A DNA stretch of 62,485 bases from an uncultured Alloprevotella sp. (GTDB lineage: Bacteria > Bacteroidota > Bacteroidia > Bacteroidales > Bacteroidaceae): assembly GCA_944322325.1 (NCBI GenBank), contig CALUOQ010000014.1, positions 1 through 62,485 on the forward strand, written 5' to 3'. Position numbers and translations under genes: made by a program. The first letter of the stretch is position 1. Each line of letters starts with the position of its first letter. The notes beneath the pieces are model-generated. The model had not been told where the DNA came from. It ran no database searches and saw only the letters and a list, made by a program, of their open reading frames with translations. Below, in pieces: positions 1-62,485 of this stretch.

Positions 1-5
1 AAGGG

Positions 6-161
6 TCAATCATATTGTAGCCAAAGGTGGGCAAATCCTGCTTGGCCAAAAGGGTCAAAGTCGCGTGGCTTTTCCAGTCGGGGCTGACTTACTATCTTGT
101 AAAGTGTTGTTCCTACCCGCACAAACGGACTTTCATTTTTGAATGCTTCTTTTGTATTCAT
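6..161 (-). pseudogene. N-terminal fragment of element primase-like protein
   Basis: A 51-residue frame starting MNTKEAFKNESPFVRVGTTL. From memory this opening is typical of the primase/helicase-type replication protein carried by Bacteroides mobilizable elements, which is several hundred residues long. Here the resemblance stops at about residue 30 (after QPRL), and the frame closes at 6-8 after an unrelated tail. It starts 5 bp after the upstream HTH gene ends, the usual arrangement in such elements. I read it as a truncated or frameshifted replication gene. A break in the assembly near the window edge would look the same. Confidence 0.4.
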
Positions 162-165
162 AGTT

Positions 166-516
166 TTAGCGTTTACGTTTGAAACATTTCTGAATGCGGA
201 TTGCTGAATCACAATTTTCATTACTGCTTGAAACCAGTTGCTGGTGTGCCCACTCAATAAGAGCTTTACGGGAAAAGACAAGTTTGTTTCCATACTTCAT
301 AAAAGGTATTTGTTCTTGCGAAGTCATTTTGTACAATTTTGCCTTTGAAGTCGGGAATCCGTTATCTTCCAATACTTTCAGCGCATTGGGCATACTTAGT
401 GTATCAGGCAAATCAGAACTGAATATAGTCTGTTGATTTCCTGAAAAGAATTTTGAAACCGCATTGAATACAGCTTCTTGAATTTGCTCCTCTGTTGCGA
501 CAATAATATTTGCCAT
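166..516 (-). CDS. Excisionase-type helix-turn-helix DNA-binding protein
   Basis: A 116-residue protein of the small HTH type found beside tyrosine recombinases in Bacteroides integrative and mobilizable elements. The C-terminal half (about residues 40-95) has the MerR/excisionase-like pattern in which a helix pair is followed by a wing (residues around SKAKLYKMTSQ and GNKLVFSRKALIEW). ATG at 514-516 is chosen over the in-frame TTG at 520-522 because MANIIVATEEQ matches the usual start of the family as I remember it. Likely role: binding element DNA to direct excision or to regulate the next gene, whose ATG lies 5 bp downstream. Family-level function is inferred. Confidence 0.7.
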   Translation of the reverse strand: MANIIVATEEQIQEAVFNAVSKFFSGNQQTIFSSDLPDTLSMPNALKVLEDNGFPTSKAKLYKMTSQEQIPFMKYGNKLVFSRKALIEWAHQQLVSSSNENCDSAIRIQKCFKRKR

Positions 517-676
517 AATCAAACATTTTAGGGGTTAGACAATAAGCTGTCGTCACAGCTATCTCAACGTTGATGATGCAAAGGAAAAACAAAAAGAAGA
601 GCTTATAAAACGAGTAAATATCTGCATTAACAAAGACAAAAGAAGACATTAGCTGCCACAAGAGGACATGCAAATA

Positions 677-719
677 ATGCCATTCAGAGGTTTGGCAGCG
701 TCTGTCCTCTGAATGGCAT
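677..719 (-). repeat. Perfect 14-bp inverted repeat, possible terminator
   Basis: Arms at 677-690 and 706-719 are exact reverse complements around a 15-nt loop. It lies just beyond the 3' end of the HTH gene at 762-1169 and is followed on the minus strand by an AT-rich run, so transcription termination is the simplest reading. A recombination or replication site of the element is an alternative. The rest of 517-761 shows no gene. Confidence 0.55.
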
Positions 720-761
720 CAAATGGCACTTTTGATATAGATGATAAATTGAAATGCGATT

Positions 762-1169
762 TTATTGTTTTTGCTTGCGTAATTGCTTCGTTACTTCATC
801 CACATTAAAATAGTTAAAGCATACATGTGGGTCTTGACAGGGTTTTATCAACCCGTCTTTTATCCATTTGTTTACAGATGCAGGAGTGGTTCTCATCCAT
901 TTGGCTAAATGAGTATTTGTCACTAGATATCTTCCGTTCAGTTGGGTAAGAGTATGTTTGTTTGCGGAGAATCCACGTTGCAAGCGGTCTATCAGTACAT
1001 CAATGTCCTTCTTTATGATTTTAGGGGCAGGTCTGTTTTTCTTGATACTTATTTCGATAGAAGTCATATCAAAGTTTGCCAGCTGAGGGAGTTGGGACAG
1101 CTCCGCAATCAGATACTGGGCACATTTTAGGTCTCTGATTTTGAATGTCAGTTGCTTGCGTCTTGGCAT
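762..1169 (-). CDS. Element-borne HTH protein of unknown target
   Basis: A 135-residue basic protein. The last 60 residues look like an excisionase/MerR-type HTH: the stretch around NTHLAKWMRTTPASVNKWIKDG fits two helices with the recognition helix at SVNKWI. The N-terminal half (RRKQLTFKIRDLKCAQYLIAEL) has no motif I recognise. The gene overlaps the end of the AlbA_2 gene by 22 bp, so the two are probably co-transcribed. Its base composition matches the AT-rich element, not the GC-rich chromosome. Likely an element regulator or accessory factor; a precise role cannot be given. Confidence 0.6.
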   Translation of the reverse strand: MPRRKQLTFKIRDLKCAQYLIAELSQLPQLANFDMTSIEISIKKNRPAPKIIKKDIDVLIDRLQRGFSANKHTLTQLNGRYLVTNTHLAKWMRTTPASVNKWIKDGLIKPCQDPHVCFNYFNVDEVTKQLRKQKQ

Positions 1170-2704
1170 AGTAGTAGTGATTTTCCTTTTTCGGTGGTAT
1201 AATATTTCTGTAAACGGCTATTTGGTTTGTCAGGAACAGTCATTGCCAGTAGTTCTTCCGAAATCAAAGGGTTTATATATTTTCTCTTAAATTTCGTTCT
1301 ATCGCTAAAATTGAGCGAAGCAATAATTTGTGTTAAAGTGTTTTCGTACAAACACATTTCCAAAATAGTTCTTATTTCCTTTTGACTTAGTGCCAACTTA
1401 GTGCCGACTTGATGCCAACTTAGTGCTGACTTAGTGCCGACTTGCTCCCGACTTGTCGGCGTATTTTCTGCAAGCTCAAACTCTTTAGGGTCACGATAGG
1501 TAATAGAAAAGATAAACTCTTCCCCACTATGTATCTCTATTTCAGAATTTTCAAAATATAACGGAGCATATTTCCGAATATTTTTCTGTCCCGAACCAAG
1601 CTCCTCAGCCCATCTCATCTCACGGAACACCTTTGTTATTAGCGGATTCTTTGTACGGGTGCGCCAATCATTTATATCTATATCCCCTGTTTGGAAAGGT
1701 TTCGTCCAATTCTCCGTTATAACCCGGTCGCGGAATATGAGAAACTTATTGGTATATGAACTGATATACTCACGGTGTAGAAGTGTATTTGAGATTACCT
1801 CTCTGAATATCATTACCCGTAAGTCCAAACGGTCTATTCCATTATCCGCTAAACGGAACTTATCAGGCATGTTGCGTTGCACGAAATTCAGCAAACGGAT
1901 ATATGACTGAATCAGATTTGCGCATATCATATCCCGGTCATTGTAACGAATATCAGGGTCGGTAGGAAGCGGATGCAAGAAACGCTCGTAAGACATGCTG
2001 CGGTAAATGGCATCCGTACGATGCCACGGACAACAGTTCAGAATAGTCTGTTCCTTGCCAAATAAGAGAATAGCAGCCAACTTATATCCTTCCTTGTTTG
2101 TTCCTCGTTGCCTACCCCAAAACAGACTTTTCAGGAATTCTTCATTTGTCATACTCAACCACGGATGATTGGAGTTATGAATAGAAATGTGGCTACGCAT
2201 AATCTTGAACGATTCTTCATCCATATCTTCCAAAGTCACATCGGGAAATACCTCGTTCTCGGAAGATTCCTTCTCTTTTCGCATGAACATATTCTTAACC
2301 AGATAGGTATGTTTTGACACATCATTGTCCGCATCCCCCCAACGGTCAAAGAAACGATTCTTGTATCTATGTACCTGTTCACTCTCCGGCACGTTCAAAT
2401 AAAGAACAACTTTACCGTCTATCTCTGTGCGCTCCGGGGTGATCGGCATAGGTGGAAGAAATTGTTCAGGATTATTCAACGTATTGATAATGCTTTTGGT
2501 CATATCTGTTACACATTTAGGGTTAATTCCCAATATTGTGCCATCATCATCTACTCCTAAGAAGATATATCCTCCTTCTGCATTCAAGAAAGAGCATACG
2601 GTTTCATACACAGATGTTGAAACTTTATCCGTACATTTCTTGAATTCTACATGTTTATTCTCGCCATGCGAAAGCAAGTCCTTTATTTTATCTGTTGATA
2701 ACAT
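1148..2704 (-). CDS. AlbA_2 (Schlafen-like) domain putative DNA-binding/ATPase regulator
   Basis: A 518-residue protein. Residues about 15-140 form an AlbA_2 domain (HVEFKKCTDKVSTSVYETV, then the LNAEGGYIFLGVDDDG core). Residues about 280-400 resemble the GHKL-like ATP-binding module of this family (the REVISNTLLHREY stretch, then GSGQKNI). A winged-helix-like tail follows. Such proteins are often annotated as RecG-related transcriptional regulators; many are cargo of integrative elements and some take part in phage defence. Residues about 420-440 consist of an 11-residue repeat (QVGTKxALSxx) encoded by 11-bp tandem DNA repeats. The gene lies between the recombinase gene and the small HTH gene on the same strand. 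The actual function is unknown. Confidence 0.7.
   Translation of the reverse strand: MLSTDKIKDLLSHGENKHVEFKKCTDKVSTSVYETVCSFLNAEGGYIFLGVDDDGTILGINPKCVTDMTKSIINTLNNPEQFLPPMPITPERTEIDGKVVLYLNVPESEQVHRYKNRFFDRWGDADNDVSKHTYLVKNMFMRKEKESSENEVFPDVTLEDMDEESFKIMRSHISIHNSNHPWLSMTNEEFLKSLFWGRQRGTNKEGYKLAAILLFGKEQTILNCCPWHRTDAIYRSMSYERFLHPLPTDPDIRYNDRDMICANLIQSYIRLLNFVQRNMPDKFRLADNGIDRLDLRVMIFREVISNTLLHREYISSYTNKFLIFRDRVITENWTKPFQTGDIDINDWRTRTKNPLITKVFREMRWAEELGSGQKNIRKYAPLYFENSEIEIHSGEEFIFSITYRDPKEFELAENTPTSREQVGTKSALSWHQVGTKLALSQKEIRTILEMCLYENTLTQIIASLNFSDRTKFKRKYINPLISEELLAMTVPDKPNSRLQKYYTTEKGKSLLLCQDASN
1386..1462. repeat. Seven tandem 11-bp repeats inside the AlbA_2 gene
   Basis: Seven consecutive 11-bp units based on ACTTAGTGCCR, the last two degenerate. 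The unit length is not a multiple of three, so losing or gaining one or two units would shift the reading frame of the host gene about 80 codons before its stop. Three units restore the frame and yield an 11-residue peptide repeat. Confidence 0.9.
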
Positions 2705-2714
2705 ACTGTTTTGT

Positions 2715-3977
2715 TTATAATACTTTTACCGCTTCGTCTATTACACTACTGGCAAAACTATCCAAGTAAGTATTGGTCGTTGCCAAATCGCTGTGCCCTA
2801 ATATCTGTGAGATAACTTCTCTCGGTACTTGATTGTCCTGCAAAGTCATAGCCATTGTATGACGACTTACATAGCTTGTCAGTTTCATATCCGTAATCTC
2901 CAAAACTTTCGCTAAGTTAGTCAAATTCTTGTTATTGCGTCCAAAACGGCTACGAATATGATTATAAAGTTGCTCTCCTTTATATCCTGCAATAGAAACT
3001 ATTGGTAACAAGTAATCTTCTACTAATAATGTATTAGCTGAAAACCAATTCATTAACTCTTGGATTTCAGGAGTTATCTTAATCTGAATAGGTTTGACTT
3101 TCTTAGCTTCTTTTGTTTTATTCCGTTTATAAACAATATAATTTCCACCGTTATAACGGATAATATTCTTTTTAGTTAGCAATGCTGCATCTATAAACGA
3201 TATACCATAACAGTAATATGAAAAGAGAAATAATCTTCGTGTCCGTTCAAGTACAGCATTATCCATCACTGTTGTTTTTAGTTTCAACATGGAGTCATGC
3301 GGTAAATAACGTTTAGTCGTTTCTTCTTCCAATGATGAAATGCTAAAACCGCCCTTACCAAATGGGTAAGTTGTTTCCGAGGCTTCACCATCTTGGATAG
3401 CCTTGTTTAATACAGCACGTAAAGTCTTAAAATAGAACTTCCGAGTATTCCCTTTACATTCACGTTTTTGTAAAAATACATCAAAAGATTTTACATATTT
3501 AATATCTATTTCAGGGAAAACACGTTCAGACAGTTTCTCGTCAAAGAGTTCTAATACGTGAAGTGTTCTGCTATAGCAGTTGGCATTGCCAATATGATTG
3601 GTATCTTTATAAGTTTGAATTAGATTTTCAAAGAATTCCTTTACATTCCCTTTGTTTGAGTAGTGAAAGAATTCTTGTTCGAATTGATTTAGTGTCCAAT
3701 CAATTTTATTGGCATCGAAATCTGCTATAATGCGAAGTATTTCCGATTTCTTTTGCGTTAACCATTCGTTGAGGTATATTCGGTCTGGATGTAATCTGGG
3801 AACACGCTTATCTGTGACAAACATTTCAAGTTTATCATTCCATTGATGCGGTTCTGCATAAATGCCTAACGCCATCACCTTCCGTTTATTATTCTTGCGA
3901 ACAACCAACCAAATAGCATATCCTTCTTTATAGTGATATTTATCGGCTATCCACATCTTAAATGAAGCATATTTCAT
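2715..3977 (-). CDS. Tyrosine recombinase (integrase) of the integrative element
   Basis: A 420-residue site-specific recombinase. An N-terminal arm-binding part (1-90) and SAM-like core-binding part (about 100-195) precede the catalytic domain (about 215-420). Visible catalytic residues are R372 in SYVSRHT, H395 in LGHSD and the nucleophile Y404 in TNTYLDS. The place where Bacteroidales integrases usually carry the first catalytic Arg (RGMSF) reads YGISF with Y257. ATG at 3975-3977 is preferred over the upstream in-frame GTG at 3984-3986. The gene is the last one before the chromosome junction near 4200, as expected for an integrase beside its attachment site. A promoter-like box lies at 4149-4156, giving a long leader. 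Confidence 0.9.
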   Translation of the reverse strand: MKYASFKMWIADKYHYKEGYAIWLVVRKNNKRKVMALGIYAEPHQWNDKLEMFVTDKRVPRLHPDRIYLNEWLTQKKSEILRIIADFDANKIDWTLNQFEQEFFHYSNKGNVKEFFENLIQTYKDTNHIGNANCYSRTLHVLELFDEKLSERVFPEIDIKYVKSFDVFLQKRECKGNTRKFYFKTLRAVLNKAIQDGEASETTYPFGKGGFSISSLEEETTKRYLPHDSMLKLKTTVMDNAVLERTRRLFLFSYYCYGISFIDAALLTKKNIIRYNGGNYIVYKRNKTKEAKKVKPIQIKITPEIQELMNWFSANTLLVEDYLLPIVSIAGYKGEQLYNHIRSRFGRNNKNLTNLAKVLEITDMKLTSYVSRHTMAMTLQDNQVPREVISQILGHSDLATTNTYLDSFASSVIDEAVKVL

Positions 3978-3989
3978 AAGTGACACAAA

Positions 3990-4082
3990 TTACTGACATT
4001 TTACTTTTGCTAAAAAATATTGGACTATAGCTATCGGATTACCAATGATTTATCTACTTTATTTTACTGACGGATTACTGAC
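3990..4082. repeat. Three copies of TTACTGAC, possible recombinase arm sites
   Basis: TTACTGAC occurs at 3990-3997, 4064-4071 and 4075-4082, all in the same orientation, between the integrase start and the chromosome junction. The last two are 11 bp apart, about one helical turn. Placement and spacing suit arm-type binding sites for the recombinase or its excisionase. The role is inferred. Confidence 0.45.
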
Positions 4083-4148
4083 GTTTGTACCGAAAATATA
4101 GATAATCAGATGTAAATAATACCAATACTTCCGTTTCTTATTCGTTGG

Positions 4149-4156
4149 CAAATATA
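4149..4156 (-). promoter_or_regulatory. -7 box of the integrase promoter
   Basis: TATATTTG on the minus strand matches the Bacteroidales -7 consensus TAnnTTTG. A clear TTTG at -33 is not seen. It implies a leader of about 165 nt that runs through the TTACTGAC repeats. Confidence 0.4.
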
Positions 4157-4200
4157 CTGAAAAACAATTAGATATAAAAATATAGGAAATAAACGGATAG

Positions 4201-5442
<1,242 letters not shown>

Positions 5443-5501
5443 CGTCGGTGCGCGGGGTTGCAGACCCATTTGTGATTTGTGGCTACCGCGCGGACAAAAA
5501 A

Positions 5502-5546
5502 CGTAGGTGTGCGCCGTCAGGCACGCCCGCCCGGCGCACACCTACG
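5502..5546. repeat. Perfect 15-bp stem palindrome
   Basis: Arms 5502-5516 and 5532-5546 pair without mismatch around a 15-nt loop. It lies between the convergent susB remnant and hxlR-type gene and may terminate both. Right after it comes GGCAGTCCCCGT (5546-5557), a motif that recurs in the intergenic repeats near 18340-18373. Confidence 0.7.
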
Positions 5547-5563
5547 GCAGTCCCCGTCTCATC

Positions 5564-5620
5564 CAAGTGCTACGCCCGTTTTCCCCGTCGCTGCGACAGG
5601 AAAAACGGGCGTAGCACTTG
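5564..5620. repeat. Dispersed palindromic repeat, copy 1
   Basis: A stem of about 20 bp: CAAGTGCTACGCCCGTTTT at 5564-5582 pairs with 5600-5620, with a GTCGCTGCGACA-type loop. Relatives occur at 33523-33597 and 38891-38968. It could also act as a terminator for the convergent genes. Confidence 0.75.
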
Positions 5621-5660
5621 TTTTAGCAACCCGGCGGCAAACACCACAAAGACAGCCGCC

Positions 5661-6032
5661 CTATCCCTGCGCGGCGCCGCGGCGGTGCTTCAGGATATGC
5701 GGCATGTGCTGCAAGGCCCAGTCCGTCAGGGCTTGGATGTGGGGCACGAGGCTGGCGCCGACGGACGTCAGGGCGTACTCCACGCGAGGCGGCACTTCGG
5801 GGTAGACCTTACGGCGGACGAGACCGTCGGCCTCGAGCGTGCGCAACGTGCCGGACAACACCTTGGCCGAGATGTCGGGTATCAGCGCGGCCAGGCGGTT
5901 GAAACGGACTGTGCCCTCGTCGTGCAGCGTCAGGAGGACGAGCAGGGCCCACTTGTTGCCGAAACGGGCCACGACGTTGCGGATGGGGCAGAACTCGATG
6001 ATGGATTTTTTTTCGGACTTTTTCGTTGTCAT
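5661..6032 (-). CDS. HxlR-family transcriptional regulator
   Basis: A 123-residue winged-helix regulator. The HxlR domain covers about residues 12-105: the conserved Cys-Pro of EFCPIRNVVARFGNKW, then the recognition region around ISAKVLSGTLRTLEADGLV and the wing YPEVPPRVEYALT. Members often sense electrophiles or redox change through that Cys. ATG at 6030-6032 is chosen because MTTKKSEKKS gives the usual short N-terminus; the frame is open further upstream but would run into the promoter region of the divergent cupin gene. That divergent gene is the likely target. Confidence 0.85.
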   Translation of the reverse strand: MTTKKSEKKSIIEFCPIRNVVARFGNKWALLVLLTLHDEGTVRFNRLAALIPDISAKVLSGTLRTLEADGLVRRKVYPEVPPRVEYALTSVGASLVPHIQALTDWALQHMPHILKHRRGAAQG

Positions 6033-6092
6033 AAGCGTTTGCGGCTCAGCAAAAGTGAGCTTCGGGTAACTTGTTGAGGAATCTGTAACCTC

Positions 6093-6123
6093 TTGCACGT
6101 TAATGGAATAGACCGTAACTTTG
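6093..6123 (+). promoter_or_regulatory. Promoter of the cupin gene
   Basis: TTG at 6093-6095 and TAACTTTG at 6116-6123, 20 bp apart, match the Bacteroidales -33/-7 layout. The leader would be about 65 nt. The HxlR protein encoded on the other side is the obvious candidate regulator. Confidence 0.7.
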
Positions 6124-6196
6124 CACTATCAAAAAGAAAGCGCCCACGTGGCGGCAAAGTTAATCATTTACTCATAAAACTCAAAAGACGGAAACA

Positions 6197-6646
6197 ATGA
6201 AAAGTGTGAAGAAAATTGCGGACGGCGCAAACTTCAGCGCCGCAGACTTCGGAAAACTCAACGAACTGGGCGACTACGTGCTGGAACTCGGTCCCGACGT
6301 AAAGATACCGGGCAAAGTGTTCGGCGGCGCGGCCTTGCAGACCACCGGGGCCGACTTCTCGCTCCAAGTGTTCCAGCCCGGGACGGAAACAGGCTTCCTG
6401 CACACGCACAAAACGCACGAGGAGCTCTACTTCTTCCTGAGCGGCAAGGGCGAATATCAGGTGGACGGACAGACATTCGCCGTGGGCGAAGGGAGCGTAG
6501 TGCGCGTCAGCCCCGCCGGCCGGCGCTCCGTGCGAAACAACGGGACGGCACCCCTCGTGATGCTCTGCGTGCAGTATCGCGGCGGCACCTTCACCCCGGC
6601 CGACGCCGACGACGCCGACCTGCTCGCCGACCCCGTCGTGTGGTGA
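6197..6646 (+). CDS. Small cupin-domain protein
   Basis: A 149-residue single-domain cupin. Motif 1 is visible as H69-x-H71-xxx-E75 followed by the FFLSGKGEYQVDG turn. In motif 2 (VSPAGRRSVRNN) the usual metal-binding His is replaced, so metal binding may be incomplete. The HxlR regulator is divergent, and a strong hairpin follows the gene. Such HxlR-cupin pairs are common in Bacteroidetes and their substrate is unknown. There is no signal peptide, so the protein is cytoplasmic. Confidence 0.8.
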   Translation: MKSVKKIADGANFSAADFGKLNELGDYVLELGPDVKIPGKVFGGAALQTTGADFSLQVFQPGTETGFLHTHKTHEELYFFLSGKGEYQVDGQTFAVGEGSVVRVSPAGRRSVRNNGTAPLVMLCVQYRGGTFTPADADDADLLADPVVW

Positions 6647-6676
6647 CCCTACACAGGTAAAATACCTCAAAAAGAC

Positions 6677-6728
6677 GTTCCCCACCGTCAGCGGCATGAC
6701 CGGCCGCTGATGGTGGGGAACATTTTGC
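6677..6728. terminator. Bidirectional terminator between cupin and antitoxin genes
   Basis: GTTCCCCACC-type arm at 6677-6695 pairs with 6703-6721 through about 18 bp, followed by ATTTTGC on the plus strand. It serves the cupin gene and probably the convergent gene ending at 6796. Confidence 0.75.
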
Positions 6729-6795
6729 TACAGGCCGGGACGGACAGCATTCCTCCCTCCCCGCGCCCATTCCGACCGCCCCGACGCGCCCGGCG

Positions 6796-7158
6796 TCAGA
6801 GCCCCAACATGGCGGCGGGCGGAATGCCCAGCACACGGCAAAGCGCCCGCGCCACCTTCAGGGTCGGCTCGACCCGCCCGGAGAGGTAGTCGCTCACGCG
6901 GGAGGGGCTAACCCCGATTTCACCGGACAACTGCTTCTGCGTCATGTGCTTCTCGTCGAGCGAGAGGGCGATGAGTTCGGCTATCGTGGGTTTCGCTATC
7001 GGAAAGTGCGCTTTTTCGTAGTCAATGACAACGTCCGACATCAAAGCCAGCTCGACCGCCTTCCGGTCGTTGGCCGGAGTGTACTCGCCCACCTGCGGCA
7101 GCAGCTCCTCAATCCGCGCAAGGGCATATTCGTACTGTGCCTGTGTGACGTAATTCAT
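6796..7158 (-). CDS. HigA-like antitoxin / XRE-family regulator without a recognisable toxin
   Basis: A 120-residue protein. Residues about 1-60 are an acidic helical region typical of HigA-type antitoxins (AQYEYALARIEELLPQVGEYTP, then AELALMSDVVIDYE). Residues about 65-118 are a Cro/C1 HTH (MTQKQLSGEIGVSPSRVSDYLSG). ATG at 7156-7158 is preceded by an AAGGAG-like site; the frame extends 10 codons further without one. HigB toxins usually sit directly upstream, but here there is only a short frame of unknown identity (7172-7306). The gene is either orphaned or controls other genes. Confidence 0.75.
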   Translation of the reverse strand: MNYVTQAQYEYALARIEELLPQVGEYTPANDRKAVELALMSDVVIDYEKAHFPIAKPTIAELIALSLDEKHMTQKQLSGEIGVSPSRVSDYLSGRVEPTLKVARALCRVLGIPPAAMLGL

Positions 7159-7171
7159 ATCCTTTTTCTCC

Positions 7172-7306
7172 TTACAGCGTTGAACCATCCAGGTAGACGT
7201 ATTCCACAGAGGTGCGGGCCTCTCGCTCCATTATCCAAGTGTCGAGGAATTGTCCAGATTCCAGAGTAGGATAAACGGCTAAACGCCCATTCGTATGAAC
7301 TCTGCC
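7172..7306 (-). pseudogene. Short remnant frame upstream of the antitoxin
   Basis: After a stop at 7307-7309, an open stretch of 44 codons ends with TAA at 7172-7174, 13 bp before the antitoxin ATG. It includes an internal ATG (MEREARTSVEYVYLDGSTL). Position and plausible codon use suggest the tail of a lost upstream partner of the antitoxin. I do not recognise the peptide. Confidence 0.25.
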
Positions 7307-7544
7307 CTACGGCCTTGCAGCCCTCGGACGCTCCAAGCTTACGAAAAGGCGCTCAACACAGCAAGAACTTTTGCTTATTATTACTTCACTGACGCACAAA
7401 ATTACGGATTTCGCCAGAAACGGAAAAACAACAAATACTATCGTAAGGCAAATATCGCAATTGTTTTCGTTCCGGCCAAGCGAACTCGTGCCGACTTGCC
7501 GTGACGGAAAACTTGCGAACGGTTTACGCGTCGCGAGGCGATAC

Positions 7545-7576
7545 AAAAATTCCCCGACCCTCACGGGCCAGGGAAT
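7545..7576 (-). terminator. Terminator of the galactose operon
   Basis: On the minus strand, ATTCCC pairs with GGGAAT around an inner G/C stem and is followed by TTTTTG. It lies 45 bp past the galK stop. The remaining 7310-7544 stretch shows no convincing gene. Confidence 0.65.
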
Positions 7577-7621
7577 CACTGCATATGAGAGTATCAAAAA
7601 AAATGATGGAGGTGCTTTAGT

Positions 7622-8782
7622 TTAGCAAATCTTGCGGGAGCCGTCGCCAATGACGACATCAATGACGAGGGGCTCTTTGCCGAAGCGCTCCTTGTAGCCC
7701 TTCTTGGCCGCGTCGATGAACGGAGCGTAGAGCTCGTCGCTCACGAGGTTGATGGTGCAACCGCCGAAGCCGCCGCCCATGATGCGCGAACCGGTCACGC
7801 CGCAGCTCTGGGCCACCTCGTTGAGGAAGTCGATTTCGGGGCAGGATACTTCGTACTCCTTGCTGAGGCCGCGGTGGGTCTCGTACATCTTGCGACCGAC
7901 TTCTTCGTAGTCGTCCTCCTCGAGGGCTACGCAGACTTCCATGACGCGGTACTTCTCGCCGATGACGTACTTGGCGCGGAGGGCGTCCTCCTCGCTCACT
8001 TCGCCGCGAACGGCGGCCAGCATGTCATAGTCGGCGTCGCGCAGGGTCTGCACGCCAGGGAAGTGGCGCTGCATGGCGGCTACGACGTTCTCGCAGCTGC
8101 GGCGACGGTCGTTGTAGGCCGAGGAGGCCAAGTCATGCTTCACCTGCGAGTTGAGCAGGACGAGCTTGTAGCCATCTGGGTGGAACGGGAAGTACTTGTA
8201 CTGCAAGCTGCGGCAGTCGAGACGGATGAGGCTGCCGGCCTTGCCGAACACGGAGGCGAACTGGTCCATGATGCCGCAGTTGCAGCCGATGTAGTTGTGC
8301 TCCGTGGCCTGACCGACCTTGGCAAGGGTGAATTTGTCGACCTTGTTCTCGCCGAACATGTCATTGATGGCAAAGGCAAAGGTGCTTTCGAGTGCGGCAG
8401 AGCTACTCATACCGGCACCGAGGGGCACGTCGCCGGCAAACGCGGTGTTGAAACCCTCAACGGGCACGCCGAGCTTCATCATCTCGCGGCATACGCCGTA
8501 GACGAAACGGAAATGGGTGGCCGAGGGACCCTTGCCGTCATCAAGACTGAACTCTACATAGTCCTTCAGGTCGATGGAGTATGCCCGGACCGTGCGTGTG
8601 CCATTGGGCTTAAGCTCGGCCATGACGCTCTGCTCTACCGCACCGGGGAACACGAAGCCGCCGTTGTAGTCGGTGTGCTCACCGATAAGGTTGATGCGAC
8701 CGGGGGATGCATATATGGAACCTGTCGAGCCGTCGAAGTGCTCGATAAAACGACTTCTTACATCTTCTGTCTTTAACTTCAT
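7622..8782 (-). CDS. galK: Galactokinase
   Basis: A 386-residue GHMP-family kinase that phosphorylates galactose to galactose-1-phosphate with ATP, first committed step of the Leloir pathway, cytoplasmic. Visible are the galactokinase signature GRINLIGEHTDYNGG (residues 28-42), the GHMP ATP-binding loop PLGAGMSSSAALE (near 120-132) and the C-terminal GGGFGGC motif (near 337). Length is normal. ATG at 8780-8782 places the signature where the family has it; the frame runs 30 codons further upstream into the transporter gene. It is last in the operon galM-gluP-galK, 40 bp after the transporter. Confidence 0.97.
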   Translation of the reverse strand: MKLKTEDVRSRFIEHFDGSTGSIYASPGRINLIGEHTDYNGGFVFPGAVEQSVMAELKPNGTRTVRAYSIDLKDYVEFSLDDGKGPSATHFRFVYGVCREMMKLGVPVEGFNTAFAGDVPLGAGMSSSAALESTFAFAINDMFGENKVDKFTLAKVGQATEHNYIGCNCGIMDQFASVFGKAGSLIRLDCRSLQYKYFPFHPDGYKLVLLNSQVKHDLASSAYNDRRRSCENVVAAMQRHFPGVQTLRDADYDMLAAVRGEVSEEDALRAKYVIGEKYRVMEVCVALEEDDYEEVGRKMYETHRGLSKEYEVSCPEIDFLNEVAQSCGVTGSRIMGGGFGGCTINLVSDELYAPFIDAAKKGYKERFGKEPLVIDVVIGDGSRKIC

Positions 8783-8822
8783 AATGGTATTTCTTTTTAG
8801 AGGGGTTAGACGCAGGGAGTGA

Positions 8823-10130
8823 TTAGTTGGTGATGATGTCCTTGTTGACGTTCTTGCTACCGATAAGGGCATACCAGAGGATGTAGGCAGCGCACAAAAT
8901 CACGACGAAGTAGGACGTCAGGAAGCTGCCGGCCACGTCGGCCACCCAACCCTGGATGGGCACGAGGATACCGCCACCGCAAACCATCACCATGAACATA
9001 CCGGAACCGAACTCGGTGTACTTGCCCAAGCCCTCAACGGCCATGTTGAAGATGCCGCCCCACATCACGGACGTGCAGAGACCGCAAAGCACCAAGAAGA
9101 GGATGCCGACGGGCACCTGGGCTGACGTGAAGTCACCCGTCGAACCGTTGAAACCGAAGATGGTGACCTGTGTGGTGGTAGGAGCGAACATGCCGATAAG
9201 CAGGAACACGATGCACAACGTGGCCACCGTGGCAATCTGGGCACGGCTGGAGAACTTGGCGCCCAGCAGACCGCCGCACAGACGGCCGACAAGCATCAGC
9301 AACCAGTACACACCGGCAATCGTAGCGGCGATGCCGGCATCCATGCCGAAGCCTGGGGTCGCAGCGTCGGGGCTGGTGGAGAGGTATTGCAGGATGAACG
9401 TCGGAACGCCGACCTCCACGCCCATGTAAAGGAAGATGGCAAGGATACCCAGCTTGAAGTGGCGGAACGAGAAAGCGCTGTGCTCGTCCTTCACGGTCTT
9501 GGCTTCAGCCGTCTCAGCCTTGGAGGCCGGCTCAGGAATGTTGACAAAGAACAGAACGAGGAACGCAAGGGCGAAGATGGCCAGGGCGATGAACAAAGCC
9601 GGCGTGGCATCGGAAATCTGGGCACGCGTGGCGTCACCGATAAGGCCACCGACGAGAATCGTCACAAACGTAGCGGAGAACGAATTGAGCACACCGCCGA
9701 ACTGGATGAGCTGGTTGCCCTTGTTACCGCCACCACCGAGGGTGTTGAGCATGGGGTTGACCACCGTGTTGAGCATACACATGCAGAAACCGGCGATAAA
9801 GGCGCCGATGAGGTAAACCCAGAAACTGCGAATACTGTCCCAGCCGGACATGTACTGGAGGAAGACGCCCACAAAGCCGACGACGATGGCGAGAAGGGCG
9901 GTGTTCTTGTAACCGATTTTCTTCAGAAGCAATCCCGAAGGAATACCCATCACGGCATAAGCGATGAAGTTGGCCGCATTGCCTAACTGGGCTTCGAAGT
10001 TGGACGCTCCGAACTGATTTTTCACAATCACTGCCATCGGGTTACACAGGTTCGTCACGAAAGCGATCATGGCAAACAGCGCGAACATCATCGCGATGGG
10101 CAGAACAAAACTTTTCTTTTGCTGACTCAT
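8823..10130 (-). CDS. gluP: Glucose/galactose MFS transporter (FHS family)
   Basis: A 435-residue, 12-segment major facilitator protein of the fucose/glucose-galactose:H+ symporter family (FucP/GluP type), inner membrane. The N-terminal segment NLCNPMAVIVKNQF and later the NTVVNPMLNTLGGGGNKGNQLIQFGGVLNS stretch with its N-P and Q-x-GG features fit the family. It lies between galM and galK in a tight operon, so galactose (and possibly glucose) is the expected substrate. Fucose is less likely, since no fucose catabolic gene is present. Confidence 0.9.
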   Translation of the reverse strand: MSQQKKSFVLPIAMMFALFAMIAFVTNLCNPMAVIVKNQFGASNFEAQLGNAANFIAYAVMGIPSGLLLKKIGYKNTALLAIVVGFVGVFLQYMSGWDSIRSFWVYLIGAFIAGFCMCMLNTVVNPMLNTLGGGGNKGNQLIQFGGVLNSFSATFVTILVGGLIGDATRAQISDATPALFIALAIFALAFLVLFFVNIPEPASKAETAEAKTVKDEHSAFSFRHFKLGILAIFLYMGVEVGVPTFILQYLSTSPDAATPGFGMDAGIAATIAGVYWLLMLVGRLCGGLLGAKFSSRAQIATVATLCIVFLLIGMFAPTTTQVTIFGFNGSTGDFTSAQVPVGILFLVLCGLCTSVMWGGIFNMAVEGLGKYTEFGSGMFMVMVCGGGILVPIQGWVADVAGSFLTSYFVVILCAAYILWYALIGSKNVNKDIITN

Positions 10131-10174
10131 GGTCTTAGATGTTAAACTTTTTATTGGATTAATGATTATTTGAG

Positions 10175-11260
10175 TTACGCGTCTACGCCAAATTTATAAA
10201 CGGTCTTTTGGCTGTACACCTCGCCCGGCTGCAAAACGACGCTGGGGAAGTAAGGATGGTTGGGGCTGTCGGGGAAATGTTGTGCCTCGAAGCAAAGGGC
10301 GCTGCGGCGGGGGAATGTGGCGCCGTGCTGTCCCTTGTAGCCGTCGGCCCAGTTGTCCGAATAGAACTGGATGCCCGGCTCGGTCGTATAGACTTCCATG
10401 GTACGTCCGCTGACGGGCTCCTTGATGCGGGCGGCAAAGGTAAACTCGCCCGGCTCGTGCTTGTTCAGAACGAAGCAGTGGTCGTAACCGGCGCCGTTCT
10501 TGATTTGCTGGTCGTCGGCGTCGATGTGCTCGCCCACGGCCTTGGGCGTGGTGAAGTCAAAGGGCGTGCCCTTCACGCTGAGTATCTCGCCCGTGGGGAT
10601 GGAGGTTTCGTCGATGGGGATGTAGTAATTCGCGTTGATTTCGCAGATGACGTTTTCGATCGTAGGGGTGGGATTGGCTATACCGGCAAGGGAGAAGAAT
10701 CCGTGGCTGGTCATGTTGACAACGGTCTTCTTGTTCGTCTTTCCCTTGTAGTCGATGACCAGCTCGTTGTCGTCGGTAAACGAATAGCGGACCACCATGG
10801 TCAGTTCGCCGGGGAATCCTTCTTCGTAATAGGCCGACACGTAGCGGAGCACCAAGGTCTGCGCGTCGATCTGCTCGGCGTCCCAGACGCGGGCGTGGAA
10901 GCCCGTCGGTCCGCCGTGCAGGTGGTTGGGACCGTTGTTTACGCTGAGGTGGTACTCCTTGCCGTTCATGACAAAGCGCCCTTTACAGATGCGGTTCCCG
11001 TAGCGACCGACGAGGGTGCTCAGGAACGGCTCGGGCGAATTGATGCAGTCCTCGATGTTGTCGTGACCTTGAATGACGTTGGCGACATTGCCGTCGCGGT
11101 CGGGAACCATGATGGCGACGATGGCTCCGCCGTAGTTGGTGATAGCTACTTCTAAACCTTCACTATTCCGCAGGATATACAGGTCAGTTTTCTTCCCGTT
11201 TATGTCTTTCTGGAAGTCTTCCCTTTTTAATCCGCACAGGGTTGTTGCTTCAGTTTCCAT
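10175..11260 (-). CDS. galM: Aldose 1-epimerase (galactose mutarotase)
   Basis: A 361-residue mutarotase that interconverts alpha- and beta-galactose so that GalK receives the alpha form. Catalytic His lies in the NHLHGG and YDHCF segments and the catalytic Glu in ALCFEAQHFPDSPNH. The usual NHxYFNL segment reads SHGFFSL, a change of the first Asn. ATG at 11258-11260 starts METEATTL; the longer frame would run into the promoter. No signal peptide, so it is cytoplasmic. First gene of the galactose operon, 44 bp before the transporter. Confidence 0.93.
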   Translation of the reverse strand: METEATTLCGLKREDFQKDINGKKTDLYILRNSEGLEVAITNYGGAIVAIMVPDRDGNVANVIQGHDNIEDCINSPEPFLSTLVGRYGNRICKGRFVMNGKEYHLSVNNGPNHLHGGPTGFHARVWDAEQIDAQTLVLRYVSAYYEEGFPGELTMVVRYSFTDDNELVIDYKGKTNKKTVVNMTSHGFFSLAGIANPTPTIENVICEINANYYIPIDETSIPTGEILSVKGTPFDFTTPKAVGEHIDADDQQIKNGAGYDHCFVLNKHEPGEFTFAARIKEPVSGRTMEVYTTEPGIQFYSDNWADGYKGQHGATFPRRSALCFEAQHFPDSPNHPYFPSVVLQPGEVYSQKTVYKFGVDA

Positions 11261-11289
11261 GACGTATTGATATTTGGACTTAGTTCTTG

Positions 11290-11320
11290 CAAATTTGGAC
11301 AAAAGATTTGAATATGCAAA
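11290..11320 (-). promoter_or_regulatory. Promoter of the galactose operon
   Basis: On the minus strand TTTG (11320-11317) and CAAATTTG (11297-11290) are 19 bp apart. The -7 box has C for the first T. The leader would be about 25 nt. Confidence 0.45.
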
Positions 11321-11394
11321 GCGAGGCGGGACAAAAATGTGTCGGCTGCTGTCTTTTTCGTAAAAGCACAACGTTTCTCTCGCAAAATGCGGGC

Positions 11395-11438
11395 AAAAAA
11401 ATCCGCTGTACGGAGGTTTTCGCCCCTCATACAGCGGA
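11395..11438 (-). terminator. Terminator of the sulfatase gene
   Basis: TCCGCTGTA and TACAGCGGA arms around a loop, followed by seven T on the minus strand. A textbook intrinsic terminator, 19 bp after the sulfatase stop. Confidence 0.9.
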
Positions 11439-11457
11439 AGACTTCGCCCTTTCGGAC

Positions 11458-14373
11458 TTATTGCATAATCGAGACTTTGTAAGTCAGGTCGCCGAGCTTG
11501 ACGATATATATGCCGCGCTCGGCGCTTTTCAGGTCGGCGATGCGTTCGCCGCGCAGGTTATAGATGAGCGCTTTCTGGCCCAAGGCGATAAGCTCGGCTT
11601 TCGAGAGCACGGGCACGACTTCGTCCTGCACCTGCCCGATGCCGACTTCGCCGCCTTCGACCTGGACCGGCGTAAAGGTGTACAGACTGCCGGCGTCGTT
11701 GACGGAGTTTCCGTTGTACCCGTTGACCACCCACAGCATGTTGGCCGCCGCGCCGTTGCCCGACCCGCGGTCGTTGAGCAGCGTGCCGGCCGCCCGCAGG
11801 CCGTAGTAACCGGTCGTGGCCGATTTCACCAGCTGGAACAGAGCGGGTGTGCCCTCGCTGTCGTACTGCACGTAGTTATGGGTGCTGGCGTTGGGCTGAT
11901 CGAGGATGTTGCCGCCGTTCCAGCTGTCGACCGTCGTACCCGGCGCCCAGGTGAGGGGCTGGCCGTCGTATGTGTAGATGTAAAAATTCTGGTTGCTGCG
12001 GCCCGGCATGAAGTAGTAGAGCTGCTTCTGCGCCTCGTCGCCCTCCCACTTCTCGTTTGTGCACTGTATGGCAGGAAAACCATAGTGTTCACCTTGCGTC
12101 CAAAGGAAAGAACGGCTGTCACCGATGGTGTAATAGTATTTTTCGGTATCCGTGCTGTAGCGGAAGATGCCGTTGTGCGGCGTGGCGACGTTGCCGACAG
12201 CCACATTGCCGTTGGGGTCATAGAGCTCGAAGGAGTACTGACTGCCGTAATTGGCTTTCAGGTTGTCGAGCGTACCGTCGATGCCGCCGATGACCCACTT
12301 CATGTTGGCCTGGCCGCCATGGTCGCTTCCCAGGTCGTTGAGCAGTTCGTCACCAACGGCAATGGCAAAAAAATCCTCATCCGTTCCCTGAAGCAGGACG
12401 AACTCCCCCGCTTCAGAAGTGCCGTATTGCAGGTACTTGTCCGTGACGGTCGTCTCTTGCTCGTCGGGATTGCCGTCGCCCCATGAAGCCGCAGTCTTTC
12501 CCTCCACGTAATTTACATTTTGGTCGTCGTACGTCATGATGCGGAAGTGCTGGTCGTCGCTTCCGGGCAGGAAGTAAAACAGCTGGTTCTGCTGCCGCTC
12601 GCCCGTGGCGTAGCGCGTCACGGTCATCTGGACGGCGGGGTAACCGTAGTGCTCGCCGACCATCCAGTAGCCGGTACGCTGTGCGGACTCATTCTCGGCC
12701 TGACGGTTCGACACGCGGTAGTAGTACTTCTGTGCGTCGGTGCTCAGTTGAAACGGGGCATTACTGACAACATTGATGGTGTCGCCCGCACCGGCAGGAC
12801 GACCGAGGTCGGCCGGCCAGGGCACGGGCTCGCCCGTAGCCTTGTAGGTAGGCATCTGGGCGTTGCAGTCCTTGAGCGTCGCGGTCAGCTCCTCCGACAG
12901 TTCCTGCACCAGGTCGGGCATTTCGAGCGCGAGGTCGTGCTCCTCGCCCACGTCCTCGCGGATGTTGAACAGGCGGCGCTGCTGCGTCTCGTGCGTATAT
13001 ATTAAATGGTAGTCGCCTTTCAGGATGGACGAGTAGGCACCGTAGCCTTCCTCCTTGTCCTGCGACTCTCCCCAAAGGTTGGGGAAGTGCCATACGATGG
13101 GGCGGTCGCGGTTGATGGTGGGGTCCTTGAGCACGTCGACAAAGCTGCGGCCGTCGACCACCTGGTGGGTCTCGTAGTCCTTCACGCCGGCCATCTCCAG
13201 GATAGTGGGGAAGAAGTCCTCAATCATCACGCGGCTCGTATTGACCGTACCGCCTTCCGTCACGCCCGGCCAGTAGACCATCATCGGCTCGTGCACGCCG
13301 CCCATGAAGGCCGAACCTTTTCCGGCGCGCTGCGGATAGTTCTGGTCGCGGTTGTTGCGGCCCTGACGCACGTTGGTGAGGCCCTGTCCGCCATTGTCGG
13401 ACATGAAGAGCACGATGGTGTTCTGCGCCACGTCCTCGCCGGCTTCCTCCAGGAAGTCGAGCAGGTCGCCCAGGCTCTTGTCCATGCCCGTCACGAGCGT
13501 GGCCCGGTTGACTTCACTTTGGTTAAGCACGGCTTTCAGCTGCTCGTCGTACACGCCCTGATAGAGGCTGGCGAAACGGTCGTCCTTGTCGTAGGGCACA
13601 TGGATGGCGTAGTGCGACATATAGAGGTAGAACGGCTTGCCCTCGGCGATGGGTTTCTTCATCGCCTCGATGGCTTCGAGGGTAAGCGCCTCGGAGAGGA
13701 AAGTGTCCGTGCCCCAATACTTCTCCAGCCCGACGACGGCCTGCGCCGTACCCTCGCCGTAGTGCTTCGAGGCCAAGAAGCTACCCGGCGCACCGTTGCA
13801 TCCGCCGGCAATGTTGACGTCGTAGCCCATGGTCAGCGGGTCCTCGCTGGCCGTGGTGCGCGCCCCGTAATGGGCCTTGCCGCAATGGATGGTGTAGTAT
13901 CCGTTCTCGCGCAGAATCTGGGGGAGCGGCGTCACCAGCGTGGCGTTCTTCGTGTTGTGGGCCGAGCGGACGGTGTCGGGCTGGATGCCGTTGAAGCTCC
14001 ATGAGGGCAACTGGAGCACCGAGCTTGCGGCGTCCGTCTGCGTGTCGTACTCCAGCGTCCAGTTCGTCACGCGGTGGCGCGCGGCGTTCATACCCGACAT
14101 CAGGCTGGCCCGCGAGGGCGACGAGATGGCGCAGGCGTAGGCCTCCGTAAACTTGACGCCCATCTGCGCCAGGCGCGTCATATTGGGTGTGTGATACCGG
14201 CGGTTCAGGTTTGTCGAGTCCTTATAGAAGGGGACTTCAGTATCCTGCCACCCCATGTCGTCGACCAGGAACATGATGATGTTCGGCTGACGTTCCTGTG
14301 CCGACAGTCCCATGGCCATCGCCAGGGCGCCGCCGCACAGGATTCCTTTTCTTGCTTGTGTAAACTTTTCCAT
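11458..14373 (-). CDS. Secreted sulfatase with duplicated accessory module and T9SS tail
   Basis: A 971-residue protein with signal peptide (cleavage near LSA-QE, residue 25). The arylsulfatase domain (about 28-520) has metal-binding D38-D39 in LVDDMGW and the formylglycine motif S84-S-P-S-R, the Ser type that needs an anaerobic maturase (anSME). Also visible are HCGKAHYG, SHYAIHVPY and MSDNGG. Two copies of a module of about 150-190 residues follow (near 545-700 and 742-898), each with YYY, GEHYG(Y/F)PA and LLNDxGS landmarks. The last 35 residues (RGIYIVKLGDLTYKVSI) look like a type A T9SS sorting tail, so it is exported and probably surface-attached. Ordinary family members are about 500 residues. 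Target is presumably a sulfated glycan. Confidence 0.9.
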   Translation of the reverse strand: MEKFTQARKGILCGGALAMAMGLSAQERQPNIIMFLVDDMGWQDTEVPFYKDSTNLNRRYHTPNMTRLAQMGVKFTEAYACAISSPSRASLMSGMNAARHRVTNWTLEYDTQTDAASSVLQLPSWSFNGIQPDTVRSAHNTKNATLVTPLPQILRENGYYTIHCGKAHYGARTTASEDPLTMGYDVNIAGGCNGAPGSFLASKHYGEGTAQAVVGLEKYWGTDTFLSEALTLEAIEAMKKPIAEGKPFYLYMSHYAIHVPYDKDDRFASLYQGVYDEQLKAVLNQSEVNRATLVTGMDKSLGDLLDFLEEAGEDVAQNTIVLFMSDNGGQGLTNVRQGRNNRDQNYPQRAGKGSAFMGGVHEPMMVYWPGVTEGGTVNTSRVMIEDFFPTILEMAGVKDYETHQVVDGRSFVDVLKDPTINRDRPIVWHFPNLWGESQDKEEGYGAYSSILKGDYHLIYTHETQQRRLFNIREDVGEEHDLALEMPDLVQELSEELTATLKDCNAQMPTYKATGEPVPWPADLGRPAGAGDTINVVSNAPFQLSTDAQKYYYRVSNRQAENESAQRTGYWMVGEHYGYPAVQMTVTRYATGERQQNQLFYFLPGSDDQHFRIMTYDDQNVNYVEGKTAASWGDGNPDEQETTVTDKYLQYGTSEAGEFVLLQGTDEDFFAIAVGDELLNDLGSDHGGQANMKWVIGGIDGTLDNLKANYGSQYSFELYDPNGNVAVGNVATPHNGIFRYSTDTEKYYYTIGDSRSFLWTQGEHYGFPAIQCTNEKWEGDEAQKQLYYFMPGRSNQNFYIYTYDGQPLTWAPGTTVDSWNGGNILDQPNASTHNYVQYDSEGTPALFQLVKSATTGYYGLRAAGTLLNDRGSGNGAAANMLWVVNGYNGNSVNDAGSLYTFTPVQVEGGEVGIGQVQDEVVPVLSKAELIALGQKALIYNLRGERIADLKSAERGIYIVKLGDLTYKVSIMQ

Positions 14374-14443
14374 CGCAATGAAACTTGTAGTAATTCGTAT
14401 AAATCTATCCGTGGAAATATGCGCTCATATTTCCTTTCCGTGA

Positions 14444-14451
14444 CAAATGTA
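14444..14451 (-). promoter_or_regulatory. -7 box of the sulfatase promoter
   Basis: TACATTTG on the minus strand, 70 bp before the sulfatase ATG. No clear -33 element. Confidence 0.5.
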
Positions 14452-14494
14452 GGAATTATTTTCCGCTCCCGCCTCGCTTCCCGACATATTTCGC

Positions 14495-14502
14495 TACATT
14501 TG
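14495..14502 (+). promoter_or_regulatory. -7 box of the fbp promoter
   Basis: TACATTTG on the plus strand, 31 bp before the fbp ATG and back-to-back with the sulfatase promoter. Confidence 0.55.
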
Positions 14503-14533
14503 CTGGAAAATATAGCTAAGCTGTTCGCATTTT

Positions 14534-16525
14534 ATGAACTCCAAGAATATCTCAACCGCCGACGTCATGGCAGATATGCGCTATCTGCGGCTCCTGGCGC
14601 GCAATTTTCCCACGATCTCCAGCGTGACGACCGAAATCATCAACCTCGAGGCCATTCTCCACCTGCCTAAACCCACGGAACACTTCATGGCCGACCTACA
14701 CGGCGAGAACGAGGCTTTCCAGCACGTGCTCCGCAACGCCTCGGGAAACATCAAGCGCAAGGTCGGCGAGCTCTTCGGCAACACCCTGCGCGAACAGGAG
14801 AAGAAGGACCTCTGCACCTTGATTTATTATCCCGAACAGAAGCTCGAGCTCGTCAAGGCCGCCGACCGGCACCTGGCCGACTACTACCAGACCACGCTCA
14901 ACCAGCTCGTCACCGTCTGCCGCAACGTCTCGTCGAAGTACACCCGCTCGAAGGTGCGCAAGAGTCTGCCCGAGGAGTTCGCCTACATCATCGAGGAGCT
15001 CCTCCACGAGTCGTTCGAGGACCACAACAAGCAGGCCTACTTCAACGTGATTATCGACACCATCATCTCCACCGGCCGCGCGGACGACTTCATCGTGGCC
15101 CTCTGCCGCCTCATCCAGCGCCTGGCCGTCGACCGCCTTCACATCCTGGGCGACATTTTCGACCGCGGCCCCGGCGCGCACCTCATCATGGACACGCTTT
15201 GCCGCTACCACAACCTGGACATCCAGTGGGGCAACCACGACGTGCTCTGGATGGGCGCCGCCGCCGGCAACCCCTGCTGTGTGGCCGGCCTGCTGCGCCT
15301 CTCGCTGCGCTATGCCAACACCCAGACGCTCGAGGAGGGCTACGGCATCAACATGGTGCCCCTGGCCACCTTTGCCATGGAGACCTATGCCGACGACGAC
15401 TGCCAGGCTTTCCGCCCCAAGGTCGACCCCTCAGCCTCCCTCGCCGAAAAGACGCTGCGCCTCATCGCCCAGATGCACAAGGCCATCACCATCATCCAGT
15501 TCAAGCTCGAAGGCCAGCTCTACGAACGCCACCCGGAATGGGACATGGCCGACCGCCGGCTCCTCCACCTGGTTGACCTTGAGCGGGGCGTCATCACGCT
15601 CGACGGCCACGACTACGAACTGCTCGACCGCCGCTTCCCCACCCTCGACCCCGCCGACCCCTACGCGCTGAGCGCCGACGAGGCCGAGCTGATGGACCGC
15701 CTGGTCCGCTCCTTCCGCCTGAGCGACCGCCTGGCGCGCCACGTGGGCTGCCTGCTCGCCCGCGGCTCGATGTACAACATCTGCAACGCCAACCTGCTGT
15801 TCCACGCTTCGGTCCCCCTCGACGCCGACGGCCGCTTCCGCGAGGTCCGCTCACTCCCCGGCGGTCCGGCGGCGGGCAAGGAGTTGCTCGAGCGCGTCGA
15901 GGAGCTCGTCCGCACCTCCTTCGACCCCGCCGCGCCGGCCGCCGAGCACAGCGCCGCCGTCGACTACTTCTGGTACCTGTGGTGCGGGCCCGACTCGCCG
16001 CTCTTCGACAAGTCGCGCATGGCCACGTTCGAGCGCTATTTCCTGGCCGACCCCGCCACTCATGCCGAGACCAAGGGCTGGTACTACAAGCTGCGCGACG
16101 ACGCGGCCGTGTGCGACTACATCCTCGACGCCTTCGGCGTCCACGGCCCTCACCGGCATATCATCAACGGCCACGTCCCCGTCCGTGTGGGCAAGGGCGA
16201 GAACCCCATCAAGGCCGGCGGCCGCCTGATGGTCATCGACGGCGGCTTTGCCAAGGCCTACCACGACACGACGGGCATCGCCGGCTACACCCTCGTCTAC
16301 CACAGCCGCGGTTTCCAGCTCGTACAGCACGAACCCTTCACCTCCACCGCCGAAGCCATCCGCGAGGGCACCGACATCAAGAGCACCACGCAAATCGTCG
16401 AAATGACCGGCAAGCGGGCCATGGTGGCCGACACCGACATCGGCCGCGAGCTGCGCGAGCAAATCACGGACCTGCGCAGCCTGCTCGTGGCCTACCGCCG
16501 CGGCCTCATCAAGGAGTCACGCTGA
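14534..16525 (+). CDS. fbp: Fructose-1,6-bisphosphatase class III
   Basis: A 663-residue class III FBPase (Firmicutes/Bacteroidetes type), cytoplasmic, converting fructose-1,6-bisphosphate to fructose-6-phosphate in gluconeogenesis. The calcineurin-like metal site is visible: ADLHGE near residue 53, LGDIFDRGPG near 205 and WGNHDVLWMG near 230. The GHVPVRVGKGE and DGGFAKAYHDTTGIAGYTL motifs near the C-terminus are typical. Length matches the class (about 640-670). It has its own promoter and is divergent from the sulfatase. Confidence 0.95.
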   Translation: MNSKNISTADVMADMRYLRLLARNFPTISSVTTEIINLEAILHLPKPTEHFMADLHGENEAFQHVLRNASGNIKRKVGELFGNTLREQEKKDLCTLIYYPEQKLELVKAADRHLADYYQTTLNQLVTVCRNVSSKYTRSKVRKSLPEEFAYIIEELLHESFEDHNKQAYFNVIIDTIISTGRADDFIVALCRLIQRLAVDRLHILGDIFDRGPGAHLIMDTLCRYHNLDIQWGNHDVLWMGAAAGNPCCVAGLLRLSLRYANTQTLEEGYGINMVPLATFAMETYADDDCQAFRPKVDPSASLAEKTLRLIAQMHKAITIIQFKLEGQLYERHPEWDMADRRLLHLVDLERGVITLDGHDYELLDRRFPTLDPADPYALSADEAELMDRLVRSFRLSDRLARHVGCLLARGSMYNICNANLLFHASVPLDADGRFREVRSLPGGPAAGKELLERVEELVRTSFDPAAPAAEHSAAVDYFWYLWCGPDSPLFDKSRMATFERYFLADPATHAETKGWYYKLRDDAAVCDYILDAFGVHGPHRHIINGHVPVRVGKGENPIKAGGRLMVIDGGFAKAYHDTTGIAGYTLVYHSRGFQLVQHEPFTSTAEAIREGTDIKSTTQIVEMTGKRAMVADTDIGRELREQITDLRSLLVAYRRGLIKESR

Positions 16526-16545
16526 CGCATCCCTCGCCCATAGAT

Positions 16546-16576
16546 TTTGCCGTTAGCGGCTTTATGCTTAAATTTG
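16546..16576 (+). promoter_or_regulatory. Promoter of the peptide transporter gene
   Basis: TTTG at 16546-16549 and TAAATTTG at 16569-16576 with exactly 19 bp between, a near-ideal Bacteroidales promoter. A second -7-like box, TATCTTTG, lies at 16605-16612. The leader contains a small ACCGCC/GGCGGT hairpin (16582-16605). Confidence 0.75.
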
Positions 16577-16667
16577 CCGCCACCGCCATTCGTCCGTTTG
16601 GCGGTATCTTTGGTACGTTTAACCTCAATTTCAATTCATACAAACTAATCAAAAAACAAAACTAACT

Positions 16668-18155
16668 ATGTTTGAAGGACAACCTAAGGGGCTTTTCGCC
16701 CTGGCGCTCTCCAACACGGGCGAGCGCTTCGGTTACTACACGATGCTGGCCGTCTTCACCCTGTTCCTGATGGAAAACTTCGGGTGGTCGCAAGCCGTGG
16801 CCGGCACGTGGTACGCCGTATTCCTGGCGTTGGTGTATTTCCTGCCGCTGGTCGGCGGCTTCGTGGCTGACAAGATCGGTTTCGGCCGCTGCGTGACGAC
16901 AGGCATCATCGTCATGTTCCTCGGCTATCTGCTGCTCTCCATCCCCGCCGGCAACGGTCCCCTCGCCGTGGGCATCATGGCCGTGGCCCTGCTGATGGTC
17001 TGCGTCGGCACCAGTCTGTTCAAGGGCAACCTGCAAGTGATGGTAGGAAACCTCTACGACGCACCCGAGCTACAGAACAAGCGCGATTCCGCTTTCTCCA
17101 TCTTCTACATGGCTATCAACATCGGTGCCCTCTTCGCCCCGACGGCCGCCGTGGAAATCATGCGCTACGTCGAGTCGGAGTGGGGCGTAAGCCATGCCGA
17201 CGCCTACCACTACGCCTTCGGTGTGGCCTGCCTCTCACTCGTGCTTTCCATCATCATCTACTACGCTTTCCACAACACGTTCAAGCACGCCGACTACAAC
17301 TCGAAGACGCCCGAGGCTGCCGCCGCCCACCACGAGCCGGAACTGACGCCGAGCGAAACGAAAGACCGCGTCGTGGCCCTCTGCCTCGTCTTTGCCGTGG
17401 TCATCTTCTTCTGGATGGCCTTCCACCAGAACGGCTCGACGCTGACGTTCTTCGCCAAGGAATACACCGCTACCGAAGCCACCGGCCTGACGAGTATGCT
17501 GTTCAGCGTGTGGAACCTCGTCGCCGTCATCTTCATCGTGTACGCCCTCTTCTCCCTCTTCCAGTCGAAGACGGGCAAGGGCAAAGCCATCTCCACCGTC
17601 GTCATACTCGCCGCCCTGGCCTTCCTGGGCTACAATTACTCCAGCCTGCCTGCCTCGACGCCGCTCGACGCCCCCATCTTCCAGCAGTTCAACCCGAGCT
17701 TCGTCGTGATGCTGACGCCGGTATCGATGGCCATCTTCGCCGCCCTCGCCCGGAAGGGCAAGGAGCCCTCGGCCCCGCGCAAAATCGGTCTCGGCATGTT
17801 GGTGGCCGCCTGCGGTTTCGTCATCATGATGCTCTGCTCGATGGGCATCGGCGCGGGCGACCGCGTATCGCCCAACTGGCTGGTTTCGACCTACCTCGTC
17901 CTGACGTTCGCCGAACTGCTGCTCTCGCCGATGGGCATCTCGTTCGTCTCGAAAGTAGCCCCGCCGAAGATGAAGGGCACCATGATGGGAGGCTGGTTCG
18001 TGGCCACGGCCGTCGGCAACCTGCTCGTATCCATCCCCTCGCTGCTCTGGGGCAACGTGCCTCTGGTCGTCGTGTGGGGTGTACTCGTCGTGCTCTGCCT
18101 GCTCTCGGCCCTCTTCATCTTCTCTATCATGAAGCGCCTGGAGAAGGTCTGCTAA
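16668..18155 (+). CDS. POT-family proton-coupled oligopeptide transporter
   Basis: A 495-residue inner-membrane transporter with about 12-14 segments, taking up di- and tripeptides with protons. The PTR2 signature FYMAINIGAL (near 145) and the N-terminal GERFGYYTM motif are clear. In the canonical E-x-x-E-R motif of helix 1 the first Glu is Asn (N16-T-G-E19-R20). A similar variant occurs in other Bacteroidetes members as I recall, so it is probably a subfamily trait. Downstream lies a strong terminator, so it is a single-gene unit. It may take up products of the secreted peptidase encoded at 57 kb. Confidence 0.9.
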   Translation: MFEGQPKGLFALALSNTGERFGYYTMLAVFTLFLMENFGWSQAVAGTWYAVFLALVYFLPLVGGFVADKIGFGRCVTTGIIVMFLGYLLLSIPAGNGPLAVGIMAVALLMVCVGTSLFKGNLQVMVGNLYDAPELQNKRDSAFSIFYMAINIGALFAPTAAVEIMRYVESEWGVSHADAYHYAFGVACLSLVLSIIIYYAFHNTFKHADYNSKTPEAAAAHHEPELTPSETKDRVVALCLVFAVVIFFWMAFHQNGSTLTFFAKEYTATEATGLTSMLFSVWNLVAVIFIVYALFSLFQSKTGKGKAISTVVILAALAFLGYNYSSLPASTPLDAPIFQQFNPSFVVMLTPVSMAIFAALARKGKEPSAPRKIGLGMLVAACGFVIMMLCSMGIGAGDRVSPNWLVSTYLVLTFAELLLSPMGISFVSKVAPPKMKGTMMGGWFVATAVGNLLVSIPSLLWGNVPLVVVWGVLVVLCLLSALFIFSIMKRLEKVC

Positions 18156-18209
18156 GCCATTCCGCCTCGCGTCAGTCCGCCCCGCGCGGCTGACGCCAAC
18201 TTATATACA

Positions 18210-18256
18210 CGGGGAGGGGCGACTGGATGTACAGTCGCCCCTCCCCGTAGTTTTAT
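18210..18256 (+). terminator. Terminator of the peptide transporter gene
   Basis: Perfect 16-bp stem: 18210-18225 pairs with 18232-18247 around a 6-nt loop, then TAGTTTTATC. Confidence 0.9.
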
Positions 18257-18301
18257 CCCCCTCGCCCACGCTCCCGCCCGCCGTCGGCGTCCACCCAGCG
18301 C

Positions 18302-18374
18302 AGCGTCCGTAAAAACGAACGTAGTCCCAGAAAATCCTAAGGCAGTCCCCGTTTTTTCTAAGGCAGTCCCCGTA
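18302..18374. repeat. Degenerate intergenic repeat with AAGGCAGTCCCCGT motif
   Basis: AAGGCAGTCCCCGT occurs at 18339-18352 and again at 18360-18373. Neighbouring GTAAAAACGAACGTAGTCCC resembles parts of the palindromic repeats at 5564 and 33523. The rest of the gap between the transporter terminator and the AbiE pair has no gene. Confidence 0.5.
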
Positions 18375-18433
18375 ATCGCCACCGGGCCGCAAGCGGCTAT
18401 TCCCGTTTTGTACAAGGGAATACGCCCCAGGCC

Positions 18434-19261
18434 TTATTCTATCTGCATCATATCGGCCAGCTGCACAAAATAATCGTTCGACCAGATTTCCAGCTCCCTG
18501 GGATTCCGGACAAAAGGAAGTACGTCGTTTTTCACTTGACTCATATCGGCTGAAGCCAGCCGCTCTTTCAATAAAGCCACAAATGCCCCTCGGCCTATCC
18601 TTTCGTGATTAAACTGAAGTACACGTTCGGAAAAATGGGCAAAGTCCAGCGGTACGCGGTGGCGGACATACCATTCAAAGTCGTACCAGTCGCGCCCCTT
18701 CACCCGGTTCTTCCACGCCCGGTAGATGAGGGCGTGCATCTTTCCGGCAAACAAATCGGGCAGCGCGAAACAGCGGGTCATGAAAGAGTGTGGCTGTAGG
18801 AGCAGTTTCTGCTCGGTCCTGAAATTCAAGGGTGGCTGGATATCGACTTCGATTTTGATTTTAACGGACTTGTCCGTCCTGAAGGACACGTCGTACGCCT
18901 CCGTGTTATCTTTCAGAAAGGCAGACTCGACTTTGCCGAACCGGATTTTGTCCTTCTTGCGGATTTCCACTTCGCGGCCGACGACGGCGAACTCATCAAT
19001 TATCGGTTGAAAGTATTTCTCGAAGTCAAACTGGGCATCAGGAGCCAGCAGCGAAAAATCCATATCCTCGGAAAACCGCTGAAGCCCGTAAAAAATACGC
19101 AGGCAAGTACCCCCGTAAAAAGCCGCCACGTCGAAGAAGCCGCCTTGGTAAAGCCCGGCAAGTATGACCTGCTGGTTGACTTCGAAAATCGCATTGCGCC
19201 TCTGCTGTTCCGTAGACAAATCGTATGCAGACAGCATGTCGTTGTAAATCCCATTCCTCAT
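18434..19261 (-). CDS. abiEii: AbiEii-type nucleotidyltransferase toxin
   Basis: A 275-residue member of the AbiEii/AbiGii toxin family (DNA polymerase beta-like nucleotidyltransferase fold), the toxic half of AbiE phage-abortive systems. The catalytic motif GGTCLRIFYGLQRFSEDMDFSLL (residues about 49-72) shows the G-G and the S-E-D-M-D-F acidic pair. A second cluster KIKIEVD follows near 137 and a helical tail after it. Its start overlaps the stop of the AbiEi gene by 4 bp (ATGA), so translation is coupled. Base composition is lower in GC than in the flanking genes, a sign of transfer. Confidence 0.88.
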   Translation of the reverse strand: MRNGIYNDMLSAYDLSTEQQRRNAIFEVNQQVILAGLYQGGFFDVAAFYGGTCLRIFYGLQRFSEDMDFSLLAPDAQFDFEKYFQPIIDEFAVVGREVEIRKKDKIRFGKVESAFLKDNTEAYDVSFRTDKSVKIKIEVDIQPPLNFRTEQKLLLQPHSFMTRCFALPDLFAGKMHALIYRAWKNRVKGRDWYDFEWYVRHRVPLDFAHFSERVLQFNHERIGRGAFVALLKERLASADMSQVKNDVLPFVRNPRELEIWSNDYFVQLADMMQIE

Positions 19262-19881
19262 CGTTTCAACAATTTCAGCAAGGTGTGTATCGAATCTGCC
19301 TTTTTACCCACCTTCACGTACTCCTCGAATATCCCGGCGTCCATCTGCTTAAAATCCTCCCACTCCATCCGTATATCCTCCATCAGATAGATTTCCGCCT
19401 CACGCAGGTAACGAAGATTCACCAGGGAATGAGCGATCAGATCGCACAAAGCCTTTTCCGGAGTCGCCATGACAAACGCATAATCCGCTTTCCGGATACT
19501 GACGAGACCTACGGGAAACGCCTCCCGCGAGATGTGCGTATAGTCAAACCGTCCCAATGGCGTATCGAAATGCCTTGCTCGTTTCAATGTCATGGACTGC
19601 TCGGTGTACACGTTCTCCGGTATCAGACCATAATAGCGCAGGGCCGACAACATGGATACGTACGAAGGCGCATAAAGATGGTTGGCTATCAATTCTGTCG
19701 ATAGAGGCTTGCCCGTGATCTCCGGGCTGCACACATATACTCCTTTCTTCAGACGGATAATCTGCTTGTTGCGTTCCAACAAGCGGAGTTTCTGGTCCCC
19801 TCGCCTGATATGAGGGAAAAGGGACTCCAAGGCCGAAGCCGTCACGGGGATATTGCCAATTTGTCGCAAGGAGCCATTCAT
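19258..19881 (-). CDS. abiEi: AbiEi-type antitoxin and autorepressor
   Basis: A 207-residue protein. Residues about 1-60 form a winged HTH (ALESLFPHIRRGDQKLRLLERNKQIIRLKKGVYV), followed by the AbiEi-like domain that neutralises the toxin (HLYAPSYVSMLSALRYYGLIPE, then the TPEKALCDLIAHS landmark). ATG at 19879-19881 is chosen because the MNGSLRQIGNIP start leads into the HTH. A TACCTTTA box ends only 4 bp before it, implying a very short or absent leader. The first gene of the two-gene operon; AbiEi proteins usually repress their own promoter. Confidence 0.83.
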   Translation of the reverse strand: MNGSLRQIGNIPVTASALESLFPHIRRGDQKLRLLERNKQIIRLKKGVYVCSPEITGKPLSTELIANHLYAPSYVSMLSALRYYGLIPENVYTEQSMTLKRARHFDTPLGRFDYTHISREAFPVGLVSIRKADYAFVMATPEKALCDLIAHSLVNLRYLREAEIYLMEDIRMEWEDFKQMDAGIFEEYVKVGKKADSIHTLLKLLKR

Positions 19882-19885
19882 GGCG

Positions 19886-19912
19886 TAAAGGTAGCTATTT
19901 TTTACACACAAA
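19886..19912 (-). promoter_or_regulatory. Putative promoter of the AbiE operon
   Basis: TACCTTTA (19893-19886, one mismatch to TAnnTTTG) with TTTG at 19912-19909, 15 bp upstream, shorter than usual. The start site would fall on or next to the AbiEi ATG, giving a leaderless mRNA. Confidence 0.4.
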
Positions 19913-19982
19913 AGCCTGCCAAACGCGCTTTTCTGTGCAGAAATTTACTTTTTCGCTCCGGCGGCCGGCTGCCGGAATACCT

Positions 19983-20018
19983 AAAAAAATCCCGGCAACG
20001 CTGCGCGTCGTCGGGATT
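19983..20018 (-). terminator. Terminator after the metallo-hydrolase gene
   Basis: AATCCCG pairs with CGGGATT around a G/C-rich stem and is followed by a T run on the minus strand. Confidence 0.75.
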
Positions 20019-20080
20019 ACGCTTCTTAAACAATGTACGCCTAAGCCCTGGTGGCCGGGGACAGAACGGAGCGTTAGCAC

Positions 20081-20899
20081 CTACAGCTCCACCGCCTCGC
20101 CACAGCTCAGGTAGCTGACGGCCGGGCCCATCCGCTCGCGCAGCAGGGCGTACTGGGTCAGGCCCGTGCAGTGCATCGTGAAGTAACGGCAGGCAGGGCG
20201 GGCCAGCAGCCGGTCGGCCAGCGCGTGGATAAAAGCCTCCTCCTGCTCGGGCGGCAGTCCGCTTTTCACCAGGTGCATCCCGGCGAAAACGTGCGTCAGT
20301 GGCCGCGCAGCCAGCTGCTCCGCCCGCTCCATGATGTTCAGCAGTCCGGCGTGGGCGCAGCCGGCGAAGAGCACCGCTCGCCCACCCTCCTCGACCAGGA
20401 GGCTCTGCTCGTGGCGGAAGTCGTCGTTCGCCTCCCGCGTCGGGCCGAAGAGCAGACGGTTGCCCGGCGGATTGAGGCACTGCCCCCGCACGCCGTCGAA
20501 CAGGACCGCGCCGCTACAGACGGGCGTCACGCCACTGCACCGCACCAGCCGCTCGCTGTCGCGCAGCTCGGGGTCGAGACCGATGTACTTCAGCCCGTCC
20601 TCGCGCAGCGAATAGTGAGGCTCGAAGGCGTGGCGGTCCACATAGACCGGGGCCCGGCTGTTCAGCTCGAGAAAGGCGCGAAGGCCGCCGCCGTGGTCGT
20701 AGTGTCCGTGCGAGACGACGGCCCAACCGACAGCCGTCAGGTCGACACCCAGCCGCACCGCGTTATCGGCAAAGAGCCGACGCTGCCCCATGTCGAAGAG
20801 CAGCTGGCGGCCGTCGTCCATGAGGACGTGCAGGCTCAGGCCGTGCTCGCCGGGCAGCCCCACGTGGCTGGTGTTATCGACTAACGAAGTGACCCGCAT
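20081..20899 (-). CDS. MBL-fold metallo-hydrolase
   Basis: A 272-residue metallo-beta-lactamase-fold protein with the HxHxDH metal site at H64-x-H66-x-D68-H69 (SHGHYDHGGG), plus a later GCAHAG segment with a further His. Overall it resembles the group related to dihydropterin/RFA-P synthases and archaeal-type hydrolases. The substrate is unknown. ATG at 20897-20899 overlaps nothing and lies 1 bp from the glutaredoxin-like stop, so the genes yjbQ, grx-like and this one form an operon on the minus strand. Cytoplasmic. Confidence 0.82.
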   Translation of the reverse strand: MRVTSLVDNTSHVGLPGEHGLSLHVLMDDGRQLLFDMGQRRLFADNAVRLGVDLTAVGWAVVSHGHYDHGGGLRAFLELNSRAPVYVDRHAFEPHYSLREDGLKYIGLDPELRDSERLVRCSGVTPVCSGAVLFDGVRGQCLNPPGNRLLFGPTREANDDFRHEQSLLVEEGGRAVLFAGCAHAGLLNIMERAEQLAARPLTHVFAGMHLVKSGLPPEQEEAFIHALADRLLARPACRYFTMHCTGLTQYALLRERMGPAVSYLSCGEAVEL

Positions 20900-20900
20900 G

Positions 20901-21200
20901 TCAACAGCCCGTACCGTCCAGACTGCACGCGGCACCTTCGTCCACGGGGCGCGAGCGGAGCCCGGCGTCCTCGGGCGTGAGCGTCACCGTACCGTCCTCG
21001 AGCACGAAGCAGGGGATGCCGACCACGCTGGCCCGCCGCACCCGCTCGAATACCGGCTCGCGGTCACGCAGCCGCAGGAAGGCTTTCAGGTTGCGGACGC
21101 TCTGCCCGATGTCAATCACTTCGTAGTCGGGGTTTCCCTTTACTTGCTCCTCCACGTACACACAGTCGCGGCAGGTGCTCATTCCGTATATCTTAATCAT
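20901..21200 (-). CDS. Glutaredoxin-like protein
   Basis: A 99-residue thioredoxin-fold protein with redox motif C10-R-D-C13 just after the first strand (MIKIYGMSTCRDC). A Pro of the cis-Pro loop follows near VVGIPCFVLEDG. Proteins of this kind in Bacteroidetes are annotated as glutaredoxin-related; the partner is unknown. It lies 18 bp after the YjbQ gene and directly before the metallo-hydrolase gene. Confidence 0.8.
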   Translation of the reverse strand: MIKIYGMSTCRDCVYVEEQVKGNPDYEVIDIGQSVRNLKAFLRLRDREPVFERVRRASVVGIPCFVLEDGTVTLTPEDAGLRSRPVDEGAACSLDGTGC

Positions 21201-21218
21201 GACCGTTAGGGGTTTGGT

Positions 21219-21632
21219 TCACGCGTATATAGTAGCCGTTATCGTCCGCTCGCCGCCGCAGTCGCGGAACTCGCAGAGATAGATGCCCTGCCAGGTGCCG
21301 AGGGCCAGCCGTCCGCCGATGATGGGAAGGGTCAGACTGACGCCGAACAGGGAGCACTTGGCGTGCGCCGGCATGTCGTCGCTGCCCTCGAGCGTGTGGC
21401 GGTAAAAGGGCTCGCCCTCCCTGACCAGGCGGTCCATGACGCGGGCCAGGTCGCCGCGCACGTCGGGGTCGGCGTTTTCGTTAATGGTGAGTGAACAAGA
21501 AGTGTGCCGTAAAAAGAGGTGGAGCAGTCCCGCGGCGGGCAGGGGCCGGGGCAAGTGGGCGAGAATCTCCCGCGTCACCAAGTGGCAGCCCCGCGACATG
21601 GCGGGCAGGCGGAATGTGACTTGCTGTATCAT
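21219..21632 (-). CDS. yjbQ: YjbQ/UPF0047 family protein
   Basis: A 137-residue protein of the YjbQ family. Landmarks: FLRHTSCSLTINENADPDVRGDL, then HTLEGSDDMPAHAKCSLFG and the terminal LGTWQGIYLCEFRDCGGERTI. These carry the conserved His, Asp and Glu. E. coli YjbQ shows weak thiamine-phosphate synthase activity; the physiological role is not settled. ATG at 21630-21632 gives the normal length. First gene of a three-gene operon on the minus strand. Confidence 0.9.
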   Translation of the reverse strand: MIQQVTFRLPAMSRGCHLVTREILAHLPRPLPAAGLLHLFLRHTSCSLTINENADPDVRGDLARVMDRLVREGEPFYRHTLEGSDDMPAHAKCSLFGVSLTLPIIGGRLALGTWQGIYLCEFRDCGGERTITATIYA

Positions 21633-21754
21633 CGTTAGGGATTGTTTTTGTGGCGAAGAGCCGGAATTGTCACCGTTGCCGGAGTGGGCCGGGCGGCGAC
21701 GCACGCCTTCACCCCGGCGAACCGCACCACAGGCGGGCTCGCCGCCCCGGCAAA

Positions 21755-21816
21755 GACAAAAGAAAGAGGCTGCACCTCGCTGTCGGTAAACTCATCCGAC
21801 GCTTTGGTGCAGCCTC
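21755..21816 (-). terminator. Terminator of the tRNA-Tyr gene
   Basis: GAGGCTGCACC and GGTGCAGCCTC (21806-21816 and 21766-21776) pair over 11 bp and are followed on the minus strand by CTTTCTTTTGTC. Confidence 0.85.
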
Positions 21817-21822
21817 ACGTTG

Positions 21823-21905
21823 TGGGCAAAGATGGATTCGAACCACCGAAGGCGAACGCCAGCAGATTTACAGTCTGCCCCATTTGGCCACTCTGGAATT
21901 TGCCC
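21823..21905 (-). tRNA. tRNA-Tyr, anticodon GTA
   Basis: An 83-nt class II tRNA. Acceptor arms GGGCAAA (21905-21899) and TTTGCCC pair fully, with discriminator A at 21823. The T arm GGTGGTTCGAATCC is evident. The anticodon GTA is at 21871-21869 in the loop ACTGTAAAT, and a long variable arm follows. CCA is not encoded. It lies between ribH and yjbQ with its own promoter box and terminator. Confidence 0.97.
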
Positions 21906-21922
21906 TCCCTTTATTGATGGTG

Positions 21923-21930
21923 CAAAGGTA
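21923..21930 (-). promoter_or_regulatory. -7 box of the tRNA-Tyr promoter
   Basis: TACCTTTG on the minus strand directly after the ribH stop, 17 bp before the tRNA 5' end. Confidence 0.65.
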
Positions 21931-21937
21931 AAACTTT

Positions 21938-22426
21938 CTACCGTAACTGCCAAGCAAAATCCACCATTTTTATTGCGGTGACCGCGAACTCGCTTCCTTT
22001 GTTGCCGAGCCGGCCTCCGGCGCGCTCCTCGGCCTGCTCCATCGTGTTGGTGGTGAGCAGTCCGAAAATGACGGGCACCGGACCGTTCAGGTTGAGCTGG
22101 GAAATGCCGCGCGTCACGCCCTCGCAGATGTAGTCGAAGTGGGGCGTATCGCCGCGGACGACACAGCCGATGGCGATGACGGCATCGACCAGTCCGCAGC
22201 GGCTCAGCACCGTGCTGCCGTAGACGAGCTCGAAACTGCCGGGCACGTTCTTCACGATGATGTTGCTTTCCTTCACGCCCTGCGCGGCGAGCGTGTCGAG
22301 CGCGCCTTGCAGGAGTTTGCCGGTGATGGCGTGATTCCACTCGGCCACTACGATGCCGAAGCGCATCTTGCTGGCGTCGGGAACGTTGGCGGACAGGTCG
22401 GCGAGGTTGAAGCTCTTGGACGACAT
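21938..22426 (-). CDS. ribH: 6,7-dimethyl-8-ribityllumazine synthase
   Basis: A 162-residue lumazine synthase, penultimate step of riboflavin synthesis. Visible are the substrate-binding EWNHAIT segment, the PGSFELVYG motif, the [14 protein letters not shown] motif with the catalytic His, and the [25 protein letters not shown] run. Length is normal. It follows the TPR gene by 4 bp, so the two form an operon. Cytoplasmic, probably an icosahedral or pentameric assembly as in the family. Confidence 0.97.
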
Positions 22427-22430
22427 GGGC

Positions 22431-23105
22431 TTACTTGGATACGCGTTCGATGTACTTGTCGATGTCGTTGGCCGTAATGCTGGTCATGTATTTGTCCTTG
22501 ATTTCCTGATACAGCTTCAGGGCCTCGTCCTTCTTGTTCTGCGACTCGAGGATTTCGGCGGCTTGCTTCAGGCAGATGGGCGCCATGTTGTTTTCGCCGG
22601 ACAACTCGGCGGCCTTCTTGAAGGTCTCCACGGCCTTGTCGAGCTGCTTGTCGGTGGCGTAGCAGTTGGCCAGCGCGCTCAGGGCGGCGGGCGAGACGGT
22701 CACGTCGTCCTGCGTGTCGAACGCCTCGAGGAACTTGATGGCTTCCTTGGTCTTGCCCTGCTGCGCGTAGCAGAGGCCGGCATAAAGGTTGGCCAGGTTG
22801 CCCGCGTCGGTACTGCCGTACTGGTCGGCAATCTTGACGTAGCCCAGATAACCCTTGCCGTCGCCGTTAAGGGCTTTCTCGTAATCGCGCGTCTCGAAGT
22901 AAGTTTCGCCCAAGGCGAGCATGGTGTCAGCCTTCTCGGAGCGGGGGTCGAAATAGAGGTATTTGGCCGCGAAGGCGCCGCCTACGATGACGATGATGGC
23001 GACGATGCCGGCGATGAGGAGTTTGCGGTTCTTGAGGATGAATGCTTCCGACTGACTGACGGCGTCGGTCAGGTCCAAGGACGAGTTGTTCTTTGCTTGT
23101 GCCAT
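22431..23105 (-). CDS. Membrane-anchored TPR protein
   Basis: A 224-residue protein with one transmembrane segment (about 29-47, [19 protein letters not shown]) and tetratricopeptide repeats over about 60-215 (pairs such as [20 protein letters not shown] and [21 protein letters not shown]). Topology suggests a short cytoplasmic N-terminus with the TPR region in the periplasm, similar to YfgM. A scaffolding or chaperone role is inferred. It precedes ribH by 4 bp, a pairing I recall as common in Bacteroidales, and is divergent from recF. Confidence 0.88.
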
Positions 23106-23139
23106 TATTTACGTTTGTTTTGTTCAACTTAAAGCGGGG

Positions 23140-23147
23140 CAAAATTA
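23140..23147 (-). promoter_or_regulatory. -7 box of the TPR-ribH operon
   Basis: TAATTTTG on the minus strand, 34 bp before the TPR gene ATG. Confidence 0.55.
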
Positions 23148-23241
23148 GTGTTTTTCCCGTGATTGCGGAAATTATCGGCATCTTTTTTGCCGCAACTCAT
23201 TTTAATTCAGGACCCGCGGCGTGCCGTGCCGCAATTTGTTC

Positions 23242-23249
23242 TAATTTTG
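23242..23249 (+). promoter_or_regulatory. -7 box of the recF promoter
   Basis: TAATTTTG on the plus strand, 24 bp before the recF ATG. Confidence 0.55.
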
Positions 23250-23273
23250 CCGGGCATAACGAGGAGCAGCCGC

Positions 23274-24380
23274 ATGGTAATCGAACAGCTTTCCATACTG
23301 AACTATAAGAACATCGAACAGGCCGAACTGACGTTCTCGCCCAAGATCAATTGTTTCGTCGGGGCCAACGGGATGGGCAAGACCAACGTGCTCGACGCGC
23401 TCTACTACCTTTCGTTCTGCCGGAGCCACACCAACCCGGTCGACGCGCAGGTGGTGCGCCACGGGGCGGAGTTCCTGATGCTTCAGGGGAAGTACCTGAC
23501 CGACGAGGGCGAGCCGGAGGTCATCAGCTGCGGGCTAAAACCGGGCCGCCGCAAGCGGTTCAAGCGCGGCGACAAGGAGTACCGCCGCCTGGCGGAGCAC
23601 ATCGGCGTGGTGCCCCTGGTGCTGATTTCGCCGGCCGACACCGAGCTGATCACGGGCGGCAGCGAGGAGCGCCGCCGCTTCATGGATGTGGTCATCTCGC
23701 AGTACAACCTGGCTTACCTCGACGCCCTCATTCACTACGGGCGTGCCCTTCAGCAACGCAACCAGCTGCTGAAGGCCGAAGCCGAGCCCGACCCCGCCAT
23801 GCTTGACGTCTACGAGGAAATCATGGCCGGGGCGGCCGAGGTCATCTTTGCCGAGCGGGCCAGATTCGTCGAAGCGCTCGTCCCCCTCTTCAGCCGGATT
23901 TATGCCCGCATCGCCGGCGAGGGCGAAAGTGTGGGGCTGACCTACGAGTCGCACTGCGCCCGCGGTCCCCTCATCGGGCAGCTGCGCGACGGCCGGGCCA
24001 AGGAGCGCATCGTGGGGTATACCCTCCACGGCACGCACAAGGACGACCTGACCATGGAGCTCGGCGGCTACCCCGTCAAGCGGGAGGGTTCGCAGGGACA
24101 GTGCAAGACGTACCTCGTCGCCCTGAAGCTGGCGCAGTTCCTGTTCCTGAAACAGACGGGCCGGCGACAGACGCCGCTGCTCCTGCTCGACGACGTGTTC
24201 GACAAACTGGACAGCCGCCGCGTCGCCGAGATTGTCCGCTTGGTCGCCGATGCCAACTACGGCCAGATATTCCTGACCGACACCAACCGGGAACACCTCG
24301 ACCGCATCCTGGAGCAGTCGGGCTGCGACCATGCGCTGTTCCGCGTCGACGAAGGGAGGATCAGCCATGAAGCGGAATAA
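23274..24380 (+). CDS. recF: DNA replication and repair protein RecF
   Basis: A 368-residue SMC-like ATPase that binds gapped DNA and helps load RecA in RecFOR repair. Walker A is GANGMGKTN (near residue 30), the ABC signature region follows near 260-275, and the Walker B/D-loop is LLLLDDVFDKLD. ATG at 23274-23276 gives MVIEQLSILNYKNIEQ, the family start, with GAGGAG upstream; the longer frame crosses the promoter. The next gene starts inside the recF end, so the two are translationally coupled. Confidence 0.96.
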   Translation: MVIEQLSILNYKNIEQAELTFSPKINCFVGANGMGKTNVLDALYYLSFCRSHTNPVDAQVVRHGAEFLMLQGKYLTDEGEPEVISCGLKPGRRKRFKRGDKEYRRLAEHIGVVPLVLISPADTELITGGSEERRRFMDVVISQYNLAYLDALIHYGRALQQRNQLLKAEAEPDPAMLDVYEEIMAGAAEVIFAERARFVEALVPLFSRIYARIAGEGESVGLTYESHCARGPLIGQLRDGRAKERIVGYTLHGTHKDDLTMELGGYPVKREGSQGQCKTYLVALKLAQFLFLKQTGRRQTPLLLLDDVFDKLDSRRVAEIVRLVADANYGQIFLTDTNREHLDRILEQSGCDHALFRVDEGRISHEAE

Positions 24381-24657
24381 GGCGGAACTCCTGCAAGACG
24401 TCATCGGGCGCCTCCTCCGCGAAGAGGGGCTCGAGACGCCGCTCAACGAATACCGCGCCGTCAACGCCTGGGCCGAGGTGGCCGGGCCCGACGTGGCGCG
24501 ATACACCGCCCACGTCTACATCCGCAACCAGACGCTCCACGTGCAGCTCCGCTCGCCGGCCCTGCGCGCCAACCTGATGATGCGCCGCCGCGAGCTGGCC
24601 GACCGCATCAACCGCCACGTAGGCGCCTTCGTCGTCAGCGACGTCATGTTCTACTGA
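24367..24657 (+). CDS. DciA-like (DUF721) protein
   Basis: A 96-residue DUF721 protein. The fold is recognised from the AVNAWAEVAGPDVARYTAHVYIRNQTLHVQL stretch and LRANLMMRRRELADRINRHVG. DUF721 includes DciA, the helicase loader of bacteria lacking DnaC/DnaI; Bacteroidetes versions are short like this one. Its ATG lies 14 bp before the recF stop, in another frame. A replication role is inferred from the family and from the recF neighbourhood. Confidence 0.85.
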   Translation: MKRNKAELLQDVIGRLLREEGLETPLNEYRAVNAWAEVAGPDVARYTAHVYIRNQTLHVQLRSPALRANLMMRRRELADRINRHVGAFVVSDVMFY

Positions 24658-24715
24658 CCGTCCGCGCGGCGCAGTCCCGACCGGCAATACGTCAAACCTC
24701 AACCTTTTCCAGCTT

Positions 24716-25735
24716 ATGCGACCCACGCGCCCCTTTATCCTGCTCCTGCTTCTCGCCGTCCTCATCCCCGGAGCGGACACCCTGCGGGCCGCCCGTCCCT
24801 ACCGCCCGGGCTTCCTCTACCGCGAAGGCCCGCGCCTGATGCTCGACGGCAAGCCATACCGCTCCGCCTCGTTCAACGCGTGCCAGTTCTCCGGCTGCGG
24901 CCATCCCTACGAGCTTTTCCCGGACCGCGAAATCGACAGCCTGATGGCTACCCTGCCGCCGGGAATGCTGATTCGAACGTGGGCTTTCCCCGGCAGCGAG
25001 GACCGCACGGCCCGCCTGCTGCAAATGGCCGACCGCCACGGCCACAAGCTGCTGCTCACGCTGGGCGACGGGCGCAGCTCGTGCGGACACCACGACGGCG
25101 CCCGCGACGGCGACGGCAGCGGCAAGCGCCCCGAGTGGTACGCGGACGGCTACCGGCGGGAATACCTGCCCCACGTGCGCCGCATGGTCGAAAAGTTCAA
25201 GGACGCGCGGGGCGTCGGGATGTGGGAAATCCTGAACGAGGCCGGCGACGCCGACTGGAGGGTCATCAAGCGTTTCTACGACACCATCGCGGCCGAAATC
25301 AAGCGCATCGACCCCGACCACCTCGTGTCGACCGGCTCGTGGGCGCCGTGGGCCTACGGCGGGCTGGAGCACTTCCGCGAGCTCCACGCGGGGCCCTCAA
25401 TCGACGTGGGGTGCGTCCACGAGTACGATTACGACTTCCAGGAACAGAACACCATTGCATCGCCGCACGTCGACGTGGCCCTGCAAGCCCTGCACGGCCT
25501 CGACAAGGTGCTCATCGTCGAGGAAACCGGCATCGAGAGCGGGGACAGCTGCCGCACCAGCCGGAAACGCCGCGCCGAGGCCATGCGCCAAAAGATGGAC
25601 ACCTACTTCAGGAAAGGCGCCGCGGCCGTGCTCATCTGGAACCTGGCGCGCGAGGTCAGGGGCTGTGCGCTCAACTTCTCGCCCGCCGACCCCATGATGG
25701 AGCTGGTGCGCCGCTATCCGGTCAACCGCCACTGA
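24716..25735 (+). CDS. Secreted GH5-like (clan A) glycoside hydrolase
   Basis: A 339-residue protein with signal peptide (ILLLLLAVLIPGADTLRAA, cleavage near residue 26). The rest fits a (beta/alpha)8 retaining glycosidase: acid/base candidate E175 in MWEILNEAGD and nucleophile candidate E269 or E270 in IVEETGI near the end of strand 7. The closest resemblance is to mannanase-like GH5 proteins; exact specificity cannot be read. It is 58 bp after the DUF721 gene and probably in the same transcript, an odd partner for recF. No sorting tail, so probably periplasmic. Confidence 0.7.
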   Translation: MRPTRPFILLLLLAVLIPGADTLRAARPYRPGFLYREGPRLMLDGKPYRSASFNACQFSGCGHPYELFPDREIDSLMATLPPGMLIRTWAFPGSEDRTARLLQMADRHGHKLLLTLGDGRSSCGHHDGARDGDGSGKRPEWYADGYRREYLPHVRRMVEKFKDARGVGMWEILNEAGDADWRVIKRFYDTIAAEIKRIDPDHLVSTGSWAPWAYGGLEHFRELHAGPSIDVGCVHEYDYDFQEQNTIASPHVDVALQALHGLDKVLIVEETGIESGDSCRTSRKRRAEAMRQKMDTYFRKGAAAVLIWNLAREVRGCALNFSPADPMMELVRRYPVNRH

Positions 25736-25741
25736 AAACGC

Positions 25742-25791
25742 CGTCCGTCGCCCCACCCGCTCCCGGCATGGGGCGGACAGGGCGACGGACG
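25742..25791. terminator. Bidirectional terminator
   Basis: CGTCCGTCGCC at 25742-25752 pairs with the arm at about 25780-25791 between the convergent glycosidase and HD genes. Confidence 0.6.
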
Positions 25792-25824
25792 ACCGGAAAT
25801 ACCCTATTTATTAAGGGAAAAGAC

Positions 25825-26364
25825 TCAGCCGAAACGCTCCTGCCACCGGCGGAAGCGCTCCACGCCATCCGGGCCGAAGCGCTCCAGACTGTGGCACACC
25901 TGGTCGACAGTGCGTTCGCGGTCGAGGTGCGTTTTCGAGAAGAACTTGTCGGCATAGCAGACCACCTGCTCCTCGAGCGTCTCGGGAGTGTAGTCGCCCG
26001 GCGGCAGGGGCAATCCCTGCTGCGCAATGGCCGCGGCGGTCAGGCCGGTGCCGGTGTGACGCTCGCATACGCGGGCGATGGCGGGCAGCCCCTCGCGGCG
26101 CATGAGCTGCGCCCCCAGGTAGCCGTGCATCAGGTAGGGCTCGGTGCCGTGGCAGTGAATGCCGGGTGCGTCGGTAAGGAAGATGCCCACGTCGTGCAGC
26201 AAGGCGGCGTCGTGGAGGAAAGTGCGATCGAGCGCCAGTTCGGGATGGCGTTCGGCCACGTCGAGGGCTTTGCGCGCCACGCTCTCGCTGTGTATGAGCA
26301 GGATGCGGCGCAGCTCGTTGTCCTCGGGGTAATACTTGCGGATAAGGCTTAGGGGGTCGGTCAT
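25825..26364 (-). CDS. HD-domain phosphohydrolase-like protein
   Basis: A 179-residue HD-domain protein. The pattern H...HD...D is visible: an early His near ILLIHSESVA, the HD pair in AALLHDVGIF and a later Asp near VVCYADKFF. This subfamily is often annotated as an uncharacterised metal-dependent phosphohydrolase. ATG at 26362-26364 gives a clean start MTDPLSLIRKYY; the frame continues upstream into a terminator. It lies last in the nusB-to-HD block, after the terminator of the DUF5606 gene. Confidence 0.78.
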   Translation of the reverse strand: MTDPLSLIRKYYPEDNELRRILLIHSESVARKALDVAERHPELALDRTFLHDAALLHDVGIFLTDAPGIHCHGTEPYLMHGYLGAQLMRREGLPAIARVCERHTGTGLTAAAIAQQGLPLPPGDYTPETLEEQVVCYADKFFSKTHLDRERTVDQVCHSLERFGPDGVERFRRWQERFG

Positions 26365-26398
26365 GGCGTTACGGTTTCGTCGGAAGGACGTGGAAACG

Positions 26399-26433
26399 AA
26401 AAAATCCCCATCCGCCTTGCGGCGCGGCGGGGA
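26399..26433 (-). terminator. Terminator after the DUF5606 gene
   Basis: TCCCCGCC-type arm and GGGGA arm form a stem followed by TTTTTT on the minus strand. Confidence 0.75.
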
Positions 26434-26467
26434 CCTCACATAGTTTAACCCTAAAAGAGCAGCCCGG

Positions 26468-26893
26468 TCAGGCTTCGGCCTGCGCCGGCTCCTCTTCGTG
26501 AGCCACGAAGTCGGTCATGCCGTTCGTGGCAAGGATGTTGTACCACTGGATGAGCTTCTTGATGTCCGTCAGGTAGACGCGGTCACGGTCGTAGTCGGGC
26601 AGGACTTCGCCCATGAAGGCGCTGAGCTCTTCGGCGGTGGCCTTCTTGACGTCGATGTCTACGGGGGCGGCGTTGTACTTGGTCTTGATGGCGTCGAACA
26701 CGCTCATCAGGGGCACGTCCTCGCCGGTGGTGTACATGGAGACGTCGTTGAGCGACGTCACGCGGTCGCGCGCGGCGGCCGGAATGCGCTTACGGGTTTC
26801 GTCGATGCTTTCTACGATAAGCATGCCGCGTCCTTGCTTGACGAGGGTATACAGTCCGGGTTTCCCGGCGATGGCCAAAACGGTCTTTTCCAT
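26468..26893 (-). CDS. DUF5606-family protein
   Basis: A 141-residue protein that matches, as I recall, the Bacteroidetes-specific DUF5606 family (start ...VLAIAGKPGLYTLVKQGRGMLIVESIDE, end ...DIKKLIQWYNILATNG). No enzymatic motif, no signal peptide and no membrane segment are visible. The acidic Glu-rich tail (EEEPAQAEA) is disordered-looking. Own promoter box upstream and terminator downstream, although it lies in line with the nusB-coaE genes. Function unknown. Confidence 0.85.
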   Translation of the reverse strand: MEKTVLAIAGKPGLYTLVKQGRGMLIVESIDETRKRIPAAARDRVTSLNDVSMYTTGEDVPLMSVFDAIKTKYNAAPVDIDVKKATAEELSAFMGEVLPDYDRDRVYLTDIKKLIQWYNILATNGMTDFVAHEEEPAQAEA

Positions 26894-26922
26894 ACGTGTG
26901 AATTAATAATGAAAAGTGTGCG

Positions 26923-26930
26923 CAAATTTA
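26923..26930 (-). promoter_or_regulatory. -7 box of the DUF5606 gene
   Basis: TAAATTTG on the minus strand, 29 bp before the ATG. Confidence 0.55.
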
Positions 26931-26974
26931 GGGTTTTCCGGAGGATTACCGGAACAGCGGCGGTCAAAAAAAAC

Positions 26975-27571
26975 TTAAACACGGAGCATACGGCCGATTT
27001 CGCTTTCGATGTCGGCGACGCCGTCGTTGACGAAAACGAAGTCGGCGCGGCGCCGCTTCTCGTCCTCGCTCATCTGGAGGGCCATCCACGCCTCGGCCTG
27101 GGCGGCGGTCACGCCGTCGCGCGCCATGACGCGCCGCAGGCGGACGTCGCGGGGCGCAGCTACGAGGATGCGGCGGTCGACAAGGCGGTCGAAACGGGCT
27201 TCAAACAGCAGGGCGCACTCCATGACGACTACGGGCGCACGCTGCTCACCGGCCCAGCGAAGAAATCCCCGGGCCACCCGCGGATGGACCTCGGCGTCGA
27301 CACGCGCGGCCTGCTCCGCCCCGCCACACAGGTAGGCGGCCATGACGGCCTTGTTCAGCCGCCCGGCGTCGTCGTACAGCGCCGCACCGACGATCTCCGT
27401 CAGGCGGAGGCGCAGTTCGGGGTCTGTGCGGATGAGGCGCTTGGCCTCGTCGTCACAGTAGAAGACGGGGAAGCCGCGCTCGGCGAGGCGGCGACACACG
27501 TAGCTCTTGCCGCTGCCGATGCCGCCGGTGATGCCCCAACGCGCGGGGGCGGAGTCATTCCGAGGGAACAT
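26975..27571 (-). CDS. coaE: Dephospho-CoA kinase
   Basis: A 198-residue P-loop kinase performing the last step of coenzyme A synthesis (phosphorylation of the 3'-OH of dephospho-CoA). Walker A is GGIGSGKSYV (near 15-23). The CoA-site landmarks FYCDDEAKRL and HPRVARGF are present, as is the lid region with RRVMARDG. Length is normal. Its start overlaps the end of the YbbR gene by 17 bp. Confidence 0.95.
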   Translation of the reverse strand: MFPRNDSAPARWGITGGIGSGKSYVCRRLAERGFPVFYCDDEAKRLIRTDPELRLRLTEIVGAALYDDAGRLNKAVMAAYLCGGAEQAARVDAEVHPRVARGFLRWAGEQRAPVVVMECALLFEARFDRLVDRRILVAAPRDVRLRRVMARDGVTAAQAEAWMALQMSEDEKRRRADFVFVNDGVADIESEIGRMLRV

Positions 27572-28541
27572 CTTCTATCAGGAAATCAATGCTTTCGGGC
27601 GACAGGCGCACGTGGCTGACGCCCTGGGGAAGGCTGCGCAGCTCCAGCGGGCAGCGGCCGGTGGTGTTCTCGATAAGGTCCTCGTAGTTGACGACGAGGG
27701 TGAAGTCGTCCGCAGTGATGCGGCGGTAGTTGCTTGCCCCGATCTGGAACGTGACGTTCACCTTCGAGGGGAAAGCGCGCAGCGTCTTTGTCGCGGGGAA
27801 GTTGACCCAGCGCACGGGGACCTGCACGGTTTTCTCCGTGAGGCGGTCCACGTTGATGTGCACGGCGACGCGGTCGGGGACGAACTTCGCGCCGACCTCG
27901 GGGCGCAGCGCCAGTTGCAGGTGGGCGGAGTCGGTGAACTGCCGGTAGCGCAGGGGGCGCACATAGGCGGCATAGATGGTGTCGAGCTGCGGACGGGCGG
28001 CATAGACGGTGACGGAGTCGGGCTCGATGTCCACCGACGACACGTAGTACTCCTTGGCCGCGCGGAAACGCTGGCGCAACCGCACGGGTACGCGCTTCGA
28101 CAGGCCGTAGTTGAAGTAGAACTCCACGGTGTCGGGCTGGGCGGACCCGATGCGCGTGCCGGGCTCGAGGCGGCTGTTAAGCTGCCGCAGCAACTCGCTG
28201 GCGGGCAGGCGGACGTGGCCGGAACGGTTGGCCACCTGGTTGAAGTCGATGCTGATGGGCGGGAGACTGCGGCCGTACAGGTAGCGGAGCAGGGTGCTGC
28301 CGCGGTCGCGCAGGGTGAACTGCAACGTGGCGGGAGGCTCGGTCGTGATGACGACGTTCTGGCCCATGCCTTGCAGTTGCAGGCGCGTCTCCATCTTGAT
28401 TTCGTACTCCTCGTCAAGCGCCAGAAAGAGCCAGAACGCTCCCGACAGGCCCAGGAAGAACAAAAAAATCAGAAACTGCTTGTTCAGTACCTTCGACAAG
28501 CAGATTCTGATGATTCGATATGTCGTCCGCACGAAACGCAC
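27555..28541 (-). CDS. YbbR-domain membrane protein
   Basis: A 328-residue protein with one transmembrane segment (about 21-43, FLIFLFFLGLSGAFWLFLA) followed by a periplasmic region with YbbR-like beta repeats (about 50-325). YbbR proteins in other phyla sit beside the c-di-AMP synthase; here the neighbours are yajC and coaE, the usual Bacteroidetes order as I recall. The biochemical role is not established. 9 bp after yajC and overlapping coaE. Confidence 0.82.
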   Translation of the reverse strand: MRFVRTTYRIIRICLSKVLNKQFLIFLFFLGLSGAFWLFLALDEEYEIKMETRLQLQGMGQNVVITTEPPATLQFTLRDRGSTLLRYLYGRSLPPISIDFNQVANRSGHVRLPASELLRQLNSRLEPGTRIGSAQPDTVEFYFNYGLSKRVPVRLRQRFRAAKEYYVSSVDIEPDSVTVYAARPQLDTIYAAYVRPLRYRQFTDSAHLQLALRPEVGAKFVPDRVAVHINVDRLTEKTVQVPVRWVNFPATKTLRAFPSKVNVTFQIGASNYRRITADDFTLVVNYEDLIENTTGRCPLELRSLPQGVSHVRLSPESIDFLIEDVPSE

Positions 28542-28550
28542 GGCGCCGTC

Positions 28551-28886
28551 TTAGCGTTGGGGCTGACCGGCCTGGCTCTTGGGCAGGATGGCGCTGCGGT
28601 CAAAGCGTACGCGCACGCCGCTGGCTATCTCGACCGTGATGCTGTTGTCGGTCTCGTCGATGGCGCGTACGGTGCCGTAGATTCCGCCGATAGTGACGAT
28701 TTCCTGGCCCACGGCGAGGGAGCTGCGGAACTTCTGGATTTCTTTCTGCTTCTTGTTCTGCGGACGAATCATGAAGAAGTACATGATGGCGAAGATCGCG
28801 ATGATCATCACCCAGAACGTCCATCCGCCACCGGCGGGCTGGGCACCTTGTGCCTGAAGCAGGCTGAGGGGGGAAAGTGTTGTCAT
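28551..28886 (-). CDS. yajC: Preprotein translocase subunit YajC
   Basis: A 111-residue accessory subunit of the SecDF-YajC complex. One membrane segment (about 22-40, WTFWVMIIAIFAIMYFFMI), then the conserved RPQNKKQKE stretch and the small beta domain GQEIVTIGGIYGTVRAIDE. Inner membrane. It lies 30 bp after nusB and 9 bp before the YbbR gene. Confidence 0.95.
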   Translation of the reverse strand: MTTLSPLSLLQAQGAQPAGGGWTFWVMIIAIFAIMYFFMIRPQNKKQKEIQKFRSSLAVGQEIVTIGGIYGTVRAIDETDNSITVEIASGVRVRFDRSAILPKSQAGQPQR

Positions 28887-28916
28887 TTCGCTTTCGTTTG
28901 GTTATACTGTGTTTGT

Positions 28917-29852
28917 TTACTTGAGCAGTTTCTTTTCCTCGCGGAGCTGCTTGACGATGTGGTCGAGCATACCGTTGATGTAGGCCGCGCTGCGGGGCGT
29001 GCTGTAGACCTTGGCCAAGTCGAGATACTCGTTGAACGTGACGTTGAGGGGGATACTGGGAAACGTCAGTATTTCGGCCAGCGCCACCTGCATCAGCACG
29101 ACGTCCATGAAGGCAAGACGGCTGAACTCCCAGTTCTTGGTGTTCTTTTCGATGAGGCCGCGATACTCGCTTGCGTTCTGCAGCGTGGCGCGGAACAGGG
29201 TGTGCGCGAACTGCCGGTCCTCGTCGCTGTCGTAGTCGGGAAGCAAGGGCTGGTCGGCGCCGTTGGCGGGGTCGAAGCGCTTGATGGTCTTCAGGACAAA
29301 CGAGTCGACGATTTCCTTGTCGTCGTTCCAGTAGAGGCTGTGTTCCTCGAGCAGGGCGTCGAGTTCCTCGTTGTTGCAGACGAGCTCCTTGTAGAGGCGG
29401 CGTATCACTTCGCGGTCGGCGTCGTACGTGTCCTCCTCGCGCACGGACCAGAGGCGCAGCGTCCGGCTCTCGAGCACCTGAGCGTAGAGTTTCTTGATGA
29501 AAGCGTCTTCGTCGTCCCAGTCCTTGTTGCGCTTCTCGCGGAACTCGAGCAATTGCTTGTTCTCGTCCAGCTGCACGAGCAGGCGGTTGGCCGCAAGGTG
29601 GGCGTCGAGCAGGTCCTCGGCGTCCTGCTCGATGTGCAGGCGCTTGGCCCGTGCGGCTTTGGACTCAGCCTTCATTTCGGCCACGTGCCGCAACTCGACG
29701 AGTAAAAGGAGCAAATGATTGTACAAGTCGTAGGCCTTGGACAAGCTGAAGGTCAACTCTTTGTCGGCAACGTCGATGGTGCGTCCCTCGTTCTGATAAA
29801 ACGCGTACACCAGCTGCACGATCTTGATGCGAATCAGTTCTCTGTTAATCAT
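28917..29852 (-). CDS. nusB: Transcription antitermination factor NusB, long Bacteroidetes form
   Basis: A 311-residue NusB. The all-helical NusB core is in the C-terminal third (about 205-300: NWEFSRLAFMDVVLMQVALAEILTFPSIPLNVTFNEYLDLAKVYS). The first 200 residues are a charged helical extension absent from the roughly 140-residue E. coli protein but usual in Bacteroidetes. It binds boxA RNA with S10 (NusE) and supports rRNA antitermination. First gene of the nusB-yajC-ybbR-coaE operon. Confidence 0.93.
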   Translation of the reverse strand: MINRELIRIKIVQLVYAFYQNEGRTIDVADKELTFSLSKAYDLYNHLLLLLVELRHVAEMKAESKAARAKRLHIEQDAEDLLDAHLAANRLLVQLDENKQLLEFREKRNKDWDDEDAFIKKLYAQVLESRTLRLWSVREEDTYDADREVIRRLYKELVCNNEELDALLEEHSLYWNDDKEIVDSFVLKTIKRFDPANGADQPLLPDYDSDEDRQFAHTLFRATLQNASEYRGLIEKNTKNWEFSRLAFMDVVLMQVALAEILTFPSIPLNVTFNEYLDLAKVYSTPRSAAYINGMLDHIVKQLREEKKLLK

Positions 29853-29881
29853 ACTCCCTAAATAAAGATGCTATATCAGTG

Positions 29882-29889
29882 CAAAAGTA
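29882..29889 (-). promoter_or_regulatory. -7 box of the nusB operon
   Basis: TACTTTTG on the minus strand, 29 bp before the nusB ATG. Confidence 0.6.
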
Positions 29890-30030
29890 GGCAAAAAAAG
29901 CGATTCGCGCCGCTGGGGCGCCGTTTTTTTTCGAGAAAGGGAGCGCTTTCCCACTGAGCGGATACTCAGATGAGCCCTATGGGGCAGATAGGGCCAAAAA
30001 GCCTGACGTGGGGCGGCAATACGCCGCTGC

Positions 30031-30070
30031 TGGAAAACGCGAGCGGCCCGCCATCATTGGCGGGCCGCTC
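30031..30070 (-). terminator. Terminator of the polysaccharide export genes
   Basis: A perfect 13-bp stem (30041-30053 with 30058-30070) around a 4-nt loop, followed by GCGTTTTCC on the minus strand. Confidence 0.8.
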
Positions 30071-30105
30071 GGATAAGGATTGCGTCTGCCGACGCGTCGG
30101 GCGCG

Positions 30106-32595
30106 TCAGCGCTTGTTGGCGCGATGGAGCACGTTGACGTTGATTTTCCCGGCCAGGCCGCGCTTGCTGCTGGAGTGGCTGGAGTGGCCGTCGGAATGAT
30201 GGCCGTAACCATAGCCATAGCCGTAACCGTACCCATAACCATAGCCGTAGCGGTTGCTGAGGCAGTCGTTGAGCACGACGGATATGTTGCCCAGCTGCTT
30301 GTCGTCGCTGAGTCGTTGCAGGATGGGCAGGAAGTGGCGGTCCTGCACGCCGACGCGGATGACAAAAAGCGTCTGGTCGGCGATGCGGCTGACGATGCCG
30401 GCATCGGCCACCTGCATGGCGGGCGTAGTGTCTATAATAATGTGGTCGTAGCGCGTGCGCAGTTCGTCGATGAGTTCGTCGAAGCGGGCTTCCATGAGCA
30501 GCTCGGCCGGGTTGGGCGGCATGATGCCGGCAGGCATGAAGTCCACTTCCTTAAGCTGCGATTCGCTGGCCGGTATGATGAGCTCGTCCAGGTTGCTGAC
30601 ATCGCCGCTCAGGTACGACGTCAGACCGTGGCGGTTGCCCAACAGTTTGCTCTGCGTGCGCTTGCGGATGTCGGCGTCGATGAGGAGCACTTTCTTGCCG
30701 GCGCGGGCCAGGATGATGGCCAGGTTGCGCGAGATGAAGGTCTTGCCCTGCCCCGGCGTGGCCGAGGTCAGCATGATGACCTGGCTGCGGCGGCGGATGA
30801 AGCTGAGGCCATAACGGAGCATACGGAAAGCCTCGCTGACCACGCTACTGCTGCTCTCGCTCGAGATGAGCAGCTCGTGGTGACCCTCCTTGTCCACGCC
30901 TTCCCAGCGGGGGATTTCGCCGAGAATCGGCAGGTTGGTGGCTTCCTCGACGTCCTTGCGGCCGCGCACGGCGGTGTCGAAGTAGAGACGCAGGCCGAAG
31001 TAGGCCGAGGGGATGAGGATGCCCAGCAGCAGGCCAACGGCGAGGATAATCATGGTGTGCGGCGCCACGGGGTTGATGGGGCCGATGGGGTACTCGACCG
31101 TGCGGATATTGGCCTCGTTGACGGCGAGCTGTATGGCCACCTCCTCGCGTTTGCTCAGCAGGTAGCTGTAAAGGGCGCTCTTGACTTCCTGCTGGCGGAT
31201 GATGTCGCCGGCGTCCTTTTCGATGCGGGGCACGCCGGAGAGGAGCACGTCGAGCTCCTTTTCGTTGCGGCGGGCGTCGGCCACGCGGAGCTGGATGGAC
31301 TCGACGTAGCTGTCGACCGAGGAGCGGATGGCGGCGTTCATGGCCATGAGGCGCTGCTGCAGGTCGACCATCGTGGGCGAGTTCTCTCCGGTGTTGGCGG
31401 CCAGTTTGTTGCGCTCGAGCAGCAGGGTGTTGTACTCGCTGATTTGCGACTGTATGCCTTGGTCGGAGATGCCGATCAGTACGGGGATGATCTGGTCGGC
31501 CTTGCTGTTGTTCTTCAGGAAGTCGGCCAGGTACTGCGTCATGTTGAGCTCCACTTCGGCGTTGAGCAGGGTCTGGCGCGCGGCGCTGCGCTCGGTGAGG
31601 AAAGCCTCGGCGTTCTTCTCGAAGTCAACGATGCTGTTGCGCTCCTTGAAGCTGGCGAGGCTGGCCTCGACGTCGCCCAGCTCCTCGCCGAGGAGGATGA
31701 TGCGGCTGTCGATGAAGCGCACGGTGCTTTGGGCCACGCGGTTTTTGTTTTCGATGATGTCCTCCTTATAGACCTTGAGCAGCTCGTTGAGGAAGTCCTC
31801 GGCGCGCTTCGTGTTGGTGTCCTGGAAGGTCAGGTTGATGAGCGAGCTTTCCTTGTCGACCTCGCTGGCCGTCAGGTTGGTTCGCCACATCTCGGCGGCG
31901 TTGCTCACGGGCATACGGCTCACCTTGACGGTGGCGCTGGTCTTGTCCTTCAGGTCCATCGTGCGGGTCAGGACGAAGTCGCCGACCGGCGTTTTCACAA
32001 TCTGGCCGTAGCGTAGGGTCTTGTCGACGTTGAGCGCGTTTTCCAGGCTGTCGGCCCGGGGCCCGTAGACCTTGAGGTCGTGCAGGCGGTAGGAGTTGTT
32101 GTCGATGAGGTCGACCTCGAACGTGACGCTCTCGTTCTCGCGGGCGGCTTGCAGGAAGCTCACCTCGAACGGGCGGTTCTTATAGAGCGTGATGGGACGC
32201 AGCCCGACGACGGTGGTGTAGTCGACGTCGAGTTTCAGGTTGCGCACGACGCGCTCGATGAGGCGGTGGGATTGCAGGATGAAGATTTCGTTCTGCAACT
32301 GGTCGCCCGTGGTGATGCCGTTGAGCTCCAGGAGGGCGTTCATGTTGCCCGACATGCGGCGGCTGCCGCCCGTGCCCGACGCGTCCTCAACCAGGACGGT
32401 GGCAGTGCGCTGGTAGACGCGCGCCTGTTTCTGCTGGTACAGGAAAGCCAGGACCAGGCAGACAATGACGGAGAGGACGAACCACTTCCACCTGCGACGC
32501 AGGATGTTGGCACACTCGCGGAACAGGGAGAGCCAGTCTATTTCTTCGGGGTCCTTAGCCGGAACCGCCGCGGGATTCGGATTGGGATTGGCCAT
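30106..32595 (-). CDS. Wzc-like tyrosine autokinase / chain-length regulator
   Basis: An 829-residue inner-membrane protein driving capsule or exopolysaccharide export. A Wzz domain with a membrane segment (about 37-55) starts it; a large periplasmic region with coiled coil (about 250-470) and second membrane segment (near 510-530) follow. The cytoplasmic BY-kinase domain has Walker A ATPGQGKTF (near 612), Walker A' VLLIDADIRK and Walker B HIIIDTTP. The tail carries eight consecutive Tyr-Gly pairs (residues 783-798), the autophosphorylation cluster in an extreme form, then a His/Ser-rich stretch. It follows the Wza-like gene by 6 bp. No glycosyltransferase genes accompany the pair. Confidence 0.92.
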   Translation of the reverse strand: MANPNPNPAAVPAKDPEEIDWLSLFRECANILRRRWKWFVLSVIVCLVLAFLYQQKQARVYQRTATVLVEDASGTGGSRRMSGNMNALLELNGITTGDQLQNEIFILQSHRLIERVVRNLKLDVDYTTVVGLRPITLYKNRPFEVSFLQAARENESVTFEVDLIDNNSYRLHDLKVYGPRADSLENALNVDKTLRYGQIVKTPVGDFVLTRTMDLKDKTSATVKVSRMPVSNAAEMWRTNLTASEVDKESSLINLTFQDTNTKRAEDFLNELLKVYKEDIIENKNRVAQSTVRFIDSRIILLGEELGDVEASLASFKERNSIVDFEKNAEAFLTERSAARQTLLNAEVELNMTQYLADFLKNNSKADQIIPVLIGISDQGIQSQISEYNTLLLERNKLAANTGENSPTMVDLQQRLMAMNAAIRSSVDSYVESIQLRVADARRNEKELDVLLSGVPRIEKDAGDIIRQQEVKSALYSYLLSKREEVAIQLAVNEANIRTVEYPIGPINPVAPHTMIILAVGLLLGILIPSAYFGLRLYFDTAVRGRKDVEEATNLPILGEIPRWEGVDKEGHHELLISSESSSSVVSEAFRMLRYGLSFIRRRSQVIMLTSATPGQGKTFISRNLAIILARAGKKVLLIDADIRKRTQSKLLGNRHGLTSYLSGDVSNLDELIIPASESQLKEVDFMPAGIMPPNPAELLMEARFDELIDELRTRYDHIIIDTTPAMQVADAGIVSRIADQTLFVIRVGVQDRHFLPILQRLSDDKQLGNISVVLNDCLSNRYGYGYGYGYGYGYGYGHHSDGHSSHSSSKRGLAGKINVNVLHRANKR
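30202..30249. repeat. Hexanucleotide repeat encoding (YG)8
   Basis: Eight 6-bp units encode Tyr-Gly x8 in the kinase tail. Third positions vary (TAC/TAT, GGC/GGT/GGG), so the repeat is partly shielded from slippage. Unit gain or loss would stay in frame and change the number of phospho-acceptor tyrosines. Confidence 0.9.
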
Positions 32596-32601
32596 GGCTT
32601 A

Positions 32602-33414
32602 TTATTTTGAGATTGCGACTATCAGGGAAACAATGGAGGTCAGCATACCGATGAGCGAGCTCGACACGGAGAGGTACGTGTAGCTCGTGGAACCCTTCAC
32701 CTTCACCGACTTGTTGGACTCGACGTAGACCAGGTCGTTCTGCTGCATGTAGTAGGCGGGCGAGCTGAAGACGCTCTCGGGATTGGTCAGGTCGACGTCG
32801 TAGCTGACGCGCTTGCCGTCCTCCTCGCGGATGACGAGCACCTTCGTACGGATGGCCGAGCTGTTGAGGTCGCCGGCACGGCCGAGGGCCTCGAGCAGCG
32901 TGAGCCGCTGGCCGGTGAAGCTCTGCACGCCGGGGTTGCGCACGTCGCCGAGGACGGTGACCTTGAAGCTCATGATCTTGGTCGTGACGATGGCGTCGGC
33001 GATGTAGCCGTTCACGAGCTTCTGGCGGATGGTCTCGGACACTTCGTTGACGGTCATGCCTTTTACCTTGATTTTACCGAAAATAGGGAAATCGATGCAG
33101 CCGTCCTTGTCCACGTAGAAGTACGACACGCCGGACGTGGTGTTCGTCGTGTTGCTGTACGTGCTGCTCGAACCGCCGCCGATGAGGGTCTGCGTATTGA
33201 AAGGTTCTATCAGCTCGGCGTCCTTGCTGCTCACCGAGATGGCGAGCTGGTCGTCCGACTGCACGGTCAAACTGTACTCTTGGCCGATGTCCTGAGGCGC
33301 AGCGTACTGCAAGTCGGCACCTTGCAGGTACGTCATGTTCTTATTGGACACGCAGGAGGTACCCAAAAACAACATAGCCAGCAGAAAAAGAAGGTGATGA
33401 CACTTCGTTCTCAT
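32602..33414 (-). CDS. Wza-like polysaccharide export lipoprotein
   Basis: A 270-residue outer-membrane lipoprotein; lipobox LGTSC with acylated C21. The Poly_export domain (about 50-150) carries VQSDDQLAISVSSKD and the DKDGCIDFPIFGKIKVKGMT motif. An SLBB-like module follows (VTVLGDVRNPG to GRAGDLN). A hydrophobic C-terminal stretch (SSSLIGMLTSIVSLIVAI) could be the membrane-crossing helix of the pore. First gene of the export pair. Its leader contains a perfect palindrome just past the promoter. Confidence 0.9.
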   Translation of the reverse strand: MRTKCHHLLFLLAMLFLGTSCVSNKNMTYLQGADLQYAAPQDIGQEYSLTVQSDDQLAISVSSKDAELIEPFNTQTLIGGGSSSTYSNTTNTTSGVSYFYVDKDGCIDFPIFGKIKVKGMTVNEVSETIRQKLVNGYIADAIVTTKIMSFKVTVLGDVRNPGVQSFTGQRLTLLEALGRAGDLNSSAIRTKVLVIREEDGKRVSYDVDLTNPESVFSSPAYYMQQNDLVYVESNKSVKVKGSTSYTYLSVSSSLIGMLTSIVSLIVAISK

Positions 33415-33441
33415 TCCGTTAGTTTTTCAGTTAAGTCTATA

Positions 33442-33463
33442 ACACCGTAAATACTTACGGTGT
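33442..33463. promoter_or_regulatory. Perfect palindrome in the leader of the export operon
   Basis: ACACCGTAA (33442-33450) and TTACGGTGT (33455-33463) pair around 4 bases. It begins 1 bp past the -7 box, so it covers the start of the transcript: either an operator for a dimeric repressor or a 5' hairpin in the mRNA. Confidence 0.6.
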
Positions 33464-33464
33464 G

Positions 33465-33472
33465 CAAATATA
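33465..33472 (-). promoter_or_regulatory. -7 box of the polysaccharide export operon
   Basis: TATATTTG on the minus strand, 50 bp before the ATG of the Wza-like gene. Confidence 0.55.
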
Positions 33473-33522
33473 CGACTTTTTTGGTTTACAGGGCTTTTGC
33501 GCACCGTAATCTTTGCATTTTA

Positions 33523-33597
33523 CAAGTACTACGCCCGTTTTTCCTGTCGTAGTCCCCGTTTTTACGGGCGCAGCGACAGGAAAAACGAAGGCAGCAC
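33523..33597. repeat. Dispersed palindromic repeat, copy 2
   Basis: CAAGTACTACGCCCGTTTTT at the left and CGACAGGAAAAACG near the right end form a long imperfect hairpin; an inner CCCCGTTTTTACGGG stem is also present. Shares sequence with copies at 5564 and 38891. It occupies most of the gap between the export operon and ansA. Confidence 0.7.
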
Positions 33598-33707
33598 CCG
33601 TTGGCGCGCCACCGACAGTCCTATTCACCACACGCCCGGGCGCGGGGACTCATCGCCGACATTTCAATTACAGCCCGCCGGGACGCGCGGATTTCGCCAG
33701 AAGTTCG

Positions 33708-33715
33708 TACCTTTG
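33708..33715 (+). promoter_or_regulatory. -7 box immediately upstream of ansA
   Basis: TACCTTTG ends 5 bp before the ansA ATG, so the transcript would start at or next to the start codon. No -33 element is obvious. Confidence 0.5.
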
Positions 33716-33720
33716 ACTCC

Positions 33721-34800
33721 ATGAATCGACCTACCCCCTCACCCGCCCTGCTCATCATCTATACGGGCGGCACCATCGGCATGTTGGAAAACCCGGAGAC
33801 GGGCGCCCTCGAGTCGTTCGACTGGGAGCAGCTGCGCCGCCACGTGCCCGAACTGAAACGCTTCGGCTACCGCATCGACGTGGAGTCGTTCGACCCGCCC
33901 ATCGACTCGAGCGACATGACGCCGTGCGACTGGCAGCGCATCGTGCGCCTCATCGAGGCGGGCTACGACCGCTATGACGGCTTCGTCGTGCTCCACGGCA
34001 CGGACACGATGGCCTACACGGCGTCGGCCCTGAGCTTCATGCTCGAAAACCTGGACAAGCCCGTCATCTTCACCGGGTCGCAGTTGCCCATCGGCCAGCT
34101 GCGCACCGACGGCAAGGAAAACCTGCTGACGGCCATCGAGATAGCCGCCGCACGCGACGACGACGGGCGCCCCATGGTGCCCGAAGTGTGCATCTTCTTC
34201 GAGAGCCAGCTGATGCGCGGCAACCGCACCACGAAAATCAACGCCGAGGGCTTCAACGCCTTCCGCTCGTACAACTACCCCGCTCTGGCCCATGCCGGCA
34301 TACACATCCGCTACGACCGCCACCTCATCCGCCGCCCCGACCCGGCGCGCCGCTTCAAGCCCCACTACCTGCTCGACACCAACGTCATCATCCTGACGCT
34401 CTTCCCGGGCATACGGCGCGAGTACGTCGAGCAGGTGCTCCGCTTCAAGGGACTGAAGGGCCTCATCCTGAAGACCTACGGCGCCGGCAATGCACCCCAG
34501 CAGCCGTGGCTGGTGGACCGGCTGGCCGCCCTGCGCCGCCAGGGCGTCGTGCTGGTCAACATCACGCAGTGCTCGCTCGGCACGGTCGAGATGCGCCGCT
34601 ACGGCACGGGGCTGCAACTGCTGCAGGCCGGCGTCATCAACGGCTACGACAGCACGCTCGAAAGCATGGTGACGAAGCTGATGTTCCTGCTGGGCCACGG
34701 TTACGACATGCCCACCGTCGAACGGCTGATGAACACGAGCGTGGCCGGCGAAATCACGACGGACGGACCTACGGCGGGCTTTTTCGGAACCACACATTAA
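33721..34800 (+). CDS. ansA: Type I L-asparaginase
   Basis: A 359-residue asparaginase converting asparagine to aspartate and ammonia. The nucleophile T18 sits in YTGGTIGM and the second catalytic group in HGTDTMAYTASALSFML. No signal peptide, so it is the cytoplasmic type. ATG at 33721 starts MNRPTPSPALLIIYTGG; the frame is open upstream but runs through a repeat. It lies 7 bp before the binding-protein gene, and asparagine synthetase asnA lies further downstream on the same strand. Confidence 0.95.
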   Translation: MNRPTPSPALLIIYTGGTIGMLENPETGALESFDWEQLRRHVPELKRFGYRIDVESFDPPIDSSDMTPCDWQRIVRLIEAGYDRYDGFVVLHGTDTMAYTASALSFMLENLDKPVIFTGSQLPIGQLRTDGKENLLTAIEIAAARDDDGRPMVPEVCIFFESQLMRGNRTTKINAEGFNAFRSYNYPALAHAGIHIRYDRHLIRRPDPARRFKPHYLLDTNVIILTLFPGIRREYVEQVLRFKGLKGLILKTYGAGNAPQQPWLVDRLAALRRQGVVLVNITQCSLGTVEMRRYGTGLQLLQAGVINGYDSTLESMVTKLMFLLGHGYDMPTVERLMNTSVAGEITTDGPTAGFFGTTH

Positions 34801-34807
34801 TTATTAC

Positions 34808-35920
34808 ATGCGCGCGCGACTTTTCCTGCTCATCCTGCCCCTGCTGCTCGCCTCGTGCGGACGCCGCCCCACGGACGGCGCGACGGAGGGCGACACCCTG
34901 CGCCTGCGCCACGCCTCGCTGCTCACGGTGGTGCGCACGGACAGCTTTACGCAAGTCGACGTGGCCGACCCGTGGCACGAGGGCCATACCCTGCGGCGCT
35001 ACCTGCTCGTCGGGGCCGGACGCCCGCTGCCCCACGGGCTGCCCGAGGGCACCGTGGTGCGCACGCCCCTGAGGCGCGCCGTGGCGTTCAGTACGGTCCA
35101 TGCCTCCCTGATGGCCGAGCTCCACGCGCTCGACGGGCTCGCGGCCGTGTGCGACAGCCGCTACGTGGTCAGCCCCGCCCTGCGCCGCGCCCTCGACAGC
35201 GGCCGCCTCGCCGACGGGGGCAGCTCCATGACGCCCGACGCCGAACGCCTGCTGGCCCTGCGCCCCGACGCCCTGTTCGTCTCGCCCTACGAGGGCGGCG
35301 GCCACGGCGTGCTCGAACAGGCAGGAGTGCCCCTCATCGAATGCGCGGACTACATGGAAGCCTCGGCGCTGGGCCGGGCCGAGTGGATGCGCTTCTACGG
35401 CCTGCTCTTCGGCTGCGAGGCGCGCGCCGACTCGCTCTTCGCCCTCGTCGAACGGCGCTACGAGTCCCTGCGGCGCCAGGCGCCCCGCGGCGAAGCGTGC
35501 CCCACCCTGCTGGTGGACCGCATGGACGGCGGCACGTGGTACGTGCCGGCCGCGCGCAGCACGATGGGACAAATCTACACCGACGCCGGCGCGCGCTACG
35601 CCTTTGCGGACCAGGCGGGGCGCGGCTCCGTACCGCTGGCGTTCGAGACCGTGCTGGCCCGCGCCGGCGAGGCCGACCTCTGGCTCGTGAAATACGGCCA
35701 GCGCACCGACCTGACCTACAGCCAGCTGGCGGCCGACTATCCGCCCTACGCCCGCTTCCGCGCCTTCCGGGCACGGCGCGTGTACGGGTGCAACACGATG
35801 CACGTGCCCTTCTACGACGAGACGCCCTTCCGCCCCGACCTGCTGCTGGCCGACCTGGTCGGCCTTTTCCGCCATCCCGACCGCCGGGAGGGCCGCTACT
35901 TCACCCCGCTCCATGAGTAA
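34808..35920 (+). CDS. BtuF/FhuD-like substrate-binding lipoprotein
   Basis: A 370-residue periplasmic-binding protein of cluster A-II (helical-backbone type, for cobalamin, haem or Fe-siderophores). Lipobox LLASC with C17. Landmarks of the family are AFSTVHASLMAELHALDGLAAVCD (strand and helix of lobe 1), LRPDALFVSPY, and in lobe 2 TMGQIYTDAGARY and EADLWLVKY. It overlaps the permease gene by 8 bp. Substrate cannot be told from sequence; B12, haem or iron chelates are all possible. Confidence 0.87.
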   Translation: MRARLFLLILPLLLASCGRRPTDGATEGDTLRLRHASLLTVVRTDSFTQVDVADPWHEGHTLRRYLLVGAGRPLPHGLPEGTVVRTPLRRAVAFSTVHASLMAELHALDGLAAVCDSRYVVSPALRRALDSGRLADGGSSMTPDAERLLALRPDALFVSPYEGGGHGVLEQAGVPLIECADYMEASALGRAEWMRFYGLLFGCEARADSLFALVERRYESLRRQAPRGEACPTLLVDRMDGGTWYVPAARSTMGQIYTDAGARYAFADQAGRGSVPLAFETVLARAGEADLWLVKYGQRTDLTYSQLAADYPPYARFRAFRARRVYGCNTMHVPFYDETPFRPDLLLADLVGLFRHPDRREGRYFTPLHE

Positions 35921-36929
35921 GACAACCGCTTTCCTCGCCCTCGCCGTGCTGCTCGCCGGCCTGCTGGCCGCCAACCTCTTCGTGGGCAGCGTGCCCATCG
36001 CGGCGCCCGACGTCGTGGACGCCCTGACGGGCCGGGCCGACGGGACGGCCGCCTTCATCGTCACCGAGACGCGCCTGCCCCAGGCACTGACGGCCCTCAT
36101 GGCGGGCGCGGCGCTGGCCGTGGCGGGCCTGCTGATGCAGACGGTCTTTGCCAACCCCCTGGCCGACCCCTCCATCCTGGGCCTCAACGCCGGGGCGGGA
36201 CTGGGCGTGGCCGTGGCCACCCTGGCGCTGGGCGGCAGCTTCGCCGCGGGAGCCGGCCTGTCGCTCTCGGGCTTTGCCCTGACGCTCGTGGCCGCCTTTG
36301 CCGGCGCGGCGGGCGTGCTGGTCCTGCTGATGGCGTGCGCCGCGCGGATGCGCAGCCGCCTGCTCTTGCTCATCGTGGGCCTCATGATCAGCTACGCCGT
36401 GGGCGCCCTCGTCTCGCTGCTCAGCTTCACGGCCGACGCCGCCGGCCTCCACAGCTACGTGCTCTGGGGGCTGGGCAGCTTCGGACAGGCCACGTGGGGC
36501 CGCCTGCCCCTCTTTGCCCTCGCCGTGGGGGTGGGGCTGGGCGTGGCCGCCCTGCTGGTCAAACCGCTCAACGCCCTGCTGCTCGGCGAAAGCTACGCCG
36601 CCAACCTCGGCGTGCGCATCCGCCGCACGCGGTGCCTGCTGCTCGGCGCGGCGGGCCTGCTGGCGGCTGCCGTGACGGCGCTGTGCGGCCCCGTGGCGTT
36701 CGTCGGGCTGGCCGTGCCCCACGTGGCGCGCCTCCTCGTACGCTCGGCGGACCACCGCGTGCTGCTGCCCGCCACCCTGCTGTGCGGGGCCGACGTGGCG
36801 CTGGCCTGCCACCTGGTCTGCCGCCTGCCGTCGGACGGGGGGCTGCTGCCCCTAAACGCCGTGACGCCGCTGGTGGGCGTGCCGGTGGTGTTCTACGTCA
36901 TCCTGCGCCAGCGGCGCGCCGCCGACTGA
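35913..36929 (+). CDS. FecCD/BtuC-family ABC permease
   Basis: A 338-residue inner-membrane permease with about ten segments. Family landmarks: RLPQALTALMAGAALAVAGLLMQTVFANPLADPSILGLNAGAGLG, then the long loop VLWGLGSFGQATW and CGPVAFVGLAVPHVARLLV, the ATPase-coupling motif. Its ATG lies 8 bp before the stop of the binding-protein gene. The expected ATPase gene (BtuD/FecE type) does not follow; asnA comes next, after a promoter. The importer must borrow an ATPase from elsewhere. Confidence 0.93.
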   Translation: MSKTTAFLALAVLLAGLLAANLFVGSVPIAAPDVVDALTGRADGTAAFIVTETRLPQALTALMAGAALAVAGLLMQTVFANPLADPSILGLNAGAGLGVAVATLALGGSFAAGAGLSLSGFALTLVAAFAGAAGVLVLLMACAARMRSRLLLLIVGLMISYAVGALVSLLSFTADAAGLHSYVLWGLGSFGQATWGRLPLFALAVGVGLGVAALLVKPLNALLLGESYAANLGVRIRRTRCLLLGAAGLLAAAVTALCGPVAFVGLAVPHVARLLVRSADHRVLLPATLLCGADVALACHLVCRLPSDGGLLPLNAVTPLVGVPVVFYVILRQRRAAD

Positions 36930-37008
36930 CCGCCCCGCGCACCCTCCGGACGGTACCACGACGTCGTCCGAAAGCGTCTGTACTCAACAAAAGTACGCTG
37001 ATACTCTT

Positions 37009-37037
37009 TTTGCTCTTGCAATTATTTCTTACCTTTG
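37009..37037 (+). promoter_or_regulatory. Promoter of asnA
   Basis: TACCTTTG at 37030-37037 with TTTG at 37009-37012, 17 bp upstream. The leader is about 20 nt. Confidence 0.65.
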
Positions 37038-37061
37038 CCTCCGGAATAGCAAAAAGAAACC

Positions 37062-38099
37062 ATGAGCTACCTGATTCGACCCAAGGATTACCGCCCGCTG
37101 CTCGACAAATACGCCACGGAGCAGGGCATCAAAATGATTAAGGACTTCTTCCAGCAGAACCTGGCCACGGGACTGCGGCTGCACCGCGTGACGGGCCCGC
37201 TGTTCGTGTTGCGCGGACTGGGCATAAACGACGACCTGAGCGGCACGGAGCGCCCCGTGACGTTCCCTATCAAGGACCTGGGCGACGCGCAGGCCGAAGT
37301 GGTCCACTCGCTGGCCAAATGGAAGCGCCTTACCCTGGCCGAACACGGCATCGAGCCGGGCTACGGCATCTACACCGACATGAACGCCATCCGCGCCGAC
37401 GAAGAGCTGGGCAACCTGCACTCGCTCTACGTGGACCAGTGGGACTGGGAACGTGTTATCGTGGCCGAGGAGCGCACGCTGGACTTCCTGCGCGCCACGG
37501 TGGAGCGCATCTACGCCGCGCTGCAACGCACGGAATTCCTGGTGTGCGAGCGCTTCCCGCAGATAAAGCCCTGCCTGCCCGAGTCGGTGCACTTCATCCA
37601 CGCCGAGGAACTGCGCCGGCGCTACCCCGACCTCACGCCCAAGGAACGCGAGGACCGCATCGTGCGGGAGTACGGCGCCGTGTTCATCGTCGGCATCGGC
37701 TGCCCGCTGGGCGACGGCAAGCCCCACGACCTGCGCGCCCCGGACTACGACGACTACTCCACCATCGCCTCCAACGGCCTGCCGGGCCTCAACGGCGACC
37801 TCCTCGTGTGGTACGACGTGCTCGGGCGCGCCGTCGAGCTCTCGTCGATGGGCATCCGCGTAGACCGCGAGGCCCTCGTCCGCCAGCTCAAGGATTCGGG
37901 CAAGGAGGAACGCCTCAACCTCTACTTCCACCGCCGTCTCATGGAGGGCTCGCTGCCGCTGAGCGTCGGCGGCGGCATCGGCCAGTCGCGCCTCTGCATG
38001 ATTTACCTCCGCAAGGCGCACATCGGCGAGATACAGGCCAGCATCTGGCCCGACGACATGCGCCGCGAGTGTGCCGAAATGCACATCGAGCTTATCTAA
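37062..38099 (+). CDS. asnA: Aspartate-ammonia ligase (asparagine synthetase A)
   Basis: A 345-residue enzyme making asparagine from aspartate, ammonia and ATP, related to class II aminoacyl-tRNA synthetases. Clear landmarks: LRLHRVTGPLFVL, ERPVTFPIKDL, ALAKWKRL-like segment (SLAKWKRLTL), VDQWDWE and the C-terminal SVGGGIGQSRLCMIYLRK motif 3. Length is normal. Own promoter, with a strong terminator after it. Together with ansA it allows asparagine and aspartate to be interconverted in either direction. Confidence 0.96.
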   Translation: MSYLIRPKDYRPLLDKYATEQGIKMIKDFFQQNLATGLRLHRVTGPLFVLRGLGINDDLSGTERPVTFPIKDLGDAQAEVVHSLAKWKRLTLAEHGIEPGYGIYTDMNAIRADEELGNLHSLYVDQWDWERVIVAEERTLDFLRATVERIYAALQRTEFLVCERFPQIKPCLPESVHFIHAEELRRRYPDLTPKEREDRIVREYGAVFIVGIGCPLGDGKPHDLRAPDYDDYSTIASNGLPGLNGDLLVWYDVLGRAVELSSMGIRVDREALVRQLKDSGKEERLNLYFHRRLMEGSLPLSVGGGIGQSRLCMIYLRKAHIGEIQASIWPDDMRRECAEMHIELI

Positions 38100-38130
38100 A
38101 AAAAAACAGCGTCAGCCCGCCGCGGCTGAC

Positions 38131-38190
38131 AAACGCAAGGGGACCCGCGAGCCGCCGACTGCCGCTCGCGGGTCTCCCTGCGTTTGTACA
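38131..38190 (+). terminator. Terminator of asnA
   Basis: AAACGCA and TGCGTTT ends with an inner GACCCGCGAGC/GCTCGCGGGTC stem (38131-38187). Confidence 0.8.
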
Positions 38191-38447
38191 TATATTCACT
38201 CCGCCCGTTTTTTCTCTCTATGGAAGAGAGAAAAGAAAACACGCGCTATGACAAATCGCCCAAGCGGGGAAACAGGCCTGTACCCCACCCTCACCGTACG
38301 GGAGAGGCTGCGGAAAATCGCTGACGGTGCTAAAAAGACAAGAAATACATAACTGCAATACATCACTTAACGTCGTCACCGTCACCGTGCCGGCCGGCAA
38401 CTAATCGGCAAAGCCTCTCTCCCGCCCAGCGTGGAGAGCCAACTTTC

Positions 38448-38484
38448 AGGGGGCGTCCTGCGCTGTTGGGGCGCCCTCTTTTTT
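38448..38484 (+). terminator. Terminator-like hairpin in the noncoding kilobase
   Basis: AGGGGGCG pairs with CGCCCT and is followed by CTTTTTTCGAG. A similar string, TGGGGCGCC then T8 and CGAG, occurs near 29914-29935. No gene immediately upstream needs it. Confidence 0.45.
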
Positions 38485-38551
38485 CGAGCGGACAAAGGAT
38501 CTCCGGCCTTTGTCTGCTCTTCTTTTTGCATTCCCCGGGCAAGGCGGGCTT

Positions 38552-38622
38552 CGCGGCAAAGCGGCCTCGCGGGCGTGCCTCGCGGCGCGCCCCTGCGCGG
38601 CTACGCCCGTCGTGGTGGACGC
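38552..38622. repeat. 70-bp direct repeat, left copy
   Basis: Begins CGCGGCAAAGCGGCCTCGCG. It recurs with about two differences at 38741-38811. Both copies end in GGCTACGCCCGTCGTGG. Short frames crossing this area are products of the G/C-rich repeat and are not credible genes. Confidence 0.8.
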
Positions 38623-38740
38623 TGTCCCTGCTTTCAGAAAGATGGAAATATGCGGATTTTCAAGGCCGTATGGCACGTAGGGGCGCGCCATCAGGCACGC
38701 CCAACAAGCGCAAACAACGCGAATGCGGCAAGTCGGACCT

Positions 38741-38811
38741 CGCGGCAAAGCGGCCTCGCGGGCGTGCCTCGCGGCGCGCCCCTACGCGGCTACGCCCGTC
38801 GTGGCGGACGC
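38741..38811. repeat. 70-bp direct repeat, right copy
   Basis: Second copy, 189 bp from the first. Between them lies an inverted piece (CGTAGGGGCGCGCC, about 38675-38690) complementary to GGCGCGCCCCTACG inside this copy. The stretch 38191-39123 otherwise shows no gene. Confidence 0.8.
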
Positions 38812-38890
38812 AATCGCCGATGGCGGGCCCGGTTCCCTCCGAACGAAACATCCTCACCCTGCGGACGGGCCCATCGTTTGGCTAAGCCAC

Positions 38891-38968
38891 CAAGTGCTAC
38901 GACAGTAAATTCTGTCGCTGCGATAGAAATTCCTGTCGCTGCGCTCGTTTTTACGGTCGCAGCACTTG
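38891..38968. repeat. Dispersed palindromic repeat, copy 3
   Basis: CAAGTGCT at the left pairs with AGCACTTG at the right; internal GTCGCTGCG blocks repeat. Related to copies at 5564 and 33523. It sits about 150 bp before the first giant surface-protein gene. Confidence 0.7.
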
Positions 38969-39123
38969 TCTTTTCAAATCGGCCTCAAAAAAATTACCAA
39001 AAGTTTTTCCCGGTTTTTTACCTCCTTTGCTGAAAAAAACGCTAACTTGGCCGCGGATTCTGGCGTGAATCCCCGAATCGCTTCGGCCCACAGTTACGAA
39101 TACTCACAAAACACATTTATATT

Positions 39124-42084
39124 ATGAACAAGCTATTCCCCCTGGCCTTGACCCTGCTGGGCGCGGCCTCCGTACCGAACAGTTTCGCCGCCCTGCCCGC
39201 AGGCACCGTGCTCACCGCTCCCCGCCCCTTGGCCGCAGCAGCCGAAGGCACCGTCGTAGAGTATCCCGCCGGCAGCGGCACGTTCTACACCCTCAGCAAC
39301 GTCGGCAACAACTATGCCTATCTCACCGCCATCACGTCTCAGGCGGAAAGCATCACGATCCCTGACTCGCTCGACATCGACGGCGTCCCACGCGCCGTCT
39401 CCTTCATAGGAATGAACGACACGCCCCTCGACCTGACGGGCAGCCCCAACCTGCGCTCCCTCACCCTGCCCGCCACGGTCAACATCATCTACAGTAACGC
39501 CCTGCCCGCCTGGCCCGAGCTCCACTTGCAGGGCACCCGCGTGCCCGACCTCTACAACGGTGCCTCGCTGGACAACGTCAGCGCCGTCTACGTCCCCGCC
39601 GAGGCCCTGGCCACCTACGAGAGCCGATGGCCCGACGCCAACGTGTGGCCCGAGGGATGGACCCCCACGCGCCTGACCATAGACAACACCGCGCCCGGCG
39701 AGCTGGCGCAGAAAATCCTCGCCCACATCGACAACGACTGGACGCGGGTCAACGAGCTCACCGTGACGGGCACCATGAACAGCCAGGACTTCCAGACGCT
39801 GGGCCGCCTGACGCACCTGACGGCCGTCGACCTCTCGGCCACCGACGCCACGTCGCTGCCCGCCTCCACCTTCAACGGCAAAAAGCGCCTGACCCGCGTC
39901 GTCCTGCCCGACGGCCTCACCACGATCGGCAACTCCGTCTTTTATCAGTGCCGCCGCCTGTCGGACATCGACCTCAGCCATGTGCTGTCCATCGGCGACG
40001 ACGCCTTCGCCTATTGCTACGCGCTCAAACACGTCGACTTCTCCGACGAGCTGACCGAGCTGGTCCACGGCTCCTTCTACGGGGCCGGGCTCGAGAGCGT
40101 CAGCCTCCCGGCCTCGCTCAAAGCGATCAGTTCACAGGCCTTCTCCAACTGCGCCTCGCTCAGCCGCGTCGAGCTGGCCGAGGGCCTCGCGACCATCGAG
40201 AGCTACGCCTTCGAAGGCACGGCCCTCGCCGAAATACAGTGCCCCGCCAGCCTGCGCATCATCGGGAGCAACGCCTTTGCCTACTGCAACGACCTGACCA
40301 CCGTCCAGCTCAACGAAGGGCTTACCACCATCGACAACGACGCCTTCCGCAGCTGCCCCAGCCTCACCTCGATGGTATGGCCCTCCACACTGACGGATTG
40401 CCCGGCCGGCGCGTTCTACCAGTCGGAGGCCATGCGCGAACTGACCGTGAAGGCCGTCCTGCCGCCCAACACCGGCGGCACCTGTCCCCTCGAGAGCGTC
40501 GACCTGACCTACGCCACACTCCGCGTCCCCGCCGTCTCGGTCGACGCCTACCGCCAGGCCAGCGGATGGAACCAGTTCCTGACCATCCTGCCCCTCGAAG
40601 GCGACATCGCCACGATACGCGTGGACCGCGCCTTCACCGTGGCCGACGCCGCCACCCTGACGGGCCAGCCCGACATCACGCTCGTACACAACGACAGCAA
40701 GAGCAGCAACTACGCCCAGCTGACCGTCGACGGCACCGCCACGCTCGCCGCCGGCGACTTCACGCAGAGCCACCGCCTGGACTACCGCCCGACAGACAAC
40801 GGCAGCGTGCACACGGCGCTCATCACCAACGCCCCCATGACGGCCGAGAGCGTCAGCGTCAGGATGCGCTTCTACACCGACCGCTGGCACTTCATCTCCT
40901 TCCCCTTCGACGTGCGCGTGGCCGACATCCAGGTGCCCGAAGGCACGTACTGGGTCATCCGCAAATACTCCGGCGCCGACCGCGCCGCGGCCCGCATGGA
41001 CGCCACGTGGCAGAACATGACGGCCGACAGCACGCTCCACGCCAAGGAGGGCTACATCCTGCAACTCACCAGCCAGAACGAAAGCCGCGTCGAACTGACC
41101 TTCCCCGCCGTCGATAACTCCAACAAGAACCGCTACTTCGCCGCGGACGACGTGCAGGTGCCGCTCAGCAAGTACGTCGCCGAGTTCTCGCACAACCGCA
41201 GCTGGAACCTCGTCGGCAACCCCTACCCGGCCTACTACGACAGCCGCCTCATCGAGCACAGCGGACCCATCACCGTGTGGGACGGCGACAACTACGTGGC
41301 CTACTCCCTCGAGGACGACAGCTACGTTCTCAAGCCCGGCGAGGCCTTCTTCGTGCAGCGGCCCGACGACGAGGCGGCCATGGTCTTCGCCGCCGAGGGA
41401 CGCCAGCTCAATGAAACGACCGTCAGCCGCACCCTGGCGCGACGCCTTGCGCCCGCCGGCCGTACCGTGGTCAACCTGACGCTCACGGGCGACAGCCTCG
41501 CCGACCGCACCCGCGTCGTGCTCAACGACGAGGCCAGCCCGGCCTACGAGCTCGAGCGCGACGCCTCGAAGTTCATGAGCTCCAATCCCGACGCGCCCCA
41601 GCTCTACAGCCAGGCCGACGGCGTGCGCTACGCCATCAACGAACGTCCTGCGGCCGACGGCCGCGTCAGCCTCGGCGCCAGCTTCGGCCACGACGGACGC
41701 TACATCCTGGCGCTCGCCTCGTGCTCCGACGCCCGGACCGGCGTCACCCTCGTCGACCGGCAGACGGGCAGCGAGACCGACCTGACGCGCGGCGCCTACA
41801 CCTTCGACGCCCTGGCCGGCACGGCCGACGGGCGCTTCGAACTGCGCCTCACGTCCGTGCCCACCGCCATCGACGACGCCGGGGCAGCCGCCTCCTGCCG
41901 CGTAAGCACGGCCGCCGGACTGCTCTGCATCGAGGCCCCGCAGGCCGTCCTCGTCACCGTGACGGCGGCCGACGGACGCCAGCTCTACCGCGCCCGGACC
42001 GCGGGTGTCCGCCTCGACGTGCCCGCCGGCGTCTACATCGTCCGCGCCGGCAGCTTCACGCAAAAGGTCAGTGTCACGGAATAA
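39124..42084 (+). CDS. BspA-like leucine-rich repeat surface protein with T9SS tail
   Basis: A 986-residue secreted protein. Signal peptide about 1-22 (cleavage near SFA-A). LRR_5 (BspA-type, Treponema pallidum repeat) units occupy about residues 173-440: repeated LTTIGNSVFYQCRRL-like, AISSQAFSNCASL-like and TIDNDAFRSCPSL-like blocks. The middle (about 480-760) is beta-rich, with a GWNLVGNPYP segment near 700. The tail (about 935-986) reads VTAADGRQLYRAR...GVYIVRAGSFTQKVSV, a T9SS sorting domain. BspA-like proteins bind host matrix proteins in relatives; adhesion is therefore inferred. First gene of a three-gene operon with gaps of 22 and 12 bp. Confidence 0.88.
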   Translation: MNKLFPLALTLLGAASVPNSFAALPAGTVLTAPRPLAAAAEGTVVEYPAGSGTFYTLSNVGNNYAYLTAITSQAESITIPDSLDIDGVPRAVSFIGMNDTPLDLTGSPNLRSLTLPATVNIIYSNALPAWPELHLQGTRVPDLYNGASLDNVSAVYVPAEALATYESRWPDANVWPEGWTPTRLTIDNTAPGELAQKILAHIDNDWTRVNELTVTGTMNSQDFQTLGRLTHLTAVDLSATDATSLPASTFNGKKRLTRVVLPDGLTTIGNSVFYQCRRLSDIDLSHVLSIGDDAFAYCYALKHVDFSDELTELVHGSFYGAGLESVSLPASLKAISSQAFSNCASLSRVELAEGLATIESYAFEGTALAEIQCPASLRIIGSNAFAYCNDLTTVQLNEGLTTIDNDAFRSCPSLTSMVWPSTLTDCPAGAFYQSEAMRELTVKAVLPPNTGGTCPLESVDLTYATLRVPAVSVDAYRQASGWNQFLTILPLEGDIATIRVDRAFTVADAATLTGQPDITLVHNDSKSSNYAQLTVDGTATLAAGDFTQSHRLDYRPTDNGSVHTALITNAPMTAESVSVRMRFYTDRWHFISFPFDVRVADIQVPEGTYWVIRKYSGADRAAARMDATWQNMTADSTLHAKEGYILQLTSQNESRVELTFPAVDNSNKNRYFAADDVQVPLSKYVAEFSHNRSWNLVGNPYPAYYDSRLIEHSGPITVWDGDNYVAYSLEDDSYVLKPGEAFFVQRPDDEAAMVFAAEGRQLNETTVSRTLARRLAPAGRTVVNLTLTGDSLADRTRVVLNDEASPAYELERDASKFMSSNPDAPQLYSQADGVRYAINERPAADGRVSLGASFGHDGRYILALASCSDARTGVTLVDRQTGSETDLTRGAYTFDALAGTADGRFELRLTSVPTAIDDAGAAASCRVSTAAGLLCIEAPQAVLVTVTAADGRQLYRARTAGVRLDVPAGVYIVRAGSFTQKVSVTE

Positions 42085-42106
42085 CCCCCTGCTAACGCCT
42101 TTCGCC

Positions 42107-45100
42107 ATGAAACGTATCACCCACCTGCTGGCGGCCCTGACGCGGCCGCTCAGCCACAGGCGCCTCCGCCTGGCCGGGCTCGGCCTGATTGCGGCCGTCG
42201 CGGCGCTGGCCGTCCCCGCGGTCAGCGGTCCCGCCGGCCCGGCACCCGCCCCCGCCGCGGCCGACACCGTCGTCGCGCCCCGCGCCGCCTACCGCGCTCT
42301 TGCGAGCGGCGAGGACTACGACCCCGACAATCCCGCCGACCCCGGCGTGCTCTACAACCTGACCGTCGCGGCCCAGCCCGCCATGGGCGGCAGCGTCAGC
42401 CCCTCCGGCCGCTCGCAGCGCACGCCCGGCGAGTCCGTCGCGCTGTCGGCCTCGCCACGCTCGGGATTCCGCTTCGTACGCTGGTCGCGCGACGGTGAAA
42501 CGGTCTCCACCTCCGCCCGCTTCAGCTATACCATGCCCGAGGGCCACGCCCGCCTCACGGCGGAGTTCGTCTACGACCCCGAAAACCCGGCCGACCCCGA
42601 CTCCGTCGGGCTGCGCCACACGCTCCACGTATCGGCCTCGCCCACCATGGGCGGCTACGTCAATGTCAACGCCCAGACCGTCATGACCGAGGGACAGACC
42701 CTCAGCCTGCACGCCACGCCGCGCACGGGCTTCGTCTTCCAGGGCTGGCGCCAGGAGGGACAGCCCGTGTCGACGCAGAACCCCCTGAGCGTCACGATGG
42801 GCACGGAGGACATCTACCTCACCGCCCTCTTCGCCTACGACCCCACGGCGCCCGACAACCCGAGCACCAACTCGTGGGACCCGGCGACCGGCCGCCTCGT
42901 CATCGACGACTTCACGCCGGGCTACCTCAGTAGCACCATCTCGAACCTCGTCGGCGACCGCAGCGCCATCCGCTCACTCACCGTCATCGGCACCGCCACC
43001 GAGGGCGACCTGCGGCAGTCCGGCCTCAGCGGCTGCAGCGCCATCGACTTCAGCCGCGTCACGGGCGTCACGACCCTCGGCTCGCACACGTTCACCGAGA
43101 GCTACTGCCCCGCCCTCGCGACGCTCAAGCTGCCGACCACCCTTACGCTCATCCGCTCGAACGCCTTCAACGCCTGCCCCAACCTGACGCAGCTCACCGT
43201 GCCGACCGCCGGACCGCCGACCCTCGAAGCCAACGCCTTGGCTGGCCTGCCCGAGGGGCTGATCATCTACGTCGACGGTTACTCGGAAGGATGGACCCAA
43301 CCCGACGAAGCCTGGACGGCCTTCGCCCTTTACTCCATGCAAGGCGACGAAGACTACGCCCCCACACTGGAGTTCACCCAAGGCGTCGATCTGCTCACCC
43401 CCGAAGTGTGGAGCCAGCCCGGCGCCACCCTGCAGTTCAACGTCCAGGCCAAGTACCTCAGCCCCTACGACATGCCGGGCACCGTCTGGTTCTCCGTCGA
43501 CAACGGCACATGGACGCAGTTCACCGACGAGCTTCAGCCCGGCGAGACATTCGACCACGTGCTCACCGTCCGCTTCACGGAAGGCGTGCCCACGCATACC
43601 CTCCGCTTCCATGCCGTCGACCGGGAGGACATCTATTCGGGCAATTGGAGTGTCAGCTACGCCGACGTCTCGTCCCTGCGCGCCGAGGGCATCGCCGACC
43701 AACCCTTCACCGGCGCGGCCGTGACGCAGCCCGACCTGGCGCTCTACGACCCCACCACGGACGAACAGCTCGTCGAGGGTACGCACTACACCCTCGGCTA
43801 CACGGACAACACCGACGCCGGCACGGCCTCCCTGACCGTCACCGGCCTCTACCCCTACTACGGCACCGTTCGCCACACGTTCGCCGTGCTCCCGCTGCGC
43901 CTTGAGGGCGACATCGAGCTGGCCGACCCCGACGCTCATTATACTTATACGGGCGCGCGCGTGACGCCCGCCGTCGCCTTCCGCTCCGCCGCCTATCCCG
44001 ACCTCGTCGAGGGGCGCGACTACCGCGTCGGCTACCGCGACAACGTGTTCCCGGGTCAGGCCGTCGTCGTCGTCGAGGGCATCGGCAACTACACCGGCAC
44101 CGTCGAACTGCCCTTCACCATCGCCAAGAAGGGCGTCGAGCTGGCCGACCTGACGCTCACGCTGCCCGCCCAGGCCGTCACCTACGACGGCGAGCCCCAC
44201 GCCGCCACCGTCGAGCCACGCGAGGGACTGGGCGCCTGCACCGTCAGCTACACCGACGCCGCGGGCCACACGACGACCGCCGCGCCCGTCGAGCCGGGCA
44301 CGTACACCGTCAGCCTCGACTTTGCCGAGGGCGCATACTTCACCGCCACGCACATCGCGGACGCCGGCAGCTTCACCATCCGCTCGGTGGCCACCAGCGA
44401 GTGGGACATCCTGCGCGCCTTCTACGCCGCCCTGGGCGACGGCGAGGGCTGGACCGTGAAGTGGGACATGACGGATGGCGCCGGCTCGGTGGCTTCGCTT
44501 TACGGCGTGACCACCTCGGGCGGCCACGTCACGGGCGTCGCCCTGCCGGCCAACGGCCTCAGCGGCGACCTGCCCGGCGTCCTCTTCACCCTGCCCTACC
44601 TCGAGCGGGTGGACCTCTCCGGCAACGCCCTGAGCGGCAGCCTCCACGAGCTCGTCGGCAGCGCCCTGGCCGCCGCCGGCACCGACCGCTCGACCGCCGT
44701 CAGCGTGGACCTCTCGGACAACGCCCTGACGGGCAACGCGGGCGCCTTTGCCCGGCTGCTGCCCGGCCTGACCACGCTCGACCTCAGCCAGAACCGCCTG
44801 ACGGACGTCGCGCCGGCCATCGCGCCCGGCGTCACGGCACTCGACCTCAGCGGCCAGACCATGGCGGCCACCGTCGCGCTCGACTGGACGCCCGGCAGCG
44901 TGCCCGTCGTGCCCGACGCGTTGCCCACCCTCCTGCTCTATGACCACGAGGCCCAAGGCTACACGGCCCCGCTCAGCTTCCGCCTCGCGGACGACGACGC
45001 CGAGCCCGTCTGGGAGGTCGAGGCACTGGCCGACGCCAGCGGCATCACGCTGCGCCTCCTCAGTGCCGACAACGCCTACCGCGGACAGAGCGGCGACCGG

Positions 45101-45991
45101 CTGGCCGCCACGGCCCTGACCGGCGCCGGCAAGGGGAGCCGCTTCGACGTCAGTCTGCGCTTCGCCGCGGGCGACGCCGACTTCAGCCGCACGGTCGACG
45201 TGGTCGACCTCCAGGCCCTCATCAACTACGCTTTCGGCAGCTACCGCACCGCGCCGTTCAACTACACGGCGGCCAACCACATCGCCGACGACGTCATCAA
45301 CGTGCAGGACGTCGTGCGCCAGGTCGACCTGCTGCTGCAACCGTCGGCCGACGCCACGGCCCAGACCCGCGGCCGGCCGGCCGGCCGCGCCGCCGCCCCC
45401 GACGGCGCACAGGCCCGCCTCTACGTCGAGGACGGCTGGCTGAAGTTGCAGTCGCCCGTGGCCGTCGGCGCCATCGACCTGACGCTGAGCGGCCTCGGCG
45501 AAGCCGACCTCACGTGGCAGAGTGCCACGGCCGGGTTTGCCCGCGCCCTGGCCGCCACGGACGACGGCCTGCACGCCATCGTCTACTCGCTCGAAGGCGA
45601 CAGCCTACCGGCCGGCGAATCGGTGCTGGCCCGCGTACCGGCTGCGTGCCGCGCGACCGCCGTCACACTGGCTTCGCCCCAGGCCCGCCGCATTGAGGCC
45701 ATCGCCGCCCAGGGCGGCACCGCCACCGGCCTCGACGCCGCGACATCCGGCCTCGGCGTGCGCACCGACGGGCGCAACCTGCTTGTCATCGCCGACGTCA
45801 CCCTCAGCGACGTCAGCTGGACGCTCCACGCCGCCGACGGCCGCCGCGTGGTCGGGGGCTACCTGCCCGCACTCCGGCCCGGCACGACGCGCGTCGACCT
45901 GCCCGCCCACCTGCCGCGTGGCACCTATGCCGTCACGCTCAAGGCAGGCGCCGAACTGCTGAGACAAGTAAAAATCATACTGAACCAATAA
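42107..45991 (+). CDS. Giant secreted multidomain protein with dockerin-like and cohesin-like modules
   Basis: A 1294-residue protein; the ATG at 42107 is followed by a long signal/anchor-like region (about 10-40). In order: two InlB B-repeat-like (List-Bact_rpt) units (about 82-245: PAMGGSV, PTMGGYV); LRR_5-type units (265-388); three MBG-like/Ig-like beta units (519-760, pattern EGTHYTLGYTDNTDAGTASL); conventional LRRs (798-925, LDLSQNRLTDV); a dockerin type I-like pair of calcium loops (1022-1082, GDADFSRTVDVVDLQALINYAF and a second half); a cohesin-like beta domain (1102-1205); and a T9SS-type tail (1228-1294). Predicted to be displayed on the surface. Partner is unknown; the neighbour's N-terminal cohesin-like domain is a candidate. 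Confidence 0.85.
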   Translation: MKRITHLLAALTRPLSHRRLRLAGLGLIAAVAALAVPAVSGPAGPAPAPAAADTVVAPRAAYRALASGEDYDPDNPADPGVLYNLTVAAQPAMGGSVSPSGRSQRTPGESVALSASPRSGFRFVRWSRDGETVSTSARFSYTMPEGHARLTAEFVYDPENPADPDSVGLRHTLHVSASPTMGGYVNVNAQTVMTEGQTLSLHATPRTGFVFQGWRQEGQPVSTQNPLSVTMGTEDIYLTALFAYDPTAPDNPSTNSWDPATGRLVIDDFTPGYLSSTISNLVGDRSAIRSLTVIGTATEGDLRQSGLSGCSAIDFSRVTGVTTLGSHTFTESYCPALATLKLPTTLTLIRSNAFNACPNLTQLTVPTAGPPTLEANALAGLPEGLIIYVDGYSEGWTQPDEAWTAFALYSMQGDEDYAPTLEFTQGVDLLTPEVWSQPGATLQFNVQAKYLSPYDMPGTVWFSVDNGTWTQFTDELQPGETFDHVLTVRFTEGVPTHTLRFHAVDREDIYSGNWSVSYADVSSLRAEGIADQPFTGAAVTQPDLALYDPTTDEQLVEGTHYTLGYTDNTDAGTASLTVTGLYPYYGTVRHTFAVLPLRLEGDIELADPDAHYTYTGARVTPAVAFRSAAYPDLVEGRDYRVGYRDNVFPGQAVVVVEGIGNYTGTVELPFTIAKKGVELADLTLTLPAQAVTYDGEPHAATVEPREGLGACTVSYTDAAGHTTTAAPVEPGTYTVSLDFAEGAYFTATHIADAGSFTIRSVATSEWDILRAFYAALGDGEGWTVKWDMTDGAGSVASLYGVTTSGGHVTGVALPANGLSGDLPGVLFTLPYLERVDLSGNALSGSLHELVGSALAAAGTDRSTAVSVDLSDNALTGNAGAFARLLPGLTTLDLSQNRLTDVAPAIAPGVTALDLSGQTMAATVALDWTPGSVPVVPDALPTLLLYDHEAQGYTAPLSFRLADDDAEPVWEVEALADASGITLRLLSADNAYRGQSGDRLAATALTGAGKGSRFDVSLRFAAGDADFSRTVDVVDLQALINYAFGSYRTAPFNYTAANHIADDVINVQDVVRQVDLLLQPSADATAQTRGRPAGRAAAPDGAQARLYVEDGWLKLQSPVAVGAIDLTLSGLGEADLTWQSATAGFARALAATDDGLHAIVYSLEGDSLPAGESVLARVPAACRATAVTLASPQARRIEAIAAQGGTATGLDAATSGLGVRTDGRNLLVIADVTLSDVSWTLHAADGRRVVGGYLPALRPGTTRVDLPAHLPRGTYAVTLKAGAELLRQVKIILNQ

Positions 45992-46003
45992 CGGGTCCTC
46001 CCT

Positions 46004-49000
46004 ATGAAAGCCATACGAATCATCGGCTGCCTCGTCGCCCTGCTGCTCGCGGCGACAGGCGCACAGGCCCAGACGGCCAACCGATTTACCCTGCCCGACG
46101 TCGAGGCCAGCCCCGACACGGGCGTCGAGCTGCCGTTCCGGCTCGACAACACGTCCGACATCGTCGCCCTGCAATTCACCCTGCGCGTGCCCACCGGTAC
46201 GCGCCTCGACCCGGCCTCGGTGGCCCTCACCGAGCGGAAGCAGGACCACACCGTCACGGCGCGCTCCACGGGGACGGACACCTACATGGTGATGGTCTAC
46301 TCGCCCACCAACCAGCCCCTCCGGGGCCGTGAGGGCGACGTGCTCACCGCCCGCCTCTACGTCGAGGGCGACCTCGCGGAAGGCGAGCGCTACCCCTTCA
46401 CGCTGACCGACGTCGTGCTGAGCCCGGCCGACGGGTCGAACGTACTGACCCAGGCCTCGGCGGGCGCCCTCGTCATGATGGCCGGGCCCGACCTCGCCGT
46501 GACGGGCGTCCGCCCGGCGACGGCTGAAGCCGACCCCGACGGCACGCTCGGCGTGGCCTGGCAGGTGAGCAACGCCGGCCAGCGCGCCACGGCCGGAGGG
46601 TGGAGCGAGCAAATCTCGCTGGTGACCGAAGGCGGGCAGCGCGCCCTGCTCGGCACCACGTACTACGAGGGCACCCTCGCCGCGGGCGCCTCGGCCAGCC
46701 GCAGTGCCGAACTGCGCGTGCCGCGCCTGCCGGGCCTCGACGGCAAGGCACGCGTGGAAGTGCGCCTCGTGCCCACCGCCGAAGCGGGCGAAGCCTCGGG
46801 CGACGTGGCCAACAACACGGCCCTCTCCGACGCTACGCTCAACGTGAGCCGCCGCCTCTACCTCGACCTGCCCGCCGCGGCTCTCGACGAGACCGCCACC
46901 ACGCCCGTGCGCTGCCAGCTGGCCCGCAGCGGCGACTGGACGGAAGCCCAGACATTCACCCTGACGCACACGGCCGACAGCCGCGTCAGCCTGCCCGCCA
47001 CGCTCACCGTGCCCGCCGGGCAGTCGGCCGCCGTGTTCTACCTGACGCTGACCGACAACGACGCCGTCGACGCCGACTCCACCGTCAGCGTCACGGCCAG
47101 CGGCGACGGCTATCCCGACGCGACGGGCACCTTCGTCATCGCCGACGACGAGCTGCCAGCCCTCGACGTGACGGCCTCGGCCGGCGAGGTGACCGAGGGC
47201 GAGCGCTTCACGCTGACCCTGCGCACGGCCCGTCCGGCCGCGGCGGACGTGACGTTCCTGCTGGACTGCGACGCGGCAAAACGCTTCGACTTCCCGGCCC
47301 GCGTGACGCTGCCGGCCGGCGAGAACGAGGTGAGCGTCGAGGTCACGGCCGTCGACGACGCCCGGCCCGACCTGACGCACTCCGTGACGTTCACCTTCAC
47401 CGGCGGAGGCTACGAACCGGGCGACGCCGTCGTGGCGCTCCACGACAACGACATGCCCACGCTCAGCCTCACGCTGACGCCGGCCACCGTGAGCGAAGGC
47501 GCCGGACCGACCGCCGTCATCGCCACCCTCAGCCGTGCGGACCACACCGAGAGCGAGCTGACCCTGCGCCTCTACGACAACTCGGAGGGCGGCCTCTACT
47601 ACACCACGCGCACGCTGACCCTCGCACCGGGACAGCAGAGCGTGCAGTTCAACCTCGGCCCCGTGGACAACGCCGAGGTGGACGGCGAGCGCACCGTCGA
47701 CGTGACGGCCGCCGTCTACGTCGCCTCGTGCGACTGTGCCGCCGGTGAAACGGAGGCCGGCCACGTCACGGCCCGCCTCACCGTGACCGACGACGACGGA
47801 CCCGCACTCACCCTCGCCACGCTCAACACGATGCTCAACGAGGGCGACGACGCGGCCACCGTGCTCACCCTGACGCGCAACACGCCGACCGACCAGCCCC
47901 TGACGGTCGCCCTGACCGCCGACACGGACGCTGCGCTCGTTCTTCCTGGCGCAGCGACGATTCCGGCGGGCGCTGCGTCCGTTGACCTCACCGTAGGCGT
48001 CGCGTCCGACGACGTGCAGCAGGGCGACCGCACCGTCGTCGTTACCGCTACGGCCGAAGGCTTCGCCCCGGCCACGTGCTGGGTGATGGTGACGGACCGC
48101 ACCCTGCCCGACGCCACCCTGACCGACCTCACGCTGACCCCCGCTGAGGGCGAAACGGGCACCGAAGCACAGGCCAGCGTCACCGTCAAGAACGAAGGCG
48201 CCGCCACGCTGCCGGCCCAGACCGCCGTACACCTGTACCTCGGCGAGGGGACCGACACACTGCTCACCACCCTCTACACGCCGCAGGCCGTCGAGCCGGG
48301 CAGCGCCGTGACGGTGGTCAAGACGTTCGCCCTGCCCGACGCTCTGGGCCGCCACACGGTGCGCGCCGTCGTCAACGAGGACGAGGACGTCAAGGAGCTC
48401 ACCACCCTCAACAACGCCGCGCCGCGCCCGGCCACCCTCACCATACGCCCGGCCTTCACGGCCACCCTCACGACGGACAAGGCCGCCTACGCCCCCGGCG
48501 AGGCCGTCCGCTTCACGGGACAGCTCAGCGGCCACTTCGCCGCGGGCGACGAGGTGGAGGTCTACGTCGTCAACGAGGGCGCGCGCCAGACCGTCACCGC
48601 CACCGCCGACGCCGACGGCCGGTTCTCCCTGACGTGGACGCCCTATGCCCGCCAGATGGGCCACTTCGCCGCCGGAGCCTGCTATCCCGGCGAGGCACTC
48701 ACGACGGAGCAGGCAGCCTTCGACGTGTACGGCCTGCGCCGCACGACGGACGACTACCTGACCTGCGAAACGCTGGTGGGCGAAGCCTTCACGGGCACGG
48801 TGGACCTCACGAATCCCGGCAGCCTGGCCCTGAGCGGCCTCAAGGTCGAAGCCCTCACGACGCCCGACGACTGCCAGGTGGAACTCAGCATACCCGCCAC
48901 CCTGGCCCCCGGCGCCACGGCCACCCTCAGCTACACCCTGACGCCCACCGCCCCCACGGCGGGCAACGACTGGCAGGAAATCCCCCTGCGCCTGACCACG

Positions 49001-52000
49001 GCCGAGGGCGCCAGCCTCGACCTGACGCTCTACCACTACGCCCGCTCGCCGCGGGCCCGACTCACAGCCAGCCTGGAGCGCATCGCCACGACGATGACCA
49101 AGGGCGCCTCGCGCGAGTACTCCTTCACCATAAGCAACACGGGCAAGGGCGCGACGGGCCCCATCACGCTGTCGCTGCCCCCGTCGGGCTGGATGCAGGC
49201 GGCCACGCCGGCCACCATGGCCTCGCTCGAAAGCGGCGAGGCGACCACCGTCACGCTGCGCCTGACGCCGACGGACGACATGGCGCTCAACGTGCCCGTC
49301 ACCGGCCAGATAGGCATCAACTGCGCGAACGGCGCGGGCCTCGCCCTGCCCTATGAGGTGGAACCCGTCTCCGAGTCGACCGGCACGCTGACCGTCGACG
49401 TATGCGACGAGTACACCTACTACACCGCCGAGGCGCCCCACGTGGCCGGAGCCTCCGTCACCGTGAAGCACCCCACGACAGGCGCCCTCGTGGCCCAAGG
49501 CACCACCGGCGCCGACGGCCGCTTCACCGCCACCCTGCCCGAAGGCTACTACACCGTGAGCGTCACGGCCGACCGGCACGACCGCTATACGAACACCATC
49601 GTGGTCGACCCGGGCCGCGACAAGGCCCTTACGGTCAACCTGAGCTTCCAGGCTATCTCGGTGACCTGGAAAGTCGAAGAAACGACCGTGGAGGACGAGT
49701 ACAACATCATGACAACCGTGAAGTACGAGACCAACGTCCCGATGCCCGTCGTCGAGACCGTCATTCCCCAGCGAATCCCGGCGGATGAACTTAAAGAAGG
49801 CGAATCACTGCTGTTCAACGCAGTAGTGACGAACCGTGGCCTCATCACGGCACGCGACGTCGAAATCATACTGCCCGAGGACCTCACGACCCTTACGTTC
49901 ACCTCACTCGTAGAAATGCCTGTCGATTTGGCACCCCAGCAAGCAATCGTTGTTCCAGTGAAAGTCACAAGAGTAGCACCCACCGCGGCTCTGGCCCGCA
50001 GTTCACGTACCAAGGCAGCAAGAGCCGGTGGCGACGAATGTGCAAGTGACATAGGCACGCTCTATTTCTGGGATTGCGGCCTCGACGAGAAATGGCACCG
50101 TTACGACGCCGCACTTCAGCTCGGCGGTTGCTCGGGCGACAATATACCCTCAGGCGATGCTCCCGACAACAATCCTCGCCCACACTTCCCAGGATTGCCT
50201 GGTGGCGGAGGTGGAAACACCAATGCCGGCGGCAGTGGCAGTTACGGCGCCTACGAGGACGGCAGTCCAATGTCACCTACGGCAGTCGACGAAGGCTGCG
50301 AGCCTTGCCAGAACAGCTTCCTATGGAAGATGTCGAAGTGTGTAGTCGGACGAATACCTATTGTAGAAAAAGTAACAGAATTCGTCGAAGCCCTGCAATG
50401 CGTGGGCCAAGTCGTCGTAGACGGTCAGCTTACGTGCTTATGGGATTACGTAATGGTCCCCGAAATAGTTGAAAAAATCGTCGGATACCAGGAACTTTAC
50501 GAAGACTGCCTCGTTCCGCTGTTCGAACCATGTAATCCCGGAGACTTCGGCAACAAGAGCAAAGCCGCACCAGGCAAGAAACTTGCCCAACTACTACCGG
50601 AGGGTTATCCTTCATACATAGAGGAATACCTCGAAGTCGTACTTCAAACAAATAAAGCTGTAGACGCCAGCATAGGCAAAGTAATAGAAATGTTTGGTGA
50701 CTCGGCATGGTTATACGTCGACGGAAAGGAAATGCAGGCCTTCCATGAAGGAGTAAACCAGTGGATGGCAGGAACACTCAGCATCGAAGCAGTAACTGCA
50801 CTCCGTCCCAGCAACATCAGTCAAGAAATTTGTACTCATTTCCTTGAACGCTGGGCCAACACGGTCAACCAAACGAACGACGACAACCGCGTACACTTTG
50901 ACATCATAAACCAACTCTCCGATGAAGTAACTGCATCCTATGACTTTGCAGCTGATAAAGGTTATTCGGACCTGAGCGAGATGTTCAAAACGGAGACCGA
51001 CCTCGTCATGGAGCGCCTCGACGATGCCTCCAACTCCGTCTGCGCCTCCATCACGTTGCAGCTGTCGCAGACGATGACGATGACGCGACAGGCCTTCCGC
51101 GGCACGCTGAGCGTGTTCAACGGCAACGAGACCATCGCCATGACCGACGTGCGCCTCAACCTCGAGGTGCGCGACGAGGAGGGCCGACTGGCCACGAGCC
51201 ACGAGTTCCAGACGAACGTCGAGAGCCTCGACCAGTTCGACGGCGACCTGGCGCTCGACGCGCCCTGGACCCTCGCGGGCGGCCAGACCGGCACGGCGAC
51301 CATCCTGTTCATCCCCACGCGCTACGCCGCGCCCACGGCCGACCGCGAGTACTCCTTCGGCGGCACGCTGAGCTACGTCGACCCCTTCACCGGCCTGCGC
51401 GTGGAGCGCGAGCTCTACCCCGTGACGCTCACGGTGAAGCCCTCGCCCGTGCTCGACCTGACGTACTTCATGCAGCGCGACGTCCTGGGCGACGACGCCC
51501 TGACGACCGACGTTGTCGAACCGACCGTGCCGGCCGAGTTTGCCCTCCTCGTGCGCAACACGGGCAAGGGCGACGCCACCAATGTGCGCATCGTCACCGA
51601 GCAGCCCGAGATTGTCGAAAACGAGAAAGGCCTGCTCATCGACTTCAGCCTGCTGAGTGCGCAGCTCAACGGCGGCGAGCACACGCTGGCCCTCGGCGGC
51701 AGCGTGCCCGTGGACTTCGGCACCATCGAGGCCGGCGGTTCGGCCTACGCGCAGTGGTGGATCGAAAGCTCTCTGCTCGGCCACTTCACTGACTACGACG
51801 TCGAGGCCACCCACGCCACCAGCTACGGCAACGAGGACCTCTCGCTGCTGGGCCAGGTGAGCATCCACGAACTCACGCGCAGCCTCAGCCTCACCGACAG
51901 CGAGGGCCAGGCCACCGTGGGCTTCCTCACGAACGACATCGCCGACGCCGACGACCGGCCCGACGCCCTCTACCTGACGGACGGCTCCATCCTCGACGTG

Positions 52001-54208
52001 GCCGCGCCCGCCGGAGCCAGCGTCGAGCAACAGAGCCCGACGCAGTACGCCCTGACCGTCACGACGGCGGGCGAGGGCTGGACCTACGGCTCCGTGGCCG
52101 ACCCCACCGGCGGACGCCAGACGCTGGCCGCCGTGCGCCGGCAGAGCGACGGGGCCGACGTGCCGCTGCGCAACTTCTGGCAGACGGACCGCACCCTGCG
52201 CGACGGGCGCGACCCGCTCTATGAAAACCGCCTGCACTTCGCCGACCGCATGGGCGCCGCGGGCGAGACGTACGTCCTCACCTTCGATCCGCGGCCCGAG
52301 GTGGAACTGGCGGTCGAGGCCTTCACCGGCGTGCCCGAGAGCGGCACCGTGGCCTCGCAGCCCGTCGGCCGACTGACGGTGCGCTTCAACAAGCCCGTCG
52401 ACGCCGCCACCTTCACGGCGGACGACGTGCGCCTCAACTGCCAGGGCGAGCCCGTCGACCTCGCCGGCCTCGCCATCGAGGCCGTCAGCGACCGCGAGTT
52501 CATCCTCGACCTCACGGCCCTGACCGCAGCCGACGGCTATTACGTCCTGACCGTCCAGACCGCCGGCATCACCGACGCCGAGGGCTTCGACGGCCGCGAC
52601 GGCCGCACGGCGGACTGGGTGCAGTTCGCCTCCGGCCAGGTCGACCTTACCCTCCAGGCCCAGCCCGAGGAGGGCGGCACGGTCAGCCCCGCGTCGGGTC
52701 CGCAACCCGTCGGCGCCACCGTACACCTCGAGGCCCGGGCGGCCGAGGGCTTCACCTTCAGCCACTGGCTTGAGGGCTCGGAGCGCCTCTCGGCCGAGCC
52801 GCAGCTCGACTACACGGTGCGCGCGGCCGCCACGCTGACGGCGGTCTTCACGCAGCGCAACGTGGCCCTGACGCTGACCTATACCGACGAGGGCGGCAGC
52901 GTCGAGGGCGGCGGCACGGGCCTCTACCCCTACGGCACCGAGGTGGTGCTCACCGCCACGCCGCGGCCGGGCTACCTGTTCGAGGGATGGCGCGCCGACG
53001 GCGCCCTGGTCGAGACCGACGCCACGCTGCGCTGGACGCTGACCGACGCTGTGACGCTCGAAGCGGTCTTTGTGGTGCAGCCCGCCGTCGTGCCCGAGAC
53101 GCAGACCCTGACCCTCGCGCCGGGCTGGAACTGGCTTTCCGTGCGCGTCGACGACCCGCTCCTGACCGACCCGGCCCGGCTGCTGGCGCCTGCCGCCGCT
53201 GACGGGGCCCGCTTCGTCGGCGCCGAGGGCGAACTGGCCTGTGCGGCCGACGGCGACTGGAGCGGCACGCTCGCTGCCATCGACGCCACGCGGAGCTACA
53301 AGCTGCGCGCCGCGACCGACGCCACGCTGACGCTCACGGGCGAACCTCTCGACCCCGACCGCCACACCATCACGCTCGACGACGGCTGGAACTGGGTGGG
53401 CTACCTCCCGGCCGAGGCCAGCTCGCTCGACGCAGCCCTCGACAACCTGCCGGCCACGGCGGGCGACGCCGTACGCGCCCAGGACGCCTTCGCCCTCTAC
53501 GACGGCGCCAACTGGGTGGGCTCGCTGGCCGAACTGCGGCCGGGCGAGGGCTACCAGTTCTACTCGCAGGGCGTGAAGTCGTTCAGCTACTCCGCCTCGG
53601 GCGCACGGCAGGTACGCCGCGCCGCGCGCGAGGTGGCCCAGCCCGCACCGTGGAGCTATGACGCCCGCCGCTACCGCGACAACATGGCTGTCGTGGCACG
53701 CCTCTACGTGGACGGCAGCGAGGCCGAGGCCGGACGCTACGTCGTCGGCGCCTTCGTCGGCGACGAGTGTCGCGGCGTCAGCCAGGAACGCGACGGCCTC
53801 CACTTCCTCACCATCCACGGCGAGACGGACGGCGAGGCCCTCACCCTGCGCCTTTGGGACGGCACGACGGGGCAAAGCCTCGACGTCGCCGAGCGCCTCA
53901 GCTTCGCCGACGGCCTGACGGGCAGCCTGACCGAACCGCTGCGCCTCACGGCGGGCACGTCCGTGGGCCTCGACGACGCCCGCGGCGGACTGACGCTCTA
54001 CCCCAACCCGGTGCGCACGCGCCTCTACCTGCGCGGCGACATAGGCCGCGTCCGCCGCGTGAACATCACCGACATGAGCGGCTCGCTGCGCCTCCGCACC
54101 GACCGCGTCGGGCAGGGCATCGACGTGAGCGCCTTCAGTCCCGGCACGTACCTCATCGTCGTCCAGACCGACGACAAGGTCTACCGCAGGAAGTTCCTGA
54201 AGTACTAA
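46004..54208 (+). CDS. 2734-residue giant secreted adhesin-like protein with T9SS tail
   Basis: Signal peptide about 1-23 (LLAATGAQA-Q). Modules: cohesin-like domain (24-165); CARDB-like (163-285); about four Calx-beta-like units (285-705); second CARDB-like (703-818); Ig-like units (818-1120); carboxypeptidase-regulatory-like domain (about 1125-1215, GASVTVKHPTTGALVAQG); a Cys-rich, Gly-linker-containing helical region encoded by distinctly AT-richer DNA (about 1215-1662); further beta domains; two InlB B-repeat-like units (about 2213-2360); GWNWLSV and GWNWVGY modules; and a classic T9SS tail (2663-2734: LTLYPNPV...TDMSGSL...FSPGTYLIVVQT...KFLKY). Last gene of the three-gene operon, closed by a strong terminator. 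Function inferred as adhesion or scaffold. Confidence 0.88.
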   Translation: MKAIRIIGCLVALLLAATGAQAQTANRFTLPDVEASPDTGVELPFRLDNTSDIVALQFTLRVPTGTRLDPASVALTERKQDHTVTARSTGTDTYMVMVYSPTNQPLRGREGDVLTARLYVEGDLAEGERYPFTLTDVVLSPADGSNVLTQASAGALVMMAGPDLAVTGVRPATAEADPDGTLGVAWQVSNAGQRATAGGWSEQISLVTEGGQRALLGTTYYEGTLAAGASASRSAELRVPRLPGLDGKARVEVRLVPTAEAGEASGDVANNTALSDATLNVSRRLYLDLPAAALDETATTPVRCQLARSGDWTEAQTFTLTHTADSRVSLPATLTVPAGQSAAVFYLTLTDNDAVDADSTVSVTASGDGYPDATGTFVIADDELPALDVTASAGEVTEGERFTLTLRTARPAAADVTFLLDCDAAKRFDFPARVTLPAGENEVSVEVTAVDDARPDLTHSVTFTFTGGGYEPGDAVVALHDNDMPTLSLTLTPATVSEGAGPTAVIATLSRADHTESELTLRLYDNSEGGLYYTTRTLTLAPGQQSVQFNLGPVDNAEVDGERTVDVTAAVYVASCDCAAGETEAGHVTARLTVTDDDGPALTLATLNTMLNEGDDAATVLTLTRNTPTDQPLTVALTADTDAALVLPGAATIPAGAASVDLTVGVASDDVQQGDRTVVVTATAEGFAPATCWVMVTDRTLPDATLTDLTLTPAEGETGTEAQASVTVKNEGAATLPAQTAVHLYLGEGTDTLLTTLYTPQAVEPGSAVTVVKTFALPDALGRHTVRAVVNEDEDVKELTTLNNAAPRPATLTIRPAFTATLTTDKAAYAPGEAVRFTGQLSGHFAAGDEVEVYVVNEGARQTVTATADADGRFSLTWTPYARQMGHFAAGACYPGEALTTEQAAFDVYGLRRTTDDYLTCETLVGEAFTGTVDLTNPGSLALSGLKVEALTTPDDCQVELSIPATLAPGATATLSYTLTPTAPTAGNDWQEIPLRLTTAEGASLDLTLYHYARSPRARLTASLERIATTMTKGASREYSFTISNTGKGATGPITLSLPPSGWMQAATPATMASLESGEATTVTLRLTPTDDMALNVPVTGQIGINCANGAGLALPYEVEPVSESTGTLTVDVCDEYTYYTAEAPHVAGASVTVKHPTTGALVAQGTTGADGRFTATLPEGYYTVSVTADRHDRYTNTIVVDPGRDKALTVNLSFQAISVTWKVEETTVEDEYNIMTTVKYETNVPMPVVETVIPQRIPADELKEGESLLFNAVVTNRGLITARDVEIILPEDLTTLTFTSLVEMPVDLAPQQAIVVPVKVTRVAPTAALARSSRTKAARAGGDECASDIGTLYFWDCGLDEKWHRYDAALQLGGCSGDNIPSGDAPDNNPRPHFPGLPGGGGGNTNAGGSGSYGAYEDGSPMSPTAVDEGCEPCQNSFLWKMSKCVVGRIPIVEKVTEFVEALQCVGQVVVDGQLTCLWDYVMVPEIVEKIVGYQELYEDCLVPLFEPCNPGDFGNKSKAAPGKKLAQLLPEGYPSYIEEYLEVVLQTNKAVDASIGKVIEMFGDSAWLYVDGKEMQAFHEGVNQWMAGTLSIEAVTALRPSNISQEICTHFLERWANTVNQTNDDNRVHFDIINQLSDEVTASYDFAADKGYSDLSEMFKTETDLVMERLDDASNSVCASITLQLSQTMTMTRQAFRGTLSVFNGNETIAMTDVRLNLEVRDEEGRLATSHEFQTNVESLDQFDGDLALDAPWTLAGGQTGTATILFIPTRYAAPTADREYSFGGTLSYVDPFTGLRVERELYPVTLTVKPSPVLDLTYFMQRDVLGDDALTTDVVEPTVPAEFALLVRNTGKGDATNVRIVTEQPEIVENEKGLLIDFSLLSAQLNGGEHTLALGGSVPVDFGTIEAGGSAYAQWWIESSLLGHFTDYDVEATHATSYGNEDLSLLGQVSIHELTRSLSLTDSEGQATVGFLTNDIADADDRPDALYLTDGSILDVAAPAGASVEQQSPTQYALTVTTAGEGWTYGSVADPTGGRQTLAAVRRQSDGADVPLRNFWQTDRTLRDGRDPLYENRLHFADRMGAAGETYVLTFDPRPEVELAVEAFTGVPESGTVASQPVGRLTVRFNKPVDAATFTADDVRLNCQGEPVDLAGLAIEAVSDREFILDLTALTAADGYYVLTVQTAGITDAEGFDGRDGRTADWVQFASGQVDLTLQAQPEEGGTVSPASGPQPVGATVHLEARAAEGFTFSHWLEGSERLSAEPQLDYTVRAAATLTAVFTQRNVALTLTYTDEGGSVEGGGTGLYPYGTEVVLTATPRPGYLFEGWRADGALVETDATLRWTLTDAVTLEAVFVVQPAVVPETQTLTLAPGWNWLSVRVDDPLLTDPARLLAPAAADGARFVGAEGELACAADGDWSGTLAAIDATRSYKLRAATDATLTLTGEPLDPDRHTITLDDGWNWVGYLPAEASSLDAALDNLPATAGDAVRAQDAFALYDGANWVGSLAELRPGEGYQFYSQGVKSFSYSASGARQVRRAAREVAQPAPWSYDARRYRDNMAVVARLYVDGSEAEAGRYVVGAFVGDECRGVSQERDGLHFLTIHGETDGEALTLRLWDGTTGQSLDVAERLSFADGLTGSLTEPLRLTAGTSVGLDDARGGLTLYPNPVRTRLYLRGDIGRVRRVNITDMSGSLRLRTDRVGQGIDVSAFSPGTYLIVVQTDDKVYRRKFLKY

Positions 54209-54211
54209 AAG

Positions 54212-54247
54212 AGTTGTCCCCGGCGCCGCAGCGTCGGGGACAACTTT
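54212..54247 (+). terminator. Terminator of the giant surface-protein operon
   Basis: AGTTGTCCCCG pairs with CGGGGACAACT around a short loop, then TTTGATG. It begins 4 bp after the stop codon. Confidence 0.9.
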
Positions 54248-54318
54248 GATGGGAGGGATGAGGGCGATAAGGGCGATGAGGCCAATGGGCCTAATGAGGC
54301 TGATGAGTTATCGCCCGC

Positions 54319-54334
54319 TACTCATTGGCCCCAT
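54319..54334. repeat. 16-bp repeat TACTCATTGGCCCCAT, copy 1
   Basis: Also found at 60647-60662. The surrounding 54250-54350 stretch is a low-complexity run of GATGAGG/GGCCAATG-type words, with short inverted pieces such as ATGAGGCCAATGGG against CCCATTGGCCTCAT. No gene is seen here. Confidence 0.7.
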
Positions 54335-54352
54335 TGGCCTCATTCTTTCTCC

Positions 54353-56842
54353 TCACTTCCGCAGCTTCAGGGCGGAGCGGCGGCCCTGAGCGTCGGTGAG
54401 CACGAGGACGTACTGGCCGGGGGTGAAGGCGTCGGTGGCGTAGCGGCGGACGCCGTCCGCGCGGTCCACGAGGGCGCCGTTGGCGGCAAAGGCGCTCACG
54501 CTGACGGGGCTGTCAACCGTAAGTGTAGCGCCGTCCCACCGGTAGGAACAAGCCGCCGTCGAGGCTATGCCTACCGTCCCGGCGTCGACTATCTCCACCG
54601 GAAGGTCGAGGGCGAAACCCTTGAGCAGCGGACCGTAGGGGTCGGGCAGCGAGCCCCACGAGTCGGCGTAGCACAGGCGCAACCGGCTGACGCCGAGGCG
54701 GGCGTCGCGCGGCACCTCGACGCACACCGTCTGCGTGAGGAGCTGTGTGTTCTCGCTCTGGGCGGCGCCGACGGCACAGAGCTGCTCGCCGGCCTGGGGA
54801 TTGAAGAGGCGGTCGCCGTCCCAGTCGGCATAGAGCGCCATGCGACACCAGCGCAGGTCGTCGTCGTTGCGCGCCGGGGTCAGGCGCAGCGTGAACGTCG
54901 AACCGGGCACGACGCGCAGCGTATCGTCGGCGACGACATAGCCGGCGCCCGAGGCGGCTGCGGCGCTGTAGCGGACGTCAGTGGCTGCGCCCGTGGTGGT
55001 CAGCGTACGCAGCCAGCGCAGCGCGACGGCGTCCGACGAGATGCTGACGGGCGCGTAGTCCTCCATCGTCACCAAGGGCGAGGGCGCGCCGTTGAGCACG
55101 CTCTGCATGTAGTTGACCAGTTCGGCCGTGCCGTAGTTGTCCGACACCGACGTGGCGGCCAGCGGCGCAAGGGCCGTTTCGAGGCGCCGGAGGGCGTCGC
55201 CGTTGCCCTCGGCGGCGTAGGCCTGGCGCAGGACGTTCACCTTCTCAGCCGCCTCAACGCCCTCGATGAAACGCTCAAAGCGCACCGACGAGCGCCCGTC
55301 GGGGTAGACGCAGTACGTGTCGCCCGGACCGAACATGCGCCAGCGCGAGTCGCGCAAGGGGTCGTCGTTCCAGTTCATGTACGACCAGTGGAGGAAGCCG
55401 TCGAAGCCGTTGGCCTTGGCGTGGAGCGGCAGGAAAGTGCCGTCCGAGGGGCGGTTGTTCGTGAAAATGTTGGGCGAGGGCGGATTGTTGCAGCAGACGT
55501 AGAGCGTGGAGATGTAGCCCAGCTTGCGGCGGCGCTCCAGCTCGTCGGCCGAGAACTGCTGGCCGTATTGCAGGCAGTAGTCGTAGACCTTGTCGACAAG
55601 CTCGCGGTGGTAGTTGCCGGCCAGCGACATCCGGAAGCCCGGCACGGCGGCCTGCACCACGTCGTAGGCGTCGAGCATCTGGCTGAGGCCGCGCTCGTCC
55701 ATGGCGATGCACGTCTTGTCGTACCAGCCTTTCTCCTTCAGGTGCGCGGCGAAGGCTTGGAGGAAGGGCGTCCACAGGGCCTTGTACTCGGGGCTGTCGG
55801 TCGTCGTCTTGAGGTCGACGTCGCGCCCCAGGGCCTCGTCGTAGTAGCGAAACGTCATGTCCCACGGCACCATCGAGTAACAGTTGATTTGCCCGTCGAT
55901 GCCGCACTCGGCGCAGAGCTCCACCCAGCGGTCGAACACCGAGTAGTCGTACGCCCAGGTGCCGTCGGCGCGTTTCGTGGTACGCACCATGGCGTCGAAC
56001 TTGTCGTTGCTCTGCTCGCCCCAGGGCTCGTAGAACAGGATGGCCGAGACGACGCGCTGACCGGCGCGGGCCAGCAGTTCGAGGTAGGGCCGCAGGGCGT
56101 CGAGGTGGGCGGGGCTCCACTTCTCGAGACCGTAGTAGCGGGCCGTGGCGTAGGGTTGCTGCCAGAAGTCAATGCTGAACTGCTGCTGCCCGGGCTCGGG
56201 CAGGGTGCGGTCCACGACGCGGATGCGCAGCGCGAGGCGCCCCAGGCGTTCGCCGCTCTGCCGGCCCGTCACGTCGAGGTCGGCCACGTACTCGCCCGGC
56301 TCGGCGTCGCGCGGCACCTCGAGCGTCACCCACACGGGGCGTACCTCGCGCGGCAGCACGCGCCGGGGCAGGTCGAGGTCGATGACGTCGGGCACGAGGT
56401 AGGCAGGCAAGCCGTCGGGGTGGTAGCCGCAGCCCTGGTAGTCGTCGCTCATCACGTAGTTCACAAAGCGCGCCCGTCCCTGCGCGGCGGGCACCGCTTC
56501 ACCGCCGTCCGCGCGCCGCCAGGCCGAGAGGCTCACGCTCAGCGAGTCGTCCACCACGCCGCGCGAGAAGAGCACGGCCTGCATCGAGGCCCGCTCGCCG
56601 CGCCAGGCGTAGACCACGGTGTCTGTCTTCAGCTTGAGGGCCGGCACCTCACGCCGCCGGTAGTGCACGTCCTTCGAGGCCCAGCTCAGCTGCAGCCCCT
56701 CGGGCACGGCGTTCCACGCCGCCGCGTCGGGCATGGCCCCGTCGTTCAGTTCCTGATAGCCGCCGGCCGTGTCGTGCTGGGCCGTGGCCGTCAGCGTACC
56801 ACCCACGGCGGCCGCAATAAGTAAGGTATGAAGCTTCTTCAT
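54353..56842 (-). CDS. GH123-like (DUF4091) secreted glycosidase with GEVED domain and T9SS tail
   Basis: An 829-residue protein; signal peptide about 1-21 (TLTATA-Q). N-terminal beta domain, then a catalytic (beta/alpha)8 domain of the DUF4091/GH123 type (about 225-560). The acidic D-E pair expected for GH123 (beta-N-acetylgalactosaminidase, substrate-assisted) is in CIAMDERGLSQML near residue 382; NGFDGFLHWSYMNWND is another family landmark. A GEVED domain follows (about 617-747, YADWDGDRLFNPQAGEQL) and a T9SS sorting tail (781-829). ATG at 56840-56842; the longer frame would cross the promoter. Substrate is probably a GalNAc-containing glycan; not proved. Confidence 0.85.
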   Translation of the reverse strand: MKKLHTLLIAAAVGGTLTATAQHDTAGGYQELNDGAMPDAAAWNAVPEGLQLSWASKDVHYRRREVPALKLKTDTVVYAWRGERASMQAVLFSRGVVDDSLSVSLSAWRRADGGEAVPAAQGRARFVNYVMSDDYQGCGYHPDGLPAYLVPDVIDLDLPRRVLPREVRPVWVTLEVPRDAEPGEYVADLDVTGRQSGERLGRLALRIRVVDRTLPEPGQQQFSIDFWQQPYATARYYGLEKWSPAHLDALRPYLELLARAGQRVVSAILFYEPWGEQSNDKFDAMVRTTKRADGTWAYDYSVFDRWVELCAECGIDGQINCYSMVPWDMTFRYYDEALGRDVDLKTTTDSPEYKALWTPFLQAFAAHLKEKGWYDKTCIAMDERGLSQMLDAYDVVQAAVPGFRMSLAGNYHRELVDKVYDYCLQYGQQFSADELERRRKLGYISTLYVCCNNPPSPNIFTNNRPSDGTFLPLHAKANGFDGFLHWSYMNWNDDPLRDSRWRMFGPGDTYCVYPDGRSSVRFERFIEGVEAAEKVNVLRQAYAAEGNGDALRRLETALAPLAATSVSDNYGTAELVNYMQSVLNGAPSPLVTMEDYAPVSISSDAVALRWLRTLTTTGAATDVRYSAAAASGAGYVVADDTLRVVPGSTFTLRLTPARNDDDLRWCRMALYADWDGDRLFNPQAGEQLCAVGAAQSENTQLLTQTVCVEVPRDARLGVSRLRLCYADSWGSLPDPYGPLLKGFALDLPVEIVDAGTVGIASTAACSYRWDGATLTVDSPVSVSAFAANGALVDRADGVRRYATDAFTPGQYVLVLTDAQGRRSALKLRK

Positions 56843-56866
56843 CGGGATAAAAAAATTAGTCCGCAG

Positions 56867-56874
56867 CAAATATA
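56867..56874 (-). promoter_or_regulatory. -7 box of the GH123-like gene
   Basis: TATATTTG on the minus strand, 24 bp before the ATG. Confidence 0.55.
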
Positions 56875-56908
56875 CACAAAAAAACAACCTACTTGTCCGA
56901 AAAAAGCC

Positions 56909-56916
56909 TACCTTTG
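56909..56916 (+). promoter_or_regulatory. -7 box of the C10 peptidase promoter
   Basis: TACCTTTG on the plus strand. It implies a leader of about 165 nt, which contains the structured region 56944-57015. Confidence 0.6.
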
Positions 56917-56943
56917 TCCGACAAAACTTAAGGAAGAAAAAAA

Positions 56944-57015
56944 GGGCGCGGGAACTCTGACCCTGCCAAGAGAGACAGGGATATAGCAACGGTAATGCTA
57001 GGCTATCCCGCGCTC
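56944..57015 (+). promoter_or_regulatory. Structured leader RNA with alternative helices ahead of the C10 peptidase
   Basis: A 10-bp outer helix (56944-56953 with 57006-57015, one G-U) encloses CCCTG/CAGGG (56961-56965 with 56976-56980). The latter crosses CTCT/AGAG (56955-56958 with 56969-56972), a possible pseudoknot. A competing hairpin pairs GGGATATAGC (56978-56987) with GCTA (56997-57000) and TATCCC (57004-57009); it excludes both the outer helix and CCCTG/CAGGG. A U-rich run follows. The layout resembles a riboswitch or other cis-regulatory RNA. I do not recognise a known family. Confidence 0.5.
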
Positions 57016-57088
57016 TTATTATTCCCTACCACTTACGCGGGGCTGCGTGCCCCCGAACCGGAGTCATTCACCCTCAAACCGAACAGCC

Positions 57089-58756
57089 ATGAAACGACTT
57101 GCCCTACTCCTCCTCCCGCTGCTGGGCGCCACCGCCGCCTCAGCCGACGAACGTTCGCTCCAAGAGAAGCGCGCCGCGGCCGCTGCCGTGCTCTGCCCCA
57201 AGGCCGGGGCCACGCGCTCGGCCCACCTGCGTATCGAACCGCTGCGCACGCTGCGCGCCGTCACCGTCATGGGCGACGCCCGCGCGGGCGGCTTCGCCGT
57301 CGTGGCCAACGACGACGCCTACCCCGCCGTGGTGGGCTACTCCACCGGCGCCCCCTTCGACGCCGACGCCCTGCCCTGCGGACTGGCGTGGTGGCTCGAG
57401 GCCATGGACGAAGCCCTGGCCAGCCGCGCCGTCACCGCCTCCGACATGAGCCGCATCGCCGCCGAGCGCGGCCTGCCCGCCAGCGTGCCGGCCCTCGTCA
57501 GCGCCACGTGGGGGCAGCACGCGCCCTTCAACCAGCTGTGCCCCGCGACGGCTTCGGGCGACCTGCCGCCCTGCGGCTGCGTGGCCACCGCCACGGCCCA
57601 GCTCATGCACTGCCACCGATGGCCCGCCCGCGGCACGGGCAGCCACGCCTACACCTGGACGCGCGACGACGGACGCCAGCTGACCGTCAGCGCCGACTTC
57701 GGCGCCACGGCCTACGCTTGGGACCAGATGCTCGACGCCTACAGCCAGTACAGCCCCGACCAGGCCGAGCCCGTCGCCCGCCTCGTGGCGGACATCGGCG
57801 TGGCCGTCGAGATGCAGTATGGGCCCGACGCGAGCGGCGCCTACATCAGCGACGCAACCCGGGCGCTCTACCAACACTTCGGCTACCACGGCGACTCGCA
57901 GATGCGCTACCGCTACGGCACGGACGACGCCACCTGGGCGGCCCTCGTCATGACCGAGCTGGCCGCCGGGCGACCCATCCTCTACTCCGGCACGCGGCCC
58001 TCGGGCGCCAGCCACGTCTTCCTCATCGACGGCTACGACGCCCCCACGGGCATGGTCCACGTCAACTGGGGCTGGGACGGCGGCAACAACGGCATGTACA
58101 ACATCGACCTGCTCCAGCCCTTCGAGCTCGCCTCGGGCGGATACAGCGAGGACCAATCCATGGCCATCGGCCTCGCCCCCGCAGGCACGGAACTGGGCTA
58201 TCCCGCCTACATTTACTCCAGCTCCGAAGGGATTCACGCCGACGGGCTCAGCGGGTATTTCATCGAATCCGTATACTCCGGCACCAGCCGGCCCCTCCGC
58301 GGACGCCTCGCCATCCTGATGGACTACCCCACGGGCTGGACCGAGACCATCGCCTCCGTCACGACGGACAGCCTCTGCGGTGACGTGTGGCTTATGCTCA
58401 CCCCCTACGTCGCGCACGACCGCGACACCATGCCCGACGGCGTCTACCGCGTGCGGTCCGCCTTCTTCGACGAGGAGCAAGGCGAGTGGATACCCATCCA
58501 ATACGATATGCACCAAACGTGCGAAGTGCGCCTCACGAAGCGGGGCGACGAAGTGACGGTGGAGCAGCTGCTGCCCACTACGATAGGAAATCCTGTCGCA
58601 GCGCCCGCCCAGACGGACGTAGTCCGCGTGTACACGCCCGGCGGACGCCTCGTCCTCCAGGAGCGCGCCGACCGCTTCAGCCCCGACCAGTTGCCCGGGC
58701 GCGGCGTCTACCTCATCCGCCAAGGCACCACCACCCGCAAACTCCTCAGGAAATAA
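57089..58756 (+). CDS. C10-family cysteine peptidase (streptopain-like) with T9SS tail
   Basis: A 555-residue secreted peptidase. Signal peptide about 1-19. A propeptide (about 20-135, with the AVVANDDAYPAVVGYS segment typical of Spi/C10 propeptides) precedes the catalytic domain. Nucleophile C164 lies in CGCVATATAQ and catalytic H309 in SGASHVFLIDGYD; the WGWDGGNNGMYNI landmark follows. A beta-sandwich and a T9SS sorting tail (about 505-555, TPGGRLVLQERADRF...GVYLIRQGTTTRKLL) end the protein. Related enzymes are streptopain SpeB, interpain A and periodontain. Own promoter and a structured leader. It likely degrades host or dietary protein at the cell surface. Confidence 0.92.
   Translation: MKRLALLLLPLLGATAASADERSLQEKRAAAAAVLCPKAGATRSAHLRIEPLRTLRAVTVMGDARAGGFAVVANDDAYPAVVGYSTGAPFDADALPCGLAWWLEAMDEALASRAVTASDMSRIAAERGLPASVPALVSATWGQHAPFNQLCPATASGDLPPCGCVATATAQLMHCHRWPARGTGSHAYTWTRDDGRQLTVSADFGATAYAWDQMLDAYSQYSPDQAEPVARLVADIGVAVEMQYGPDASGAYISDATRALYQHFGYHGDSQMRYRYGTDDATWAALVMTELAAGRPILYSGTRPSGASHVFLIDGYDAPTGMVHVNWGWDGGNNGMYNIDLLQPFELASGGYSEDQSMAIGLAPAGTELGYPAYIYSSSEGIHADGLSGYFIESVYSGTSRPLRGRLAILMDYPTGWTETIASVTTDSLCGDVWLMLTPYVAHDRDTMPDGVYRVRSAFFDEEQGEWIPIQYDMHQTCEVRLTKRGDEVTVEQLLPTTIGNPVAAPAQTDVVRVYTPGGRLVLQERADRFSPDQLPGRGVYLIRQGTTTRKLLRK
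58578..58603. repeat. Fragment resembling the dispersed palindromic repeat, inside the C10 gene
   Basis: CTACGATAGGAAATCCTGTC, then GCAGCG, is close to a block of copy 3 (38926-38945, GATAGAAATTCCTGTCGCTG). It falls in the linker before the sorting tail, where an in-frame insertion would be tolerated. Confidence 0.35.
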
Positions 58757-58869
58757 GGGGAAAACGCCACGCAGTGGGTGCGGACGGTCTGCCCCCTGAG
58801 CAACCGCCTGCACCCACTGCCCACATGAAGCCCCCGGTCCGTCCGGCCACATTATTCAAAAAAAATGCC

Positions 58870-58877
58870 TACCTTTG
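58870..58877 (+). promoter_or_regulatory. -7 box of the phosphodiesterase gene
   Basis: TACCTTTG on the plus strand, 29 bp before the ATG. Confidence 0.6.
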
Positions 58878-58906
58878 CGGACAGACATTTACTATAATTC
58901 AAAACC

Positions 58907-59815
58907 ATGCGTAAACACCTCTTTACCCTTCTGGCTGCGCTCGCGCTCGTGAGCGGAACGCTGGCCACGGGCGCACAGGCCGCCCGACCGAAGTCCAAAC
59001 ACGTCGTACTCATCGCCCTCGACGGCTGGGGCGCCTACAGCGTGCCCAAGGCCGACATCCCCCACATCCGCTCGCTCATGGAGCGGGGCTGCTACACCCT
59101 CAAGTCGCGCTCCATCCTGCCCTCGTCGAGCGCGCCCAACTGGGCCTCGATGTTCATGGGCGTCCCCACCGAACTCCACGGATACACCCAGTGGGGCTCG
59201 CGCACACCCGAACTGCCCTCGGCCCAGGTCAACGAGCGCCACATCTGCCCCACCATCTTCTCCGTCGTGCGCGAGCAGCGCCCCGACGCCGTGACGGGCT
59301 GCCTCTACGAGTGGGAGGGCATCAAATACCTCATCGACACGACGGCCGTGACGTTCCACGCCATCGCCCCCGACTACGGGAAGAACCCCACCCTGCTCTG
59401 CGAAATGGCCGAGCGCGCCATCCGTGAGCAACGGCCCGCCCTGCTGGCCGTATGCTTCGACCAGCTCGACCACACCGGCCACGCCGACGGCCACGACACC
59501 CCCGCCTACTACGCCAAGCTCAAGGAGCTCGACGGCTACGTGGGTCGCATCCTCCAGGCCATCGACGAGGCAGGCATCGCCGACGAGACCACCGTCGTCA
59601 TGACGGCCGACCACGGCGGCAAGGGCAAGGACCACGGCGCCGCCACCCTGCCCGAAATGGAAATCCCCTTCATCATGGCCGGCCGCGCCGTCAAGGCCCG
59701 CGGCGAAATACCCGCCCAGCTCATGCAGTACGACACCGCCGCCATGCTCGCCTACCTCTGCGGCGTCACCCCGCCCCCCGTATGGCGCGGCCGCGCCCTG
59801 CCCGAACTCTTCTGA
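58907..59815 (+). CDS. Secreted alkaline phosphatase-superfamily phosphodiesterase
   Basis: A 302-residue protein with signal peptide (cleavage near AQA-AR, residue 26). Alkaline-phosphatase-superfamily features: first metal Asp in LIALDGWGAYS, nucleophile region SILPSSSAPNWASM with Ser at the expected place, second metal group DQLDHTGHADG, and TADHGGKGKDHG with the final His. These fit type I phosphodiesterase/nucleotide pyrophosphatase or phosphoglycerate-mutase-like sulfatase relatives. Exact substrate unknown. Periplasmic. Single gene with its own promoter and terminator. Confidence 0.85.
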   Translation: MRKHLFTLLAALALVSGTLATGAQAARPKSKHVVLIALDGWGAYSVPKADIPHIRSLMERGCYTLKSRSILPSSSAPNWASMFMGVPTELHGYTQWGSRTPELPSAQVNERHICPTIFSVVREQRPDAVTGCLYEWEGIKYLIDTTAVTFHAIAPDYGKNPTLLCEMAERAIREQRPALLAVCFDQLDHTGHADGHDTPAYYAKLKELDGYVGRILQAIDEAGIADETTVVMTADHGGKGKDHGAATLPEMEIPFIMAGRAVKARGEIPAQLMQYDTAAMLAYLCGVTPPPVWRGRALPELF

Positions 59816-59868
59816 AAGCAGAAAAGGGGGAACTGACGAGGCCGCAAACAGCTGTCGACCCGCCGCCA

Positions 59869-59917
59869 CACCGCGGCCGCCTTCGCAAAAAACGAAAGCG
59901 GCCGCGGTGCCTTTTCC
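59869..59917 (+). terminator. Terminator of the phosphodiesterase gene
   Basis: CACCGCGGCCGC at 59869-59880 pairs with GCGGCCGCGGTG at 59898-59909, then CCTTTTCC. Confidence 0.8.
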
Positions 59918-59955
59918 GGAATAATCCGTAACTTAGCGGCCGACGATACTTCTAA

Positions 59956-60612
59956 ATGCAAACCGCTATGTTTACGAAACGATTGTTGATGATGACTTTT
60001 GCGGCCACCCTCGCGGGAGGCGTGGCTGCGCAGGACGTAATCTCGCTGCCCGCCGCGGGCACGACGGAGCGCCCGGCCACCCTGATGCAGGCCCTGCGCG
60101 AGCGCCACTCCACGCGCGAATATGCCGCCACGGAGCTGTCGCAGGCCGAGCTGGCGGACCTGCTGTGGGCCGCCGTGGGCGTCAACCGACCCGACGAGGG
60201 CAAGCGCACGGCACCTACGGCGATGAACCGCCAGGAGGTGGACGTCTACGTGGCCACGGCCCAGGGGGCTTACCTCTACGACGCGGCGGCGCACAGCCTC
60301 AAGCGTGTCTGCACGGACGACGTGCGCCCGCTCGTGGCGGCCGGGCAGGACTTCGCCGCCACGGCGCCCGTGGCGCTCATCATCGTGACGGACTTCCAGA
60401 AGCTGGGCAACCCGTCGGCCGACCGTACGCGCCTCATGGGCGCCGCCGACGCGGGCATCGTCTCGCAGAACATCTCCCTGTTCTGCGCCGCAGCGGGACT
60501 GGCCACCGTGCCCCGCGCCACGATGGACGAACCCGCCCTGCGCCGCGCCCTCCACTTGCGCGACAGCCAGATGCCCCTGCTCAACCACCCCGTCGGACAC
60601 TTTAAGAAATAA
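59956..60612 (+). CDS. Exported SagB-type nitroreductase-fold protein
   Basis: A 218-residue FMN-dependent nitroreductase-fold protein with signal peptide (MMTFAATLAGGVAA-QD, cleavage near 25). FMN-site landmarks: the RHSTREYAATELSQAELADLLWAAVGVNR segment (R-S-x-R for the phosphate), then TAMNRQEVDVYVA and the C-terminal GAADAGIVSQNISLFCAAAGLATV helix. SagB-type members oxidise azolines in peptide biosynthesis, but no cyclodehydratase (YcaO) is near, so a redox role in the periplasm is more likely. An in-frame ATG at residue 5 is an alternative start. TAACTTAG at 59928-59935 is a weak promoter-like box. Confidence 0.8.
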   Translation: MQTAMFTKRLLMMTFAATLAGGVAAQDVISLPAAGTTERPATLMQALRERHSTREYAATELSQAELADLLWAAVGVNRPDEGKRTAPTAMNRQEVDVYVATAQGAYLYDAAAHSLKRVCTDDVRPLVAAGQDFAATAPVALIIVTDFQKLGNPSADRTRLMGAADAGIVSQNISLFCAAAGLATVPRATMDEPALRRALHLRDSQMPLLNHPVGHFKK

Positions 60613-60646
60613 TGGGAAGCGATGGGGCAAATGAGTAGCAGACGAT

Positions 60647-60662
60647 TACTCATTGGCCCCAT
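60647..60662. repeat. 16-bp repeat TACTCATTGGCCCCAT, copy 2
   Basis: Identical to 54319-54334. It lies between the nitroreductase and Crp/Fnr genes, again within a GATGGGG/CCCCATC low-complexity stretch. Confidence 0.7.
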
Positions 60663-60685
60663 CCCCCTCATCCCCAGTTTCCGCC

Positions 60686-61270
60686 ATGCCGGACTTTGAC
60701 TTCACGGGCGCGGAGGGCGAGCTGGCGGCGCTCAGGCGCCTGGTGCTGGCCGAGGGCGAGCGGCGGGTGCTGGCGCGCGGCGAGCGGTTCGCACAGCGCG
60801 GCGAGCCCTGCCCCTGCCTGGCCTACGTCAGGCGGGGCGGGTTCAAGTACGCCACGCCCGACAGCCTTGGGCGCGAACGCATCTTGGCCTTTGCCTTCGA
60901 GGGCGACTTCGTGTCGGCCTACGTCGCGGCGCGCCTCGGACGGCCGGCGCTGATGGACATCGCGGCGGTGGAGCGCAGCGTCGTCGTACAGATACGCCTC
61001 GACGCACACACCGACTTTTTCGAGCACTCGGTCGGGGAGCGGACCTACGTCTCGCGCCTGGCCGAAGCCATCGCCGCGCAACACGTGGACCGCCTCGTGA
61101 GGCTCGTGGGCCAGACGCCGCGCGAGCGCTACTTCGACCTGCTCCGCCGCGTGCCGGACGTGTTCAGCCGCGTCAGCCTGCGCGACGTCGCGGCCTACGT
61201 AGGCATCGACCCGGCCACGCTGAGCCGCATGCGCACGGCCCTGCTGCGCGAGCCGCGCCCGAAGCCTTGA
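60686..61270 (+). CDS. Crp/Fnr-family transcriptional regulator
   Basis: A 194-residue regulator. The cNMP-binding-like beta-roll is residues about 10-110 (GERFAQRGEPCPCLAYVRRGGFKYA), the dimer helix about 110-140 and the HTH about 155-190 (VSLRDVAAYVGIDPATLSRMRTALL). No Fe-S-type Cys cluster is at the N-terminus, so it is not an oxygen-sensing FNR; the ligand is unknown. ATG at 60684-60688 region (60686) starts MPDFDFTGAEGEL. A palindrome that fits this family's operators follows directly, ahead of the lipoprotein gene. Confidence 0.88.
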   Translation: MPDFDFTGAEGELAALRRLVLAEGERRVLARGERFAQRGEPCPCLAYVRRGGFKYATPDSLGRERILAFAFEGDFVSAYVAARLGRPALMDIAAVERSVVVQIRLDAHTDFFEHSVGERTYVSRLAEAIAAQHVDRLVRLVGQTPRERYFDLLRRVPDVFSRVSLRDVAAYVGIDPATLSRMRTALLREPRPKP

Positions 61271-61304
61271 CGCAAGTCAACATTTCGGCGTTAAGTAACG
61301 TCAA
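61267..61304. promoter_or_regulatory. Crp/Fnr-type operator(s)
   Basis: TTGACGCAAGTCAA (61267-61280) is a perfect TTGAC-N4-GTCAA palindrome, close to the TTGAT-N4-ATCAA sites of this family. TTAAGTAACGTCAA (61291-61304) is a weaker second site. They lie 53 and 29 bp before the -7 box of the lipoprotein gene. Confidence 0.55.
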
Positions 61305-61332
61305 ACGGGGGGAGGCGGACTGCCCCTTTCCT

Positions 61333-61340
61333 TACATTTG
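61333..61340 (+). promoter_or_regulatory. -7 box of the lipoprotein gene
   Basis: TACATTTG, 66 bp before the ATG of the lipoprotein gene. Confidence 0.55.
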
Positions 61341-61406
61341 CGGTCGGAATGCCCCCGAGGGCGTCCCGACCGCAAAATGTTTTCACACCCAAAACTGCTA
61401 AGAGAA

Positions 61407-61799
61407 ATGAAGAAAAAAAACATGCTGGGCCTGGCTGTGCTCGCCGCCACGCTCGTCGCCTGCAAGGGCACACCGGCCCCCGAGACCGAAACCGCCACGG
61501 ACTCCGTGGCCACCGCCGCCACGCTGGAGGGCACCTGGACGCAACCCATCCCGGGACAGAGTGGCCGGCAGGGCTTCACGCTGCGCGCCGACGGCAGCGC
61601 CGAGTCGGTGAATATGGCCACGCTGAAGTACTCCGCCTGGGCGCAGCCCGACGACACCACCCTCGTGCTCACCGCCACGAGCCAAGGCAACGGCACGAGC
61701 TTCACGTCGGACGACACCCTGACCCTCGTGCGCCTCACGGCGGACAGCCTCGTCCTCCGCAAGGGCCAGCTGCTCCTGGAGTACACGAAGGAGAATTGA
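61407..61799 (+). CDS. Small lipocalin-like lipoprotein
   Basis: A 130-residue lipoprotein: signal sequence, lipobox LVAC with C19, then a Thr/Glu-rich linker and a single beta-barrel-like domain (EGTWTQPIPGQSGRQGFTLRADGSAES ... LLLEYTKE). The GxW start and the short repeated strands resemble the lipocalin-like DUFs common in Bacteroidales lipoproteins. ATG at 61407 is chosen because MKKKNMLGL gives a proper signal; the longer frame starts inside the promoter. Possibly controlled by the Crp/Fnr regulator next door. Function unknown. Confidence 0.8.
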   Translation: MKKKNMLGLAVLAATLVACKGTPAPETETATDSVATAATLEGTWTQPIPGQSGRQGFTLRADGSAESVNMATLKYSAWAQPDDTTLVLTATSQGNGTSFTSDDTLTLVRLTADSLVLRKGQLLLEYTKEN

Positions 61800-61820
61800 C
61801 AATTGACCGTTGACAATTGA
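61796..61820. repeat. Direct repeat TTGACAATTGA x2
   Basis: Copies at 61796-61806 and 61810-61820; the first contains the lipoprotein stop codon and the second touches the MITE end. Confidence 0.8.
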
Positions 61821-62013
61821 GAAACTGTTTTGAATTTATCGTGTGCTGATTTGGGATGAGTTTTTGAGGCATTTCCGTTTGTGTGATGAGGAAGATAGCG
61901 GGCTATCTGACGAAGAACAGAAGCGGAAAAGACCAAAAAATAGCCCAAAGCACACACGAAAACGAATACATCAAGCCAAGAAAAACTTTTTGGAGAAATT
62001 CAAAACAGTTTCT
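61820..62013. mobile_element. 194-bp MITE-like element
   Basis: 18-bp perfect terminal inverted repeats, AGAAACTGTTTTGAATTT at 61820-61837 and its complement at 61996-62013. The complementarity continues imperfectly inwards (GTGTGCTGATTTGGG against CCCAAAGCACAC). A central AGATAGC-GG-GCTATCT hairpin is present. No transposase frame exists, so it would be moved in trans. A clear target-site duplication is not visible. Confidence 0.75.
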
Positions 62014-62037
62014 TAGATTATCTCGGTTTTGAAATGG

Positions 62038-62214
62038 TTACCCTTGAAAATTATGAAGAAATTTACAAGGGGTTTTTAGCGAGGCATAACTTTCCTCTCC
62101 AAACTCCAATGATGGTATTTCAATTGTATAGTCACCATTTTCTGCTGGAACATTACATCTATCTCTCCGATAATTACTCGGAGCATAAAACATGTTGGGT
62201 TTTAATACTATCAT
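62038..62214 (-). CDS. Small unrecognised protein
   Basis: A 58-residue frame starting MIVLKPNMFYAPSNYRRD, rich in Tyr, Asn and Pro and with two Cys. No family recognised. In favour of a real gene: TACCTTTG at 62257-62250 on the same strand, 36 bp before the ATG. Against: short, in AT-rich DNA, and overlapped by another short frame on the opposite strand. An upstream in-frame ATG at 62245-62247 is too close to the promoter box. Confidence 0.35.
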   Translation of the reverse strand: MIVLKPNMFYAPSNYRRDRCNVPAENGDYTIEIPSLEFGEESYASLKTPCKFLHNFQG

Positions 62215-62249
62215 AATACAATTAGTATTTGTGAAGTTAAATAGCACTA

Positions 62250-62257
62250 CAAAGGTA
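62250..62257 (-). promoter_or_regulatory. -7 box facing the small right-end gene
   Basis: TACCTTTG on the minus strand in AT-rich DNA. Confidence 0.45.
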
Positions 62258-62342
62258 ACTATTATCCATGAAATTACGACCGTTTCAATACATTATCAGT
62301 ATTTTGCTTGAGAAAAGTTCTAGTACACTGAAAATTTTGTTT

Positions 62343-62350
62343 TACCTTTG
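62343..62350 (+). promoter_or_regulatory. -7 box at the right end, gene beyond the window
   Basis: TACCTTTG on the plus strand. The 135 bases after it have no long frame but contain a TCCTTA-TTA-TAAGGA palindrome (62447-62461), so a gene or noncoding RNA probably begins here and continues outside. Confidence 0.4.
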
Positions 62351-62485
62351 CATTGTAGAGAGTTATTTGAACGCAATTCATAGCAGAACGCTGCAAATGG
62401 CACGGTTGCCAAGTCATTACCTCAAAATCGGGTAATTCTCCCAATGTCCTTATTATAAGGAACTAAGAAAGCTATTCCAAACTTA

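Follow-up and report, generated by a model that had tools for sequence, protein, structure and literature searches.

Neighbouring genes for giant proteins with dockerin- and cohesin-type modules, a candidate surface joint in the type IX secretion setting of Prevotella-like Bacteroidales

Gene layout and secretion signals

The window analysed here (62,485 nt of contig CALUOQ010000014.1, uncultured Alloprevotella sp.) belongs to a genome of 2.72 Mb that is 90.67% complete. It contains three tandem ORFs on the plus strand, genes A, B and C, which lie head to tail with gaps of 22 nt (A–B) and 12 nt (B–C) and each begin with a signal-peptide-like N-terminus, as read off the sequence (Table 1). The first-pass annotation had described tandem giant proteins with cohesin- and dockerin-type modules, and this was confirmed. 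A, B and C are made from a single run of genes, presumably as one transcript; counts of promoter-like sites (2, both minus-strand and within C, versus 0.7 in shuffles) and of terminator-like sites (9 versus 8.3 in shuffles) were uninformative on the operon. Two intergenic direct repeats of 85 nt, 94% identical, were observed upstream of A at window positions 38538–38811, and GC content was 0.36–0.39 at positions 1–4000 compared with 0.53–0.73 over the remaining window.

Table 1 Features of the three-gene locus, with positions in the window
Feature	Position	Strand	Description
Gene A	39124..42084	+	986 aa; signal-peptide-like start, BspA-type LRR (LRR_5), possible T9SS tail
Gene B	42107..45991	+	1294 aa; InlB-B repeats, LRRs, dockerin, companion cohesin, T9SS-like tail
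B InlB-B (Flg_new_2 / Flg_new) repeats	42362..42826	+	residues 86-240; profile matches
B dockerin	45161..45346	+	residues 1019-1080; predicted fold
B companion cohesin	45404..45721	+	residues 1100-1205; predicted fold; without R..H motif
B sorting tail	45752..45988	+	modelled as beta-sandwich
B–C gap	45992..46003	+	12 nt from B stop (TAA) to C start, same frame
Gene C	46004..54208	+	2734 aa; cohesin, CARDB and other Ig-like domains, InlB-B repeats, T9SS tail
C N-terminal cohesin	46067..46492	+	residues about 22-163; R..H kind, as in multi-cohesin proteins
C T9SS type A sorting tail	53996..54202	+	residues 2665-2733; profile matches

Export by the type IX secretion system (T9SS) had been proposed from the tails of all three proteins. 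C carries a type A sorting tail (TIGR04183, 44.1 bits against a cut-off of 23) and the genome encodes T9SS machinery, including PorU (1011 bits) and SprA_N, which bears out the T9SS context. TIGR04183 gave 13 matches in the genome at E ≤ 0.01, nine of them above the cut-off, and within the window it matched C only. Neither TIGR04183 nor PF18962 matched A or B at E ≤ 1; a local tail profile scored 17.8 bits on B, 10.1 on A and 9.4 on the best negative. Of the three tails claimed, that of C stands; B has a T9SS-like end, modelled as a beta-sandwich, and A has a possible tail at most. Presumably at least B and C are T9SS cargo, and A and B would both be exported.

Dockerin and cohesin modules of B and C

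Cohesins and dockerins were absent from the Pfam and NCBIfam matches of the full-length window proteins at E ≤ 1, B matching neither PF00404 (type I dockerin) nor PF00963 (cohesin) at that level, and the C cohesin reached 15.2 bits with PF00963, under the cut-off of 24.1. The identity of the modules came only via homologues and structure. Structure prediction gave a dockerin fold for the B module and cohesin folds both for its companion and for the N-terminal module of C, in agreement with the earlier description of a calcium-loop pair beside a cohesin-like domain in B and of a cohesin-like start of C.

Type I dockerins bind calcium through loop positions 1, 3, 5, 9 and 12. With the position numbering that we assume for B, and as read from the alignment, loop 1 is complete (D1023-D1025-S1027-D1031-D1034) and loop 2 (N1057-D1061-N1065-D1068) is imperfect, having I at position 3; this dockerin may bind calcium. 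PF00404 matched at E ≤ 1 in 16 of the 17 aligned family members, the B protein of the window being the sole exception. Among 57 dockerin sequences, D18, D45 and D52 (model numbering) were invariant and D7 and N49 were at least 90% conserved. The model of the B dockerin with its own cohesin reached a pTM of 0.86 despite a low-confidence linker, where the pTM formula gives about 0.54–0.57 if the two are mutually unplaced, hence the two modules are predicted to be held in a fixed, rigid placement.

Further along C, GC content falls to 0.49–0.58 at window positions 49604–51103 (residues 1201–1700), inside a gene of about 0.7. Residues 1401–1700 are poorly conserved (14–26% among seven orthologues) next to 47–65% over the adjoining residues 1701–1900, and from the sequences this mid-region looks like a variable insert within the giant protein.

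Conservation of the gene pair across homologous loci

The conserved region of C (residues 1661–1999) was used as the query against a collection of species genomes, giving 123 relatives, with 80 loci kept. According to their records, these belong to Prevotella, Prevotellaceae, Bacteroidaceae, Muribaculaceae and further groups, and rumen and gut samples are the source of many. Both features could be scored in 66 of the 80 loci; the start of C was cut off in seven, and seven lay outside both classes (L099, L112, L123, L130, L157, L158 and L162), including L162, whose upstream dockerin gene escaped the filter and shares an overlap with C.

For all 56 C homologues that begin with a cohesin, the gene immediately upstream, at a distance of −4 to 58 nt (median 13), encodes a dockerin, so that the order of dockerin gene and cohesin-first gene seen in the window is conserved. 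C homologues with an internal cohesin have an immediately upstream dockerin in 0 of 10 cases. As a background, the dockerin profile matched 11 and the cohesin profile 10 of the 312 other ORFs in the same 80 loci.

In nine of the ten internal-cohesin loci, an A-like gene lies upstream and InlB-type repeats precede the cohesin in C (seven of the nine starts were read by eye, the other two by module positions). It is as if the first part of B had been fused to C, with the LRR, dockerin, cohesin and tail of B lost. Two of the nine have dockerin genes further away, after C in L088 and three genes before it in L139. In the tenth locus, L159, B-like and C-like parts lie in a single ORF, which has both dockerin and cohesin profile matches; directly before its C-type cohesin, visual inspection showed another dockerin-like stretch, which the profile did not match.

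Dockerin–cohesin units beyond the C family

Dockerin genes were also surveyed in 61 genomes, the window's own and 60 relatives. Of 36 dockerin–cohesin units, 21 were followed by a cohesin on the same strand within 1.2 kb and 15 were not; leaving aside the 12 units that seeded the profile, 9 of 24 were followed. Rough arithmetic (about three cohesin matches per 2–3 Mb genome) puts the chance expectation at roughly one in a thousand per unit. Shorter dockerin matches were followed by a cohesin in 10 of 88 cases. Followed matches numbered 27 of 42 across the 23 genomes that have under 10 dockerin matches each, and 4 of 82 across the four that have at least 10 (G004, G007, G027 and G039). These counts leave out 10 of 134 dockerin-search rows that matched the cohesin part only and four cohesin-search rows from G017 (E 4.9e-5 to 5.7e-5), and one pair of the window's genome, on contig C5, was not scored as followed as its match extended into the next gene.

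The arrangement occurs in more than one gene family, including CotH-type (two scanned), InlB-repeat type and other, unnamed ones. On contig C5 (L075), a 495-aa InlB-repeat, cohesin-like, dockerin-ended protein precedes a 492-aa cohesin-first protein, in which Pfam found nothing. The cohesin-first profile has three matches in the window's genome, C itself and two on C5, and, setting B aside, two dockerins pass the Pfam cut-off. Contig C12 of this genome (L085:3858-7724) encodes a protein that is GH31-like by eye, with a dockerin and a cohesin above the Pfam cut-offs and without a T9SS-like end.

Two dockerin-rich genomes show other layouts. G039, from another family, has 37 dockerin matches. 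Right after a dockerin gene it encodes tandem proteins of 2466 aa with eight cohesins and 1239 aa with five (L166, L167; local profile), both of which also carry InlB repeats and Por_Secre_tail; Pfam recovered two cohesin stretches in the five-cohesin protein and none in the eight-cohesin protein. A third G039 protein has at least seven cohesins by the local profile, and its gingipain-like C25 peptidases carry dockerins (L168, L170), two of the four scanned ending in a dockerin without a tail. G027, a member of the window's genus, has 24 dockerin matches (L173-L180), and among those scanned several dockerins form the C-terminal end of BspA-LRR proteins and one that of a C10 peptidase. Judging by these sequences, T9SS proteins of this order probably include cohesin–dockerin systems that act in trans, binding being presumed for them as well.

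Two kinds of cohesin

An R..H motif, picked after inspecting the alignment, is present in 55 of 56 cohesins that start C homologues, in 8 of 54 dockerin-adjacent cohesins and in 16 of the 20 from the multi-cohesin proteins of G039. In trees built from every third sequence, the 18 sampled B-family cohesins form a clade (support 0.995), and with all families included the dockerin-adjacent type is fully split from the cohesin-first and scaffold types at weak support (0.425). We read B as carrying a putative plug with its companion cohesin, and C as carrying a putative socket cohesin.

Evidence bearing on the joining of B and C

A read-through model of the end of B and the start of C gave a pTM of 0.65. 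The pTM formula gives 0.41–0.44 if the B pair alone is placed, 0.55–0.58 for the pair and the tail, 0.65–0.69 for the pair and the C cohesin and 0.78–0.83 for all four, so that the modelled value fits a placement of the dockerin, its own cohesin and the C cohesin together better than that of the B pair alone. This is an argument from a score and not from a contact map, and a partly placed tail could yield an equal pTM; the short tether of the read-through chain also favours contact. In a structure search with a model including the C cohesin, the alignments to 4n2o_F and 9gvb_A start within the dockerin, from model residues 44 and 45. A dockerin helix resting on the C cohesin would be compatible with this, but the observation is too indirect to count.

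Mirror-tree tests did not separate intramolecular from intermolecular pairing. By Pearson correlation with the dockerin distances, the C cohesin ranked first (0.80), ahead of the own cohesin and the pre-dockerin segment (both 0.74) and the next C segment (0.67); by Spearman correlation the pre-dockerin segment came first (0.61), with the own and C cohesins both at 0.58. Partial correlations tied (0.32 for the own cohesin, 0.31 for the C cohesin). Of the 56 pairs, one run used 54 and the other 53: pairs in which no own cohesin was detected were dropped, and the smaller run also dropped one pair that was too short before the dockerin.

Among the loci, L159 and the nine fused ones appear to provide a covalent link where other loci carry the modules, which we counted in favour of joining. 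Counting against it, nine loci keep the C cohesin though the B dockerin is lost, and the adjacency of B and C may only reflect linked inheritance. The low share of followed dockerins in the four dockerin-rich genomes (4 of 82), the rigid packing predicted for the B pair and the imperfect loop 2 of a dockerin that Pfam misses also weigh against it.

From the pTM and mirror-tree results, for and against, we therefore give binding between B and C, perhaps in an arrangement where the dockerin is flanked by its companion and the C cohesin, an even chance, and regard purely intramolecular docking as somewhat unlikely. The proposed binding draws on the folds of predicted models, gene order, conservation of the locus, recurrence of the arrangement in other gene families and the two kinds of cohesin. 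A, B and C would be surface proteins of Prevotella-like Bacteroidales, produced from one run of genes. B would end in a plug, the calcium-loop dockerin packed on its companion cohesin, ahead of the sorting tail, and C would begin with a socket cohesin of the second kind. After export the C socket would hold the B plug, possibly via a second face of the dockerin, and the LRR/InlB-repeat protein would thereby be joined non-covalently to a very long Ig-type stalk.

Since the B dockerin lies beside its own cohesin and the model of the pair is already rigid, intramolecular docking is a live rival: the dockerin would dock only on that cohesin, forming one rigid pre-tail module, and the C cohesin would be a paralogous Ig-like spacer or bind otherwise. 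It accounts for the pTM of 0.86, for the 15 of 36 units lacking a downstream cohesin and for the persistence of the C cohesin in nine loci without the B dockerin, but leaves unexplained the 56 of 56 adjoining cohesin-first genes, the two kinds of cohesin and the proteins ending in a bare dockerin that precede cohesin-first genes. We consider it quite improbable that both modules are structural fossils, stable surface spacers whose binding has been lost; the invariant and highly conserved dockerin residues and the pairing kept in 56 loci argue against this, against which stand the imperfect loop 2 of the window dockerin and its missing Pfam match. Least probable is that the partners lie elsewhere, with the C cohesin taking dockerins of other proteins and the B dockerin going to another scaffold: the C5 pair and the GH31-like C12 protein offer alternatives in the window's genome, and most dockerins of G027 and G039 have no adjoining cohesin gene, but such alternatives are few in the window's genome and 27 of 42 dockerins are followed by a cohesin where matches are few.

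A broader form of joining between B and C, in which a plug-and-socket code of gut Bacteroidales builds T9SS surface structures, is in our judgement unlikely. Under it, every cluster would supply a plug (dockerin and companion cohesin) and, in the following gene, a socket cohesin, and dockerin-ended proteins without a tail would rely on a tailed, cohesin-bearing neighbour for non-covalent sorting or anchoring. In its favour are L087, L122 and L157, where the dockerin terminates C itself and the next gene encodes a cohesin-first protein whose end is T9SS-like, and L152 and L155, where C is followed by a dockerin-ended protein and then by cohesin-first proteins with such ends (the ends in all five judged by eye). 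The C5 cluster (L075) and L073 likewise both have a dockerin-ended protein directly before a cohesin-first protein of this kind. Against it are L145 and L154, with a dockerin gene after C and no cohesin following, L088, where such a gene is followed by a dockerin–cohesin protein, L126 and L139, with a dockerin-ended gene without an adjoining cohesin gene, and L115, which ends at a dockerin-ended or short dockerin gene after C.

Relation to known cohesin–dockerin systems

Cohesin–dockerin pairs are the textbook joint of cellulosomes, and those of clostridia and ruminococci are anchored by SLH or sortase. The window shares with these type I systems both module folds, as predicted, and the two F-hand loops, the second of them imperfect, and its structure matches include the solved cellulosomal 1ohz, 4uyp, 6kgc and 5n5p. 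It differs in its T9SS setting, in the lack of a CAZyme and in the companion cohesin and sorting tail that come after the dockerin. A cellulosome combines dockerin-bearing CAZymes with a multi-cohesin scaffoldin, whereas A, B and C have single cohesins only and no catalytic family above its cut-off among Pfam and NCBIfam profiles, which supports the non-cellulosomal character proposed in the first-pass annotation. Cohesin folds outside cellulosomes are likewise found in glycosidases of Clostridium perfringens (2jh2, 2w1n, 2vo8) and in Archaeoglobus (2xdh), all among the structure matches; the C. perfringens cohesins sit on enzymes, those of the window on LRR/InlB/CARDB-type surface proteins. 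In X-module–dockerin dyads the dockerin has a packed companion beta domain, as in B, and we take the structure matches 5m0y and 4wkz to be of this type, whereas the companion in B is itself a cohesin and is positioned after the dockerin.

The closest parallel is the cellulosome-like complex proposed for Ca. Stygibacter (Cloacimonadota), with a T9SS-type surface-attached cohesin scaffold and dockerin proteins (PMC8542988). As far as the consulted sections of that paper describe it, tandem cohesins there lie in a protein with a C-terminal, T9SS-cargo-like attachment domain, and dockerins are carried by other secreted proteins including a C25 peptidase, both as in the systems described here. Unlike in the window, however, its scaffold has multiple cohesins along with carbohydrate-binding modules, and its dockerins are on enzymes; in the window each protein end has a single cohesin, partner genes adjoin and no catalytic family is above cut-off. 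In the sections seen, a T9SS paper describes cellulosomal modules as lacking, as in other Bacteroidetes genomes (PMC5831590), and metagenome and single-cell studies report dockerins in Bacteroidetes bins, with cohesins in camel rumen (PMC6071333, PMC7071664, PMC10266427). Among the matches listed from the open-access PMC literature, as far as their text was available, no description of an operon-coded dockerin/cohesin pair was found. A T9SS-displayed cohesin scaffold has thus been proposed before (PMC8542988), and the operon-coded neighbour pair appears, within the literature sampled, to be a new variant.

The occurrence of plug and socket modules in a T9SS setting, apparently without enzymes, suggests that they may build other cell-surface structures. 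B and C form a defined, testable pair, and the wider set of loci raises the question of how dockerin-ended proteins without a sorting tail get to the surface. If the proposal is true, the conserved pair on T9SS adhesin-like giants of rumen and gut Prevotella relatives would be a joint that assembles enzyme-free surface structures.
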